Below, in pieces: positions 1-64,000 of a stretch of DNA of 64,000 nt (its first letter is position 1; every line of letters begins with the position of its first letter). The stretch spans positions 62,001-126,000 of the forward strand of contig JADGJC010000085.1 in assembly GCA_027596075.1 (NCBI GenBank), in the 5' to 3' direction. This DNA comes from Rhizophlyctis rosea (lineage: Eukaryota > Chytridiomycota > Chytridiomycetes > Rhizophlyctidales > Rhizophlyctidaceae). Under the pieces are notes generated by a model. The model was not told the origin of the DNA, searched no databases, and worked only from the letters and a program-made list of their open reading frames with translations. The position numbers and the translations under genes are program-made.

Positions 1-1310
1 TGCAAGGTTTTGAAGTTGTTCGGTCAGGAACCACTCTTCTCGTCGACCCAATTCCAGGGGAGCAATCCCTCCCATCACCACCAATCTCCACGATGCGGAT
101 TCATCGATAACGTGTACGTCTCTGGCGCCAGCCTCGTTCGATCCGAATGGGCCGACCATGCATGTCATTACGGAATAAGATTTTTAGAATTTTGTGTGCG
201 CTTGCTCTTCAGGGTTCAGTTTCTGTGACGTAAATTCGAAGCCACGTGGCGCAGCAGCCAACACCCGGATGATGTCAGCACATGCAAACAAGACGGGTTG
301 AAAGTTGACAGGTAGCGACCCGTAGGGCTCCCGAAATACCAAGATTCCAGTGCTGGTACCCATGTAAGAGATTGACAAACACCATGTGATGAAGTAGGGT
401 CGGGTTTGCACTGATTGACAATTCCAACAATCCCAACGACAATCTGTTGACTCCATACAAATCCGTTGAGGCCCTGCATCTACAATGCCGTCCATGTTTT
501 CAAAATACCCCAGCGCCCTTACCAAAAAAACCCTCAATCTCATGATCACTCATAATCAAAGACAATATATTGGCGTAATATTCGCAACACCCGCCCTGAG
601 CCCGGTGCAAATTTTACACATTCCCATACCTTCTCTACCATCCATCCATGCCATTCCCCAACTTCCCCACCCTCTATATCAAGCTCAACCCCAAAGATGA
701 CGTCTCCCCCTTCCACTCCTTCACCTACATCCTCCAATCAAACGAAGACCCCTCCGTAGCAGCTTTCGCAATTTGGAACAGACTCGCCGGATTAAACATC
801 TACCCAACCGGGACGTCCACACGACCCTTCCATCCCAAATCTCTGCTCCGCGAGGAACTTCCGAGCCGTACGTTACATCATGAACTTTGGTGGAACGAGA
901 GAATGACACTACAGCATTGCTTTATGGTGATGTTGTTCAAGTTTGCGGATTGGAGTGGGTTGATGCGGGTTGTGGATGGGATTCATAGATGTTGCGATGA
1001 GGCTAGGGGTGTGCAGTTCCTGGAGGTTGAACGCACGGGTATTGAGATACCCTTCACAGCTAGACATTCTGGTCGTCGCGGACTTCGGGTAGACAAAGTG
1101 GGGAGAGATAGAGTTGATTGCGGAGGTCGTCAGGCACACGTAGGAGATGGAGCGAGTGGAGACGGTGGAGCAGTGGGTTTGGAGGTGACCGCGAACCCCC
1201 TGCGTACCAAGATGAATGGGGGAGTCAATTCAGGGCTAGATCTGCTTCACGAGATACTTGAATTGAATCAAGTATGCGGATGGGTGGTGATTATCAGCAA
1301 GCCTTAGTCT
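1..1310. other. Stretch without a supported gene; one 219-codon open frame
   Basis: The longest open frame (648-1307, plus strand) would give about 219 residues but shows no recognisable domain. Its second half becomes Gly/Arg/Val-rich in a way typical of non-coding read-through. Short overlapping frames on both strands between 184 and 550 look random. The fragment FIDNVYVSGASLVRSEWADH near the left edge could be the end of a gene that begins outside the window, but I could not link it to a family. No gene is called here. Confidence 0.3.
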
Positions 1311-1415
1311 ATTGACTTACAGAGAGCGTCTACTGGGTCCAGGCAAGCGGTGCAGGTCCTGCGCCTGGACTTAACAACTCGACGCCACAAATTCAGGACA
1401 TTTTCCCATTATTGA

Positions 1416-1617
1416 TCTGTCAGGCCCAGAATCGTTCGGGCAGCCGTATGAGTCAATTCTGTGTACCGCCCGAAGCTGTTCTTCACGAGTGTGTTAGTCA
1501 TCAAAACTCAACAGTCGACGCCTCAACATCACGACAAATTTCTATTGTTGCTGTTTACGCCCAGAAGGGTCCGGCCCAGCAATATGAGTCAGTGTTGGGT
1601 GCCGCCCAGAGCTGATT
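1416..1617. repeat. Imperfect direct repeat, two copies about 139 bp apart
   Basis: Bases 1416-1480 and 1555-1617 share the pattern GCCCAG...ATGAGTCA...TG(T/G)G(T/G)(A/G)CCGCCC...AGCTG. The spacing between the shared ATGAGTCA blocks is about 139 bp. Neither copy lies in a convincing coding frame. They may be remnants of an old element or a short local duplication. Confidence 0.4.
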
Positions 1618-2045
1618 GTTTTTTGTTCAGCCTAGCTCCCTCGGTCGGTCAGGTGCGGGTACGTATAGCTTATCAGAGGAGTAAAACTTGACAGCCAAAC
1701 ACCCGAATGTAGGAAGCATTCCCCTCAATTTAGGCTGTTGCAATCCGAATGGCCAGTGATAGTGCCGATTACACTGATTATGAGTATCAACTCACCATGG
1801 CGAAACAACCGTATCAAGATGAACACTCCCAGTCCAAGGCATGCCTAATCTGATCCCGAACTGCCTCAAACAGAAATGGGCGACTATTTGTCTTACAAAC
1901 TCAGGAGGGGATATATTAGGCCCTGATAGCCAACATAGTACAACAAAAATCACATACACAATGAAACATTTCCCAACGGATATAACCTGGTATAATACAC
2001 ATGCCCACATCTTTCCCACCCACATCTTTCTTTTGCACCTCACAC

Positions 2046-3318
2046 CTAATCATCATGAACAGTCTGAGGCTGCGTCTCCACAACCCGCTGTTTCAATCCG
2101 CCCATACGACCCTTAGCTTGCGTCGAGAAGCGTTCCCAAGCGCCTCCAACGGAGCGGTTAGCGTTTTGGTACCCCTGAGCAGCGTAGGCTTGTGCGTGTC
2201 CGACTTGGCCGTCAATAGCGTCCTTGTTGTTGATGTAGAGGATGGGGGCTGTGAAGGCGATTATGATCACTGAAGGGGTTGAGGGAGAATAAGTGGGGTT
2301 GTCCGTGCATAAAACCTGGAATGAAGCATCATATAAGAGAGGAGAATAAGCTCAAAACTCACCAGCAGTCAACAGAGTCCACCCCGTCAACATTCCACTA
2401 AGCCAATACAAAGCCAAAGCACCCACAAGCGCCTCAGCACTGCGCCCGTTGTTGTCTACCGCAACGATGGACGCAAACCATCCAATGGCAACATTGATGA
2501 GGTCGGCGACGAACTCGCTTGCTTCACGGACGTGGTGGTGTTGGATGACGTTGCGGTTGGTGTTGTCAAGGTACCAGCTATAAGGTGCCAGATGTATAAG
2601 TGGATGGGTATGGGGTGTTTTGTCTGATGATAGCAGCCACTTACGTAGTAGGAGGCTTCTTGACGCCCTCGGTTGTGATCATGCGTCCGCCGTGGACCCA
2701 AAGGTTGACGAAGAGGAGGTTGGCCCCGATAGCGATGGCGGCGAGGAAGGAGAAGATGCGGAGGGGGGAGTAGTGGGAGAGGATGTAGATTGAGCCGAGA
2801 AGACCAGTTAAGGCTGCGCCGGAGTGGAGGGGGTTGTTCCAGAGGAGGATGTGGCGGACTGTTTGGGTACATTACAAAGATTGAGAAAGAGTTGGGTTGA
2901 AGACGTTCTGGTGGTGCTTTGAAACGTTACCTCTATCAACAGCAATCGCAGCCCTCTTATCCGCCTGCGTCCCCGTATACGCATACGACTCCCTCTTCCC
3001 CTTCCCAACAACAGGCGGCATAGCTCCCTCCCCAACCTCAGGCACGTTCGACACACCATGTCCAACCTTCGGCGCAGTGCTCACGCTACTCGAACTTGCA
3101 ATGCTCGGCGCATAGCTCTTAGTGCTCGGAGCATATGAAGACTGGTATGAGTTGTACGGACTGGGTTCCCCGGGCTCGGCGACAGGGTGAGCATTGAAGT
3201 GGTTCGCACCGGGTCCGGCGGCGGGAGCGACCTGCGCTACGTGGGGGTCAGTTGGGTGGGAGGGTTCGCTGACTGTGACGGGGATGGGGTCGTAGTTGGG
3301 TTTGGTTGCTACGGCCAT
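2046..3318 (-). CDS. RTN1: Reticulon-like ER membrane-shaping protein (4 exons)
   Basis: Exons at 3318-2931, 2858-2645, 2577-2363 and 2269-2046 join in frame to give 346 residues, with GTAACG, GTAAGT and GTGAGT donors. The first ~130 residues are a Pro/Ser-rich cytosolic tail beginning MAVATKPNYDP. The reticulon homology domain starts with LLWNNPLHSG, the family hallmark (LLWRDP-like). It has two long hydrophobic hairpins: one around SIYILSHYSPLRIFSFLAAI, the other around ALVGALALYWLSGMLTGWTL, continuing into the last exon. A soluble tail ending TVHDD follows. Reticulons insert as wedges into ER tubules and generate curvature. An upstream in-frame start at 3393 would add 25 residues, but MAVATK fits better because the upstream stretch looks like leader sequence. 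The domain call is strong; the exact start is less certain. Confidence 0.9.
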
Positions 3319-6300
3319 TTTGTCTGATGTTCCTTGTGTTGCGGTATATGGGATGTTTTGGTATCTGAGGTATCTTTCGAAAATAAGGTTCAATATGAGA
3401 CGGAGGAGCGAATATTGGGCTCCCCTTCGGTTCTTATATATTGGCTATGAATTCGGAATAGACTTCAGCCCCTGCACCTTCTTGGCGTGCCATGACGTTT
3501 TCTCTTGAAAACTGGCCCCGGCTGTGGTTGACCTCTTTGGAAGAGGAACGCGTCAGGGTGCCAGCAAATGTGGCTTGGCAATGATGTAAACATTAGGAAT
3601 TGAACGAGAGCTTGAAGGACGTGGTCGCCGTTTCCGTCAACCACACCACAATCTTTAGCTACCCAAAGCTCCGGTTTTGCGGAGCTGGTCGAACTTGCTC
3701 CAAGGAGCAGGTGAAAGTTGCTTACCAATGCTGAATTGATGAGTATGTCTGATAAATGATAATTGGGGACCTCTTATACCGTCCAGAAAAATTTGTACGT
3801 CGGTTTTCAGTCGGGGATGCATACACTCCAAGGACCAGTTGGATGACATTCAGGTGGAAAAGTGCGATTGACATGCGCACCAGCATGGTAGGACTACGTT
3901 GTTGCGTTCCGGAAGCACGGACATCAATGCAAGTTGCAGGAGACTGTAATAACGTTTGTCCGTCCAAGGATTAGGACGCTTCAATCTCAATGTTAGATTT
4001 GATGGTCATCTAACATTGCTGATCAACCATCCGGCAAAATCGTCCTATCAAGCCACTCGAGCCATATTATGCCCATTGCTGGGAGTCTCAGTGGACTATC
4101 GACGACCTAGCCAACATGGCCATTGCTTCACCACCTTGCGCTGGCATTATGGGAGAATCACTTCGGCACAAGATATGGGAGGATTCCTGCAATGTGAAAC
4201 ACCAAGATTGACCGTGAGGAGCGTCAATAGGTAAATGGCCGTAGAGAGTGGATGATAGCTGAGCATGAACCGAGAGAACCGAATGATGCACCAACTGTCT
4301 CCTAATGGTAGAAAGCAGTAAGAGAACCGGTTTCGTGAACTCCCTTGGGTCGGATTGTGCCATTGCTGTGCTGGTCTGCGCTGGTGTTATGGGAGAATCA
4401 CCTTAACTCAAGATGTGTAAGGATTTGGGCAATGTGAAGACCCGAGATCAACCATGAGCAGCGTCAATACTGCGGAGAAGTTGATAGCTAATGATGAAGA
4501 AGAACCTAGTCAGAGAACCAATTGCCTAAACGTGGCCCTCAAAGTAACCGTCGTCAGATCACTCCATCACAAGTTGATGCTCTCATCCCTAGTCAGGTAA
4601 TATGCTTGAAGATCCCCCCATTTGACATGTCATCTGAAAGGCGGGAATCAGCCCCCAGCCCCCATCTTCACAAAATCTATGCCCGTCCCGCCAAGTGAAA
4701 GGCATCAATCATCAATTTCATTTTGCAATATAGAGACACATCACCATCTACATCAGTCAAATTATGGACGAAGCTCAAAATCCATGACAATACAAACAAA
4801 CATCTCAGCAAATGATTTCGCCCTCAAGCAGCAAAAGCGGGAAATGTCAATCCAATCTCCAGTTTTACGAACAACGGTAGACGTCCAACCCTTCTCCCAC
4901 CGCCATGACGTCGGGCGACACTACCAATGCAGGCGGTGCCGACATGAGCCAGTAATGAACCTCCATGAAAGGATGAAGACGCACGGATATTGGCTGCGCA
5001 AATCCATCACACCACCATGACTGATCTGCTCCTCCCAGCCAATCCCTCACGAATGGCCTGATAATCGTGGCGAGTCCGCAACTTGCCGATGACGGATATG
5101 AAGAACGGTTTGTCAGACGCAATGCGGGAAATTTGGGAGAGGAAGAGCAGAAGGACGGTTGAAATTATGCTATGACGCGTTTGTGTGACGCATTGCTGTG
5201 TGGTACAGACTTTTTCCCAATGATCGTATGGAAGCCACCCAACGGTTTGAAAAAGTCCGTCAAATGATACCAAATCCGTTGCATTGCGTCATAGAAATTC
5301 ATGCGCACTATTTGCCGGTGGGTTTCATGCCGGCTGGAGTTGCCGCCACAAGTGTGGCGAGAGATGTGCTGATTTGAGTACAAGCCGATTGAGCGAGCAC
5401 AAGCCAAATGATCCGGTACTTTGGGTTCTTATGCAAAAAGCTCCGATGTGGCTTTGTAATTGGGTTTTGTCGAGGAAAAATGGGAAATCGTTTCCAGGCG
5501 ATTGGAAAGGTTGAGAGGTGTGCTCCGAGCTTTGGGCAGGAACGTGGGAGACGGTCTGTGTCCGTGGGAGTTTGATAGGTGGTGCTTTGGAAAAAAAGTG
5601 GGACAGTTGGGAGTTGACACGTTTGATGGTTTGAGTTGACAATGGTGTGAAATGGGTGGAAGAGTCATAAAGCTCATAATGAAAGTTCATTACACCAATG
5701 TGTTGTCCATTGTTCAGTCAGCCATCCGAAGGAGTGCAGCAATGTAAAATTTTTTAATTAGCGAGATGTCAAGAGCGATTATCAAAGGCGGTCCCTTCTC
5801 CCCGCGGCCATCAAAGGCATCTCATCCCGAGCCCCGACTGGCCCGCCGTGTCTGGGCCACCCTTTCCGACGACTGCGCCCTCTACTGGCACGTTTCAAAG
5901 CGCTCTTCACTCGGCGGCTTCGGATTGCAACACCAAAGGTGATACAAAATTGTTGTCTGGCGATATCCGAATAGTTGCTTTCGATTTGTGAGATGAGTGG
6001 CTCCGCTTTTGTGACGCGTTTACTTGGATAAGCGACTGAAGCTGCCAGCCCCTTTGTACACTTTGTAGCCCGAAAGAAAAGAGTTGGCGAAATTGCGGTC
6101 CGAACGCGAAAGATGGCACAGCAATGGCAGGGTTTGCAGGAATGAGTTTGGTGAATCTTTGAGATCAAACAATGATAGGAAAACTGGGCATTGGCACGCA
6201 TGTGAAAAATGGTCTATCAGGGACGAGAATGAAAAAAACTGGTGTAGATTCGCGATCCGCCCGATCAGGTCCACCAACAGACTATTATATAGGAGGGCGG

Positions 6301-7168
6301 TGGTGGTAGCGGCCTGCAGCTCACCTTTATTTGACAAGCTTGTTTGCTCTTGGGTTTAACTGTTGGGGTTCGATATCGTTGAGGTTTATTTCTGAAAGCT
6401 GCGGGATTCAGCTGGAGACGAAGAAGAAAGGGTTCCAATTTGACGTGCACCTCCTATCATTTCAGTAACAGCACCTGTCGACGCCTTTACCGACCATCAT
6501 AAGTTTTTTTTTCATTTCTCTCTCCCCCGCCGCGAGTTTACGCCACCCGTTTTCCGCCATCTCATTTCCCATCTATAAGTTTTCCGTTCATCCTCCGGTG
6601 GCAACTCATTATCCTGCTTCATTGTAAATTTTGATTTTTGGTTCGCATAGCGATCTGTTTTTCTGCCTGGTGAGTGTCGGGGATGTTATTTGCTTGAATT
6701 GGGGGGATGTGTGGATTGGGGGGGGATTGCTGTCTGCAGTGCCTGTGCATATAGTGCATGATATGCATGATACCGTGTTTGGGGGGAGTGTCAATTGAAC
6801 GGTGTGGAGTGCGATCTCTCTCTGCCACCACCAACACCACCACCACCCGGTGACCTGGACCCTGCTTTTCCCGTTTGGATTTTGATCGTCCCGCTCAGCC
6901 TCAAAACCCGCATCAGTCGACGCGCAAAAGCACACCCTAAATCGCGTTACTAAGACACCCTGCTTTCATTCAACAACACATCTGACCATGGCTCTCTTAT
7001 CATCCATCAATTTCCAGATTACACAAGTTATATTCACCCTACCCGCTACCTGTTCCTCGTAAAACGTGCCACTCCTTTCTTGTACATTCCGATTTTCTTA
7101 CACTCCTCTTCGCCAAAATTATTACCTCGTTCTTGACAACTCGTAACAACAACTTCGACACCACCAAG
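3319..7168. other. Gene-poor intergenic region (about 3.8 kb)
   Basis: No frame here shows a recognisable domain or a splice-consistent exon chain. The longest open frames (4622-5020 plus, 5782-6201 minus, 6609-6935 minus) are compositionally simple and overlap open frames on the other strand. A diverged direct duplication occupies 4120-4530. Bases 6450-7168 are pyrimidine-rich and sit just upstream of the CBM21 gene, so they probably hold its promoter and leader. Confidence 0.5.
4120..4530. repeat. Diverged tandem duplication, about 170-bp copies 240 bp apart
   Basis: Copy 1 (4120-4290) and copy 2 (4360-4530) both run CCATTGCT, then GCGCTGG, then TTATGGGAGAATCAC, then CAAGAT, then GCAATGTGAA, then AGCGTCAATA, then GATAGCT and AGAGAACC, in the same order. 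The longest identical block is TTATGGGAGAATCAC. No coding potential is shared, so this looks like an old non-coding duplication or a degraded short element. Confidence 0.6.
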
Positions 7169-8692
7169 ATGCTTCAGACATCAGAATCCTATCCTGTTCC
7201 TGTGGCAGTGCCACCAACACCCTCTTACGCTATCGACATTCAAAAGATGCTTGGTCGCTCACCACCCCGCTCTCCCGACTTCACCGTTCACGCTATTTAC
7301 TCTAAGGACTTTCCGCCATCACCACCCAACAACTCTCCTATCCAACTCCGTTCCTCATCCCGAAAGTCCATCGATGGTGGTCGTCGGACCCCATCACCGT
7401 GCCCCGGTGTTCGTCGGCGAACGTCCCTCCACCGTCAGCAACAAAACAAAGACAAGGATGACTGCTCCTCATCCAAGCCCATCGTCCGCAACAAGCGCGG
7501 CGATGTCATTCCTTCCATCCTCCGTCCTTCCCGCACCAACTCCTCCTCCTCCATCCCCTCTCCGACCACCCTCATCCGACCCGCTTTGAAGAAGTCCCTA
7601 ACGTTCGATGGCAAAATCGAGCGTGTGGTCTTGTTCGAACGGGGATCTCTTCCCGCCGACATCACCGGATCAGAAAAGTACGAAGTAGATGATTCGGGAG
7701 ATGTAGATGCAGGATCTGTATCCTCGTCCATCTCCATCCCGGAAACGTGGACGCTGGTTGGGAAGAACCTGCCCGCTCTTACTGCGTTCGGCAACACCCC
7801 CGTGGTGCTTGACACGATCCGGTTGGACAATGGGAAGTTGTTAGTTGGAACTGTCTTGGTCCGCAACCTTGCTTTCCAAAAGTCTGTTAGCATTAGATAT
7901 ACCACGGATGGATGGACGACGTCTGGCGAGATCGTCGCCGAGTACTCGGCAACTGTTAGCCAACATCATGGGGAGTTTTATGGGGTGGATCGGTTTGGGT
8001 TTGAGTTGGATTTGGTGGATGATCTGGACCTGGGAACGGCAACCGATGTCAAGTTCGAGTTCGCCATCAACTACAATGTAGCTGGATCATCATACTGGGA
8101 TAACAACGGTGGTGAGAACTACCAAGTAAGCACTGCAAAACATGGACTGATTCCAGTGATCACGTCCTAACAATTCATTCATCAGGTTCAACTAAAGCGA
8201 CCTGCTCGCATGCCCACACGACCAGTTCCTCGTTCAGCCGCGGTACCCATACCTTCGCGCTCATATAACGTCAACGCATGGGATGCACCGTCCTCCCGTC
8301 GGTCGTCTCGTCAACCTAAAGCAGCCCTCCCTGTCCTTCCCGTCTCACCTCCCATTGGCGTCACATCATCCACTCCCATCACATTCCCTCTCACCGCTGA
8401 CCAAAAGCGCGAACAACGCCGTGCCGTATCTTTACACAAGACGCAATCTTTCACTGATCCTTTCGAGCGATACGCCATCGCAGCCGAACCAGTGCCTGGT
8501 ATCGCGGGCAACAGCCCCACAGGCATCGAGTCGCCGCTGTCGTCTCGGCATTCCTCCTTTGGATCCATGCCGCAAGCACCCGTCAACCGGCCGCCATCGG
8601 CTCAACGCCTCTACGCCGACTCGACGGACGCGTCCTTTCCTTCTTCGCTTGCTTGCTCACCTCCTTCGACTTTTGTTCTTGGCCGTGCTTAA
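7169..8692 (+). CDS. CBM21-containing protein phosphatase 1 regulatory (glycogen-targeting) subunit
   Basis: Two exons, 7169-8125 and 8186-8692, joined by a 60-nt GTAAGC intron, encode 487 residues. The ATG at 7169 (MLQTSESYPV) is the first true ATG of the frame. A Ser/Pro-rich N-terminus leads to an RVxF-like PP1-docking segment (KKSLTF, followed by ERVVLF) at about residues 138-155. A CBM21 fold follows at about 205-325. Its signature blocks are all present: VGTVLVRNLAFQKSVSIRYT, DGW, DRFGFEL, FEFAINY and YWDNNGGENYQV, the last spanning the intron. The family (yeast GAC1/PIG1/PIG2, animal PPP1R3) tethers PP1 to glycogen and promotes glycogen synthase dephosphorylation. The C-terminal ~160 residues are low-complexity and unrecognised. 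A long T-rich stretch follows the stop. Confidence 0.9.
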
Positions 8693-10974
8693 ATGGTTGT
8701 TTCGCGCATCCAACCGGCCTGCACATGGACAAAGGAACTCTCACCACCAACAACGACACATACCCGGCCACCGACAACCAAAAACTTCGAAACATAAATC
8801 CCGAAAGTAATACATACCCGTCGGTCGGTCCACCCTGTACAGAAACCCAAGAAAACAACAATCGCCTCGGAAAACCAAAATCCGGATATGAAACCATCAA
8901 TGAAGCGACATCACAAAAGATGGAAACCCTTGCACATACCCGTTAACCCTCCGCGATAACCCAATCCGCCCCCCTTCACCGAACCATACCATTTCTCCAC
9001 CGCCCACCCGCCCATACCTCCCCGCGCGCACACGCTTCCGCATTTTGTACAAAGTCATCTTTTTTTACCCCTCCATTCCTGTATTTCGTTTTATACCATG
9101 AGCGAGAAGCGATACCTCGCGGGAGATTCTCTACATTTAGGCGGGTGGTGCTTTTGTGTGTTTTTTTTTCATTCTGCATAGTTTTTGTATAGACTTTTTT
9201 TAGTGGTTCGGTGATGGGTTTAGCGCAGTTTTTTTCTTTCTTTTCTTATATCATTGTGCTTAGCCTTAGCTAGGGGGCGATAAAAAATCAAAAGAAAAAA
9301 ATCAATCAAAAAAACTTGTTGATTTGTGGGTTGGGAGGGTGGTTTTTTTTTTCCTTGTATATTAGTGTGGGGTTCATGGTGCTTGTCACTCTTTCTGATA
9401 CGATTGGGTTTGAAAATAGAAAAATTGCTTGATTGTTGTCTTCTTTCTCGGAATCGTTTTGTTTGATGTTGTTGTTGGTTGGGCTTGTCGGATGTGCTGC
9501 TAATGATAATCATGAAAAGCGATATGGACTCTCTTCAGGTTGAAGCTACACCTTGGGCCGGCATGCCACTCGGATGTCTCGCAAATTGGCATTAATTTTA
9601 CCAAATTTGGTTCCCTGAAGAGGGGTCATTTTGGGTGGCACTGTAAGTGTTCTCCTCCATTTCGCAATTACAATGCTCGCAGTAAAACCTCAACCCATCA
9701 ACCTATGAGGACACTACGCCCTACACTCACATTGAAGACCTGCTGCGGTCGTGAGTACAACTGGGTATCAAACTTAAACTCTTTTTCAAGGAACCTCAAG
9801 AATGTTCCTAACCCGATGAAAGTGGTGGACTTTGCCTGACATTGAACCCCATCTCTGTACAAGTCCATCTCAGGGTGATAATCGGTCAAAAAGAAAAGAG
9901 TACTCTTCTCAGGATCCCCGCTGAGGGTTTGGGGCTCATTGGCCTTGCCGTAAATATATGCATATCCCAGTTCCGGAATGTTAACCGGATGCCCTTTCGA
10001 TAGTCGGCACGAAGAATCGTGCGCATTGAAACGGAACTTCCCTATCTCTTAGGATCGACTAACCCATGTCCAACTGCTGTTCACATGGAACCTTTCTCCA
10101 CTTCAGTCTTCAAAGTTCTCATTTGAATATTTGCTACTACCACCAAGATCTGCACTAGAGGCCGTTGCACTCGGACTTGCGTCCAAAGCTTATCAACCGA
10201 CCCCCAGGCCCTTCCACCGGTTAGGGCCTGGAATTACCCTGATGGTCGAGTATGGGTAGCACCCTTGAGCTCCATCCGGTTTCAGGGCTGGTTTATTTGG
10301 CAGGGGAGTTGTTACAGACTCCTTAGCGGATTCTGATTTCCATGGCTGTCCGGCTGCCCAGCGGGACTGACACCTTTTGTGGTGTCTGACCAAGCGTGCA
10401 ATTTGGCGCCCTGACTTGAGGTTCGGTTCCTCCTGCATGAGCAGGTTTGCTTGTCGCTCATTTCACCTAGTATGAATCTTGAGAAGCGTCAGAATTGCTT
10501 CCACCTCGCACGGCCGTGAAGTCAGTGCGCTATGTAATTTTTTGATATTTTTCCAACCTCCTTCGGAAGGAATTGACTTCCGAAGACAGAGTAGAAGCCA
10601 TAGGACTTCGTGACTGTAGGTATGCTAGGAGCCCTCGATATAGTGAACAATTGCCAATGATTGGGACCTGAGTTGCTGCTGATGAGAGAACACAGTGCCC
10701 GAAGTTCAATCAAAGAAGTGGGTGTGGCCTGGATGGTGTGCAACATGCATCGCTCCAACATGCAACACCCAAAGTCCCCCCAGGCCATCGTAAAAAAATA
10801 GCCCATCTTCAAACTTTCCCACGCGTTCCATCCAACCAAAAAGTCATCATAAAGTGAAGCACATCACTATCCACTCCATAATGAAACGAACGACGTCTTA
10901 TATTGTGACATCACTCAGCTGTCAGCCAAACAAGGCCCGAATCCTACAGATACATTCCCTTTCGTTCAAAGCAC
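8693..10974. other. Intergenic region with T-rich low complexity
   Basis: Bases 9040-9510 carry several T runs of 7-10 and are a plausible 3' flank of the CBM21 gene. The remaining open frames (9540-9839 plus, 10193-10438 minus, 10522-10839 minus) are short and lack domains or linked exons. Nothing else is supported. Confidence 0.5.
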
Positions 10975-12150
10975 ATGACCAAGTACAATACCACGCTCTT
11001 CGTGTCTGGGGTGGGTCCTCGTACGCGGGCGAGAGATTTGGCATATGAGTTTGAGAGGTTAGGCTTTTGAGTTGCGGATATGAGGGTGTGTTGGGTGCTG
11101 ACAAATGCGCTGACGTGCACTTGTGTGGTTTCAGGTACGGCCCTCTTATCCGTTGCGACATTCCGGCTCCGAGGAAAGCGTCGAACCGACCGTATGTCCA
11201 TGGTTTTGATCCACAAGGGGTCTGATCAATACGCTAATGGGATCTATCACAGGAGCTACGCCTTCGTGGAGTTCATCTACTACAGGGACGCCGACGACGC
11301 GTACTACGAAATGCATGACAGGAAATTCGATGGATATATCTTGGACATCCAGGTGCGCCTGATGGTGTTCCCTGTTCCACATTCTTGCGATGAAGACTTA
11401 AGCGTACAATAGTGGGCCAAGAATCGCCCGTCACCAACTTGGCGATACGACGAGGACGGTCGTGGAGGCCATTCTCGCTCTGGACGCTCGCACAGGTCTA
11501 GGTCCCGCAGCCGGCGCCGTCGGTCCCGCTCTTCTCGGTCCTCATGCTCCTGCTGTTTCTCATCACCTGGAGCGAGCGACAAGAAGCGTCTTTCCTCTCG
11601 CAAGGACGCTGAAAGCTCAAAGCCTGGTCCTGCGTCATCAAGTTCCCGCTCACACAAGGCAACGCAAACCTCTCCCGGGTCAAACACAACGGAGGTGGCT
11701 ACCAATGAACGGGAGCCGGACCAAGGCGCCAAGAAACGGAAGCGAGAAGTGAAAAGCACGGATGTCGACGACGATGATTGTATCATCCTTCATGTGACCA
11801 AGAAGACCAAATCAGACGGAAAGTCTGTCGGACAAGACAAGACAGTCAAGACACCGGAAAGGAAGAAGCGGCTCGGGACAGATGACTATGGAAAGGAAAA
11901 CCATGATCCTGCGCAGGAGAAGGAGGACGCTGACGACACGAGGACGAAGTTTCATGAGTTGAGGCGAGGCTTGGCTGACGAGAAGGCAGCTTTTGAAGCG
12001 GCAAAGCGGGCTTTCGATGAGGAGAAGCGGAAGTTCATGAAGGAGAAGGAGGACTTTGCGGAAGAGAAGAGAAAGTGGGATATGGAGCGCGAAAAGGTGA
12101 TATCGTATGCCTGCACTGTTGCAGCTGTTGGTCTAAACTTGTCTGCGTAG
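10975..12150 (+). CDS. SR-type splicing factor: one RRM, RS segment, C-terminal coiled coil
   Basis: Exons 10975-11057, 11135-11191, 11253-11352 and 11413-12150 join in frame and reconstruct a complete RRM. It starts MTKYNTTLFVSGVGPRTRAR, then runs through YGPLIRCDIPAP, PSYAFVEF (RNP1-like) and EMHDRKFDGYILDIQWAK. This closely resembles the RRM of fungal SR proteins of the Srp1 type. An RS/R-rich stretch (GRSHRSRSRSRRRRSRSSRS) follows, then a Lys-rich basic region with KKRKRE. A strongly helical charged segment (ADEKAAFEAAKRAFDEEKRK) lies near the end. The role inferred is pre-mRNA splicing in the nucleus. A further intron may exist at 12097-12150 (GTGATA...GCGTAG), giving a shorter end; otherwise the frame runs to the stop at 12148. 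The RRM is certain; the C-terminus is less so. Confidence 0.85.
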
Positions 12151-13785
12151 ACATGAATTGGACGATTGCAGCGGTCGAAGAGCTACGTATGGTGTGAGGA
12201 AAACGGAGAACAAAGTCAAGGTGTTCCGTCTGGTTGATATCACGACACTCAAAGTATTTGCTTCAGTATTGCATACCGTATCATCGTTCGCTATGTTTGA
12301 TTGAGAAATATACACACGATCACTGCATCGCATTATTCGTCGTTCACTGCATTGTATTATTCGTCGTCATTGACGGCACTGATGACATGCTGGGTAATGG
12401 TCGAGACGGACCTTGGCGTAGCCCTCAGTCATGGACATGGTTGAGGTTTTGAATGTATATATTTCGGCTGGACTGGTATATACAAAGTATGTACCATCAT
12501 AGCCAAGGAGTCGGACATTATATAAATTTTGTCCTATCCTTGTTGGCCAAACACGTGGAATGGTCCGACACAATTTATTACAAGGGGAAAGGGGACGCAA
12601 CAAATACAAGGGGAGGGGGGAAACGCACCGATTTACAGTGAGAAGAGGGGGAGGGAGGGTTAGTATTGGTTAGTAATGCCACGAAGGGAAAAACCTGTAA
12701 ATGCCACAAGGGAGTTTTCCTGGAAAGCAAACGGCGAAGTGAAATGCACAATGGAGTGGACAGAAGCGATAGTGGGGATGTTAAGCGTCATTGAGCCGTT
12801 GCCTCCCTCCAGCTGCAAAAACGCTAGGCCTCATACCACCAAAAAGGTGGATGTTCCTAAGTACACATAGTCACGCATTGCTGCGATACCGATACAAGTA
12901 TTGATACTCACCACAGGACCAGCTGTGATCGACTTCACGAGAGCGTCGAGGAGAATTCACTGGCGTTTGGCTTCGGCTTCTCTGCTCCATTTGTCACTGT
13001 CATACCTTAGGGCCCCAAGTCGCTTCCTCAATTCCACTGAAAACGTTGGACGGTATATGTATATGTATGTGTAGGTATGTAACGGTTTGTGTTACGAGTG
13101 GGTAGGGTGATAACTGTCAGCGCTGCTTGGGGCATTTATCCTGGCGGGTGAAAAGTCAGTGAGGTAAAGCCCATGCGCACAAGTGAACTTGACTTACCAT
13201 GAGTATCCAAAGAAACGTGCAGTCACCACAGCCCTCCATTCATATGCACGAACATGCCGCCGAACGCTGTCATATATGATCGATGTGAGCTTGATGAAGG
13301 TGCGGTGGATAGCTACCTCTGCAGAACATACCTTAAGACGTACTTGGCGGAAATTGCATTGCAATGAATTGTAAAGGACAAAGAGAAAATGCATGCAAGT
13401 GGGAGGGAAGGGAATATTTATGAGGGGTGATTGCCCAATCATGATTCATGAGTCGTGACTGACCGTCAATCTCGTTAGGTAATCAACGGGATGTTGACAC
13501 GCCACTCGCCACATTGGCATCGTCATCAGAGCTGGAGCTTTGAACTTTCACTTTGGACTGCACCACACGCGCCACATCCAAGCACCATCTGGACCTGGAC
13601 ATACACCAAACTCGAGTGTTCCTCCGTTCCCACGCTAGCTTGAAACCCTTCAGGATTCCTCATCGCACCACATTTGGCGCGAAATTGAGTCCGAACTTCG
13701 ATCGAGATCCTAACAATCTGGTCCGCGCTAGCATACACACATAAAAGCTCGGACTGGAGACCTATAACGTTACGTGGAAGTCGGA
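12151..13785. other. Intergenic region with a short tandem repeat
   Basis: No domain-bearing frame is visible. Two adjacent 24-bp copies (12321-12344 and 12345-12368, CACTGCAT(C/T)G(C/T)ATTATTCGTC...) form a small minisatellite. A TATG-rich stretch lies near 13050-13080. The remaining short frames overlap on both strands. Confidence 0.5.
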
Positions 13786-16700
13786 ATGGCGTCGAAAGCG
13801 GGGGAGGTTGGTGATGAAGGTGGTGGTGGCAGTTTGTCGATAGCGGGGGAGGGTGGTGACGACGGTGGTGGTAGCAGTAAGGTAACGCCCGTCGCCAGTC
13901 AACTGATCACCGCAAGCAATCTGACAAATTGTGGACGAGCAGTCACCAAATGTTGACAGCAACCCTGGGTGGTGGGACAACAGGGTAGATGTTGCTGGTT
14001 ACGTTTCGTCCGAACAGCGGGAGGTAATGGCTGTTTCACGTGCGAGTCTCTGTGTGAAGTTTTTGCCTATGGGCTGACGTTTATGCTCTTATGCTCCAGC
14101 ATCCTGGACATTGGTATGGCTTTGTTGAAGAACGCCATATCCAACTGGAGCAGATTCGCAGTTTGATAAGGCGAACTACGACCGCCTATGAGAAACAATT
14201 TGCGCACTCCAGATGCTTTTTCATTTTGGGAAAGCCTGCCAAGGTCATGGATACGTATAAGGAGTTTTCACCACATTTTCTCGGCTCAACCACCGGTTGG
14301 TGTCTTCCATCCTGATACGTTCTTTACAAACTCTAAAACCCCTTATGACGTAGCAAAACAACTGCAAGATCTGATAGACGCAGAGTCAAATACGGACGCG
14401 AATGGCGATGGTGAATCCGAAATGGCGGTTGGAATGTTGGAAATACTAGATCCGAAGGTGTGTAAGCATGCGACTCTGAGAAGATGATTGCAGTCCGAAA
14501 TCACGGTGGGGATGTTACCATCAATTGATGGGTTTCGAGTTGAGAGAGCATGCGGAATTACCCGTCGGACGAGGCGCATAGCCGTGAACTGGGACACGCT
14601 GTTCAGAACAAGCCGAACGACTGTCATTGAAGTTCCAATCCGTGTGCTTTCAATCACTGGGCATATGCAAAGCAACATGAAAGATAACAGTCAACTTACG
14701 CTTTCGTTTTCCAACCGTCCAAAGCTGTTTACCGCACAAGGTACACCCTTCAACCTACGCCAAATCAAAGCCTCAAAAGGAACCGCAACACATACTGCTA
14801 TTTCGTATGATGATTCGGAAACGGAACGTAGCGTTATTGCGTTCACGATTCGGGGAAAAGCAGCAGACATAGAAGCTGCCAAAGTTGCCCTCCGCGAAAA
14901 GCTAACAACATGTGTAAGACTCTCTGCGCGTGTCCCTGTTTCGTTGTTTCAATAGTTCCAACACGCATGGCTGCAGGTCGCCCCCCAACTTCCGCGATCT
15001 GCATTGCCATATATTCGTCAAGTGAACGACAAGAAAATCAATGACGTATGCGACCAAACGAATACGAGCGTTCTCCGTTGATACGACCAGGATATGGATA
15101 TGGAGAGGGCGGTTGTGAGTAAAATCTTCGGATTGGAGGAGACATTTGATATTGTTATCAGTGGAACCGACGAGGGTATTGACGCTGCGCAGGAGCAGAT
15201 TGACGTTTTGGTTGCCGTGAGTGTTGAGAAGTCTCCTGGGTCAAAACTTCAAGCTCAAACATTTTGCCGATGATTTAGGAATCGCCGTACAGCTTTACCA
15301 TGACTATTCCGCAAGCATTTCACCCTTTCATCACTGGAGTTAACAAGGCGAGACTCAAGTATTATGAAGACAACCTGCATACAAGGGTGACGGTACCGCC
15401 CTTCCTGTTGAGCCGACACGATCAAATGACGGAGGAGATCAAGGTCGAAGGCAGAAGGAGCAATGTAGCCGACACAGCATCTCAAATTAATGCTTTGTTC
15501 GACCATCTGGTATGTCTTGAGATCTCGGCCTGCTCGTTGTCATTGCTTTCTTGTGTTGTTCGCCTGCTTGTTCACATATCTGCCAACCAGAAAATCACAA
15601 CCATAAGCATCACTCCATACCTACCCAAGCGCCTGCACCGGTTTCTTCTTCGTGCTGATGGAAGTGGCGTAGATAAGCTCATGTAAAAGTATCAGTGCGC
15701 ACTTGTTGTTCCACCGTTCTGGGAACCGAGTGATATGATCGAGGTTAGGGGTCATCCGGAGGATTATGAATGGAGCTGTTGAGTATTTGGCCAATGAGGT
15801 GAGCTGAGTTGGGCAGGAGTCTCTTCGAGATCCACACATGGCTCATGACACTGCCGTGCGTGGCTTTCAGAGTAGGATTATACCGCGAGATGAGATTGCT
15901 GCGTCGACTTGTGTCTGTTGGTCCAAGTTCGGGGAGATAATTGCGACATTGTTTTTGAAATCATTCAAAAAATGCCTGATATCATTATCACTAACCAGGA
16001 CGAGAGGGACATAATCGGATGTGGAAGTTGTGCAAAACTTTTCCATCCAATTTGCGCACTGTTCGACTCGGCTGAAGATCCGAAGATACCGGATAATTGG
16101 AAATGTTTGGACTGTCTCGGTATAGACCCTGAAAGTGTTGAAAAGTTCCCGCGCACTCGTAGAGTCTTGGGTCGGCTTTGGGCATCAGGAATGCCAGTTG
16201 GAAGGGTACAACAGCTGAGCGGAGAGTTGGGTAGGTGCTCCTGTACCTTGCTTTATGTAACGACAAGTTGATATTCATGACACCTTTATTCTTTCGAAAG
16301 GAATACCCGCTGACAAAGTCCAAGCATCTTTGAACTCGATGCGTTCGGCCAGATTCAAGTTCGATCCTAATACTGTGGGCTTTCCGCGCCGCATCTTGCG
16401 ACGGCCGGAGTCGCGAGCCTCATACAAACGGTGGATGGGTCCTAAGGTGTTGCCGTTCGCTGCGCGGCCGAAACCGTTTCATAGGCAACAACGGCGGTGA
16501 GCAGGGGAAATGATCTGATACCTTTCGGTTTTGGTTCCTCATTTTTCGAATTTTTTCCTTTTAGTATCCCTACTACCCTCGAAGGCTTTAGCTATCGCTT
16601 GAACGATGGCGGCGAATTGGTTTCTCTGATTGATGGTGAGTGGGAGTTGGTGCATTACAAAGACTGCATGGGCTGGATGGGGACGTCTCGCGGTGGTGGA

Positions 16701-19700
16701 GTTGGGAAGGAAGTGGGGAGATGGTCGAAACATCCGATCGACATCTAGCATTCAGCTACTAATGGTCATCCATCCCGTCTCTCCGTCACTCATGATAGGC
16801 GCCAAACTTTGCTACGAGACACTCGTTGCAGTTCTCAACGACTCGAATTTTAATGAGCGATATAATGCTGCTTTCAGATGTATGTTTACGATTGATTCAT
16901 TCTTTCCTATGGCGACTTCTGAGTCATGTCTCGAACCAGCAACTCCTCTCGGAAGTCATCGAAAACGAACTCCTAACCACGTTCAAAATGGTGAAACAAA
17001 CGATACCTGCCGTCGACGGCCACTCCGCTGAATCATTCTTCATGAGGTTTGAGTTTACCTGCAGCGGATATGAACGGATTCATGGGCTCTGACAATTTCG
17101 AATAGTCCCGACGCGTTCGATTATCCGAGTGAGGCGCACCCGTTGTTATTGATCCTTACTGCGTGCCCGAGCGCGTAAGTCCAAACAACGGCCGGGCGAA
17201 TCTCGTTGATCCAACACTCCCGCTCACAATTACCTCGTTTCAGAGTCGGGAGGTGGTGTGAGAGTCTCGTCCCCGGCGCCGTACTTGGCTACGTCAGAGC
17301 GGCGTTGAACGCGGAGTATCGAGTCGTGGTCTTGAGTTCAACAATGGGTTTGCATGACAATCCGGATATGGATGATGAAGATGCGCAAGTCAGACCAAGA
17401 GATAACCTTGGATATTTCTGGGAGGCCTTTATTGAGTGAGTAATTCGTCGCGTGAATGATGGGCTTTCGGTTTTGTGGTCTTGATGAAAATATTGATTGT
17501 TGTTGTTGTATTTAGGCAGAAAAACCTCCGAAATCTCTTCATTGTTGCGCACAGCACCGCGGCGGGATGTAGCTGGGCTTATTGGACGTAAATGTGAGTA
17601 TGGCGACTTTGGTACAGTGATTCTTTTGCTGGTCGGGGTGTAGAGCACGCAATTTAGTATTGTTTCTCGCAAATCCTAGTCCGGTCAGTTCGCCGCCGGG
17701 TTCAATCCATCGCTCTGCTGAGTTTTGCGGATGACATGGGCTTCGAGAAGGAGAGTGTTGAAGGGCGGTGGATCTATAGGATGCGTTACTCTTACATTGA
17801 ATCCGGAGTTTTGGCGCCGTGCTGCTCCATCAGATACCAATGCTTTTGCTTGGTTGCTTACAGAATGTATGCAATTGGGTTGCCAGTAAGAGAGAAGTGG
17901 GTGATGAGTTGGGTGAACGAGGGGGTTGTTGGGAGAGGAGTGGTGGTAAGAGTTCGTTCGAGCGTTGTTCCTTTTGGGATCATTCGCCTTGACTTATCAC
18001 GGAACGTAGGGCACCCCACCGCAGACTACATCCCGAAAATCGCATGCGATTCCGTCTTTGCCTATTTTGCCCACGCCATCATCGAAGTAACTCCTAAAGA
18101 GTTGCGCGAGAATGACTGGTGGATCGAAGAGCGCGACGGGGTCACAGGCTTTCAACTCATAGAGAAATTGCATGGCCCGTGAGTATCATGCATTGCAGAA
18201 GAGATTTTGCACGTCACTGTCCTCAACACTTCCTCAGCTCAAGTGTCGGCCACCCGCCAACCCTCGTCTATACAGTGTCAGCAACCGACGCGCAACCAGG
18301 AGATCTGATGGTCATTAAACTCACTCCGAAACGCCGCACGAAAGGGGAAGGAATCAAGAAGTATAATGAGAGAGTACGTAGTGACTTTTCATTTCGGTTT
18401 GCGATATTTTCCGTGCCTAATTATCCATGCAGATGGAGCAATTGGATCAGGAGTTTGGAGCTTATACAGATCCGCTGTTGAAGCAGGATAAGTTGATATG
18501 TTCGGTCTACATGGGGGTACTCAACGACGGCGTCCGCAACGGTTACTATGGAATCTGTCTCCCTTATTCCAATTGCGGAGATCTGATGCAACTACTGGGC
18601 GATAACTTCAATGCCAACGACGACCTAGCACGGAACCTCTTCCGTCAAATCGCAGAAGGCATCGCACATCTCCCTTCAAAAAGTTTCATACATGCGGACG
18701 TCAAGCCGAATAACGTCTTCGTGAATGCGGAAGAGGTCGATGGCCAAGTCTACTATGATGTTGCAGTGGGGGATTTTGGATCAATCCTCAAGGTGGAAGC
18801 GGATGGGTCTTATGAGGGCAGAGTGTGTGGCACGCCGGGTTTCAAGGCACCGGAGATCACGAGATGGATCGATACGAAACCTAGTTATCCGGTGGATGTC
18901 TTCTCCTGCGGACTCGTTCTCGTTGATATTTTGTCCGGAGTGGCGGCGTTTGGGAACACGAGGAAGGACCCGCAGACACAGGCAGCTTATTACAGATGGT
19001 TGCGGTCTGAGGAGCAGGCTCATCCGGCCGGTGAGGGGTTTGCCGCACTGAAAGGCTGTGCAGGTCACGCGCTTGACCTTGTAAGCCGAATGTTGGAACC
19101 TGAACCAGACGCACGCATCACTATGAAGCAGGTGCTTGAGCAACCTTGGGTATGTAATATGATTGAATTTTCGTGCACACAATCGGTCAATGGAGATTAA
19201 TGGATCATTTGTTGTAGCTTACAGGATCAGACATCGGTGGTGGCAACAACAACGGTGATGACGATGGTGATGACAACGACGGATCAGATGGCCCCAGTGG
19301 TATGGGCGGTGCTGGTCATGGAGGGCACGCTTTTGATCCACATCGTGGAAGCGGAAGTGGCGGAGGGAACGGCGGTGGAGGGGGCGGCGGCGGCAGCGGG
19401 GAAGTGGGTGGTACTTCTATAGGTGATGGCATGGTAGGGAGCACGGAAAGCATCAACTCCATGGCTGCGAATCTTACCGCTCAAGTGCACGACATTGCCA
19501 GTGTCGGTACGGCGATTGCGCGGGGAGATTTGAGTCGAACGATCACGGTCGATGCGGTCGATGTGCAGGGCGAGATGTTACAATTGAAAGGGACGGTCAA
19601 TTCGCTCATGATCCAGTTGTGGACGTTCGCTGGGGAATTTACGGCTGCGAACCTGACGGCTCAAGTGCGGGATATCGCTGGTGTGACGAAAGCTGTGGCG

Positions 19701-20588
19701 AGGGGAGAGTTGGAACGGAAGATTGTTATTGGGGGTGGTGGGGAGATTTTGGAGTTGAAGGATATGGTTAATCGGATGGCGGATCCGTTGAGGACTTTTG
19801 CGGCTGAGGTTACGCGTGTTGCACGGGAAGTCGGTACGGAGGGGAAGTTCGGAGTGCAAGCACAGGTTGATGATGTTTCTCGGACGTGAAGGACAATCAT
19901 TACGGATGTCAATACCACAGCTGCCAATCTTACGAGTCCAGTGAGGGGCTTCGCGGACATCTCTGCCGCGGTGACGGATGGGGATTTCAAGCGGTTCATT
20001 GACACCATTGCGCATTTGCCTCCATACATCGACCCCACGCGCGCCGTCCATATGTTCCAAAAGACCATCAACCTCCCGCAATTCCAACTCAACATCGCCT
20101 GTCAAAAAGCCCAAACACAAACCACCACCACCGTCTACAACGACCTCCTCATCGAAGAAGAAGACTACAAATCCCTCCGCGACTCGATCGACCACTTCAA
20201 CAACTTTGACAACCTCGCCCTCGCGCAGTGCCGAGAGAAACGGGGTGTTGCGAAGATCGTTGGGGAGAGTGGGGACCCGGAATTGGTGGAGGAGCTGTTG
20301 CAGTTCTTCATTGATAACGGGAAGAAAGAGGACGTTGCGGCGTGTTTGTACCAGTGTTATTATTTGTTGAACCCGGATGTTGTTACGGAGATTGCGTGGA
20401 GGAATGGGTTGAGAGATATTGCGAGGCGGTGTGATATGGAGGTTGTTGGGGATTTGTTGGAGAAGCTTTGGGCGTTGCAGAGGGTTAGGGCGGGGAGGAG
20501 TGATGAGGAGGAGGAGGAGAAGGAGCAAGGTATGTGTTCAAAGCTTGGTTTTGTTTCTGTGCCCGTCTTTCCAGGGGATCGGGATTGA
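13786..20588 (+). CDS. Large chimeric gene: KH-like repeats, PHD, Arb2-like, protein kinase, HAMP repeats, clathrin tail
   Basis: This is a multi-exon gene whose pieces are supported by homology to the second large gene (45561-52337) and by splice sites. The order is: candidate start MASKAGEVG at 13786 (exact exon 1 end not fixed); a WW-containing exon 13960-14023; a conserved exon from 14099 with HWYGF and [15 protein letters not shown]-like modules to about 15800; a PHD finger split by an intron (15890-16150); a conserved block ending [11 protein letters not shown] near 17000; an Arb2-like domain (17100-17590); then a kinase C-lobe exon 18433-19149. The donor at 19150 (GTATGT) joins in frame to 19218, which opens a Gly/Asp-rich linker and HAMP repeats followed by a clathrin heavy-chain fragment. 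The frame 19218-20588 has one stop (TGA at 19887), removable by a candidate intron 19834-19920. Domain content is well supported; the complete exon chain is not resolved and expression is unknown. Confidence 0.6.
14488..15800 (+). other. KH-like RNA-binding repeats of the large plus-strand gene
   Basis: At least three KH-like units are visible. Unit 1 ends [18 protein letters not shown] (about 14840-14900), the typical strand-loop-helix end of a KH fold. Unit 2 ends [20 protein letters not shown] (about 15145-15205). Unit 3 runs from [11 protein letters not shown] to TRVTVPP and [17 protein letters not shown] (about 15300-15500), close to the KH pattern of vigilin and Bicaudal-C-like proteins. 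A fourth, weaker unit ([14 protein letters not shown] to MIEVRG) lies near 15620-15760. The GxxG loop is degenerate in most units, so RNA binding is inferred rather than shown. The second large gene keeps fewer of these units. Confidence 0.6.
15890..16500 (+). other. PHD-type zinc finger with CxC first pair, plus conserved flank
   Basis: The first ligand pair is CVC (about 15911) and the rest follows downstream after an apparent intron ending near 15999: CGSC, HPIC, then WKCLDC. The eight ligands fit C4HC3, except that the first pair is CxC instead of CxxC. The inverted paralogue shows the same CxC (LCFC) and CSLC, HAAC, CYGC, so the spacing is inherited. After it, [19 protein letters not shown] and RASYKRWMG align with GLGQDTFKQCLLSIRAAHF and RAAYKGWFS in the paralogue. 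PHD fingers usually read histone H3 tails; histone binding here is inference. Confidence 0.6.
17100..17590 (+). other. Arb2-like (FAM172-type) domain of the large plus-strand gene
   Basis: Exon fragments include [44 protein letters not shown] and, after an intron ending near 17516, [15 protein letters not shown]. The order (helix with Y-R, a beta strand, a YxW helix, then IVAHS at a nucleophile-elbow-like turn) matches the Arb2/FAM172 alpha/beta-hydrolase-like fold as I remember it, and the matching pieces of the second large gene fit better (IRGSETPSDHVEYVWRE). Arb2 proteins are known from the fission-yeast Argonaute chaperone complex and from HDA1-type deacetylases. The assignment is moderate. 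Confidence 0.45.
18239..19149 (+). other. Protein kinase domain of the large plus-strand gene
   Basis: The N-lobe exon (about 18239-18373) carries MVIKLTPK with the ATP-anchoring Lys; the intron donor after KKYNER is GTACGT. The second exon (18433-19149, in frame, 239 codons) has LPYSNCGDL (hinge area), IHADVKPNN (catalytic loop at about 18688), [15 protein letters not shown] and [15 protein letters not shown], and ends [11 protein letters not shown]. The catalytic Asp, the Asn and DFG are intact. The HRD Arg is replaced by Ala (HAD), making this a non-RD kinase. No clear GxGxxG loop is visible. It is probably catalytically competent; the substrate is unknown. Confidence 0.85.
19218..19995 (+). 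other. Gly/Asp linker and HAMP repeats related to group III hybrid histidine kinases
   Basis: Starting with LTGSDIGGG and a polyglycine run, the frame reaches tandem HAMP-like units: [84 protein letters not shown]. These repeats are the hallmark of fungal group III histidine kinases (Nik1/Os-1). No histidine kinase, ATPase or receiver domain follows. A TGA at 19887 replaces the conserved Trp of the DxxxTW motif. A candidate intron 19834-19920 (GTACGG to CCACAG, phase 1) would remove it and keep frame. This looks like a captured fragment fused to the kinase gene. Confidence 0.75.
19992..20588 (+). pseudogene. Clathrin heavy-chain C-terminal fragment fused in frame after HAMP repeats
   Basis: The frame of the HAMP repeats continues without shift into clathrin heavy-chain repeat sequence: [81 protein letters not shown]. 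In clathrin these lie near the end of the proximal leg. About 40 residues normally found between the LAQ block and the ELLQ block are missing. The trimerisation tail is replaced by an acidic EEEEEKEQG end; a possible donor GTATGT sits at about 20530. It cannot act as clathrin on its own. It is called pseudogene because it is a partial copy, but it may be an expressed extension of the kinase gene. Confidence 0.7.
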
Positions 20589-22349
20589 GTGAGAACATCT
20601 TGGGAAATGCCACTTCCGATGCTGATCTTTTCTATTCTCACGCATCTTGCAGAGACAACCCGAACATCCCTCGCCCAATGCGGCCTTGCGCACCTCTCCA
20701 ACACCCGTTGCTCAGGCCAATATGTCAACCGCGGGCGAGCGTTGGGGAGTTGTTTGACTGTGCCCGCAGTGGGGGGAACGTGTCGTTGATGTTTGAGGAG
20801 GTCTCGGACCTAATCTTTGGTGTCTTTTGCTTACAAGTATAATTATTGCATAGGGTGTCGAAAGCTATTGATGTATGTATTGCTAATGTATATGGGGCAC
20901 GATTTGTGACCTGAGCACGATTTGTGCTCGCTTTGCTTTGCTGAATTGGCACTTGTTAACTGTTTGGTGCTGGGGGTGGCAAACATGGTCTTAATGCAGA
21001 AGTGGACTTTCACCAAATGCAGTCTCGCTGACCCAATCACTTCCATCATGCCCACACTGTTATCGTAGATGAAAAATGATTCTCTATTCGATGTCAATTG
21101 TACAAAAAGGGACACAGTCAAGGAAACAAGGCAAAGACACAAGTCAACCGACACAAAGCAACCGATAGAAGTCGAAAAACGTATCAACCGAAACAGAAGA
21201 ATCCATCAAAACCGTTTTCTTCAACATCCGCTTAAAGCATCAAGTCTTCGGGTTACACGGGTATGGTGATAACAGGTGGGTGCTTCCACCTAAAACGAAC
21301 CTCCTCCCCACACCATCTCTTCGTCGCGAAGACACCGGCAGCAAACTCAAACGAGGTACCGCGTGACGATCTTCTCGCAGTTGGCCGCTTCCGTCAGCTT
21401 CAGGTACGACGTCCTCGAACTTGAGATGTCCTGTTGTCCATACAAAGCAAGGAAGAACACGGGTGCCTCCCGCGCTGGCCATGGATAGTCGTAATCCTTC
21501 CGCAAGCGTTCCTCGGTGGTGATGCCGTTCTGGTGGGGTCCTTCTTAGACTATGTTGGAAGGGAACTCGGACAGACACGGGTGCATGCGGTACTGGATTT
21601 CGAGGCGGAGAGGACGGATGTTGAGGCTGATTGAGACGTTCGAAAAGGGATTGTTTGGGACCGGCGTTGGCGGCTTTTTTGTTCAGGATGAGGGAAGAAA
21701 GTACAATTCGAAAAGTATGTAATGGGCGTCTGCCCGACGGAAGTCGTTCGTTTTGATAAAAAGGCGCCTGGATGTCACGATTGCTGGTAGAAGTGCGAAA
21801 TGAGAAAGTAGATGGTGAAAGTGTGAAAAGACTCGAGATGGGGGTGGACGTTTTGGCCAGTGACTCATTCTGACAGCACGTTACATCACTGTGACTAAGT
21901 TGACGTTCGCTTTGGACGCGAAATCGTGATGAAGATCACGATCACAAATGCCCAACAAGTTTTGCTGGTGGCAATGGCAGATTACAACAGACAGGCGGTG
22001 TTTGCAAAATTTCCCTAACATGATTTTTTTACCCAAACCTCCTTCCACAACTGTTCCAATAATGCCCGCAATCATCCTCGGTAACCATCATCATCATCCG
22101 CTAGCTCATTGAGCCCCTCTGACATCCGCGCCGGCTTCCCCACCTCCCAAAACCACAAAAGTAACGTCATCCCACTCAATCCCAACGCCCACCTGACAGC
22201 TGCCCGCGAGTCCCTTTGTTGTAAAAACCCCCAAGAAACCCATCATGCTCCCTATGTTGCATGGCAGATGATCCGCACTAACGCTTATCTAGTCCCCGCG
22301 TGCAAAATCCAATCTCTGTCCAAAAGTGTATCCGCAATCTGAATGCTCC
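20589..22349. other. Intergenic region downstream of the chimeric gene
   Basis: A possible extra 3' exon of the chimeric gene begins after CTTGCAG at about 20652, continuing with either LAETTRTSL or RQPEHPSP depending on frame. The minus-strand frame 21240-21578 is Arg-rich with no domain. Nothing else is supported. Confidence 0.4.
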
Positions 22350-24512
22350 TCATTCTATCTTGGCCCTCTTCGGCCCATGGAATCCAGTGCCCTTCAACTT
22401 GCCACCTCGCTCGCTCCGCCCATCCATGAACCCTCGCCCACGCAGCGATCCAAACATTGGCGGCGGGGGCATCGACATCCCCCTCCCACCAGATCCGCCG
22501 GGCGGACCCATCATTCTCGGTGGCGGCCCTACTCCCGCCGCCCCAACCCCCGTCCCCGGCACCGCACCACCCCCAGTCCCATTCAAAAACTCCTCATAAT
22601 ACTGGCCCACATTCTCCGGACACAGCAACACCTTATGCTCGCCCTTACACCTAACACACCGATGCAACCGATGACACTGCGCAGTAGAACAAGCCCTCAA
22701 ATCACTATTCCACGCCAAACACACTTCAGTACCCCTTCCGCCCGGCGGTGGCACCACGTTACATCGAATAATCCTATGCCCCCAAGCACCACACCGTAAA
22801 CATCTGTGCTCCCTCTGACAAAGCAGATCTGCCGTCGGCGCGCACCCGTCCGTGTCGCCTTGGTTCCATTTGAAGCAGATTTGGCGCTTAGCGGTGCATT
22901 CGATGTAGGGGTGGTAGCCGGAACAAATGATACACGTGTGACGGAGCGGGCAACGCCGTTCTTTCGGGCAGACGCCGTCGCGGTTGTAATCGAGGCATAG
23001 GCCGCGGAGAGGGATGTTGCGAGATGCTGGTGGTGGTTGTGGGCCTGGGAAACGCGAAAAGGGTGGTGGGCCTCCAGAAGGACCGGCGCGGTAGCGATCT
23101 TCTGGCCCATCCGGGGCGGGGCGCTTGAGGGGCAAATCTCTATCATCTCGGCCTTGCCAACTCCTTCGTCGGTCGGCACTCCGGTCTACTTCCATCTCCA
23201 TTCGCCGGCCAGGGTGATGTTTATAATCTACATCTGAGCCGGACGCTTGCGACAACCGTCGGCGTGATGCCTCATCGTCTCCATATTTACTCGACAACGT
23301 AGTGTCACTCCAAGTTGACGCCTTCCGCCCTTCCTCCCCAAATGAGCTACGTGTATGTCCCCCATCAGAAGTCCCATTAGCCATTCCTTCCGGTCGCTTG
23401 AACTCTTCCAACTTCTTCCGCCCAGCCTTCATCCCGTCCTCATTTGCCAACAACTGCTTCGTTAATAATCTCAGCATGCCTTCAATCTTATGCTTTTCAC
23501 CAACTTCCGCCTCCCACTCTTCCTTCTTAGCGTTCAGCATCGCCGTGATTTGTTGTACTTCTCCCCAGAGTTTATCACATGTGTTATTCGCCGTCCTGAG
23601 TTTCCCTTCGTATAAACCTACTTCCGCGTTAAGTTCTGCGCGTTCTACGTCAATTCTCTTCATTATTTCCAGCTGAATTTCTAATGAGAGGTTTGGAATT
23701 GGCGGCATTTGGTGATTGTTCGCTCTCCGGCCCGACTGTTTGTCATCATCAACAGCACGAACTTCTCCCCATCCGTTTTGCAGTTCAGTATCCCTACTCA
23801 ACTCCCTTCTCCCAGTAGGAGCGTGTTTTACAGCATCACCCTTCCGCGCATCAGCTTCAAGCGCCCTCGAACTTGCCTTTCCTCCTCCTGCATGTATCCC
23901 AGCACCAGTTTCCGCATCGATTACCCGAGCCTGATTCCCAGTTTCGGGTGTACTGTGTGCCTCCAAACCACCATCCTCCTCAACTCGGCCTTGCCCTTCA
24001 CTAGAACTTTGCGTCAGCGCCAAAAGCCTTCTGAGTAGCTCTCCCGTGTCATCAGCAGGAGCTCGGCGCCCCTCGTCAGCGGGAAGTTCTTCTGGCGTGC
24101 TTGTCCGCGAATCCACCTGCGGGAAAGACGCCACCTGTCCCAGTGCCGGGTTGAACTGCATTTGCATATAGTTCTGTGCTACGCCAAAGTTGGTTCCGTT
24201 GGTGTGTGGTCCTAGCATGCCGTTAGGTAGTGGGAAATTGGGTGCCGGATTGTGGTTGAGATTGAAAATTCTAGCGAGGTTCTCGACCGATACTGCCTGG
24301 AGAAGGGATAGAGAATCGCCGGGTGGTTGTGGAGGGACGATGATCGGCTCGCTTTGCGCTGGTGATTGGAAAGGTAGGTGATCACGCGGACCAGACATCG
24401 GGCGGGTGGACGAGGAGTGCGGGTTGGACGAATAGGTGGGTTCCGACTCCGGCTCTTTCTTAATGCTGGCTAGTGGTGGAGAAGTCACAAAAGCAGGTAT
24501 ACCGGAAGCCAT
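22350..24512 (-). CDS. Zinc-finger protein with three alternating CCCH and CCHC knuckles
   Basis: A single open exon encodes about 720 residues from MASGIPAFVT at 24512; a longer in-frame start at 24698 is possible but less likely. The N-terminal third is Ser/Pro-rich. A coiled-coil region follows (IKKEP... then MKRIDVERAELNAEVGLYEG to KKLEEF, about residues 275-380), and then an Arg/Asp-rich segment. The C-terminal domain has three repeats, each a CCCH finger followed by a CCHC knuckle: CLDYNRDGVCPKERRCPLRH with CIICSGYHPYIEC; CFKWNQGDTDGC...CQREH with CLRCGAWGHRIIRC; CLAWNSDLRACSTAQCHRLH with CVRCKGEHKVLLC. The tail is Gly/Pro/Met-rich and ends KRAKIE. RNA binding is likely from the finger types; no named orthologue is recognised. 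Confidence 0.8.
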   Translation of the reverse strand: MASGIPAFVTSPPLASIKKEPESEPTYSSNPHSSSTRPMSGPRDHLPFQSPAQSEPIIVPPQPPGDSLSLLQAVSVENLARIFNLNHNPAPNFPLPNGMLGPHTNGTNFGVAQNYMQMQFNPALGQVASFPQVDSRTSTPEELPADEGRRAPADDTGELLRRLLALTQSSSEGQGRVEEDGGLEAHSTPETGNQARVIDAETGAGIHAGGGKASSRALEADARKGDAVKHAPTGRRELSRDTELQNGWGEVRAVDDDKQSGRRANNHQMPPIPNLSLEIQLEIMKRIDVERAELNAEVGLYEGKLRTANNTCDKLWGEVQQITAMLNAKKEEWEAEVGEKHKIEGMLRLLTKQLLANEDGMKAGRKKLEEFKRPEGMANGTSDGGHTRSSFGEEGRKASTWSDTTLSSKYGDDEASRRRLSQASGSDVDYKHHPGRRMEMEVDRSADRRRSWQGRDDRDLPLKRPAPDGPEDRYRAGPSGGPPPFSRFPGPQPPPASRNIPLRGLCLDYNRDGVCPKERRCPLRHTCIICSGYHPYIECTAKRQICFKWNQGDTDGCAPTADLLCQREHRCLRCGAWGHRIIRCNVVPPPGGRGTEVCLAWNSDLRACSTAQCHRLHRCVRCKGEHKVLLCPENVGQYYEEFLNGTGGGAVPGTGVGAAGVGPPPRMMGPPGGSGGRGMSMPPPPMFGSLRGRGFMDGRSERGGKLKGTGFHGPKRAKIE

Positions 24513-24933
24513 GATCCGGGACTTGCGAGTGGCTGTCGGGTGACTTCTATATGCGCTTGAAAGATTATCAATAAAGAAAACAAGGGAGTGCGAGACGTGA
24601 GAAGTGGATGGGCAGTTTAGGGTTTTCCAAGCAATCAGCAATTTATCATGGTTGGATCCCTTTGTTGCACCTTCCTTCTTTCCAGATAACGTAAGCACGT
24701 TTCAGGGTCCATACGAAGTGAACACTGGATGTCCAGCTGCCAGCCCAGCAAAAGTCAGAAAAGGTAATGGCAACATAGGTGTAGAAATTTTGACAATACC
24801 ACAACCTTTCCAAGGAGCTTCCCCAAAAATCGCACATGAACTACCATTGAATACATACAACTCCACATGCATCCGAATAACATAAATCACAATATCAGAA
24901 TATTCCGCATCTCACTAACTTTTCTCCACAACA

Positions 24934-25341
24934 TCAGAGCCTTCCTCCAACCAATGCCATCCCACTCTCCTCTCCCCCCCTTTTTAAAGCCCGCGCATGC
25001 TTCATCAAGCCCCGCGTAACTTCCCTCGGATCCAGAAGTTCCGGATCAGGACCATACACCATTCGCAGACCATCAGGCCTTACAGAGTTTTTGGGCGCAG
25101 GTCTTGGTGGGTAGCGTCGTCTTTGTGTGTTGAAAGGGTCGGATTCCTGGCGGGCTTTCACAGATGGGTGCGGTGCTGCGGGATGTTACAGAGCGGGGGA
25201 GAGGAAGGATGAAGCGTTGTCAAAGACTGTATCAATCTTGCATAGTCTGCTCTAGCCACAAATGGCGAGATTTGTACCTGCACAACATCGCGCAGCGAGA
25301 GAAAGCAGTACCATAATGATTGCTGTTAATATTGAGCGCAT
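24934..25341 (-). CDS. Small secreted protein, about 101 residues (2 exons)
   Basis: Exon 1 (25341-25278) encodes MRSILTAIIMVLLSLAARCC, a textbook signal peptide. A GTACAA donor and CCCGCAG acceptor join it in phase to exon 2 (25175-24934). The mature part begins near AAPHPSVKARQ and includes SDPFNTQRRRYPPRPAP and MVYGPDPELLDPREVTRG, ending VGGRL. It has almost no cysteine after the signal, is basic and proline-rich, and matches no family I know. The reading frame and splice are coherent; expression is unproven. Possible roles include a processed peptide (the RRR site is suggestive) or an effector-like protein. Confidence 0.55.
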
Positions 25342-26001
25342 GGCGGTGCAGGTGATGGAGGTGTGAACCGAGCTCTGTAATGAATCCTCTTAGCACTGTG
25401 TATGCCAAAATGGCAGATGCCGCTTTGTCGCGTACAATGTTGATTGCGGACGAAATATGTTGAGAATCTGAAAAGGCATCACCTCTATGCATTTGTCTCT
25501 TTTATACATTGTTCTGAATGACGTTGATGGATGTTCCGAATTCCGACTGGTTCGGAGCGTACAACGAGATGATCATGTATGCGCACGATCACCATCCAAC
25601 TGGCCCGATAGGGCCATCGCCACCATCACGGTGAAGAACGTGCGAAAACTTTCTTTCATTAGCCATAAAATCCATCATAATGCAGTGCATTAACCGCATT
25701 ATAGCAATTGGCAGACGCTGGAAAGGAAGAAGAGGCAGAAGCATAGAAGCAATTCCCCTTGAGGAGAATATGCGGAAACCCCCGAGTATCATCGACTGTA
25801 AGGTGTGCCACACATTATGCATACGATTTACATGCTTTTTTGGTTCTCTGCACGAAAGCGAAACCACCAGACACTGAGCAAACTACACTACACGACATCC
25901 CCACAGGAACACTTTCAACCACTGAAATACCTTGACCCTTCCATAAATAAATGCACCACTGCTGTACTGTGTTGCTGGTGTTTGACCTTGTCATGTTCCG
26001 T
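25342..26001. other. Intergenic region between the small secreted protein and Tra2
   Basis: Only short overlapping frames are present and no feature is supported. It contains the 5' flank of the secreted-protein gene and the 3' flank of the Tra2 gene. Confidence 0.5.
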
Positions 26002-27461
26002 TCAATGCCTGCTTCCACTCCTGCTGCGGCTTCTGGAGTGTTGTCGCTCCCGCTTCGGCGAACGAGAGTAGGACCGATGGCGCTTCGAATATCCCCCATC
26101 GTAGTCTCGGTCATCGTAGCGGTCCCGACGGTCGTAGCCACGGTCGTACCGGTCATAATCACGGGACCGGTAGCGATCTCCGTAATTGCTTCGACCGCTT
26201 CTTTCGTGGGCCCGTCCCATGAAACGCCCTGGAGTTGGCGCATGCGGGCCCCTTGTGATGGAGAAGTCTATATCGATGGCTTGTATTATTACAAGTTCGA
26301 AAAGCTGCAGGCCGCAATGAATATAAACGCACCAACTCGCAATTTCCTTTCATGTAAATCAGTGCCATCCAGCCTCTTCCTTGCTTCCACTGCATCATTG
26401 ACCTCACGGAACGTCACGAAACCATAACCCCGCGATTTGTTTGACTAGACGGACGATGTCAGATGATGTAATTCTATGAAGATGGAAAGCAGATAGCAAA
26501 GTCGCTCCTTTTCACATACGTAGTGGTCTCGGATGATGATGACTCGATCCAGTGGGCCAAATTCTCCGAAAGCCCTGTCCAGGTCGCCTTCTGTGGTGAG
26601 AAGACTCATTCCGAAGACCCCAAGTACGTTGGAAGGTTCCGGGTTTTCCTAATCAGAATGATGAGCATATACGTTCAAAAAGCGGAAATCAATGCAGAAA
26701 TATCCTTACTCTCTCCGCTGGATCAGGTCGTTGAGCACGGTATGGAGCGCTAGATACGTGGGTCAACAAAATGACCTTTATAACTTTATAAGAATGCATT
26801 GTGAGGGCTTACCGTGATCTATGAAGATGATGTTGACGAGGGTCAACAATATTTGCAAAGGGGGTGAAAACCTCGGTCAGTCATGTTCCCAAACAGTGAT
26901 CACATCCAACCGACCCAGACTTCTGCCAGTTTCACAGCGCTTGCAGGCTTGCAGAATTGTTTTGCGGTGACTTGCAGCTCTTCCCACGTACTTGCTTCCA
27001 TTTCCCCAGGGCCAATGCTTCTCACGAGCTGCAGACAAAATCCCAACGAGTCAACCAACAGCGTTCATCTCATCACCCCTCCTGCCTCACCCTCACGGCT
27101 CAAGAGCACACTGCCTAGCTATTCAGAAGGAGAATCATGCGTACCTGCTGTGCCTGTCACTGTCCGCACTTCGGCTCCGACTCCGGCTGCTGCTTCGTGA
27201 GTATGATCTGTGGCGACGACGCTTGCGATCGGGGCTGGGTGAGCGAGAGTATGAGCTGGAACGGCTGCGTGATACCTATAATCGGAAGTAACAGTTGATC
27301 GTCAGAGAAGTGCGGTGATACCCAGTGTATTTGACAACCGGGAAATGGAGCAATGCCCCAATTGCGACCGAGCTCCAGCCCTCCCCAAACTTTGAAAAAT
27401 TTGCTCAAAAAGCTTCAAAACAATTGCAACCACGCAAACTCACGGATCTCTCTCGAGCCAT
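26002..27461 (-). CDS. tra2: Transformer-2 type splicing regulator (6 exons)
   Basis: Exons 27461-27444, 27275-27145, 26750-26711, 26648-26520, 26444-26333 and 26267-26002 join to exactly 232 codons (231 residues). The first two exons give MARERS and an RS domain ([20 protein letters not shown]). The RRM begins [20 protein letters not shown] (RNP2: VLGVFGM), continues [17 protein letters not shown], and has SRGYGFVTF as RNP1. After it comes [20 protein letters not shown], the Tra2-specific linker. The C-terminus is Arg/Tyr/Asp-rich and then RS-rich ([17 protein letters not shown]). RS1-RRM-RS2 is the classic Tra2 architecture; it activates exonic splicing enhancers. Intron 2 is long here (about 394 nt), which may allow regulated inclusion of cassette sequence. 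Confidence 0.93.
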
Positions 27462-28560
27462 AGTATTGGTTGTTGCAGTGCTTCTGAGATTGGAGGGTAG
27501 CGATGGAGCGTGGGAAAGGAATTGAAGAGGTTCAGAAGAATTTTGGGAAATGCTTGAAGCTTTGGTTGATCTCACCATCCATCATGTGATCAGCTGCGCT
27601 TATGAAAATTGGTGACACATAGCTCGTGGCGCAGACGTGGAATGGTTACTAGGAGCCCAGGGTCCTATTTTAACAAAATTATATAAAATACGGGAGGAAC
27701 ATTCAAACATTTCTTCAATCGAGACTCCCACAGTCATCTTTTATCAACTCTTGAATCACTCAACGAACAACATTAGAACGTTGCATTGCGCAACACGAAG
27801 GACCAACTCCGCAGTAACAAATTACAAAACAACGACCCGCGTTGGGCTCGCCGTTGGGGCTTCCGTTAAGCAACTTGGGCATTGCCGTAGCAAACGCAAT
27901 CATCGGAAAACCCATGACAAAATAGCATTGGGTATCCTCGATGCACTTCATGGCTGTGGACCGTCATTACATCATCTCTTTGGAAAATATCGCAAATTTC
28001 AATGGAGATGGGGAGACGTTGCAAAAAGGCAGAGACGACCCATCGATGGCGTAAACAGCCCAGGAATGACCAAGTTACTGGATTGTAGCCGAAACGGTAA
28101 GAACAAATTCAGTCGTTGTTCCTTCCACCACTCACGGCGGTCGTATATGCACATTCTCCAGCTTTCCGCATTAAGTGCAGGGCCTATTCACTCACACAAA
28201 ACTTCCCTAGGAATCTTGCAAAACGTCAAAAGCCGCGTGTGTCTCTTGCAAGCCGAGTGCCCTGCGAAGGAGTTCAAACTCCTCCTGCCAATTACTTGAA
28301 GGACCCTCGCGTTCTCATCCTTGGGTCTCAACTTGGATGTTGGCACTCCTCGGTCATTGTCACACCAAAGACCAGCGCGGCCGTGTGCGCGTTGACGGAT
28401 GGCCACTCCTTCCTCTTTCGCAAATCGAGACCTGACGAACTCTGACGGCAGGCGTCATTTTGGTTGCGGAGTGTCAAAAGCAGCACAGTTGCAAGCAAAT
28501 TTCGGTGTTTTGGTCACCAATGTTCACACTTTGTAGGCTTTTTGAACGAGACGTTGTGCT
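27462..28560. other. Intergenic region, likely shared 5' region of Tra2 and the PPxY membrane gene
   Basis: The two flanking genes are divergent, so this stretch should contain both promoters. The 27637-28299 plus frame has no domain and overlaps minus-strand frames. No clear TATA element is seen. Confidence 0.45.
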
Positions 28561-29434
28561 ATGGCAATGAATTTTGTATATCTACATGCCCGTGAGGTGA
28601 GTGCCACTTACACCCGCGAACGCGCATGACCACCAAACGCGAAGCAACTCATGCAGCTTTGTGACAGTACTGGGACTCAGCAACGCCCACACCTCCAAGT
28701 TACCATTATGATGACCCGGCGGGCAAGTCCATCGGGTTTGGTTTAGTTGGGGGAGTCATATGTATCGGTGCAATAAGCTGGTGGCGGTACAAATATGTAA
28801 GTTTTTGGTCCATGAAAGATGCATTTTGCATCAAACATTGAAATGCTGCCATTCTTCCTAGAAAATGAACAAAAAGCTGAAAGATCCCGAATATCTCCCC
28901 ACCTACGGTGAAACCATCAACCTCTCAGGACGGAATGCACCCGTTCGGATAGACATTCCTGACATGCCTCCGCCGACCTATGATGTCGAAGCTATGCGAG
29001 ATATGCATGAGCATGTTCCGCACTGGATATTGGTCGAAGGATGTTGCCGGCCGGTCAGCGGAATCAGAGCTGCTGGTGGAGCTGAGGCAGGATCATCCGG
29101 AACATTGGTGGATGTGGAGGAAGGGCATGCAGGTGCACCGAATGATGTGGAAGCTGCAGAGCAGCCTAAAGACGAAGCACAAGAAGCAGAACAGCATGAG
29201 GGCGGAGCACGAGGAGAAGGACGGGCTGGCCCTGTTCCCGCAGAGATCAGCGGACCACAACCATCCGACATATTGGAGGATCAAAGACCCCCTGTCCCAT
29301 CACTAAGTGTCGTAGAATCCGCACAAGGAGCAGGAGATACAACAGACGGCATCCCTTTAATAGTAATAACACACCCACCGGATCAAAGAAAATCAATAAC
29401 AGCTGAATGGGGCCCACCGCCATCCTATGCGTGA
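28561..29434 (+). CDS. Single-pass membrane protein with three PPxY-type motifs (3 exons)
   Basis: Exons 28561-28596, 28668-28796 and 28862-29434 give 245 residues. Exon 1 (MAMNFVYLHARE) is tentative. Exon 2 contains TPPSYHYDD, then one membrane helix (IGFGLVGGVICIGAISWW) followed by basic RYKYKMNKK, which places the long C-terminal part in the cytosol. The tail has PEYLPTYGE, MPPPTYD and a terminal PPPSYA. PPxY motifs bind WW domains of NEDD4/Rsp5 ubiquitin ligases, so an adaptor or cargo role in membrane trafficking is inferred. The centre is Ala/Glu/Gly-rich with no domain. No orthologue is recognised. Confidence 0.65.
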
Positions 29435-30030
29435 CCGGGACCTGCGAGTAGATGAGGAACCTCATTGTATCATTTGTAAACTAGTGTCTTTAGTAACAAA
29501 GATTGTTGCGCGTTTGCGGGTTCAGGCGCGCTGCTATCAAAATATTTATACCTGCTTCCTTTCGATAAGGGGGAAATTCTACGATGATGGGGTCGATGGC
29601 GGAGATACCCCGGCTGCTCCTGCTTTTGTAAGAAAAAACAGCAACATGTGCTGCTTTGCGGCAAGTATGAAAGTGGACAATGTTCGAACAGTCGCTCTCC
29701 AACGGATGGATGCACGGCGACGATGAGAGACCTCAACCTGGGTTATGTTATGTCAACTCACCATAACATGCATCCGAAAATGAATCCCGTCAATGCGGAG
29801 GTACCATCGGCTGAAACATAAAGACATCATATTTTCATCGTCGAGAACTCATGACAAATATCAAGGGTTTGTCAGCTTTCACTTTTACAAGAAATATATT
29901 GCGATGATCCCAAATATTTCTCAACCATTGCAAATAAATGTGTTTGATACTAATCGGATGACTCTGATGTAATAAGTACCTACAAACAACCAATTAGCCC
30001 CTAAACGCCACCGCCGTCACAATCTCCATA
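29435..30030. other. Intergenic region between convergent genes
   Basis: This is the 3' flank of both the PPxY protein and the F-box gene. AT-rich stretches near 29870-29960 suit polyadenylation. No coding frame is supported. Confidence 0.5.
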
Positions 30031-31595
30031 CTAATCCCATTCATTTGCCGTCCCCAGAAACTTCTCCCAAAATTTCCCCTCCTCCATCTTCTCCTCACAA
30101 CTACCTTCCTCCCACCACACAAAGCGATCCACCCCCGGTCGTCCCGTCCGCTGACCCTGAGCATCCACCTCCCATTCCCGCACTTGCAATACCGTGTTAC
30201 CGCGCTTTGGGTCCAGCAACTTAGAGATGCGGAACTCGCGACGCATAGCATCAAACATCCCGAGACGGGCGCCCAAGACTCCGTACGCGGGCGGGCCTGG
30301 TTGCCCAATCGTGATGGGTGTGTTTACGTCTGTGTATGATAAGTGCCGCCAGCTAGTCAAAGCGATATTGCCAGTATTCAGCGGCCGGAAACCGATGTCG
30401 TGAAAAGGGAGAGGGAATGCGTAAAGGTGGGTGAGATCTGGAAGAGAGTAGACGTGCAGGTTGTACCACAATCTCTTGCTGCAGATGGCTTGTTTGACGA
30501 TGAGATTGAATCGCGTCATTATCAAGTCATGGCTGCCGAAATTGCCTGCCGTTGGTTTTCGTATGGCTGTTGTCGCTAGCACTTTCGAATCTGAAAGTCG
30601 ATAGAGCTTGATGGTCGACAAACGTGGTCGCCGAAGTGTTGATTGATCAGAGGGAACCCCCAAGGTCGCCGCCAGCGTTTCATTGAAAACGATGACGTTT
30701 TGGAAAGAGGATGATAGGATGGGCGATGGCAGCGAGTCACTACCGTTACGTTCACTGAAGTTGACGAGCTGTGGTCGCCACTGCTGAGGAGGGTGCTCAA
30801 TGTACAAGATATCCCCACATGTGGCGAGTTCGCCTTCGCGTTCCATAATCTCAAATGGTAAGCGAACGCCTCTTGTTGGCCGCACGACGGAAATGCTTTC
30901 GTCAGGAAATCTTTCACGCCATAATTTGTGAGGATCATGATGAGTTCCCTCATAGGCGGACAAGGCAGTGAACACGTGCTCTGGTCGAGTTCCAAAAACA
31001 TTCTTCGAGTCCGTAACCACGTCCATGTTCTCCCGCTTCACGTTGACCGGCACGCTTCTCATCACCGCATCGTAAGATTCCGGTCTCAAGATCCTGATTT
31101 CCGGCGTCCAAGGTCTCGACCAAGCCCACCACAAGCAGACGACATCCCGCCAATTTTCTTTTCCCCAAAGCACGGGCAAGCAACCAGAAGGAAACGCGGT
31201 GAGGAGCTTTGGTTTCCAGATCGCCGTGGTCTCGGTTCGGCTGATGTCACACCACTGACGGCAGACTTGTTCGCAGAGGAGGAGAGTTGGCACGGAGAAG
31301 GGGGCGAAGATTGTGATAAGGACGTCGAGGTCTCCTGCGTTTGTGTTCCCGTAGGGTCGGTCCCAGCTCTTCACTCTCCTCTCAACGTCATCATTCAGGA
31401 CAAACTTCCCAAACGGAGAAACGTCGGGAGGTTCAGAGCGTGCGCGACGGAGCTGTAATGATTCTTGAGCTTAAATCCAACAACCGTCAACTATAAAATG
31501 ACTTACGGGGTTGGGAGTAGCCTGTAGCACGGGCGGAGCTGGAACTTGTGATGGTCGAGGCAGTCGGCTTCGATCTTGAGCGGCCGCGCGGGAAA
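30031..31595 (-). CDS. F-box protein, founder of a small local family
   Basis: The main exon 31452-30031 (474 codons) opens LRRARSEPPDV and carries an F-box-like helix set, DLDVLITIFAPFSVPTLLLC followed by EQVCRQWCDI, at about residues 40-75. The body has no named domain. Conserved blocks include ATCGDILYIEH, VIVFNETLAATLG, TIKLYRLSDSKVLATT, MTRFNLIVKQ, LNTGNIAL and REWEVDAQGQRTGRPGVDRF; these recur in two decayed copies in the window. A preceding exon 31595-31507 (SRAAAQDRSRLPRPSQV...) splices on in phase 0 through GTAAGT. Further N-terminal sequence may lie in the P/Q-rich frame upstream. F-box proteins act as SCF ubiquitin ligase receptors. Confidence 0.7.
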
Positions 31596-32201
31596 CTAAT
31601 GATGAGGCATGTGCAAAGGCAACAAGAAGGCAGCCAGGGTTTGTCTCGCTGGTGTTTGTTGCGCTTGACGACCAAGTCCTATGGCGATTGGATGCCTTCT
31701 TGTTGAAGCAACCGGGGTTTGTCTCGCTGGTGTTGGTTGCGCTTGATGATGAGGTCCAGTCTGCCTCACCGATGGAGTTTGAGGTGGTTGATTGCGAGGC
31801 ACGCCTTGCCTGGATGACGCCTGTTCTGGAGTTGCTTGCTTTTCTGGGGACGGCTGATGATACAACTCCATCACATTCACGCCCGCAATAGCCTGTCTGC
31901 GCATCATACCAGCAGCTGGGGGCAAGGGTTGGTTATCGGGCTTTGGATATCCGTATGACTTTTGTCCTGCACTGGGAGGCATGCCGAAAGATTGTTGGGC
32001 CGGGGAACCGAATCCAGTTTGAAAAGTGTATGGGCCGCTCCAAGGCGAGGTGCTGGCGGGGTTGTCTGTCATAGGTGGCTGATTGCGGGGCACGCCTGGC
32101 CTGGATGACGTCTGTTCTGGAGTTGTTTGACTTTCGAGGCTTCTGTGATCGGTCTGTTGTGCGGGTTTGTGTTGGCGATCGACCTGGTGCGGCGGGAACA
32201 T
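31596..32201 (-). CDS. P/Q/T-rich open frame with internal repeats, possible 5' part of the F-box gene
   Basis: From MFPPHQVDRQHKP at 32201 the frame runs open with repeated segments: TPEQTSSRPGVPRNQPP and TPEQASSRQGVPRNQPP, and a doubled QTPARQT block. At DNA level the 31776-31845 stretch is repeated at 32070-32137, and 31631-31675 at 31708-31752. It could join the F-box exon at 31595 through a weak GTCGTC donor (phase 1). Alternatively it is a separate low-complexity protein or non-coding repeat. No domain is present. Confidence 0.35.
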   Translation of the reverse strand: MFPPHQVDRQHKPAQQTDHRSLESQTTPEQTSSRPGVPRNQPPMTDNPASTSPWSGPYTFQTGFGSPAQQSFGMPPSAGQKSYGYPKPDNQPLPPAAGMMRRQAIAGVNVMELYHQPSPEKQATPEQASSRQGVPRNQPPQTPSVRQTGPHHQAQPTPARQTPVASTRRHPIAIGLGRQAQQTPARQTLAAFLLPLHMPHH

Positions 32202-33029
32202 TCTGTGTGAACGATCGACTGGTCGTGGAGGGAAGGGAAAGTAAGGATGAAGATCCAGACGGATGTGCTGGTATGATTGTATCGTTTGCAAGCAGGCCAA
32301 GCGGGTTGTGGCTATTGTTAGCTAATGGGCTCGCTTAGTAAGCAAGACCCTGCCAGGAGGATCGCTCTCCCTATCCAAACCCAATTACTATTAGATCGGA
32401 GGAAGTTTGGCATAATACCGGCAGGGTTTGGTGCAAATTCCCAGCTGCTATGGCTTTTAAAGCCTACAGCGGCCTATGATTTAGCGAATGGTATGCAATA
32501 TGTATACTATGTCTAAAATTGGATGGATGTCATGGCAAAGGGATGGAAAATGTGATCAAGAGAAACCAATGCAATATGATGAGGTATGCCGAGTCTTTAT
32601 GTTGAGAGTCAATGTTTATTCCTTTACTTCCATGTGAAGCTCTTTTGAGTGCAAGTATAATGGTAGCATTGTGGCCGAACCTCCCACTCCATTTATGGCT
32701 GATTGCAGGCAACTCCCCAAATCCCATTGAGAACTCATATCAAATTTAACTAAAATCTGAGCTTTCGCATTCACGACTAATATCCCGGTTCCCAACTGCG
32801 CCAAATGTGGCAATCTAATGCCAATATTAGTCGGACTACTCTTATGTAAACATACACCTAACCCGCCCCCGAACTTCACCCCCGGCACAAAATGTCCTCA
32901 TCCTCCTCCCCGTCATCTCCTTGCGCCTGTGCAAAATCCCGACCCCGAATCAACACAAACTGCCCCCGTCCATGTGCCGCCCACGCGTACCCCTCCCCCG
33001 ACCACAACTCCACTATCTCCTCCCGACTA
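32202..33029. other. Intergenic region
   Basis: This lies upstream of the P/Q-rich frame and downstream of the decayed F-box relative. Only short frames are seen and no feature is supported. Confidence 0.45.
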
Positions 33030-33789
33030 TTACCATATCCATTCCACTAAACAAATCGAGCGACTCCCGGTCGTCCTAGTCCGCTCGCCCCACGCATCCA
33101 CCTCCCACTCCCACATTTGCGAAACCGTATTGTTCCCTACTTCCATCCGCCACTTCTCAAATACAATGAATTCCCCACGAATAAGATGCACCACCGCCGG
33201 GCGGGGCCCAAAAATATCTTGCTTAGCATACATATCAATTATGTCTGCTTGGCTTGGTGACGACCAGCCGCAATCGGCCACAGCGAGATTGCCTGTATTG
33301 AGCCGCAGGAATTCGATGTCGCCGAAAGGGAGCGGGGGAGGGACCTTGCAAAAGAGCATGAAATGTCGAAGAGAGTAGACGTGCAGATCATACGACAGAG
33401 AAAAAAAGACCTCTTTGTTTGATGATAATATGAAATCGTGTCATAACAAACGCTCCTTTTGTGAACTAACTACCTCCCCACAATCCGGTTTTTGTGGCCA
33501 CGACTTCCAAGTCTGGAAGTCGCTATGACTTGATAGTAAACATGTGATATATGGGAGCTGGATTGACCGGAGAATCCTCCAAAATAGCGGCGAGACTTTC
33601 GGTGAAGGCAATGGGGCTGCGGGAAACAACTGATAGGAGCGGCGAAGGCAACGCATCTCTCAGTAGCTCTGGTGCTGCTGCAGTTCTGAAATCCACGCGA
33701 TGTGGTAAGAGGGGCGGGTGACCCTTCTCTCCGATGTTCGAAGGAATTCCGGGAGAAGTTCGACAAGCGCGGCATGAAGGAGATGCCAA
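33030..33789 (-). pseudogene. Decayed F-box family member
   Basis: Pieces in several frames align in order with the intact gene at 30031: PIAFTESLAAILEDSP with VIVFNETLAATLGVPS; MTRFHIIIKQ with MTRFNLIVKQ; LPFGDIEFLRLNTGNLAV with LPFHDIGFRPLNTGNIAL; WEWEVDAWGERT with REWEVDAQGQRT. Frame changes and stops separate the blocks, and the GRPGVDRF motif is lost by a shift. The F-box end is not found. It is a disabled copy, and its protein is not reconstructed here. Confidence 0.75.
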
Positions 33790-34097
33790 TGAGTTGTGGC
33801 TATTATCAGCTAATCCAATACCATGGTCCAGATGAATCTGATTGAGTCAAGTAGTACGTCACCGAATGAATTGCTCTCTGTAACCATAGTGACACATCGA
33901 ACCCAAGCACACAAACCAACAAACACTTGCCCCACCCGCCCACTTTATCCTCCCTTTCACACGCTACTCATCATCCAAGATCACCTCTCAACCTTACCTC
34001 AACGCAACAAAAGCAAAGGTCAGGTTTTAATGCTTATGCTAGTACTGACGCGTGACCACCGTGTACTCATGGTCGGATCTTGATCTGAAAATAACAG

Positions 34098-34597
34098 ATG
34101 TCCAACCCCCGTGTTTACTTCGACATTGCTGCCGACAACAAGCCCCTTGGGCGTGTCGTCATGGAGGTAAGAGATCTGCGAGGCATCTGACGGCATACAA
34201 CTGAACACTGTATCCTAACTGGCGACTTTCCCAATAGCTCCGCGCTGACGTTGTTCCCAAGACTGGTGAGGAATGGGTTGATTTCCATCTTGCTAGCTTC
34301 ATCTCCTGACGCCTTTTCCACAATTCTTCGCGCACCTTCGTAAAAAGCTGAGAACTTCCGTGCTCTTGTAAGTTCATGCTTGCATTTACATGATTACCGG
34401 GAAGCAACATGCTGAAAATTGGGTTATTTAGGCCACCGGCGAGAAGGGCTACGGTTACCAGGGATCTACTTTCCACCGTGTCATTCCCGTGAGTTTCAAA
34501 CGAGCAACGTGTAGGTTGCATTACCTGTTGCGTGTGCTGATATTGACCTCGCTGGTTTCGCGTAGGGCTTCATGTGCCAAGGTGGTGACTTCACTGC

Positions 34598-34631
<34 letters not shown>

Positions 34632-35131
34632 GCCAAGTTCGCTGACGAGGCATGTATCACAATGCGAATTCGTGAGAGGTGACCTTTCGCTCAATAATGT
34701 TCGACTTGTAGAACTTCACCTTGAAGCACACCGGCCCCGGTATTCTCTCCATGGCCAACGCTGGTATGTGCTTTTGCGAAAACCAGTGGTGAACGAGCAA
34801 TCATCTAAACATGCTCCATTCAGGCCCCAACACCAACGGCAGCCAGTTCTTCATCTGCACTGCCAAGACCACTTGGTATGCGTCAACCGCTTGTCATTCC
34901 GAAAGCATTTTGGATTAACAAATTGATCCTAAATACAGGCTCGATGGCAAGCACGTCGTCTTCGGCTCCGTCGTTGAGGGTTTGGACGTCATCAAGACCG
35001 TTGAGTCTTACGGTTCCGACTCTGGCAAGACCCGCGCCAAGATCACCGTTACCCAATCTGTAAGTTACATCGGGTTCGTACGATATCTTTCAATATCATT
35101 CACTAACTTTGATGTTCAGGGCCAATTGTAA
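34098..35131 (+). CDS. CPR1: Cyclophilin A-type peptidyl-prolyl isomerase (9 exons)
   Basis: Exons 34098-34166, 34238-34265, 34348-34367, 34432-34488, 34566-34649, 34712-34763, 34824-34875, 34939-35059 and 35120-35131 sum to 165 codons, giving 164 residues, the normal cyclophilin A length. Catalytic and cyclosporin-binding residues are present: the Arg and Phe in FHRVIPGF, Met and Gln in MCQGGDF, Trp in [12 protein letters not shown]. The protein starts [20 protein letters not shown] and ends TVTQSGQL. No targeting signal is visible, so a cytosolic or nuclear foldase is expected. Intron 5 begins GCATGT and ends TTGTAG, a GC-AG intron. An upstream leader intron ending AATAACAG directly before the ATG is likely. 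Confidence 0.96.
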
Positions 35132-35512
35132 ATTTCTCCCGCTTCGTGATGCATGCTGTTCATTTGCGCAGTTAGTCAAGTAAGGCATGCTGGATGGGCG
35201 CTGACTAACGAGCGTTCATCGGTAAATATATTGCATATGTTCAAGTGATATCATTTCTTGGTACTGGAGGCGTACATGAGTTCGGCTTCAATAATGTAGC
35301 TTCACAAGACAGCCGCCCGTGCCGCCCTCCACTATGATGGGAATCCCTTGACCATCCCACATGGGGATATTGGGGGTCGCCTCCTCATGCATATGCCCAT
35401 TCGTTCCGTCTTCACCTTCCCCTGGATGCATTCGATGATTTACTATTTACATATCACAAGCAATATGAGAACACATCTAATATACAGCTTCGCCCATCAT
35501 CATCTTAAGCCG
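35132..35512. other. Short intergenic region between convergent genes
   Basis: This is the 3' flank of cyclophilin and of the GH26 gene. No coding frame or repeat is supported. Confidence 0.5.
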
Positions 35513-37351
35513 CTACAAATCCTCCAAATTGACAACTATAGGACTATTATACACTTCCTTAACGTGATCGAAAGTGTTGTACGTCTCCGTCAAGATGTAG
35601 TCCGAGTTCCAAGTCGCGAAGTATGACCAAATAGCACCGGTTGATTGCACATCGGTGATGTTGGGGATGGGACCGTTCTCCGCCATGGCTATGAGCTTAG
35701 TGGAATTGGTAAGAGACTTGAGTGCGTAGTAGTCGAGGGCGTAGGCTTCGTATTGATGGGCGGGGGAGTCTGGTGGCAGATCTTTATCAGTACATTTCTT
35801 TGAAAGCAAAAAGCGATGGACCATCCAAAGCTACTCACATCTATCAACCGACACTACATCGACTTTGTTGGTGCCCGGGTACCAGGTCTTGTCAATGCCG
35901 TTGGAGAAGTTATGCACCCAAATAACATTATGAATTCCCGCCTTTCCAAACTCCTCCTGAATGATGTCCCACAACTTCAAATACGGCACAGCATCCTGTG
36001 CTCCCCACCAGAACCACCCGCCTGCCGGTTCGTGTAGCGGACGGAACAACACCGGCACACCAGCTGCTGCAAGAAGTTTGAACTTGCTAATCAGAACTTG
36101 GATGTCAGCCAAGATGCCGGTATTCTCAGGTGTTCCCGGAGTGACCGCAGCAGTGATGGAGAAGTTTGTGTTGGCGGTGTAGAAGTCCGTTGCATTTGGT
36201 GGGAACCAGTGCCATTGGTATTGGACTATGCCTTTGTGATTGTGCCAGGCTATGGCACGTTCAACGGAGCCGTCGTCGAAGTTGTTTTTGCCGACGTAGA
36301 AGATGAAGTCGAAGAGGCTGGTGTAGTGACAACTGTTAGCATCCGAAAACTACGCAAGTGCAAATAATTTCAACGAGAAGGGGTTACATACCGAACAGCG
36401 GGCGTATGTCCCGTCAAATTCTTAACAAACTCAAACTCCAAATCCCGATTCTTACTAGCATCCGCCGTCTCAGCCTGCCCACTCAACATCTTCTTCCCAC
36501 TCAAGGACTTCAGTGCGGTCCATAAGGCTTGCGTATTATCATCCGCAGAGGCGTCGATCAAGCCACCAATAGCAAAAGGACCGTAACTATCAATGACTGG
36601 ACATGCGTTACAACTTTTCAAACAGTATCCGGACATCCAGGATTGGCTGCATTGGCCCCAGCCTGCTTGTTGTTCACAGGTGTAGCCGTCGCTGCCCGGG
36701 TAGATGTCTGTGCAGGGGACGTTGGGGGTGGAGGTGGAGGTGGTGGATGATGTGGTTGTGGCGGGAAGGTTGGTGATGGAGGGTGGTGCTTGGGTTGATG
36801 TTGTAATTGGAGATGAAACGGTTATGGTTGGAACCGTAGTAGTGGAATTGGAACTGTCTCCTTGTAATGTCACAGTTACGGTTGCTACTGGGGTGGTGAC
36901 GGTGACAGTTGGAGTACTAGCTGTGATGGTACAGGTACCAGAACCTATAACGGTGGTTGTGATTTGAGCACCGGTGGTGGTCATAGAGGTCTTGCGAGTG
37001 GTAGTTGTCGAGCCCCTACGAGTGGTAGTCGTAGCTGTCTTGGATGTGGTCGTTTTACTCTTGGTTGATGACCTACGTGTAGTGGTAGTGGTCGTGCGGG
37101 TGCTGGACGTGATGGCCTCCACGTTCTGGCATTCCGAGTACTTCTTATTCACCACAACGCTACGGATGCCACAGTATATCAACGATTTGTTACGAGCATT
37201 GATACTAAGGCGCAATATGCACTTACCAGGACCATCCTTTAGGGCACGTCCCATTGCCCTGGAATCCAACACCACCACATTGACGGTCTGAGCTTGCCGC
37301 CAATGCAAGGGAAGGAAGAAATAGAGCAGCAGCAGCCTTGTAGATGTGCAT
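35513..37351 (-). CDS. Secreted modular mannanase: CBM1, Thr-rich linker, ShKT-like module, GH26 (4 exons)
   Basis: Exons 37351-37227, 37159-36392, 36317-35839 and 35769-35513 join to 543 codons (542 residues). Exon 1 gives a signal peptide (MHIYKAAAALFLPSLALA) and the start of a CBM1 (QCGGVGFQGNGTCPKGWSC), completed by VVVNKKYSECQ after a 67-nt intron. A long Thr/Ser linker follows, then a six-cysteine ShKT-like module (CTDIYPGSDGYTCEQQ, WGQCSQSWMSGYCLKSCNAC). The GH26 domain begins near KKMLSGQAET. It contains YQWHWFPPN, FRPLHEPAGGWFWWG with the acid/base Glu, VIWVHNFS, WYPGTNKVDVVSVDRYS, and AENGPIPN with the probable nucleophile Glu. It is expected to cleave beta-1,4-mannan outside the cell, with CBM1 anchoring it to cellulose. 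Confidence 0.93.
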
Positions 37352-37410
37352 GATTGTAAAAGTGTTCACCTTGTGGCCGCAACATGCGGAATCGATGGGA
37401 CGGTCTTGCC

Positions 37411-37418
37411 ATTATATA
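37411..37418 (-). promoter_or_regulatory. Candidate TATA box of the GH26 gene
   Basis: On the minus strand the sequence reads ATATATAAT about 60 nt upstream of the ATG at 37351. The position and match suit a fungal core promoter. No experimental start is known. Confidence 0.45.
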
Positions 37419-38813
37419 TCTCAACAGGTTGCATGCTGTTTCACGTCTCGAAGCGACTTGTGGTTACTCAATTTGAGAAATGTTGCTGACTTCTGGCAAT
37501 TTTTGTATTCGCCTGCCGCAACGGGTGTTGTTGTTAAAAAGGAGAAGCTGAAGTCGGGCTTGGGAGTGACGGTTGTGAGCGCGTTGGTGGCGCTAGCGAA
37601 GGTCGCACGAAGACAGATCATAGCATGTAAGAGCTGACGTCTCCCGCCACTGGGAGCCCTCTTGAAACTTCCTAGCATTTGTGCAGTTGGAGCTGATGGT
37701 GCAGAAGCGAAATGGTCCGGAGCATCCATTTACGTGCAGGCATGTGCGCCTATCTATGATTCACTGTTCGCACGAACATGACTCAACTTCACGTCGGTGT
37801 CGGTATGCTGTTGATTTATCCAAGCATGAAGAATGCCGACAAGTTCATCACTGTAAAGAATTATGGAATTGTGAGTGTCTATCTTGATAACACGCATACT
37901 GTAGCTATATCGAATGGCATCTCACTGAATAACGGTTGCAGTATGCGGTATGTGCTAAAACTGGTGTCGGTCTACAATCGAAGCAATCGTGCCTTCCTGG
38001 GAATTTATTCATCCATCTGTAAGAGGTAATGTAACAAAGCTTTTGGATAGGTCAGGCAGATAAACTAACGGCTGATGCTGCTTTTCACATAAGCGCCGAA
38101 AATATTGCCAAAGAGAACCATACCAAGTATCCTACGTTGATTGATTACAGATCTCATGGACATGCATGGATCCCAGCAACATCATTATTTGGACACTCAT
38201 GGTTACTACGTCAGCAGGACTTCTGAAGCGCATTCACATACTTCACATTCCCACATAAGATAGTTTTTCAAAAAAGGAATTCGCACAACTTGAACCCGCG
38301 CGTGGAAGGCTTGGCGCGACCTTGCCACCAAGCATACACACAAGCTCCGCCTCGGATGCACGAGGGGCGGCAGGCTCTCACAAAACCTTACCACTGCCTC
38401 TTCCCACGCTCACACCCATTTAGCTGCGGGAACTTAGTGACAATTGTGGATGGTAGAGACCACTTGTTCTCAATTGAGCGTTCTTGTGAAAGGTGTTTCG
38501 ACGCTGTAGCTGAAGTGCGGGAAGGTAGCTAGGCGAGGCAATACATTTGAGGTTGGAGTCTCTGCATTGTTTGTTTACTTCAGCGTCGGTAAACAAAGTG
38601 CTCACCTGTTGGTATTTGTCTGCAGAAAGTAACTCTACTGAACAGCATACCGTACTCCAAATTCGAGGTGCTATTGTGCATAATACGACGTTGTTTTGAC
38701 GGGGAGTTTGGTAAGGGGCGCCCAGAGCGAAGATGTTGCATTTGGGTTTTCCCGCCCGGAACCTTTCTCACAATTGCTATGCATCCGTCACTTTCCAGAA
38801 CTTTTTATGAGAA
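37419..38813. other. Intergenic region between divergent GH26 and type I membrane protein genes
   Basis: The frame 37778-38029 (plus; MLLIYPSMKNADKFITVKNY) is short and has no domain. Other frames overlap. This interval should contain both divergent promoters. Confidence 0.4.
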
Positions 38814-38820
38814 TATATAT
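38814..38820 (+). promoter_or_regulatory. Candidate TATA box
   Basis: TATATAT lies about 46 nt upstream of the ATG at 38866. A short leader is implied. Confidence 0.4.
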
Positions 38821-38865
38821 CTTCTCGCCCAACACACTAGCAGAAATAACAAAAGCACACACATA

Positions 38866-39843
38866 ATGACTGCAGCTATCTCTGTGCGACCTAGTCAGCG
38901 CCGACTGCTTTGTTCCTTCCTCTCCACCATCCTCCTATTATCCCACTCCCTCCTCGTCCACGCCATCCCCCAAGACGACACAGACACCACCCAACCATCA
39001 ACCACGAACCCACCTTCAACCCCCTCCCCCTCCCCCTCCCCAACCTCCACATCCTCCCACCCCTCCCCAACAACCCCAAACTCAAACCGCAAAGGCTCCG
39101 GCGCCCCACTCGACACCGCCAACATAATCATAATAGTAATAATCTGCGGCATGACCGCCCTCTTCGGTATAGGCGTCTACGCCCGCTACCGCCGCTCCGC
39201 ACAAGCCGAATCCGCCCTCGAAGAACGTCTCGCCGCGCGGATCCGCGAACGGCATCAGAGTCTTTTGGACCGTGAGGGAGGAGGGGTGGAGCGGCAGCAG
39301 ACGTTGCCGCGGTATGAGAGTTGGAAGAGTGCGCCGAGGTATCAGGATCGGACGGCGGAGCGGGGTGGTGGTGGGTCGGGGTTGGATAGGACGTTGAGTA
39401 GGACGTTGGGGTGGGTTAGGGGTGGGAGTTTGAGGAGTTTGGGTGGGGAGAGGGGCGAGGGGGATTTGGTTGCGGATGCGCAGGAGATGGGGAGGGTGTC
39501 GGTTGAGACGGGGTATGGGTTTAGTGATGGGGGAAGTGAGTCGGCTTCGTCGCGCGGGTTGGTGGGGAGTGCGAGGACGGAAAGTGAGAGGTTGCTGGTG
39601 GACGGACGGGGAGAGTCTGATATTGGAGCCGGACGGGACGTCAGTCGATCCCTTGAAACCCGAACGGATTTAGAAGACGTAAATCTGGGCGATATACCCC
39701 TAGATGCATCATTCTCCTCACGCCACCCGCCAACCTATCACGAAACCGTCAAAGCCGACAAACTCCTCCGAGGGGAATCCGTTTCGTCTAGTGGTTCGAG
39801 CATAAATAGGCCTTCAATAAGGGCCGGCGACACGATCATATGA
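38866..39843 (+). CDS. Type I membrane protein with STP-rich ectodomain and PPTY motif
   Basis: A single exon of 325 residues starts at MTAAISVRPSQ (38866), just downstream of a TATA element; an upstream in-frame start at 38668 is not favoured. Its signal peptide (LLCSFLSTILLLSHSLLVHA) is followed by about 60 residues of Ser/Thr/Pro, a likely O-glycosylated stalk. One membrane helix follows (ANIIIIVIICGMTALFGIGV), then basic YARYRR and a long cytosolic tail. The tail is Gly/Arg/Ser-rich and has RHPPTYHE, a PPxY motif. The build (STP stalk, one helix, basic border) resembles fungal cell-wall sensors of the WSC/MID type but lacks their Cys domain. It shares PPxY logic with the protein at 28561. 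Confidence 0.75.
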   Translation: MTAAISVRPSQRRLLCSFLSTILLLSHSLLVHAIPQDDTDTTQPSTTNPPSTPSPSPSPTSTSSHPSPTTPNSNRKGSGAPLDTANIIIIVIICGMTALFGIGVYARYRRSAQAESALEERLAARIRERHQSLLDREGGGVERQQTLPRYESWKSAPRYQDRTAERGGGGSGLDRTLSRTLGWVRGGSLRSLGGERGEGDLVADAQEMGRVSVETGYGFSDGGSESASSRGLVGSARTESERLLVDGRGESDIGAGRDVSRSLETRTDLEDVNLGDIPLDASFSSRHPPTYHETVKADKLLRGESVSSSGSSINRPSIRAGDTII

Positions 39844-40075
39844 TACCGTTTGCTGCGAAGATTTTTGGTCGCGGATTGCTAGTAGTTTTGGGATACCAAT
39901 GTTTCATGCTGCATATCTGTAAACGTTTGGAAAGCACAACACGCTTTCCGTGTATTTACTTGTATTATACATACTTTGTACAAGCCATGACTTAGGTAAA
40001 AAGGCAAATAGCACTCTGTAAATTGCTACAGGTCTTACGATCATCTCACCAAACCACGCACCACACCACTACTCA
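39844..40075. other. Intergenic 3' flank
   Basis: This short stretch lies between two convergent genes. No feature is seen beyond AT-rich sequence around 39950-39990. Confidence 0.5.
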
Positions 40076-41456
40076 TCACATAACCACACACTCCTTACTC
40101 TCCCCCTTCTTAGCCCTCCCCTGATCCGGATAAAGCAATATCGCCATCTTCGCCATCATCTCCATATCCCTCCTCTCCATCTCCTTCTCACTCAAAAACC
40201 CCCTCCCCCCATCCAACAACGTATCATCATCCGCTTGCGGATTATACCCACCACCCTCCAAAACACCCATAAGCTCCAACGCAGCATCCACCTTCTTCAT
40301 CAACCAATCATGATGAATCAACCCCTGCAGCCACTCTTTTGGGAGGCCGGAATACCCGACCAGACAGCCCATCAACGCGCCAGCAACGGCGCCGTTTGTG
40401 TCCGCGTCGCCGCCTTGCATGGTTAGGGTTGTGATGAGGGATTTGAAGTGTTGGCCAGAGGATGAGGGGTTGTGTTGGAGTGACGATAGGAGTTGGGTTA
40501 GGCACCATGTTGCGCAGCCTAGTGTTCGGTAGGTGTACCCAATGCTTTCCCTTTTGTCTATTTCCAGCGCTTCTATGCTGGGTGGGAAGCAGAAGCGAGA
40601 CAGTTCTTCTTTCGCGGTTGGGATGTCTGATTCTGATATGTCGGGTGGCTGTAGGTAGTGGTTTGCGACTGTTTGGACGGTAGTTTGGAGAAGGTCTGTA
40701 CTTGGTGGGGAGCCAGTGAGGATTTCGTGTATCATTCTGGTGACTATGACTGAGCTGACGATACACCGAGGATCAGCATGCGTCGTGCTGGCGATGGATT
40801 CTGTGGTGTTTTGGACGGCTTCCATGCCTTTGGGGGCAAGGAGTGCGCCAATGATTGCTGTACGCATGACTGCACCGTTTGGGGCGACGACGCGGCCGGT
40901 TCGTTCCCAGTATTGTCGGGCTGTGCCGACGGGATCGGATTCATAGTTTTTGTCCGTGACGATGCTGCCTGTTGTCTTTCCGATGCCACATGCCGGCTTG
41001 TCTAGGCATCGTAGGCCTTGTTGGACCCAGATTCGGAGGCGGGTTGCAAAGTCTTTGGGGTCGATGGTGGTGCCGCCGCTTCGGAGGAAGGAGAAGAGGA
41101 TGAGGAGTTGTTGGTCGGTGTCGTCGGTGAAGTCTCCTGTTGTCCACCGCACTCTGTGTTGGTCGATATGGAATGGGACGGAGGATGGGAGGGCGGCGTC
41201 TCCACCGAACGCGAAGGTAGGATGTTCGGAGCCATAAACCCTTATGGCTTGCCACCGAGGTAAGAACTCTGTGGCAAGACCAATCGCGTCACCTAGTGCC
41301 GCACCTATAGTAATTTATGTTATTCAAGATTGAAGACTTCCCAAAATCAGGCGGACAATACAAACCGAAAAGGACACCTCTGACTTTGTCGATAACGGCA
41401 TCGCGGTCTAGCGTTGTCCAAGCCAGGTTGGGGGTGACTTCTGCAGGGGAGGCCAT
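40076..41456 (-). CDS. ADP-ribosylglycohydrolase (DraG/ARH family), 2 exons
   Basis: Exon 1 (41456-41366, MASPAEVTPNLAW) and exon 2 (41304-40076) join across a GTTTGT...CTATAG intron inside the family's first motif (VLFGAALGDAIGLATEF). They encode 439 residues. The metal-binding signatures are present: GDFTDDTDQ, PNGAVMR, and GGDADTNGAVAG near the C-terminal third. The family hydrolyses ADP-ribose linked to protein side chains or related compounds, using two Mg ions held by these Asp/Thr residues. The length is within the range of fungal members. The C-terminal tail (KKGESKECVVM) ends in a CVVM sequence, a possible CaaX-type prenylation site, which is unusual for this family. Confidence 0.92.
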
Positions 41457-42389
41457 GTTTTCTCGTTCCGATATCCAATAGGAGGTAGGAGGTGACAACA
41501 ATCAGGACTATTTTATATTCTTTTGGCACAGTGTTTGATGTGCAACTCATTATCAAAGGTTCAAAAGATCCTGAAACTTACCAACGTGGCAAGTCCAGGG
41601 TGCCTGGAACCCGCAATTGCGCAGCGTCAGGTTAGCCACATGGATTGCAATATGGTGTTACAAGCCAATCAATCCAAACTTCAATTTTGCACCAAAAAGG
41701 AAATCTTTGATGTCCGAAACATGCTGAGGGGTTGCACAAGCTCCAACCAAATTAAAGAGTGGGGTTGCCGACGACCACGTGGATGCCTTCCATCTTCAAC
41801 TTCGTAAACACTCCATCAAATTCGAGCTTCAAAACCGTCCTACAGACACATAACGGTTATTCACATAAGTGCGTATGCCCGTCTATGGGCGTTAAGGTTG
41901 GTATCGGACCTTCTCGGGACTTCTTTTCCGTGGACTTCTTCCAGCAGTCATAAGCACTTACACCACTTTCTCTTTTTCCAGTCTTGGACAGACTTCGTCG
42001 CCGCTCTATCGGAAGGAAAGAAATGGGTTGACTGTTTCCCTAATGAGACCTCAACATTGTGGATCGATACCACAAAAATGACCTCGGACCTCCGGCGGCT
42101 TGAGTTGATGGAGGAAGGTGACGGAATATACCCATTTTCGGGTTCGGTTTGGGTGGCGGGATGGTGGGTTTCTGCAACGGCTATTAGATTTCGTCAATTA
42201 CATGTGCTAATGATGTTCGGTTCCAGGAATGACACATACACCTTACATACACATACACGTACCAAACTCTACAATCATATCGATTTTGAACGCATCCGGC
42301 AGCTTTACACTCATGCTAAGGGCGTCGGCTTTCTCCTTGAGGGATCGATCTCTTAGTGTTTCCCTCCGGGTTGAGACAGCTTTGAGGTC
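41457..42389. other. Mostly unassigned region with a weak plus-strand coding fragment
   Basis: A plus-strand segment at 41984-42150 (SWTDFVAALSEGKKWVDCFP then TLWIDTTKMTSDLRRLELME) reads like real protein, and its frame runs to 42356, but I could not attach it to exons with a start or to a family. It may be a gene remnant. The rest is unsupported. Confidence 0.3.
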
Positions 42390-43290
42390 GGATTTGAGAC
42401 TTCTTTGCGCCTGGTCGCAATGTCTCTAAGTACATATCTGGGCTCTGACATATAGATCCTCGTTGATCTGTCAGAGACCAAAGAAGGTTGTCTCAGCACA
42501 AGGAGCCCATGTTGCACCGCCGGACACCTTATCTTTTGCCTTAGAGCCGGCAGCTTTGACTTCAAGCGGCGCAATTTCCGACTCGCTTTTCTGCCTTCGA
42601 GTGGAGATGCATTGAGAGTTGGGTGTTAGACATTTTGGCGCCTGGCGCAATGTCTTGGTTGTCTCGGCATAAAGGAGCCCATGTTGCACCGCCGGACAAC
42701 TGTCAAGTTGCGCTATATCTTGGTCATCTATCAGCTTTGACTTCTGTGGGACATATAACCTCGGCTCGCTTTCTGCCTTCGGGCGGAGATGCCTTCATGA
42801 GTTGGGTTGTTGGACTTTTCGGCTTGGCAATGTGTTGGTTGTCTTGGACCTTAGTTGGACCGCCGGACAGCCGATACGTTGTGCTGCATCTAAGTCATTT
42901 GGTAGCTTTGACTTCTGAGGGATGAACAAACTCGGCTCGCTTCCTGCTTTCGGGTGGAGATGCACTATGAGTCGGGTTTTGAGACTTTTGCGGCGGCGTG
43001 ATGTGTTGGTTGTCTCGGCATATGGATCCTAGTTGGACCGCCGGACATCTATTACGTTATGCTGCTTCTGGGTCATTTGGCAGCTGTGGATAAACAAACT
43101 CGGCTCGCTTTCTGCTTTCGGGTGGAGATGCCTCTATGAGTCGGGTGTTGAGACTCTTTGCGCCTGCCGCAAAGTCTCTTAGTGGGCTTCAACGATGGAA
43201 CATAATCGGCTCGCTTTCTGCTTTCGGGTGGAGATGCCTTTATGAGTCGATTAATGAGATTTTGTGCGTCTGTCACAATGTCTATAGTGG
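42390..43290. repeat. Tandem repeat array, 171/180-bp units
   Basis: The motif GGTTGTCT begins at 42486, 42657, 42837 and 43008, giving spacings of 171, 180 and 171 bp. Each unit then has a conserved GACCGCCGGACA-type core (about 42516, 42690, 42859, 43037), CAGCTTTGACTTC, CTCGGCTCGCTTTCTGC and a GGGTGGAGATGC...ATGAGT block. A truncated fifth unit lies at about 43160-43290 and a partial one precedes 42486. All full spacings are multiples of three and the plus frame 42623-42925 stays open across two units, but the encoded repeat matches nothing known. It is satellite-like, or a relic of a repeat protein. Confidence 0.85.
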
Positions 43291-45560
43291 GCGAGGGAAT
43301 ATATTCAGTAGTGGGCGGAGGGAATCGTACAGTGTGGGCCGTGGGAAAATCCTCCTTCTGCAAGGGGGTCCGGTGGCGGTGCCGGTGGCACTAATTGTGA
43401 CGCCGGCACAGACATCCGGCACCGCCACAGTGAGGCGCTGCGACTTCCCGTTGGTGGCACAGTCACTCTGTAAGTCTGGTTCACATGATTCACAGCAGTT
43501 TCCCCCGCTCGTTTCGCACCCTTGCAGCCTGCTTTCCTTTGCACCTACCACTTCAACCGTCTATGATTTCAATTCTTTGGGGCATAACATACAATCCCAG
43601 CTCTTGCTGGTGTTTGAATGAATCGTGATCACTGGACGCCGTAAGCCCACCACTGCAAGTTCCACACCGCCTACCTCCCTCATTCCCTCCTACACAACGC
43701 AAGCCTCCACCTCACCCATGTCTTGAACGACCCGCCATGCAATTTCGTCGCCGCACTATCCTCAAATGCAATCAACGTCTGCTTTGCATTTGGTGAGTTA
43801 TCCCATCCTCACAATCCTTTTTCAACTTTGCACTTACGCAGCAATCGAGTCCCTAGTCTCCCACCCATGACATCCCGTCCTTCCCACCTTCGATAATAAC
43901 CCCTTCAACTTGCAACGTACCAATCCCATCCTTCCTGCACGTGTGAATATCGGCCACAATACTCCAAATGATTCCCCGTGGTCATGTGCTTGCCGAAATG
44001 TGCCAGTTCATATAAACTGGCACATTTCGGCCCGCACGTGATGATCATAACAGCAAACGCGAAGATCTTTCCTATCTTTACCGATTGCAAAACACGTCAA
44101 CAAACCGCCACCACCCTGACGATCACGATTGATGTCCCTTTCCATCCACAACTCCAATTCTCTATAAGCCAGGAAACTCCCCACCCAGGATGCAACTTTT
44201 AGATAGGCGACTCACAAATCCCCAGGATAGGTCCGCTGTTATCCTGGGATTTTGTCGTCCTATAGGCCGCATTAGTTGATCGTGTCAGATTTTGGGACTT
44301 TTTGAGCAGGCAGCCCAAAAACCGCCGTTTTTAGAGTTTTATAGGACCCTGACCTTGAGCTTAAGCCACACCAGCCTCACAAGCCCCCTACCTCCCCCAC
44401 ACCTCCCATCACACCTCCATCCTTCCGTCCAGCCAGCTCTGTCAACATCGCTCAAGCATCCTACCAGCCAACCGCTGTCCACCACAATTGAGTGACAAGA
44501 AGAATGGCACGTCGTCACCGCGTTTCTGAATATCGTGCTCTCCGCTGAACCACCAACTCCGTCACTCCTCCTCTGTTTGCTTTCTTCACCGTCCACCACC
44601 ACACGAAAATCCCACCCGCATAGGCGTTGAGCCCAATAGTTTCTCGCCACTCCTTCCCTACACCAACTTTTACACACATGCCAAAACCAACTCCCATTCC
44701 ACACGAGCCACAACGAGATTTAATGCTCCACGCATTCCATAACTCCATCCCACCACCACCACACCACCCGCATACTACCCTGTAACAGACGACAAACAGT
44801 GCTTTGTCCCCGCATGCCTAGCCACGCACCTTAACAGTGTGCCTCGTCGCTTCGCCTTCCTCATCCCCGTTTCTCATTTCTCTTGTTCTGGGTGCCAATA
44901 TTGTACCTATGAAAGAAGCATGCACCCGTTCCCTCCACCAACAACCTGCTTTCTCGCTCCTCTTGACCCACATATGGTCGGCCGGCGAAACAAACGCAAC
45001 TCCTCCACTTGCCGTATCTGGTGGTCTTAACCTAAGGTTTCGCGAACGCGGATGGCCACCTTCATCGATTAAGCGCGTTTCTCCCTCCCCGCCTTTGCTT
45101 CTGGCACGTCGCCATGACGGCGGCGTCGACTGGTGTGGAGGAGAGGTTGACTGTTGAGAGAGTAAGATGGGTTGAGAGGGTACGCGTGACCGGCGACTCC
45201 TCGGCCTACCCGCACGATGCACATACGATCAATCAGGACAGTCGCGCTGAGTAATTGTGGACTCTTGAGCGGACTTAATGAGTGGACTTTGGATATCGGT
45301 TGATTTGTATCGCTGACAATCAATAAAGAGTTTTTCTTCTCCCAATACCAATACCAGCATCATTGAAGGGATTGATGGTCAGATGAGCTTGCGCATGAGA
45401 CTTTGCAAGAGCCCAGACTTCGCGTGTCAGGCTGCATGATGATGCGTTTCCGAAAAATCAAGGAGTGTTATACGATCCATCCTTCTCTGCTCACACAGAT
45501 CTCGCAATACTCCTCATCTTGTGTTTTTGCTTCAAACAAATTTAGATACATATGTTTTAG
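43291..45560. other. Unassigned region containing a strong hairpin
   Basis: No domain-bearing frame is visible on either strand. The frames at 43136-43621 (plus), 44339-44713 (minus) and 44818-45222 (minus) overlap counterparts on the other strand. A 16-bp perfect stem lies at 43993-44030 and is listed separately. This region separates the repeat array from the second large kinase gene. Confidence 0.45.
43993..44030. repeat. Perfect inverted repeat (16-bp arms, 6-nt loop)
   Basis: CCGAAATGTGCCAGTT at 43993-44008 is followed by CATATA and then its exact reverse complement, AACTGGCACATTTCGG, at 44015-44030. The stem is symmetrical in DNA, so it can fold on either strand or act as a protein-binding palindrome. 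No T-run follows to suggest a terminator, and no miRNA-scale arm is present. Confidence 0.9.
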
Positions 45561-46610
45561 TCACTCTCTTTCCGCTGATGCTGGATCGTCCTTGGCAGGA
45601 GGGTTTCTGACCTGAAATGAGAACTTAATGAGCGGCAAGTTTTCACAGGACCCAACCTTTCATGTTACATACGTAGTCGTGTTCTAAGACTTCCGCCATC
45701 GTTATGCGCCTCATTGGGTCTCGTTCGAGCATACGGTTTATCAGATCGAAAGCGATTGCATCAGGCCCTGTCAAAGTGCCAACACTCGCCCCATCCGGAT
45801 GCCCACCGCCTGTCAACCACGTCCTGTAAGCTACTCTGTCATCCCGTTTCGCCGCGTCCGGACCGAAGTCATGTCTACCAGATAGCAAATAAACCAGAAG
45901 CACCCCACACGAAAATACGTCCGCTCCGTACCCAACCCAACCCCCCACAACCCCCGCTTCCGGCGCCATCCATCCCCTCGTTCCCTGAATTGGTCCCCTC
46001 ACTAACCCAACCTCATTCACAAACGCCACCGACCCCAAATCCCCAACTATGGCCCCATCGTTGTCATCAAGATAGATGTTCTCAGCTTTGATGTCGCAAT
46101 GGATCATCCCGAGTTCGTGCAGACTATGAACTCCCTTGACAACATCGACAAAAACCCTCCACGCAAGTTCCTCCATTGGGACAAACCGCTCCCCGCAAAA
46201 CTTCTTGAGATCCCCATTTGCGAAATATGGTAGAGTTAATGCTCTGAAACCATCTCCACATTCGTCATCCAATAACCCGGCGTAAACAGGCCTGATAACA
46301 AAGTCGCTCGTGTGTCGATCGCACGCATCAAACTCCGCCGTGAATTGTGTCAGCTGCATGGGCGGTTAGGCAATGAGAATGTTATGATCAAATATGATAT
46401 AAGGTGCATACCCGATGCGCGAGTTCCTCTTCCGACTCATCTATTCCCCGAAGCTTAGAGGTCAACTTCAGCACCAACTCCGCCTCCACCACCCTAACCT
46501 CCCCGCTATCCATATCCACGTCCTTTATGAACTCCACGGCACGAAATACAAATGTAGACAACGGCTTGCGGTCGTCCTCCCTGAGCAATGTCAAAATCAT
46601 GTTGCCCAAT
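45561..46610 (-). other. Protein kinase domain of the second large gene
   Basis: The N-lobe exon (about 46609-46413) contains AELVLKLTSK, with the presumed ATP-anchoring Lys, and ends EEELAHR. The main exon (46353-45673, 227 codons) has LPYFANGDL, IHCDIKAEN (catalytic loop), VGDLGS in place of DFG, GTRGWMAPE and DVFSCGVLLVYLLSG, and ends VLEHDY. The terminal exon is 45611-45561. The HRD Arg is Cys (non-RD) and the DFG Phe is Leu, which many active kinases tolerate. The introns after ELAHR, before LTQFTAEF and after EHDY coincide with those after KYNER, before MEQLDQEF and after EQPW in the plus-strand copy. Confidence 0.85.
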
Positions 46611-49600
46611 TGTATGAATCAATGCAAGGCACTCACTCTGTATAAAGCAACTCATCCAAACGGAATTCTAATGCTTCAGATCCGGTTTGCGGAACGATCC
46701 ACATGTCCCCAACGTTAAGCTGGTTTGCCTCCACACCCACCCCCACCCCGCCGTCCCCGCCGTCCCCGCCGTTGTCTCGGGTGCTCGTCGAACCGCCCAA
46801 ATCCGCCACAGCAGCAACACTGGCACTATGCTTGCTATCGACCCAAGCTTGAAGTGTTTGGACATCTCGGCTCTCCACAGTCTCAACAATATCCCCGCCA
46901 CATAAATAAAACAAACCTGGTCATACCGTTTGTCATCGACATGTCAATTCATTTGTAAGCACTCGACGAACACACCTTCTTCCCTTCTCACATCTGCCGC
47001 CTTCAAAGTCACAATTGAGTACGGCTGCTTATCGAACTCCACCGCTTGCGTCCCATGAAGAATCATCTTCCTTTGTCCGGTTTCATCTTCGAGCATCAGT
47101 TCGCGTATAAGACGCTGTGCGGGAAGTTCATATGTTAGATCTCAACCGACTTTGATGTATTCGGCACTAATGATCCAATGTACCTTACGGCCCGCCCTCT
47201 CAACCTCCATCACATCCCCTATTTCCACAACAACCGCTATTACACCTGGAGGTGCGCAAGGTTAGATCACAAAGTTATTCTCTCCTGCAATGCATATACT
47301 TACTGATCCATAGACTGAGATGCTGCTCTCCGATTACACCCAACTTTGTGTAAGACCCACCGGTTTGACCGCCCGTCGTCGATGCATGATTTGACCAAGT
47401 AGATGTCGCTCCACCTTCATTCATCGTCTGGGCAACCGGTGTCTGGGCCACAGGCACTGGCGTTGCAGGTGCAGAAGTTACTGATGCTGCAACTGCTGGT
47501 GCGGGAATCGCTGGTGTTGGAAGTGTCGAAGCAGAAGCCGCCGGTGTAGGAGTTGGAGTGGCAGCTGCAGGAGTAGGTACTGTCTGAAAAGGAGCTGCTG
47601 GCGTAGGTGTTGGCGTCGCCGTAATCTGCCCCTCCGCTTGACCAAATTCCGACGCCCCATCGGAATTACCAATCATCCCAACACCAACTTCTTCTGCCGG
47701 TTGAACCCTTTGTCTCTTAATAATGGGTGCTTCTCCAGTCCCTTGCAACCCTTGATCATCGACTGGAAAAGCCGCCCCTCCCTCCCGCGACGTCTGCACC
47801 TGTTGCTGCGACGTCGATGCACCTTTACCCTCTTCCCGTCGTCTCTTTGCCGGATTTGGAACTTGAGCAGCTGCTGTTTGTCCTGCTGGTACGTCAGCTT
47901 GCGTCTGAGGAGGGTCTATGGCATCGGTCGGGTCGACGGTGGAGGAGGCGGCAGAGCGCAGTTGACGTTGTAACCAGTCGAAGAGTACTCTCTCAGCAAA
48001 TACGGTGCAATAGTCCCGGAGTGCGGTGCCTGTTCGCAATCATCAGATCACCGATTTCTCCTAATTCTAGACAGAAGCAAGATCATAATACGAAACTCAC
48101 CAGCACTACGACAGACGCATCCGCCCTTCACTCCTATAGTATCGTCGACCGGGGCTGCATGTGCCACCCAATTCATAACATGCTTCGATCAATGAAAAGA
48201 AAAATTGTCAGATCCCCATGTACACCATCCGCGATGTCAAAAATGCGAGAATAACAACCTTATACCACCACAACGATTTCGCCGAACCGTCTTCAAACAC
48301 AAGACCATGTCCCGAATCTACCAACCCAATCGCGCGTATCCGGTCTGCGGTGCTTCCAACTACAAATATTTAAATAGTATCATCAGTAAGTGATACCATG
48401 CGGTGATCGAGCGAAATATCCACATTCGTCCCAGAACTCACAATCAGCCTCAACAAGCGCCTGTACATGAATGCCCCCCTCCCCTTGCGCAATAATCAAC
48501 ACATCCTTCGTCTTCGCTTGCCTGATTACAGCAATGGCACACAATGAGCAACTCCATGATGGTGAAACAACCACAAATATTGTCTACTCAAGACAACTCA
48601 CATAACAACCTCCCTCCAAACATACTCAACATGATCACTCGGCGTCTCGCTACCCCTTATCGCCCCAGATCTATGTGCATCGAAGTCAACAATGTTGTAA
48701 TTCGGATTCATGAGAAGGATTTCGTATCCCTCAGTGAAGCCGGATCGGATGTAGTTGAACACCGTTCCATCATTGATATTGTCGTGCTTCATGACTTCAC
48801 GTGACCACTGACCGACTCTAAGAGGAGAAGTATATGAGGTGGTGTATTCGCGCAACCCATCACAGTTCTCAATGGTCCGTATTATACGCACTCGGTGTTG
48901 GATCCCGGGATGAGTACAAGGAGAGGTTTGTCGCTTGTTAGTGCAACTTTGCTGGAAATTTGACGAATGAATGAGAAAACGCAATAGGTGTCGGCAGTTT
49001 CAGTTATTTACCTCATGTAAATCCGACTCTTCGATTCATCGTTGTCAGCGTCAAGAGGGATTGTTTGTTTCACCATTTTGAATGTTGATTGGAGCTTTGA
49101 CTCGATGTCGGCGATGGTGGGGAAGTCATCACCATCTGAGAGCCCAAAAATGTCAAGCAGCGACTCGTCTGGGTTGTATTTTTTACTGTCAACCGGCATG
49201 CCTTCCATTGGCATCCGCAGGCTGGATGATGGAGCTAGGTGAGCGAAAGAAATTGGGGAGTGGATATGATTGTCTACCCACCTAGCCTGAAAGGTAGGTT
49301 CCGGCAACAAAAAATCATCATTCAGCCTCTCGCAAATGCTCAAATCGTCGAAATAATCGGATTCGCTGCCCGATCCATCGGAGTCATCCGATTCGTCTGA
49401 ACTCGAACCGCTCGCAGGATCCGTAACATCTATCAAATCGCCCCATTCCCGCGACTTAATCGCCCCAGTCCCGCAATCACAACAAACAATCTCATTCAAC
49501 CCCGTCCCTCCCTCCTTCCTCGCCCTTTCAACACACTCTAACCCACAAACAAGCCTCTCGCTCCTTGCTTCCTCCCTAACAAGCGCAATCCTCTCCCCAT

Positions 49601-52337
49601 CATCCGTCGTATCACCCAACGAACACCATCCAATGAAGACCCACCAACGCTCACTATTGTTCCGCACACCGTCCGGCATGCCATTCCGGCCATACATAAC
49701 CCCTCGTTTCCCAATCTTGGCAGCAACAAAGATCGGAACAGCTGGTAGTCCAGGCACACCGGGAGACAACTCCTCCCCCATTTCCCCCCTCTCCACAAAC
49801 ACTTCCCTCCACTCCGCTCCACTCCTGTACGTTGCATTATACACGTCAATCTCGTCGGCGTTGAGGACGTCTATGTACTGCGGCAAATGAGGGTGGTCTT
49901 TGAGGTTTAGGAGACAGAAGAATGGCTTTGGCGTCTCGTGCGTGGCCGGTATGACGTTGCACCATTGGGATTTGTTGTTGCCGCCGAGGGCTGCGTGGAT
50001 TTGGTTCCAGGTGTAAGCTACCAGGGGCGTGCGGTGCGGGGGGTTGATGAGGAGCGAGAATAAGTAGGTGACGATGATAGACCGCGCTGTAATGAGAGAA
50101 ATACGGAGTGAATGTTTGAATCCATGAGCTCTGATACGGTCGTCCACGTAACTCCCATGTTGAAAAACGGATAACTCACCATCAGCACTCCTCGCAACTT
50201 GCGACTGACTCCTACGACGCTTAGCAGGCCTCGGCACACCCTCCCCATCCTCACTCAACCCCGCTTCATCTTCCTTCGCTTTGACCCCAGCACGGCGGCG
50301 TACTAACATGTGACTAATTCTTTGTGGCAAGTTCAGACGATCGGTACTGAAAAAATAGTCTGCTCCCTGTTCTCTAATGCGTCCCAGCTCCCGAAATTTT
50401 CTGGATGCGAGGCCTAAATGTTGCTACAACCATATCAATATTAGGGGTTATCAACTGATTGGTCGTTAAGCGCAACTGCCCTAGGCAATACCTTTTCGAC
50501 GATGTCAGACGTGTTTTCAAGCTGCTGTTTGAGGGAAACATGGCTCAAACTAATCGCATTGTCCACTTGTCGCAGTTTCAGCTCATGACCTGCACTAGGG
50601 AGAGCCCCATCTGAAAACCACCCCTTGTAAGCTGCACGCGCTTTAGGGGTTTTTGACACTCGTTTGGGGTAGGCGGAGGATTTGGAGTGGGGGAGAAGTC
50701 TGAAGTGGGCTGCTCGTATCGAGAGGAGACACTGCTTGAAAGTATCCTGACCCAAGCCTGTCGACAAAGCACAAAGTGTTAATATTTGCGTTACAGCTTG
50801 AAAATGAAAGAACAATCACCTATACGTTGGTTTAAACCCTTCTTGGCCAATCCGTGGTTCCAAACATGGCTCAAACTGCGTCTGATGTGACCGAGTTTCG
50901 CCCATTGTTCTGGCTTTCCTACCATCAGACCGCGACATCCATAACACTTCACTTCTTCTTGTCCATTCCGCCCGCCCGCAATACCGATGCAAGCGGCATG
51001 GAAGTGCGTCTCACACAAACTACATTCAAGAATATCCGTATCCACCTGATCAGTGAAGCTATTGTTAGTAATCCATCAAAGGGGAGTTCGATTGAAAGTA
51101 CAATTACCGGCGCAAAGGGCACCCCACAGAAACACAAGTCGAAAAGGATGCGGGCACGTCGAGTCTCTGCATATGATAGTGGACTAAACCTCGGCGTGGT
51201 CACCTGCTGGTCCTTTGGAGGAATGTTGGTCGATAGGAAGAGAGCCGAACCATGCCACATTTTGGAGCATGATTGCTCACATTATTCATGTCCACAATCT
51301 TTTCGTCAGGTGCATCAACATGCATAGCACCTCTCCCAAACTACAGCAGTATGATGAGCCATAGACATCAATTCTTTGAACGGTGGGCAGTGTCAAACTC
51401 ACTCGTGTGTTCAATTGCTGTCGCGCAGCTTCGACCGCAGCTTCTCGTCCCTTCACCATAAATCTTGCCGGTCCCAAGCTCCGATCTCGAATCCTTTCGA
51501 TTTTTGTCGAGGTTTTCGACCCGATGAGGTTGATTACGTGGCCTATCGAGACTTTTTCTCCATCTGAGTCGGTTGGCGCCTGTTCGGATGGGTGGAAGAG
51601 TCAGGTGGAGTCGCTCATCGTGCAGTTCCACACTGGCGAATGAATGTTTCATCTGAATTCACTCGATACCACAACTTGCCCCAATACCCTGCCTGTAAAC
51701 CCTCTTCAAGGTTTCCACCTCGTCCCGATTGATTCCGTCCCTGATATCTCACCCACCAAAGCGTCCCAAGCTGGCGCAAAGCCAGTTTTCAATCGCACCA
51801 AGCTTACATACCTGAAAATTGGCAATATCAACCTGAATTTCAACATCATCGGCGTCACCCCTTGCCGCTTCCACCAATAGTTCATTCAGATCTTCCTCTG
51901 GGATGGAGAACTGTTGAGAGTTTACACTCCGTAAAATCAGAGAGTATCACGTTACCGGTTGTCGCTCCAAGATATTGTGGATTTACATCTTTGAACCTTT
52001 CTAGAATCTGCATTGGGTCGCCGGATATGTATATGCATACCGAGTTGTCGAAAAATTTTTGCGGAAGTTTTGGCGATCCGAGGATTGATGTAATTCGTTT
52101 CCATCTCTTTCCCCTACTGTGATCAAATCCGTACCAGGCGGAGTCGCCTGTCTATGAAAGACCAGTTGCGACGAGTTAGTAGCCTACAGTTTTGACGCGC
52201 TTCCAACTTCCAGCACATGCCCTTAAGGATTCAGTAGTTCGGTCCAGACCCATGTTGTCCGCCAAGCTGATACGGTATTTCCACCATGGCGGTGGAGTCT
52301 CGTCTTGTTCGTCTAGTGTGACCTGTGCGTTCACCAT
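45561..52337 (-). CDS. Second large gene: KH-like, PHD, Arb2-like, OB-like, protein kinase
   Basis: This is a multi-exon gene paralogous to the plus-strand gene at 13786 and inverted relative to it. The candidate start is MVNAQVTLDEQDETPPPWW (52337), whose PPWWKYRISLADN matches [13 protein letters not shown] in the other copy. Homologous blocks follow in order: WYGFDHSRGK; FDNSVCIYISGDP; a KH-like unit ending ARFMVKGREAAVEAARQQL; the PHD finger; RAAYKGWFS; a copy-specific insert; [11 protein letters not shown]; the Arb2-like domain; an Ala/Pro/Thr-rich linker with an OB-like stretch; and the kinase. The last exon (45611-45561) encodes VRNPPAKDDPASAERE and a stop, so this copy ends shortly after the kinase. 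At least three intron positions around the kinase match the other copy. The exact exon chain between 47 and 52 kb is not fully resolved. Confidence 0.65.
46930..48039 (-). other. Ala/Pro/Thr-rich linker and OB-fold-like segment
   Basis: The frame 48039-47275 carries tandem PTP/APA repeats (TPTPTPAAP, TPTPAASAS, PAPAVAAS) and two basic KRRRE and KRQR patches that could be nuclear localisation signals. The following exons read YTKLGVIGEQHLSLWIS, AVVVEIGDVMEVERAGRK and RELMLEDETGQRKMILHG, then SIVTLKAADVRREEG. The pattern of strand, DETG, then hydrophobic strand and ALKxAxV resembles RPA-type OB folds. Single-stranded nucleic acid binding is inferred. I do not see a clear equivalent in the plus-strand copy. 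Confidence 0.45.
48420..48984 (-). other. Arb2-like domain of the second large gene
   Basis: The exon 48984-48598 includes GTVFNYIRSGFTEGYEILLM, NPNYNIVD, and IRGSETPSDHVEYVWREVV. After an intron comes TKDVLIIAQGEGGIHVQALV. These blocks follow the Arb2/FAM172 pattern (FxYI...GYEVIVLNPN...GSESPEEHVxYVW...IVAHSxGG). The turn Ser of the AHS motif reads AQGEGG here, so hydrolase activity is not expected. Arb2 in fission yeast belongs to the Argonaute siRNA chaperone complex. This copy gives the clearest evidence for the domain. Confidence 0.55.
49250..50330 (-). other. Copy-specific insert of about 300 residues
   Basis: Between the PHD-flank homology and the shared [11 protein letters not shown] block, this gene carries a large open segment absent from the plus-strand copy. 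It begins MPQRISHMLVRRRAG with a basic RPAKRRRSQ patch and has an intron near 50170-50092. It continues CNVIPATHETPKPFFCLLNL, SERWWVFIGWCSLGDTTDDG and IVCCDCGTGAIKS, and ends in an acidic Ser/Asp run (SSDESDDSDGSGSESD). No domain is recognised. The CCDC element is too small for a zinc finger on its own. Confidence 0.5.
50791..51200 (-). other. PHD finger of the second large gene
   Basis: The first ligand pair is LCFC at about 51150. After an intron ending near 51042 come ECSLC, HFHAAC and KCYGC, giving C4HC3 with a CxC first pair. The flank then aligns with the plus-strand copy. Spacing and intron position are conserved between the two genes. Confidence 0.6.
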
Positions 52338-52750
52338 CGGGTCAGCTGGAAGGGACGACTTGAATCACTTCGGGTTGATACGCACGTCGTGGCTCAATCG
52401 CTCAGGGTCCGGTTCTGACGCCATTTCCGTAGTGGTAGTTTGGACACACGGACGATGGCGCCGGGGGAACACAATTATCAGCACAAAGTCCTAGGTCAGA
52501 CAGACTTCACAGATGCTTCGTCTTGATGGAGGAAATCGATATGCCGCAGTGGCATGTAAACAAATATTTGGTTGGGGGAAGTCGGTGGGAAGTTTGGTCG
52601 GGATGCAGGCGCGTCATGATCAAACCCGAGCGCAGCACAGCATGCACCACGCAGCATCGTGGTGCCTGGTCCCGGCTATTATGTAATCACCACTTTACAT
52701 AAGCAGTAGGCGTCCACACCAGCCACACCAAAGCGTCGATCCCTGACCCC

Positions 52751-52757
52751 TATATAA
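52751..52757 (+). promoter_or_regulatory. Candidate TATA box upstream of an unassigned transcript
   Basis: CTATATAAC sits about 30 nt before a pyrimidine-rich stretch (CTTCGTCCAACACTTTTC) typical of transcription starts. A GTAAGT donor follows at about 52828. Confidence 0.4.
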
Positions 52758-53474
52758 CTCCCCAAAAACCAGGCCCTAAAGACATTTCTCTTCGTCCAAC
52801 ACTTTTCACGCCCGCCCATTTTCAAGGTAAGTTCTTCAGAAAGAGCAACTTGTTCCCTTATCCATTTGCATTTGACTTATCCATCTCATGCGTACAACAG
52901 TAACCGGCGACTGGCGCCCCTGTGAACGTACCAATATGGTGGGAGGTCAATGGTACATCGGTATCCGCCAAGGTATGTCCTGATTCATTGCGAACAGCAT
53001 CGACCCATCCTCACATAACATTTTGCAGATTGAACGCCCCAACTTGGACTGGCAATGTCGTTCCATATATATCACACAACCCTCACGGCCCTTACAAACC
53101 AAACCTCATTCATCGTCACAAAGAGTGGAGTGGATTTCTTGGGGCAACTTAGGTGAGAGAGTGGGAAAAGGCCTGACAAGCTTCAAACACCAGTGTACTG
53201 CCATACGATCCGCGATACCCTGGTGGCGCACGAGCGGGGGTTCATACTATACGCAACGTGGATTGCAGCAATGCATGAAGGGGTGTATAAGGAAACTTCA
53301 TCTATTTGATGAAGAACGCGACGTATGGTGTTAGGCCTGGGCAGTTTAGATTTCCCACTATGACTTCATGTCCATCACCCTCGAACAATTCACCGCGTTT
53401 GTTGCCTTTCAGAATATTCCCTTGTGGCATTTACAGGTCATCCTTCAAGGCTTTTCCCCACCCGGCGACCCCTC

Positions 53475-53484
53475 NNNNNNNNNN
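53475..53484. other. Assembly gap (10 N)
   Basis: Ten unknown bases are followed by seventeen C. True length and content are unknown. Confidence 1.
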
Positions 53485-53850
53485 CCCCCCCCCCCCCCCC
53501 CACCCCTTCCCCTCTTCCCCAGCTGCTAGTGTCCACGTCTAAAAATCTGCCTTCTGGCAGGGTCTGGGCGTCAAGGATAGGACGAAGGATCAACGTAATG
53601 TCCTAATCCTTTGCCATGATGGTACATACCTTTGTATATACCACAAGTCCAGACAAAATACATCCATATATCCAAAACTCAAACAGATTTCATCGTACGT
53701 TAACAAAAAAGTGTCCTATGGTTGTGTCGTGCCAACTGACGCCGTGTGTTGCTATGCTGAATACGTAACTACTTTGAACTCGTGCATTCGTAACGACGCA
53801 GAAACACATAGTGGTGAATAGAAGTTGCGTTCGAGGTTATGATTTAGAGA

Positions 53851-54273
53851 ATGGTTAACGCTTGTGGAACTATGTGCATGCAAGTAGTATACGGGATAGC
53901 GCCGAGCGCGGAAGCATGCAGGGTTAACCGGCGATACGGGAGGTTATGTTTCTGCTTTGGTTTCAAAAAAAGGCAGTCAAACAGTCAGCAATGCAGTACG
54001 CCGTTTGCAAACGTCCGGCTCCACCGTCGTTATCTAGAACCGCTTACCCATGGTTATGCTGGAGCACCAAGGCGCTTACGGGTTTTAACGAGTGCTACGC
54101 ACGACGTAGCTGCCTATGTGGCATATGGTGCTTTGTTCAGTGAGTCATCCGCGACTTGGCGGCACGAACCAGAATGCGAAGCTACACACCACTACTTAGA
54201 CCAGCTCGACGGCGTTCCAAACGGACTTATTCAAAAGCATCTAGGTTCATTCTATGCACGCAGGATGGACTGA
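53851..54273 (+). CDS. Unrecognised 140-codon open frame
   Basis: The frame opens MVNACGTMCMQVVYGIAPSA at 53851 and runs to HLGSFYARRMD. It is Cys/Tyr/Arg-mixed, has no signal peptide, membrane helix or domain, and overlaps a second open frame. It may be chance. It is reported because it is the longest frame in this 3-kb stretch. Confidence 0.2.
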   Translation: MVNACGTMCMQVVYGIAPSAEACRVNRRYGRLCFCFGFKKRQSNSQQCSTPFANVRLHRRYLEPLTHGYAGAPRRLRVLTSATHDVAAYVAYGALFSESSATWRHEPECEATHHYLDQLDGVPNGLIQKHLGSFYARRMD

Positions 54274-56466
54274 GGACCGTAGCGGAGGAGCCGTCGACGT
54301 GGAGGAGGAGGGAAGTAGCTGTCCGGATGGCATAAGGGCTGCGAACTGTGCAACAAGAATATCGCGAAAAAACGTTCCGAACGGACGATGAATCCGTTTA
54401 CCACCGCTGCGCAGGGAAGTGGAACTTAGACCGTCAAAACGGAGGAGGAAGGTGGTTGCCCAACACTTTCTGTGCGGCGGCGCAGGTTTTCACATTGAGC
54501 TGCTTAAGAAAGTCAAAGGAGGTTTTGGGAAAGTGCTGTGAGAGGTGTGTCTAAGACAGTGTCTTGCGGCTATTTTTGGGTCTGGATGAACCACACATGC
54601 TTGAGTCACGTTGTGTGACAGTTCATTAACCTCGATTTTTCCGACGGAGATAAAGTCGTTTTGGAATTGGAATTGCATGGCATGGCATTCATGATTCAAC
54701 TGGAAGAAATAGTCCCAATGTGCGCCGTTTCGCACCTTCAAGCAGAATCACCCGCCAGTGAATTCACACCACGTAATGGCCTAGCGCCTGCGGCCATTCA
54801 CAAATCCAGAGAGGTAGACTTTGGTAGTAATGGAACATTCTTCCCTTCCGTGCACCTTGATTATTCGACAATAAGACATTTGTTTCCCACACACTGCCGA
54901 AAATGTCCGTGAAGTCGTTCAACATGCTGCAGCACTTGAGCGAGCCCATGATCGCATACAGATCAGGAGATCAGGTCCGGTAGAGATGGTTTGGATTTGG
55001 CCTTTTGGGACGGCGCTGGTTACATCAACTATGAGTTATTGTTCTAGTCCCTTCTCCGTAGGTTGAAGCGTTGGATCTTCAGCGATGTTGTTTGGTGACT
55101 ACTGGTGTTGGTCTTCGCAGATGCACTAGTGGCACATGAGGTCCGCTGTCAGGTTGCGCGGCGGTACGCGTTAGAGACGGCAGTGTGACTTACAAAGGAC
55201 TGCTTTGCGATTGACTACGCAATCCAGAGAGGGGTGGCGACGAGTTGAGATTTGGGAGGATGGTTTTGATCCCAACGAATCTCCCGAGGACAGGAGCGCA
55301 AGAGGAGCAGTCGCTTTCGGTACTGAATTTCAATTGAAACCGACGTACACCATCCTGTGGAGAATCTCAATGGAAGCCGACATTCCAATGCATCAGGCGA
55401 AATGATCCTACCCTGTGTTGGTAGTTGGCATACAAAAACTCGCCCTCTCGCCAAGTCTGTAATTGCACCAGCCGAATTTGTTCCGCCGCTGGGCTGAGCT
55501 TCTCCTGACAAAAGCTCTATAGTCAGCGAGGAAGCCATTACCACTTGCAAATCAGAAATGGACGTACCGAATTCACTTCGTTTTTGCCCAATCGTATTGC
55601 CATGATGTTCAAACTGCATATGCTCATCTGAGTGCGGTCTGTCAATATCGGCATACTATTCCAGTCACACGGTCGTCCGGCGTACTTTATCGTGATGTCC
55701 ATATTGTCCAATAAACTTTGGCGCCATTCAAGATGGCGTGCCAAACAGAAGTCTAAACAGACGTGGTCAAAACAGACCATGGGTCACCATGTCTTGACGC
55801 GAGCCAGCAAGATTGCCATTCTCAAAGCAGTTGATTGGTGGAAGGCTCTGTGCATCAATATATGGCAGCCTGCAACGTTAATTATAAGGCTTTAGCATGC
55901 TGGAGCAAGTATGGGCCCCATGTTCATCAGTCGCAGCTTTCTCTCGCTGCGAATTCTCCAGCCCTTGCATGCTTTGAACGAGTTCCCGCAGCCATCCAAG
56001 CCTTCAAGCTCAAGGAGAAAGTGACATGGCACATACCTATCGGTGGAATGCACGCGTAAAGGTTAGGCGGTCATCGTTTTTCAGGATTGTCTCTGGATGT
56101 AATTTTGTGGGAAAGAAACCTTGTTACTATTTGTAACTTGTTGCTTGCGAGTTGTGTGGCTTATACGAAGTGACCGCGCCCACAGTCAAGCGTGCGACCG
56201 ATGCGTCGCGCTCATGCTGCATGAGGAAGGAAGGACCAACCCTTCCAACTCCACAGCTCCAGTTTCCTTGTTTATTTACTTTTGTCAATATATTGCCCTG
56301 CCTTCCCGCCATCCCCCGTACCTTGCAACCAATCCAAGCATCTGCTGCTAAAAGCAAGTGCTTCATCCACCAGCTCTGAGGTGTCAAACCGTCCCTCGAC
56401 TGTCTCAGAAACCAACTTGAGATCAGCAAAATTCACCGACAAAGATCCATACCTGTCAATCGCAAA
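54274..56466. other. Unassigned intergenic region
   Basis: Only short overlapping frames are seen on both strands (for example 55215-55619 minus). No domain, exon chain, RNA gene or repeat is supported. Confidence 0.45.
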
Positions 56467-57327
56467 ATGGCTAGCGTGGAGTTAAAAACGGTCGCTTGGG
56501 GCGCATTCTACCTCTTGCTATTGGTACGGGTGACGCCGGACATAGAAGTTTTCTAACAACTCCATCATCTGACCAAACATCTTTCCGGCAGATCCTCGCG
56601 TCAATTTTCACTGGCGGAGTAGCTGATCAGGCTCGCTATGGACCTTCCAATGTGTGGTGAGCAATGAAGTCGTCAGGCTGACGGCGCTTCGCTGACATTG
56701 TAAAAACATCCTCCATGACAAACTTGCTGATGATACGTTGTTCCTTACTTTTCAGCCTCCTTTACATCAAAGATTATAAGGTTGACACAACCCACGGCAA
56801 CACATTCAGCTTCACAGCCACTAGCCCAGCTTGCAATTTCGTTGTTGGGTAAGTTGGAGAGACTGCGGCAAAGGCGAAATGCGTAGATGACATTCCCTAT
56901 GCTAAACGTCAATTTAATAACTTCTACGGTCCACAGGCTCGGAGCCATCACTCTCGTTATCACATTGGCCCTCGGAATTTCCTCCATGTTCTTCCTCGTT
57001 TCTCAGAAGACCCGCGCCCGCCGCGTCATCGCCGTTTTCGCCGTATTAGCCACATTCGCAACCTTCCTCTTCCTCCTCGGCACGTCAGTCACGACAGCAG
57101 GTCTGAAACAAACCTGCAACGAGCTGGAGACGCCCAATCCCTCCTTAAAATGCTCCACAATCTGGGACAACGGCTTCTTCGTCAACGAACAAAACAATAC
57201 ATACAGCAAAGATCTGAAGACTGTGAGTGTGGCTATTACGGCCGGCTGGTTGAGTTTGTTGTGTTGGGGGGTCTACGCCGCGGTGGAGTGGAGGAATTGG
57301 AAAACGTCAAGTGAAAGGTGGTGGTGA
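56467..57327 (+). CDS. Four-helix membrane protein (4 exons)
   Basis: Exons 56467-56523, 56592-56656, 56756-56848 and 56937-57327 sum to 202 codons (201 residues) with clean GT-AG sites. Helices: AFYLLLLILASIFTGG (near the N-terminus), AITLVITLALGISSMFFLVS, VIAVFAVLATFATFLFLLGT and ITAGWLSLLCWGVYAAVEW. The loop between helices 1 and 2 contains TFSFTATSPACNF; the loop between 3 and 4 has two Cys (KQTCNELETP, LKCSTIWDN) and an N-glycosylation site (NNTYS). The topology (both ends inside) resembles MARVEL or Sur7-like tetraspans, but no signature motif secures either. Location is probably the plasma membrane or vesicles. Confidence 0.75.
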
Positions 57328-57926
57328 TCCTTCACCCAATGACGTTGGGATGTGTAGTCCCTCCCTGCTGCCAGTGTGTATACCTGGCAAGTAAACGTGG
57401 CATGTAATTTGTGGATAGTTGCTAGGCTTCCCTTTTCAATTTAGTTTCATACCTTAGGTTTTTTCCGTGTTCTTCCTCGCTTATTTTGTTGGATCGTTTC
57501 CATTGTAATTTGTCATACTGTAGCTGAGCTTTTTGTAGATACCTAATGCGTGAATTAAGCTCGCCTATCTCCTTGCATATTCAGCGATTTGGTTTTGATG
57601 GTTTGGTACGGCAGAGACGTGGGTGGTTCTGTCGGGAGGCATGATGCACATCACCCATGTGAAGAATGATCAATGCAAAAGTAGTGAGTAATACATCCAA
57701 GTTTCACAAAACCTTCACATCCGTTTTGCAGGAAGCCCCACTTCCAATCAGCGAATGCGTGAGCTTTGGCACTGTCCCTGTTATATTTGTTCTCGCAAAA
57801 AGAGCACTAACGGTTGCGGTCACATATATTTTTCGTTACTACACCAAACGAGTAAATCTTGCCATTTCCAACGCCCACACCAGTCCCTCCACTTCGTACT
57901 GATACCTCTCTCACCGAAACACTTCT
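57328..57926. other. Intergenic region
   Basis: This is the 3' flank of the four-helix gene and of the decayed F-box copy, with AT-rich stretches near 57430-57560. No gene is supported. Confidence 0.5.
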
Positions 57927-58882
57927 TCACTCCCACCCTCGCCTATATTCCTGTCCGTCCCAGACACCCCACACCCCACACCCCGCAATCAAACCAAATC
58001 GTCCTAATTCCTCTGCCGCCCATACATATCCCTCTCCCGACCTCAACTCCGCCAACTCCTCCGAACTTCCACAACCATCACTCCACGACACAAACCGATC
58101 CACTCCCGGTCGTCCCGTCCGCTGGCCACAAGCATCCACCTCCCGTTCCCGCATTTGCAAAACAGTATCGTTCCCGGCAATCTCTTCCCACTCAAAAGCG
58201 ATAAATTCTCGATGGATGGCATCGAGGATGGCGGGACGGGCGTTGAAGAGGGAAACCCAATCGTTCTACATCGCACCAGCATGTTTTGATTCCCATGAAG
58301 AACTTGTCACATATGTTAACCCTACATTTCCGGTATTCATCGGCAGGATGCCAACGTTATGAGGAAGAGATAACTGATATAGGAGGGTAAGGTCTCGAAG
58401 GGAGTAGATTTTCAGTATGGGTACCGGCGGCGAATGAGCGCGCGCAAGGCGCGATGGTGGGCCCTGAAAGCCTTTGACGATAAGGTGAAATTGGGTCATG
58501 GTACAGGAGTTGGGAGTGCGGTGACTAATTCCCCATATTCTGGTTGTTGCAACAATCTCCAAATCTGAAAGACGATACAGGTTTACCGTTGTTGGGAATG
58601 ACCGATAGGCGCGGAAAGGAATTTCAGGAACAGCAGCCAATGTTTCATTGAATGCGATAGCCGTCTCGAGATTGACTGATAAGCGCGTTGGCGTGTTTGC
58701 TGAGGTCGAAGAAACTTTGTGAAGGAAAGCCGTATGTAGGACCCATGCCATATGGGTGGGGCAAAACGTTCAAGATTTCACCACAGGCCGTAACATTCCG
58801 GACTCCGCTGTCCAAAGCATCGGGTGGTAAACGAAGAGCTCTTAACGGCCGCACACAATGAATTTCTCGCGTTCAATCATGT
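57927..58882 (-). pseudogene. Second decayed F-box family member
   Basis: Blocks align in order with the gene at 30031: RPLRALRLPPDALDSGVRNV with RPTRGVRLPFEIMERE; VTACGEIL with ATCGDIL; AIAFNETLAAVPEIP with VIVFNETLAATLG; VNLYRLSDLEIVATT with IKLYRLSDSKVLATT; MTQFHLIVK with MTRFNLIVK; MNTGNVGL with LNTGNIAL; REREVDACGQRTGRPGVDRF with REWEVDAQGQRTGRPGVDRF. A frame change separates the first and second blocks, and an in-frame stop lies near 58266. The N-terminal F-box is not found. It is clearly disabled, though less decayed than the copy at 33030. Confidence 0.8.
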
Positions 58883-60039
58883 AACCGGAACGTCTAACAT
58901 ATTTAGGTTTGAAGAATAGCTCAAGACTGTTTCAGCCTCAAGGCCTCCAATCATTCTCTTTATTTCATAAGACGGATATGAGCTTCTGCTATCCTGAGGG
59001 AAACTTCAAAAGGAACCAGGTACTATATGATTAGTATGATTTGATTAATGTTTTGCCCCTATACCCAAATTTGACGACCGATGTGCACATCAGAATCACT
59101 ACGAGCCCCACGAGAGTTTCCTTTGGCCTCACCCTATTCAGGCATAATTCACCATCTTTTGGGTCCCAACAGACATGCTCTTACATCGATCAATCAAAAA
59201 AATCCAGACAGGTCCATACTGCACAGAAGTTCGCACCTCAGTTCACTTTCATTCCACATAAGGGCTTGTCACCCCAACACTCGCATGTATGTTGGACACC
59301 TTGGTTCGTCTTTCCAGACAGGTCGTTCAAAACCATTTCGTCAACATCCTGAGTGTTGGTGTCGAATCCCAATCGGGCTTCTTAGACCATAACCTGTGCA
59401 GTCTGCTGAAAAGCTTCGAGAGGTGACTGGCTACCCAACGCTGCAGACCTTAGTCCAGCCCAAGACATGGCCGTGAGCTATAACAGTTAAACAAACCCCA
59501 AGAGCGGCCACGTTCTCGCTGCTTTTCATTGCAAACCAAACTACTTTGGCGCAGCACCAGGAAACGTAAGCAAAACGCGCTTCTGACTGCATCACTTCTG
59601 TACCACCTGCTGCGCAAGTGAGGCACCTTCCGCAATAATCAATGCCATTGCCGAGTTTGCCGCAATTGTCACAAGGGAACCCACTAAAGTTGGCGCTTCA
59701 GGAAGATCACGCGGAATTATGGAACGCAAAAAACTCCACAGAAAAACACGAAAAAACTCGAAAAAAACAAATCCAAAAAGCTAAAAGCAGGAAGGGTTCA
59801 CACACTGCTCGACGCGTCAGGACTGTCAGACGTGAAAACCTTCACGACAGGAGCTTTTCACAGCTTCTGGTTCGTGAGGTTTCGATTTTTTCACTTGTCC
59901 GACATCAACTGTGGTGAGGTGGCATTGGCTGTAAAGGTTGAGTTGGGCACATACATATAAGAGGTGCGTCCAGCTGTCCACATCCTCAACAATCACAATC
60001 GGGCTACCCGCGCGTTCTATTTGAGGCCCTGATTGCATC
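58883..60039. other. Intergenic region upstream of the MFS gene
   Basis: No domain-bearing frame is seen. A short A-rich stretch (about 59740-59780) and a TATA-like element at 59956 precede the MFS start. Confidence 0.5.
59956..59960 (+). promoter_or_regulatory. Candidate TATA box of the MFS gene
   Basis: ACATATAAGAGG lies about 80 nt upstream of the ATG at 60040, a reasonable core-promoter spacing. Confidence 0.45.
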
Positions 60040-61556
60040 ATGGCTTCTGACGTTGATACCGTCGACAAGCCCTTGGACACCTCCCAACCCACTATCATAA
60101 GATCCGCGCTTCCCGATAAGCCACCTTCCCTCTCCACCTCATCCGCATCCGCAGATCATACGCCAGATCCCAGACGCTTACTCCGCTTGTTCTCAGGCTG
60201 CTTCTGCTTCTTCGTCGCCGGTGTGAATGATGCCAGTTTGGGACCTCTCCTTCCATATCTGATGGAATCATTCAATGTGGGGACGGATCTGGCGGGTATT
60301 GTCTTCATACCCAATCTGGTAGGATGGATCATGGCGGCGATGCTTGGGACATACTTGATGGCTTTTATGGGCAGGGGTGGCGTGATGATGTTTGGAGCGG
60401 CATTTCAAGTTGCCGGCAGTTTGATTAGACTTTTGGTAAGTTTGTAATGGCTTCCCGTAAGCCGTCGGATACCCTACTCATGCGCAGTCCAGGCCCCAAA
60501 CTACCCTCTATTCGCTTTCACCTTCTTCCTAGCTGGCTTTGGAATTGCCTTCCAGGACTCCCAAACAAACATATACGTCGCATCCCTTGAGAACTCCCAC
60601 CGCTACCTCGGTATTATACATGGCATGTGGGGCATCGGTTGCATCGTTGGTCCACTCGTTGCCACACCGATAGCTGCCAACACCAACAATTGGCAGCTAT
60701 TCTATGCCGTTATGCTGGGCTTCAATATCATCAACTTTGTGGGCGTGGGAGTCGGCTTCTGGGAACCGATGGGATGCTGTCAAAGCAGGAGTAAAGCGAC
60801 TGAGAACCAATCGGCGAGCGGAGTGGAATCAGGAACTGGGAGGGACTCTGAAATTAGTCTTGACTCTTCCCTTCCTGTGAAACCGAAAACTACACCGACC
60901 CAAGATCTCCTTGCGGCACTCAGCTCGAAAACCGTATGGATCTCGTCCTTCTTCTTCCTCTTTTACGTCGGTGTGGAGACGATGCTGGGTGGTTGGACTG
61001 TCGAGTTTCTTGTCCATCAGCGAGGGGGCGAGCTGCATTCGATGGGATACATACCCATGGCTCTATGGGGTGGGTTAGTGCTGGGGAGGTTCTTCCTTCC
61101 GGATATTACGAAGCGCTTTGGGGAGCGAACGATGGTGACAGCATACTGCATCAATACTGTAGCGGGGGTGTTGGTGGTTTGGTTCGTGCACAACATCCCG
61201 GTGGCAGGAGTGGTCTTGGCCATCATAGGGTTTGCGAGCGGGCCATTGTTTGCAACTGGTGTGGATGTGACGGCAAGGCTTCTGCCAGTGGAACTTCATA
61301 CCGCGGGTATTGGTAAGTCCTGCTGTTGTGCATTCCAATATATTGCAACCCTTACTGACGTTGCATCCTTGCAGGTTTGATCTTCTTGATAGGATCTTGT
61401 GGCGGATCTATCTTCCCTTGGCTCACTGGTCTGCTTGCAGCCTCACATGGCGTCTCGGTCGTCATGCCTATTGCCACCGCGTTGTTTGCTGCAACCTTGA
61501 TATCTTGGTTGCTCTTTCCCAAAGAAAAAGCACCAGTTGCCGAAGTGCATACATAA
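60040..61556 (+). CDS. Major facilitator superfamily transporter, BSC6-like (3 exons)
   Basis: Exons 60040-60435, 60493-61312 and 61375-61556 give 466 codons (465 residues). The ~50-residue N-terminus is soluble. Transmembrane segments start at LLRLFSGCFCFFVAGVNDAS, and the first half has LGPLLPYLMESFNVGTDLAG and IPNLVGWIMAAMLGTYLMAF. Exon 2 resumes APNYPLFAFTFFLAGFGIAF and includes HGMWGIGCIVGPLVATPIA. A ~60-residue polar central loop (CCQSRSKATENQ to TTPTQDL) separates the halves, and the end is ISWLLFPKEKAPVAEVHT. The spacing fits 11-12 helices. The sequence is closest, as I recall, to the yeast BSC6 / fucose-permease-like MFS branch; the substrate is unknown. It converges with the flavoprotein gene 235 bp downstream. 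Confidence 0.9.
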
Positions 61557-61791
61557 AACATTCATCGCACGTCTCGGGCGGGAATCATTGTAAATATCTG
61601 TAAATAGACGAAGATACAATACAGTATACAACTTCCATACCACTTCGACATGAACAATCAGCAGTTACGTGAACATAGCAACTATATGATCAAAATACAA
61701 ATCTGGGCAACTACAAACTACCAGAAAAACGAAGAAATACTATACTATATACAACGCATTACATATAGACACCAAAAACAGACTTAGTCAT

Positions 61792-63016
61792 CTACCACTT
61801 GTAATCCTTGGCCATTCCGAGATCATTCCACCTTCTCTTTGCCATCAAGTCCTTACTCTTCATCATCCGTGCAAACCAATCCCCCATAACCATTACCAAC
61901 TGAGCAACACCTCCCGTCTTGCCCAACGTAACAAGTGCAACAGTCATTCCGGGCGGGGAGAACTCCTTCAACTTGACCGCCGTTGGATCCTCGGCGGCGA
62001 TGAGTTTCCCAATGTTTTCCGCCACAACGGGAGCCTGCAAGCTGGCAGTGAACGAGAGTTTCATGCCTTCAGTAGAGGAGGAGACGTCACCGAGGGCAAA
62101 AATGTTGGGATGGGAGGGGAGTTGGAGGGTAGGAGTGACGGTGATTTGAGACTTTGCGTCGATAGTGTTGACGCCGAGGGATGCTGCCACGGAGGAGTTG
62201 TATGAGGCGTTTCCGGTTGTGAGGAAGACTAAGTCGGCTTCAACGGTGCGGTTGGAGGAGGTAGTAAGGGTGGTGGGTCCAACAAGGTAACCCTTTGCCT
62301 CGGGGTTCGGAAACAGGGTGTCGAGGTTCGAGACGCGCTCGTCTAGAATGACCTCAACCTTGCGTTCCTTCAACCCTTCCAATAGCCTGTTTTTGAATTT
62401 CGGCGATGTAGGACCAGGCATCAACGTTTTGGCCCCCTGTACGATGATGACTTTCTTGTCTGGATAGTCGACGGCGATCTCGCCTGCTAGCTCGCATCCA
62501 ACGGGCCCACCACCAATGACAACGATTGTCTTCGCCTTCTTGACATCCTCAACTACCTTCCGAAGCAATTCCAACCCCGCAGCCGTGGTGTTGGTGGGAA
62601 CCTTGAAAGGGGCAGGGTATGCACTACCGGTGGCGATCACGAGGTAGTCGAAGGCAATCGTCTCTGCATTCTTGAGAGTAACGGTTTTCGGTGAGATGGC
62701 AGTGACTTCGCCATGCACGACCCGCGAAGTCTTCGAAGTTGTAAAGACATTGTCGTAAGGCACAAAGAGGCGTTCACCAAATGATGCATCAACTGCTGCG
62801 CGGACGGAACCACTAATGGCAGGTCAATGAGCAACTGACCTTTCTTTGCCTTTGACACGTAGACTCATCTTACATGTTGTGGAAAGATGTCTCCGTTCTT
62901 GTGATCAGAATGATCTCAATATCCGAGCGGGCACCCAAGGCCTTGTCCAATGCAGTGGCTGTCCCAGTGCCACCGTAACCACCGCCGATGATCACGATTT
63001 TCTTGGTTGCCGCCAT
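61792..63016 (-). CDS. AIF/FSP1-type FAD-dependent pyridine nucleotide oxidoreductase (2 exons)
   Basis: Exon 1 (63016-62874) starts MAATKKIVIIGGGYGGTG, an FAD-binding Rossmann motif, and ends FHN. Exon 2 (62812-61792) continues IGSVRAAVDASFGERLFVPY. Together they give 387 residues. A second dinucleotide motif, IVVIGGGPVGCELAGEIA, binds NAD(P)H; FALGDVSSSTEGMK near the C-terminus is the FAD-contacting GD motif. The length and motif order match AIFM2/FSP1 and fungal AIF-like or NDH-2-like enzymes, which pass electrons from NAD(P)H to quinones. No mitochondrial presequence or N-myristoylation Gly is visible. A direct-repeat cluster lies in its upstream region. Confidence 0.92.
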
Positions 63017-63783
63017 GATTTGAATCACTAGGTAGAGATTAGAGGGGGAAAGTTGTGGCAGAGTTGGATTGCTGGTTATGACGGTTTTGAATGAAGGGAT
63101 CGGTGATGCGCGTCAGACTTTTATGCATCGGAATTTTCTGACATGTCAGTCTCGCGAAGTCCGAGTGTCTGAATGAACGGAGACCGCATCGGAATTTTCT
63201 GGTTTGAAATTTTGGTCAGGCTCCGTAAAGTGCTTTCTCAGCCATCAGTTGTGAAACGGAGACCGCCGACCCAATACCATAGTCTATATTCGCCCACCTG
63301 GGGGAGATAAGCAGCCGCTGTTGTATCTCTCATCACAATGCCCTACTTGACTGTGTCATTGCTATGAATCCCAATTGCCCGCCTAATAATTCAAAGACTG
63401 GCACCGAAATCCTGAAACTCAGGATCAAGGGGTCAAGGGTCGCTCCCCTTACAAATTTTGATTTGTTTACGTTTTCAAATTCGCGGGTGCTGAGAAATAC
63501 CATTGCTGCGGGTGGCACAGTGACGCCGAATTGCTTCACCCCCATACGTGGACGTGGCGTTGTGGGCTGGAGAAAGGCGCTTTTTGGCAGGCTAACGGAT
63601 AAACAACCTGTCACAAAACAAGAGCCGTGCAGTTTGAACATACTGGCTTGTGCAGCAATACAGCTCTTGATCTTGTGTTTACTATAATGGCCGCATGATG
63701 GGACTTTTTGAAGTAATCACCACGCCCCACAAACAGCAAAAGCAAAAACGAACTATGATGTGCAATGAACTTTGTTACTGGAC
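63017..63783 (-). promoter_or_regulatory. Upstream region of the flavoprotein gene with two pairs of direct repeats
   Basis: GCATCGGAATTTTCTG occurs at 63125-63140 and again at 63186-63201. AACGGAGACCGC occurs at 63176-63187 and 63255-63266. The repeats overlap at one junction and all lie 100-250 nt upstream of the ATG at 63016, so they could be binding sites. No TATA is obvious. Confidence 0.45.
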
Positions 63784-64000
63784 ATGAACCGCAAACCCTT
63801 CTTCTGCTCCTTTTATTCACCATCAACACCTATATACTCGCTGAACACACCGAGCTGCCCCAAGAACCATTTCGCTCCACCTCCCGTCGTTCGTCCAAGC
63901 CCCTCACTCTTGATTCGCCCTCTTGGGGGTACGACTCACCGACTGCTGGTGAAGCCTCGCAATCTGTGCAAAGCTGATGGTGTCACGCTGAACCGTGACA
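63784..64000 (+). CDS. Open frame running off the right edge
   Basis: From ATG 63784 (MNRKPFFCSFYSPSTPIYSL) the frame is open to the end of the window. The sequence is Pro/Arg/Leu-rich with no domain. It could be the first exon of a gene continuing outside, possibly with a presequence-like N-terminus, or a chance frame. An alternative frame from 63765 (MNFVTGHEP) stops within the window. Confidence 0.25.
   Translation, partial: MNRKPFFCSFYSPSTPIYSLNTPSCPKNHFAPPPVVRPSPSLLIRPLGGTTHRLLVKPRNLCKADGVTLNRD

Follow-up and report, generated by a model that had tools for sequence, protein, structure and literature searches.

The analysed stretch of DNA (the window) comprises 64,000 nt of the soil chytrid Rhizophlyctis rosea (contig JADGJC010000085.1, positions 62,001-126,000 of the forward strand, assembly GCA_027596075.1). 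It contains two loci with a common order of modules. In copy 1 (plus strand, from 13,786), vigilin-like KH units are followed by a PHD finger, an Arb2 domain, and a predicted Ser/Thr kinase. Copy 2 lies on the minus strand (52,424-45,561) and has its modules in the same order. Profile and BLASTP matches bear out these modules and their order on one strand, as described in the first-pass annotation. The content differs between the copies: copy 2 has extra modules, and KH units are more numerous in copy 1, which also carries a HAMP tail. The features are listed below.

13786..14457, plus strand: start codon, first exons (13786-13881, 13943-14023, 14100-14295, 14354-14457), and first KH-like unit (KH1) of copy 1; open frame, KH1 32% identical to copy 2
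14494..15509, plus strand: further vigilin-type KH units of copy 1, best unit 15279-15509; KH_1 profile, match to vigilin P0003
15591..15798, plus strand: remnant of the sixth KH unit of copy 1; in-frame TAA and frame change, read from the sequence
15871..16496, plus strand: PHD finger and following block of copy 1 (exons 15871-15912, 15999-16230, 16301-16496); PHD profile, 28% and 31% identical to copy 2, open
16565..18178, plus strand: Arb2 domain of copy 1 (16565-.., 16940-17046, 17106-17174, 17244-17435, 17516-.., 18010-18178); BLASTP match to P0007
18238..19149, plus strand: predicted Ser/Thr protein kinase domain of copy 1 (exons 18238-18373, 18433-19149); Pkinase profile, 38% identical to copy 2
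19218..19889, plus strand: glycine-rich linker and HAMP repeats of copy 1; HAMP 2e-9, match to HAMP histidine kinase from 19442, TGA at 19887-19889
20029..20535, plus strand: clathrin gene fragment behind the stop codon of copy 1, probably untranslated; DNA match to locus C472
50820..52424, minus strand: start codon, KH-like units, and complete PHD finger of copy 2; sub-cut-off profiles, PHD ligands by eye, open model
50424..50757, minus strand: block after the PHD finger of copy 2 (exon 50757-50492, intron 50491-50424); 31% identical to copy 1
49012..50423, minus strand: single open exon of copy 2 with a C20/C41-like piece, a GATA-factor fragment (49481-50297), and the Arb2 start; 471-codon frame
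about 49107-48030, minus strand: Arb2 domain of copy 2; Pfam Arb2 profile, match to P0007
47304..48029, minus strand: exon of copy 2 with the Arb2 end and a TPR/Mlp-like gene fragment (47426-47890); DNA match to locus C117
46637..47245, minus strand: weak OB-fold-like segment of copy 2; REPA_OB_2 2.6e-4, below cut-off
45561..46580, minus strand: predicted protein kinase domain and stop codon (TGA 45563-45561) of copy 2; Pkinase profile
12438..12776 (plus strand) versus 53685-53572 and 53438-53354: 5' flank segments common to both copies, 78% and 76% identical

By eye, copy 1 has five to six KH units and copy 2 about three. A single unit, in copy 1, passed Pfam, matching KH_1 on joined exons at 1e-7 (32.0 bits versus a cut-off of 21.5). 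Taken alone, this unit reached 3.9e-4, just under the cut-off, and KH_Vigilin matched in copy 2 at 3e-4, likewise below. The N-terminal region matched KH proteins; those from outside R. rosea include two of the beetle Anoplophora that are named as vigilins (6e-20 and 3.5e-19), and BLASTP of the KH region to the vigilin P0003 gave 1e-14. The KH-like units of the first reading are retained on the strength of the joined-exon profile and the vigilin matches. The AlphaFold model of the best unit, taken alone, was of low confidence (pLDDT 48). The broken sixth unit of copy 1 has no visible counterpart in copy 2. An intron at 15510-15870 would bypass it in frame, and the model with this intron is open. 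The PHD finger of copy 1 scored 2.2e-6 as a single frame, above the cut-off, and 3.2e-4 in the joined model, below it; PHD-type matches in copy 2 (8e-5 to 2e-4) were below the cut-offs. The proposed C4HC3 ligand set is complete by eye in copy 2 but incomplete in copy 1. There, the site corresponding to the splice donor of copy 2 behind the first ligand pair has lost its GT, and the frame-preserving splice costs one Cys.

In copy 2, the Pfam Arb2 profile (PF22749) matched at 5.3e-32 (111.6 bits versus a cut-off of 26.8). The joined exons of copy 1 gave no Pfam Arb2 match; its joined Arb2 pieces matched the R. rosea Arb2 protein P0007 at 2e-36 in BLASTP. An Arb2-like block, as first described, is present in both copies. 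Identity to P0007 is 60% for copy 2 and 37.5% for copy 1, and the branch lengths are 0.49 and 1.43, respectively. The Arb2 trees accepted all three topologies and did not resolve whether the two copies are sisters, so that Arb2 in copy 2 may have been replaced separately or later. The hydrolase-like Ser motif, AHSAGG in P0007, persists in copy 1 (AHST) but not in copy 2 (AQGEGG). The exon joins of the copy 1 Arb2 domain are not fixed within 16636-16939 and 17569-18009.

The Pkinase profile matched at 6.9e-33 in copy 1 and at 1e-26 in copy 2. The nearest solved sequences were CASK, CaMKII, and CaMK-like kinases. Within its own genome, the domain found a whole-domain match only in the second copy, and matches to other kinases were weak. 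The catalytic motifs had been called intact. This holds by eye for the Lys (VIK), the catalytic Asp, the Asn, DFG, and APE, but the HRD motif is replaced by HAD in copy 1 and by HCD in copy 2, where DLG also stands in for DFG; a glycine loop was not visible to the eye. Given the replaced HRD Arg and the unseen glycine loop, we refer to a predicted kinase with putative phosphotransferase activity.

A paired spliced alignment of the two loci scored 641, compared with 135-218 for 10 controls. It placed five introns at identical alignment columns, compared with 0-1 in the controls, with no bonus given for shared introns. The controls also yielded 22-41 introns; thus, free intron choice alone proves little. 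Unguided frame-versus-frame BLASTP revealed six collinear coding-strand pairs (2e-41 to 1e-4) that begin at KH1 and extend into the kinase. The score and the collinear pairs confirm the previously noted inverted copy with the same order. Shared introns in the spliced alignment include 17047 and 17175 in Arb2 of copy 1 and kinase intron 46411 of copy 2; intron 45672 was matched by eye, and in each copy the first intron is a phase 0 intron close to the start. Because the paralogue served as a partial guide in stitching the models, their mutual similarity is favoured. Five segments were compared between the copies (KH1, PHD, post-PHD, first half of Arb2, and kinase). Their divergence is similar throughout (28-38% identity), and synonymous sites are at or near saturation in all five (pS 0.74-0.91; pN 0.40-0.48). 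We conclude that the five segments have been under constraint since the copies split and that the two inverted loci are collinear, long-diverged paralogues. The common 5' flank segments lie about 1 kb upstream of the start codon in both copies, and a genome search that skipped very common words revealed no third copy of them.

Both loci include stretches of other, unrelated genes of the host, a point missed in the first reading. The interval 13786..20588 had been taken to end in the kinase. The last kinase exon stops at 19,149, however, and 19,442-20,535 consists of matches to a HAMP histidine kinase and to clathrin. The HAMP stretch is 82% and 90% identical in DNA to contig C394 (19,442-20,007), whose gene encodes HAMP repeats, HisKA, HATPase, and receiver domains. 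The reading frame is open from the copy 1 kinase into this stretch, up to the in-frame TGA at 19,887-19,889. The 81 codons before the TGA show a pN/pS of 0.16 relative to the C394 gene, with 7 amino-acid-changing and 15 silent differences. Behind the TGA, 44.5 changing and 11.5 silent differences were counted in the remainder of the HAMP match plus the second clathrin piece; the contrast (Fisher P 1.7e-4, rounded counts) is between two distinct parent genes, with the first clathrin piece excluded, and the HAMP remainder alone has 8 changing and 6 silent differences. The clathrin match (20,029-20,535) is 85% identical in DNA to C472, in two pieces, and the C472 frame matches Clathrin at 3e-39. 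The dN/dS values are 0.70 for the first piece and 1.67 for the second, which shows no constraint. The protein of copy 1 probably terminates in a HAMP tail at the 19,887 TGA, and the clathrin piece is situated downstream of this codon.

In copy 2, the end of the post-PHD exon (50757-50492) resembles loci C41 and C20, and the C20 frame adjoining the match encodes a bromodomain and a GATA finger. The GATA-factor fragment (49481-50297) shares 73% DNA identity with C410 over 817 bases (dN/dS 0.27); the C410 frame just upstream of the match contains a GATA finger (8e-7). The TPR/Mlp-like fragment is 80% and 90% identical in DNA to C117, with a third piece at 76%, and the C117 frame just upstream matches TPR_MLP1_2 at 1.6e-13. 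For the OB-fold-like segment, no significant match was found among solved structures (best 0.17). Such neighbourhoods might also arise if misjoined contigs had brought unrelated gene pieces together. The draft assembly consists of 634 contigs, and a 10-base run of N (53475-53484) lies about 1 kb upstream of copy 2. This run, the only one in the window, falls outside both loci, however, and the order is identical at two loci that share just 28-38% identity. Furthermore, the fragments match their relatives at 73-90%, not 100%, and a GenBank protein (P0001) covers kinase, HAMP, and clathrin on a contig that differs in length. We consider an assembly artefact highly improbable.

Regarding the gene boundaries, we favour one gene per locus from the reading frames and from the similar divergence of the five segments. 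The copy 2 model has 23 exons and 1,786 codons with zero internal stops, and two of its exons join modules: 50,423-49,012 (1,412 bases, open) leads from the PHD side into the Arb2 start, and 48,029-47,304 leads in one frame from the Arb2 end into the next module. In copy 1, the PHD block and the Arb2 start are separated only by a 68-base intron (16,497-16,564). The frame is open for 654 codons from the ATG across this intron, with the broken KH unit skipped. It is open again for 507 codons, beginning with the first exon of the kinase and running up to the TGA. The single gene path of the first-pass annotation is supported by the joining exons of copy 2 and the short intron of copy 1, but the spliced frame of copy 1 is open on both sides of Arb2 and not through it. 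Moreover, the GenBank model for the copy 1 locus, HDV00_012174 (P0001, an R. rosea hypothetical protein of 692 aa), starts inside the kinase. It shares the kinase, HAMP, and clathrin parts with the window but leaves out the TGA stretch and does not include KH, PHD, and Arb2.

The start of the GenBank model would also suit an adjacent pair of unfused genes, KH-PHD and Arb2-kinase, duplicated as one block. Local duplication conserves order without any need of fusion, Arb2-kinase proteins have been described from Phytophthora with no mention of KH or PHD (PMC3019232), and a stop lies just behind the copy 2 PHD block if the 68-base intron 50491-50424 is retained. We nevertheless regard two genes as unlikely: in copy 1, a terminator and a promoter would hardly fit into the 68-base gap, the copy 2 exon adjoining the PHD block is open into Arb2, and the introns at both junctions have GT-AG borders. 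Slightly less probable again is a decaying array of gene fragments, with at most the kinase part expressed and the fusion a chance adjacency. Decay would fit the matches to at least five other gene loci, the lesions of copy 1 (TAA and frame change in the sixth KH unit, changed PHD donor, Arb2 joins), the unconstrained second clathrin piece, and a fused relative not having been found in protein searches. It is at odds with the low pN against near-saturated pS in KH1, PHD, post-PHD, the first Arb2 half, and kinase, with the stop-free 1,786 codons of copy 2, with the in-frame joining of the fragments, and with the constraint on HAMP before the stop.

Our preferred reading, to which we assign a probability of about 0.6, is that each copy is one gene for a KH-PHD-Arb2-Ser/Thr kinase mosaic protein whose kinase is predicted to be held on RNA-bearing chromatin. 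An ancestral composite gene would have been duplicated as a whole; thereafter, the 3' end of copy 1 may have acquired the HAMP and clathrin fragments, and the interior of copy 2 the GATA, TPR/Mlp, and other fragments. One transcript would span each locus. In the protein, the KH part would bind RNA, PHD and Arb2 would bind histones and possibly dimerise, and the kinase might phosphorylate chromatin or RNA-processing proteins at that site. This coupling of RNA, chromatin, and phosphorylation is inferred from the domain names. More tentatively, and with the odds against it, the loci may represent a family private to one chytrid lineage, an RNA- and chromatin-tethered kinase that keeps growing by in-frame uptake of gene fragments from its own genome, with selection then retaining what was gained, HAMP at one locus and the GATA and TPR/Mlp pieces at the other. 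The pieces that resemble unrelated genes of this genome differ between the copies, and the pair would thereby illustrate in nature how a protein is put together from parts, a process that is likely still under way. Should both genes make protein, they are an old paralogue pair with relatives of several parts still nameable in the same genome, so that the order in which modules were gained, the age of each gain, and the selection acting on the single pieces would be directly measurable. The mosaic, if real, would place vigilin-type KH units, PHD, and Arb2, which are silencing modules elsewhere, on one polypeptide with a kinase.

With the vigilin/Scp160/Vgl1/DDP1 family, the R. rosea loci share several tandem N-terminal KH units. 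We know of no vigilin that carries PHD, Arb2, or kinase domains. Vigilins consist entirely of about 14 KH units, and silencing of heterochromatin in fission yeast requires the vigilin Vgl1 (PMC10011833). In R. rosea, the units are fewer than these 14 and degenerate, with one passing Pfam, and are followed by PHD, Arb2, and kinase. An Arb2 domain (PF22749) in both copies is the likeness to Arb2/FAM172A and Hda1-type proteins; the R. rosea domain, however, is joined to KH, PHD, and kinase, and, unlike in the Hda1 type, no deacetylase domain was seen at these loci. FAM172A, with its Arb2 domain, binds AGO2 (PMC10205598). The Argonaute connection drawn earlier is weaker than stated, as Arb2 also occurs in Hda1, where it dimerises and binds histones (PMC5036196). 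Like CASK and CaMK-like kinases, the kinase has a full C-lobe with catalytic Asp, Asn, DFG or DLG, and APE, and it differs from them in the replaced HRD Arg, the lack of a visible glycine loop, and a short N-lobe. The full KH-PHD-Arb2-kinase set did not appear in protein searches of a kind that misses distant relatives and other lengths (7,991, 7,991, and 1,376 candidates scored; 6, 0, and 2 matches), and literature searches found no paper on it. The earlier statement that no protein of this architecture had been described holds for the full set within the reach of these searches but not for its second half, since Phytophthora infestans PITG_06776 and its orthologues carry Arb2 N-terminal to a eukaryotic protein kinase domain in one predicted protein (PMC3019232). 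Compared by description only, the Phytophthora kinase is of AGC type and the terms KH and PHD are absent from the paper, whereas the R. rosea kinase is CASK/CaMK-like with KH and PHD in front. Each part is a known domain; the Arb2-kinase join alone has already been described, and the full combination is apparently new.

The locus on the forward strand (copy 1) and the inverted locus on the reverse strand (copy 2) carry KH units, a PHD finger, an Arb2-like domain and a protein kinase in the same order.

Features of the two loci and their surroundings
13,786-19,149, + strand: copy 1, start codon to end of kinase
19,442-20,007: stretch behind the copy-1 kinase matching a gene on contig C394
20,029-20,535: stretch behind the copy-1 kinase matching a clathrin gene on contig C472
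52,424-45,561, - strand: copy 2, start codon to stop codon
12,438-12,776 and 53,354-53,685: similar segments about 1 kb upstream of the two start codons
12,769-13,040: 84% DNA match to C557:554-827
9,710-10,572 and 58,847-59,295, both - strand: partial LSU rRNA, model positions 955-1888 and 675-1124 of 3401
30,034-31,470, 33,033-33,440 and 57,930-58,769, each on the - strand: frames related to one another, probably members of a local gene family
42,474-43,390: two kinds of imperfect repeat (66 and 85 bases), each present three times

Frame-against-frame BLASTP on the coding strands, which uses no gene model, revealed six collinear pairs between the loci. The two genomic stretches were also aligned codon by codon with a purpose-written program that permits introns in either one. 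Shared introns earned no bonus in the score. The real pair scored 641, and five introns of the two loci fell in matching columns; the controls (copy 2 block-shuffled in six versions, two further regions of the window, and copy 2 reversed or reverse-complemented) scored 135-218 with 0-1 such introns. Thus, the recurrence of the module order in an inverted copy, as claimed in the first-pass annotation, was confirmed. By eye, a sixth common intron was recognized at the close of the kinase, at 19,150 in copy 1 and 45,672 in copy 2. Identity between the copies was 32% for KH1, 28% for PHD, 31% for the post-PHD segment, 35% for the first half of Arb2 and 38% for the kinase, and pS and pN across these five segments were 0.74-0.91 and 0.40-0.48, respectively. 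These similar values indicate a similar divergence, with silent sites near saturation and amino acids kept. Own-genome searches (E 0.001) of the 44.1 Mb assembly (634 contigs, the window being 62,001-126,000 of C619) did not detect the KH part or the PHD block a third time, and for the kinase gave only weaker matches to other kinases. The upstream segments had identities of 78% and 76% between the two loci, and no third genome copy of them was found by a search that passes over very common words. As they are alike despite near-saturated silent coding sites, they are candidates for a regulatory element or small RNA common to both loci.

In copy 1, one KH unit passed Pfam on the joined exons (1e-7), and the kinase matched at 6.9e-33. 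The PHD finger scored 2.2e-6 as a single frame and 3.2e-4, under the Pfam cut-off, in the joined model. The copy-1 Arb2 domain gave no Pfam match; it aligned to the 529-aa R. rosea Arb2 protein P0007 at 2e-36 (32% identity). In copy 2, Pfam detected Arb2 (5.3e-32) and the kinase (1e-26), the KH_Vigilin (3e-4) and PHD-type (8e-5 to 2e-4) matches all lay under the cut-off, and a weak OB-fold match was present. Pfam detection of Arb2 needed joined exons, as single open frames yielded one copy-2 exon only (1.5e-11). Codon-usage gene finding was discarded, its signal being too weak and the exons over-fragmented. One KH unit modelled alone by AlphaFold had a pLDDT of 48; comparison with solved structures returned 0 matches for the KH part, and the best match of the OB-like part (0.17) was not significant. 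The kinase has an altered HRD motif and no visible glycine loop, changes that render its catalytic activity putative.

The first-pass annotation had drawn one gene path over 13,786-20,588. Its modules proved largely right according to profiles and BLASTP, but its end did not, since the matches to C394 and C472 lie there. The C394 gene, with 82% and 90% DNA identity, is a 1,094-codon frame with HAMP repeats, HisKA, HATPase and receiver domains, a make-up as in fungal NIK1-type histidine kinases. The clathrin match comprises two pieces (85%). The copy-1 frame reads TGA at 19,887; the corresponding codon of the C394 gene is TGG. Over the 81 HAMP codons preceding this TGA, 7 replacement and 15 silent differences from C394 were counted, versus 44.5 and 11.5 behind it (HAMP remainder plus second clathrin piece, the first being left out; Fisher P 1.7e-4 on rounded counts). 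The HAMP remainder by itself showed 8 replacement and 6 silent differences, and the first clathrin piece had a dN/dS of 0.70. The contrast across the TGA fits a copy-1 translation that would run through HAMP and end at 19,887. The 692-aa GenBank model HDV00_012174 (P0001) omits the TGA stretch and links pieces of the kinase, of HAMP and of clathrin; it is likely an annotation artefact.

In copy 2, a piece of a GATA gene has 73% identity to C410 (dN/dS 0.27), another piece matches a TPR/Mlp-like gene on C117 (76-90%), and a further stretch resembles loci on C20 and C41, the former adjoined by a bromodomain-GATA frame. A retrocopy origin of the GATA piece is unsupported, as its putative intron is still alignable. 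Because the relatives of the borrowed pieces sit in fuller genes, we infer copying from host genes into both loci. The idea that a transposon or virus carries the locus was rejected: the neighbouring frames, judged by eye, resemble ordinary genes, no repeat pair of at least 60 bases (16-base exact seed) brackets the copies, and matches of the kinase to a phage collection were limited to four records with 27-30% identity. RNA families gave four matches in the window, all of them LSU rRNA fragments outside the loci, and no tRNA was found in the window.

The copy-2 model (23 exons) is open over 1,786 codons with 0 internal stops. Exon 50,423-49,012 can be read through from the PHD side to the beginning of Arb2, and exon 48,029-47,304 holds the Arb2 end together with the next module; thus, neighbouring modules have exons in common. 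In copy 1, the Arb2 start follows the PHD block after 68 bases bordered by GTGAGC...TTTTAG. With the broken KH unit left out, 12 exons between the ATG and position 16,712 can be joined into an open frame of 654 codons; another open frame, of 507 codons, begins with the first kinase exon and reaches the TGA at 19,887. A single gene is opposed by a TAA and a frame change in copy-1 KH unit 6, by GA instead of the GT of copy 2 (read by eye) at the donor place behind the first PHD ligand pair, by ambiguous exon joins in copy-1 Arb2 within 16,636-16,939 and 17,569-18,009, and by the GenBank model, which begins within the kinase. The single protein proposed in the first pass is backed by the open copy-2 model and opposed by the copy-1 lesions and the GenBank start. 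We regard the single-gene interpretation as plausible but unproven.

Copy 2 shares 60% identity with P0007 and copy 1 37.5%. A tree of four Arb2 sequences resolved no topology, with copy 1 as the longest branch. Taken together, these sequence data suggest that copy 2 may have obtained a renewed Arb2, or that Arb2 may evolve fast in copy 1. Contig C612 has, at about 1030-3134 on its - strand, Arb2-like pieces that are separated by stops and adjoin an integrase frame (H2C2 and rve matches); they may represent a third Arb2 relative that is broken and neighbours a mobile element. Another Arb2 combination occurs in a second R. rosea record, the 1,180-aa protein P0008 (HK097_007830), with UBA-like and Arb2 domains.

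A protein search with the copy-1 joined exons retrieved P0001, 100% identical where aligned. This first search (7,991 candidates scored) returned six proteins, P0001 and five KH-domain proteins: two named Anoplophora (beetle) vigilins (6e-20 and 3.5e-19), a Gonioctena hypothetical protein (5.8e-16) and two unnamed ones (5.6e-19 and 1.8e-6). The second (7,991 scored) returned 0 proteins and the third (1,376 scored) only P0007 and P0008, both without KH, PHD and kinase; the method needs common 5-residue words and limits length, so that distant relatives may escape.

Judging from the families, the KH part would bind RNA, PHD and Arb2 would bind histones, and the kinase would act locally. Analogy lends support to this mechanism: the Hda1 ARB2 domain is described as dimerizing and histone-binding (PMC5036196), the vigilin Vgl1 as having a role in fission yeast heterochromatin silencing (cited in PMC10011833), and FAM172A as an AGO2 binder that promotes AGO2 nuclear import (PMC10205598). 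The nearest published likeness, by description, is the Phytophthora infestans AGC kinase PITG_06776, which combines an N-terminal Arb2 domain and a kinase in one protein and has orthologues in other oomycetes according to the kinome account (PMC3019232). New here are the full KH-PHD-Arb2-kinase architecture and the way in which both copies have visibly taken up fragments of host genes.
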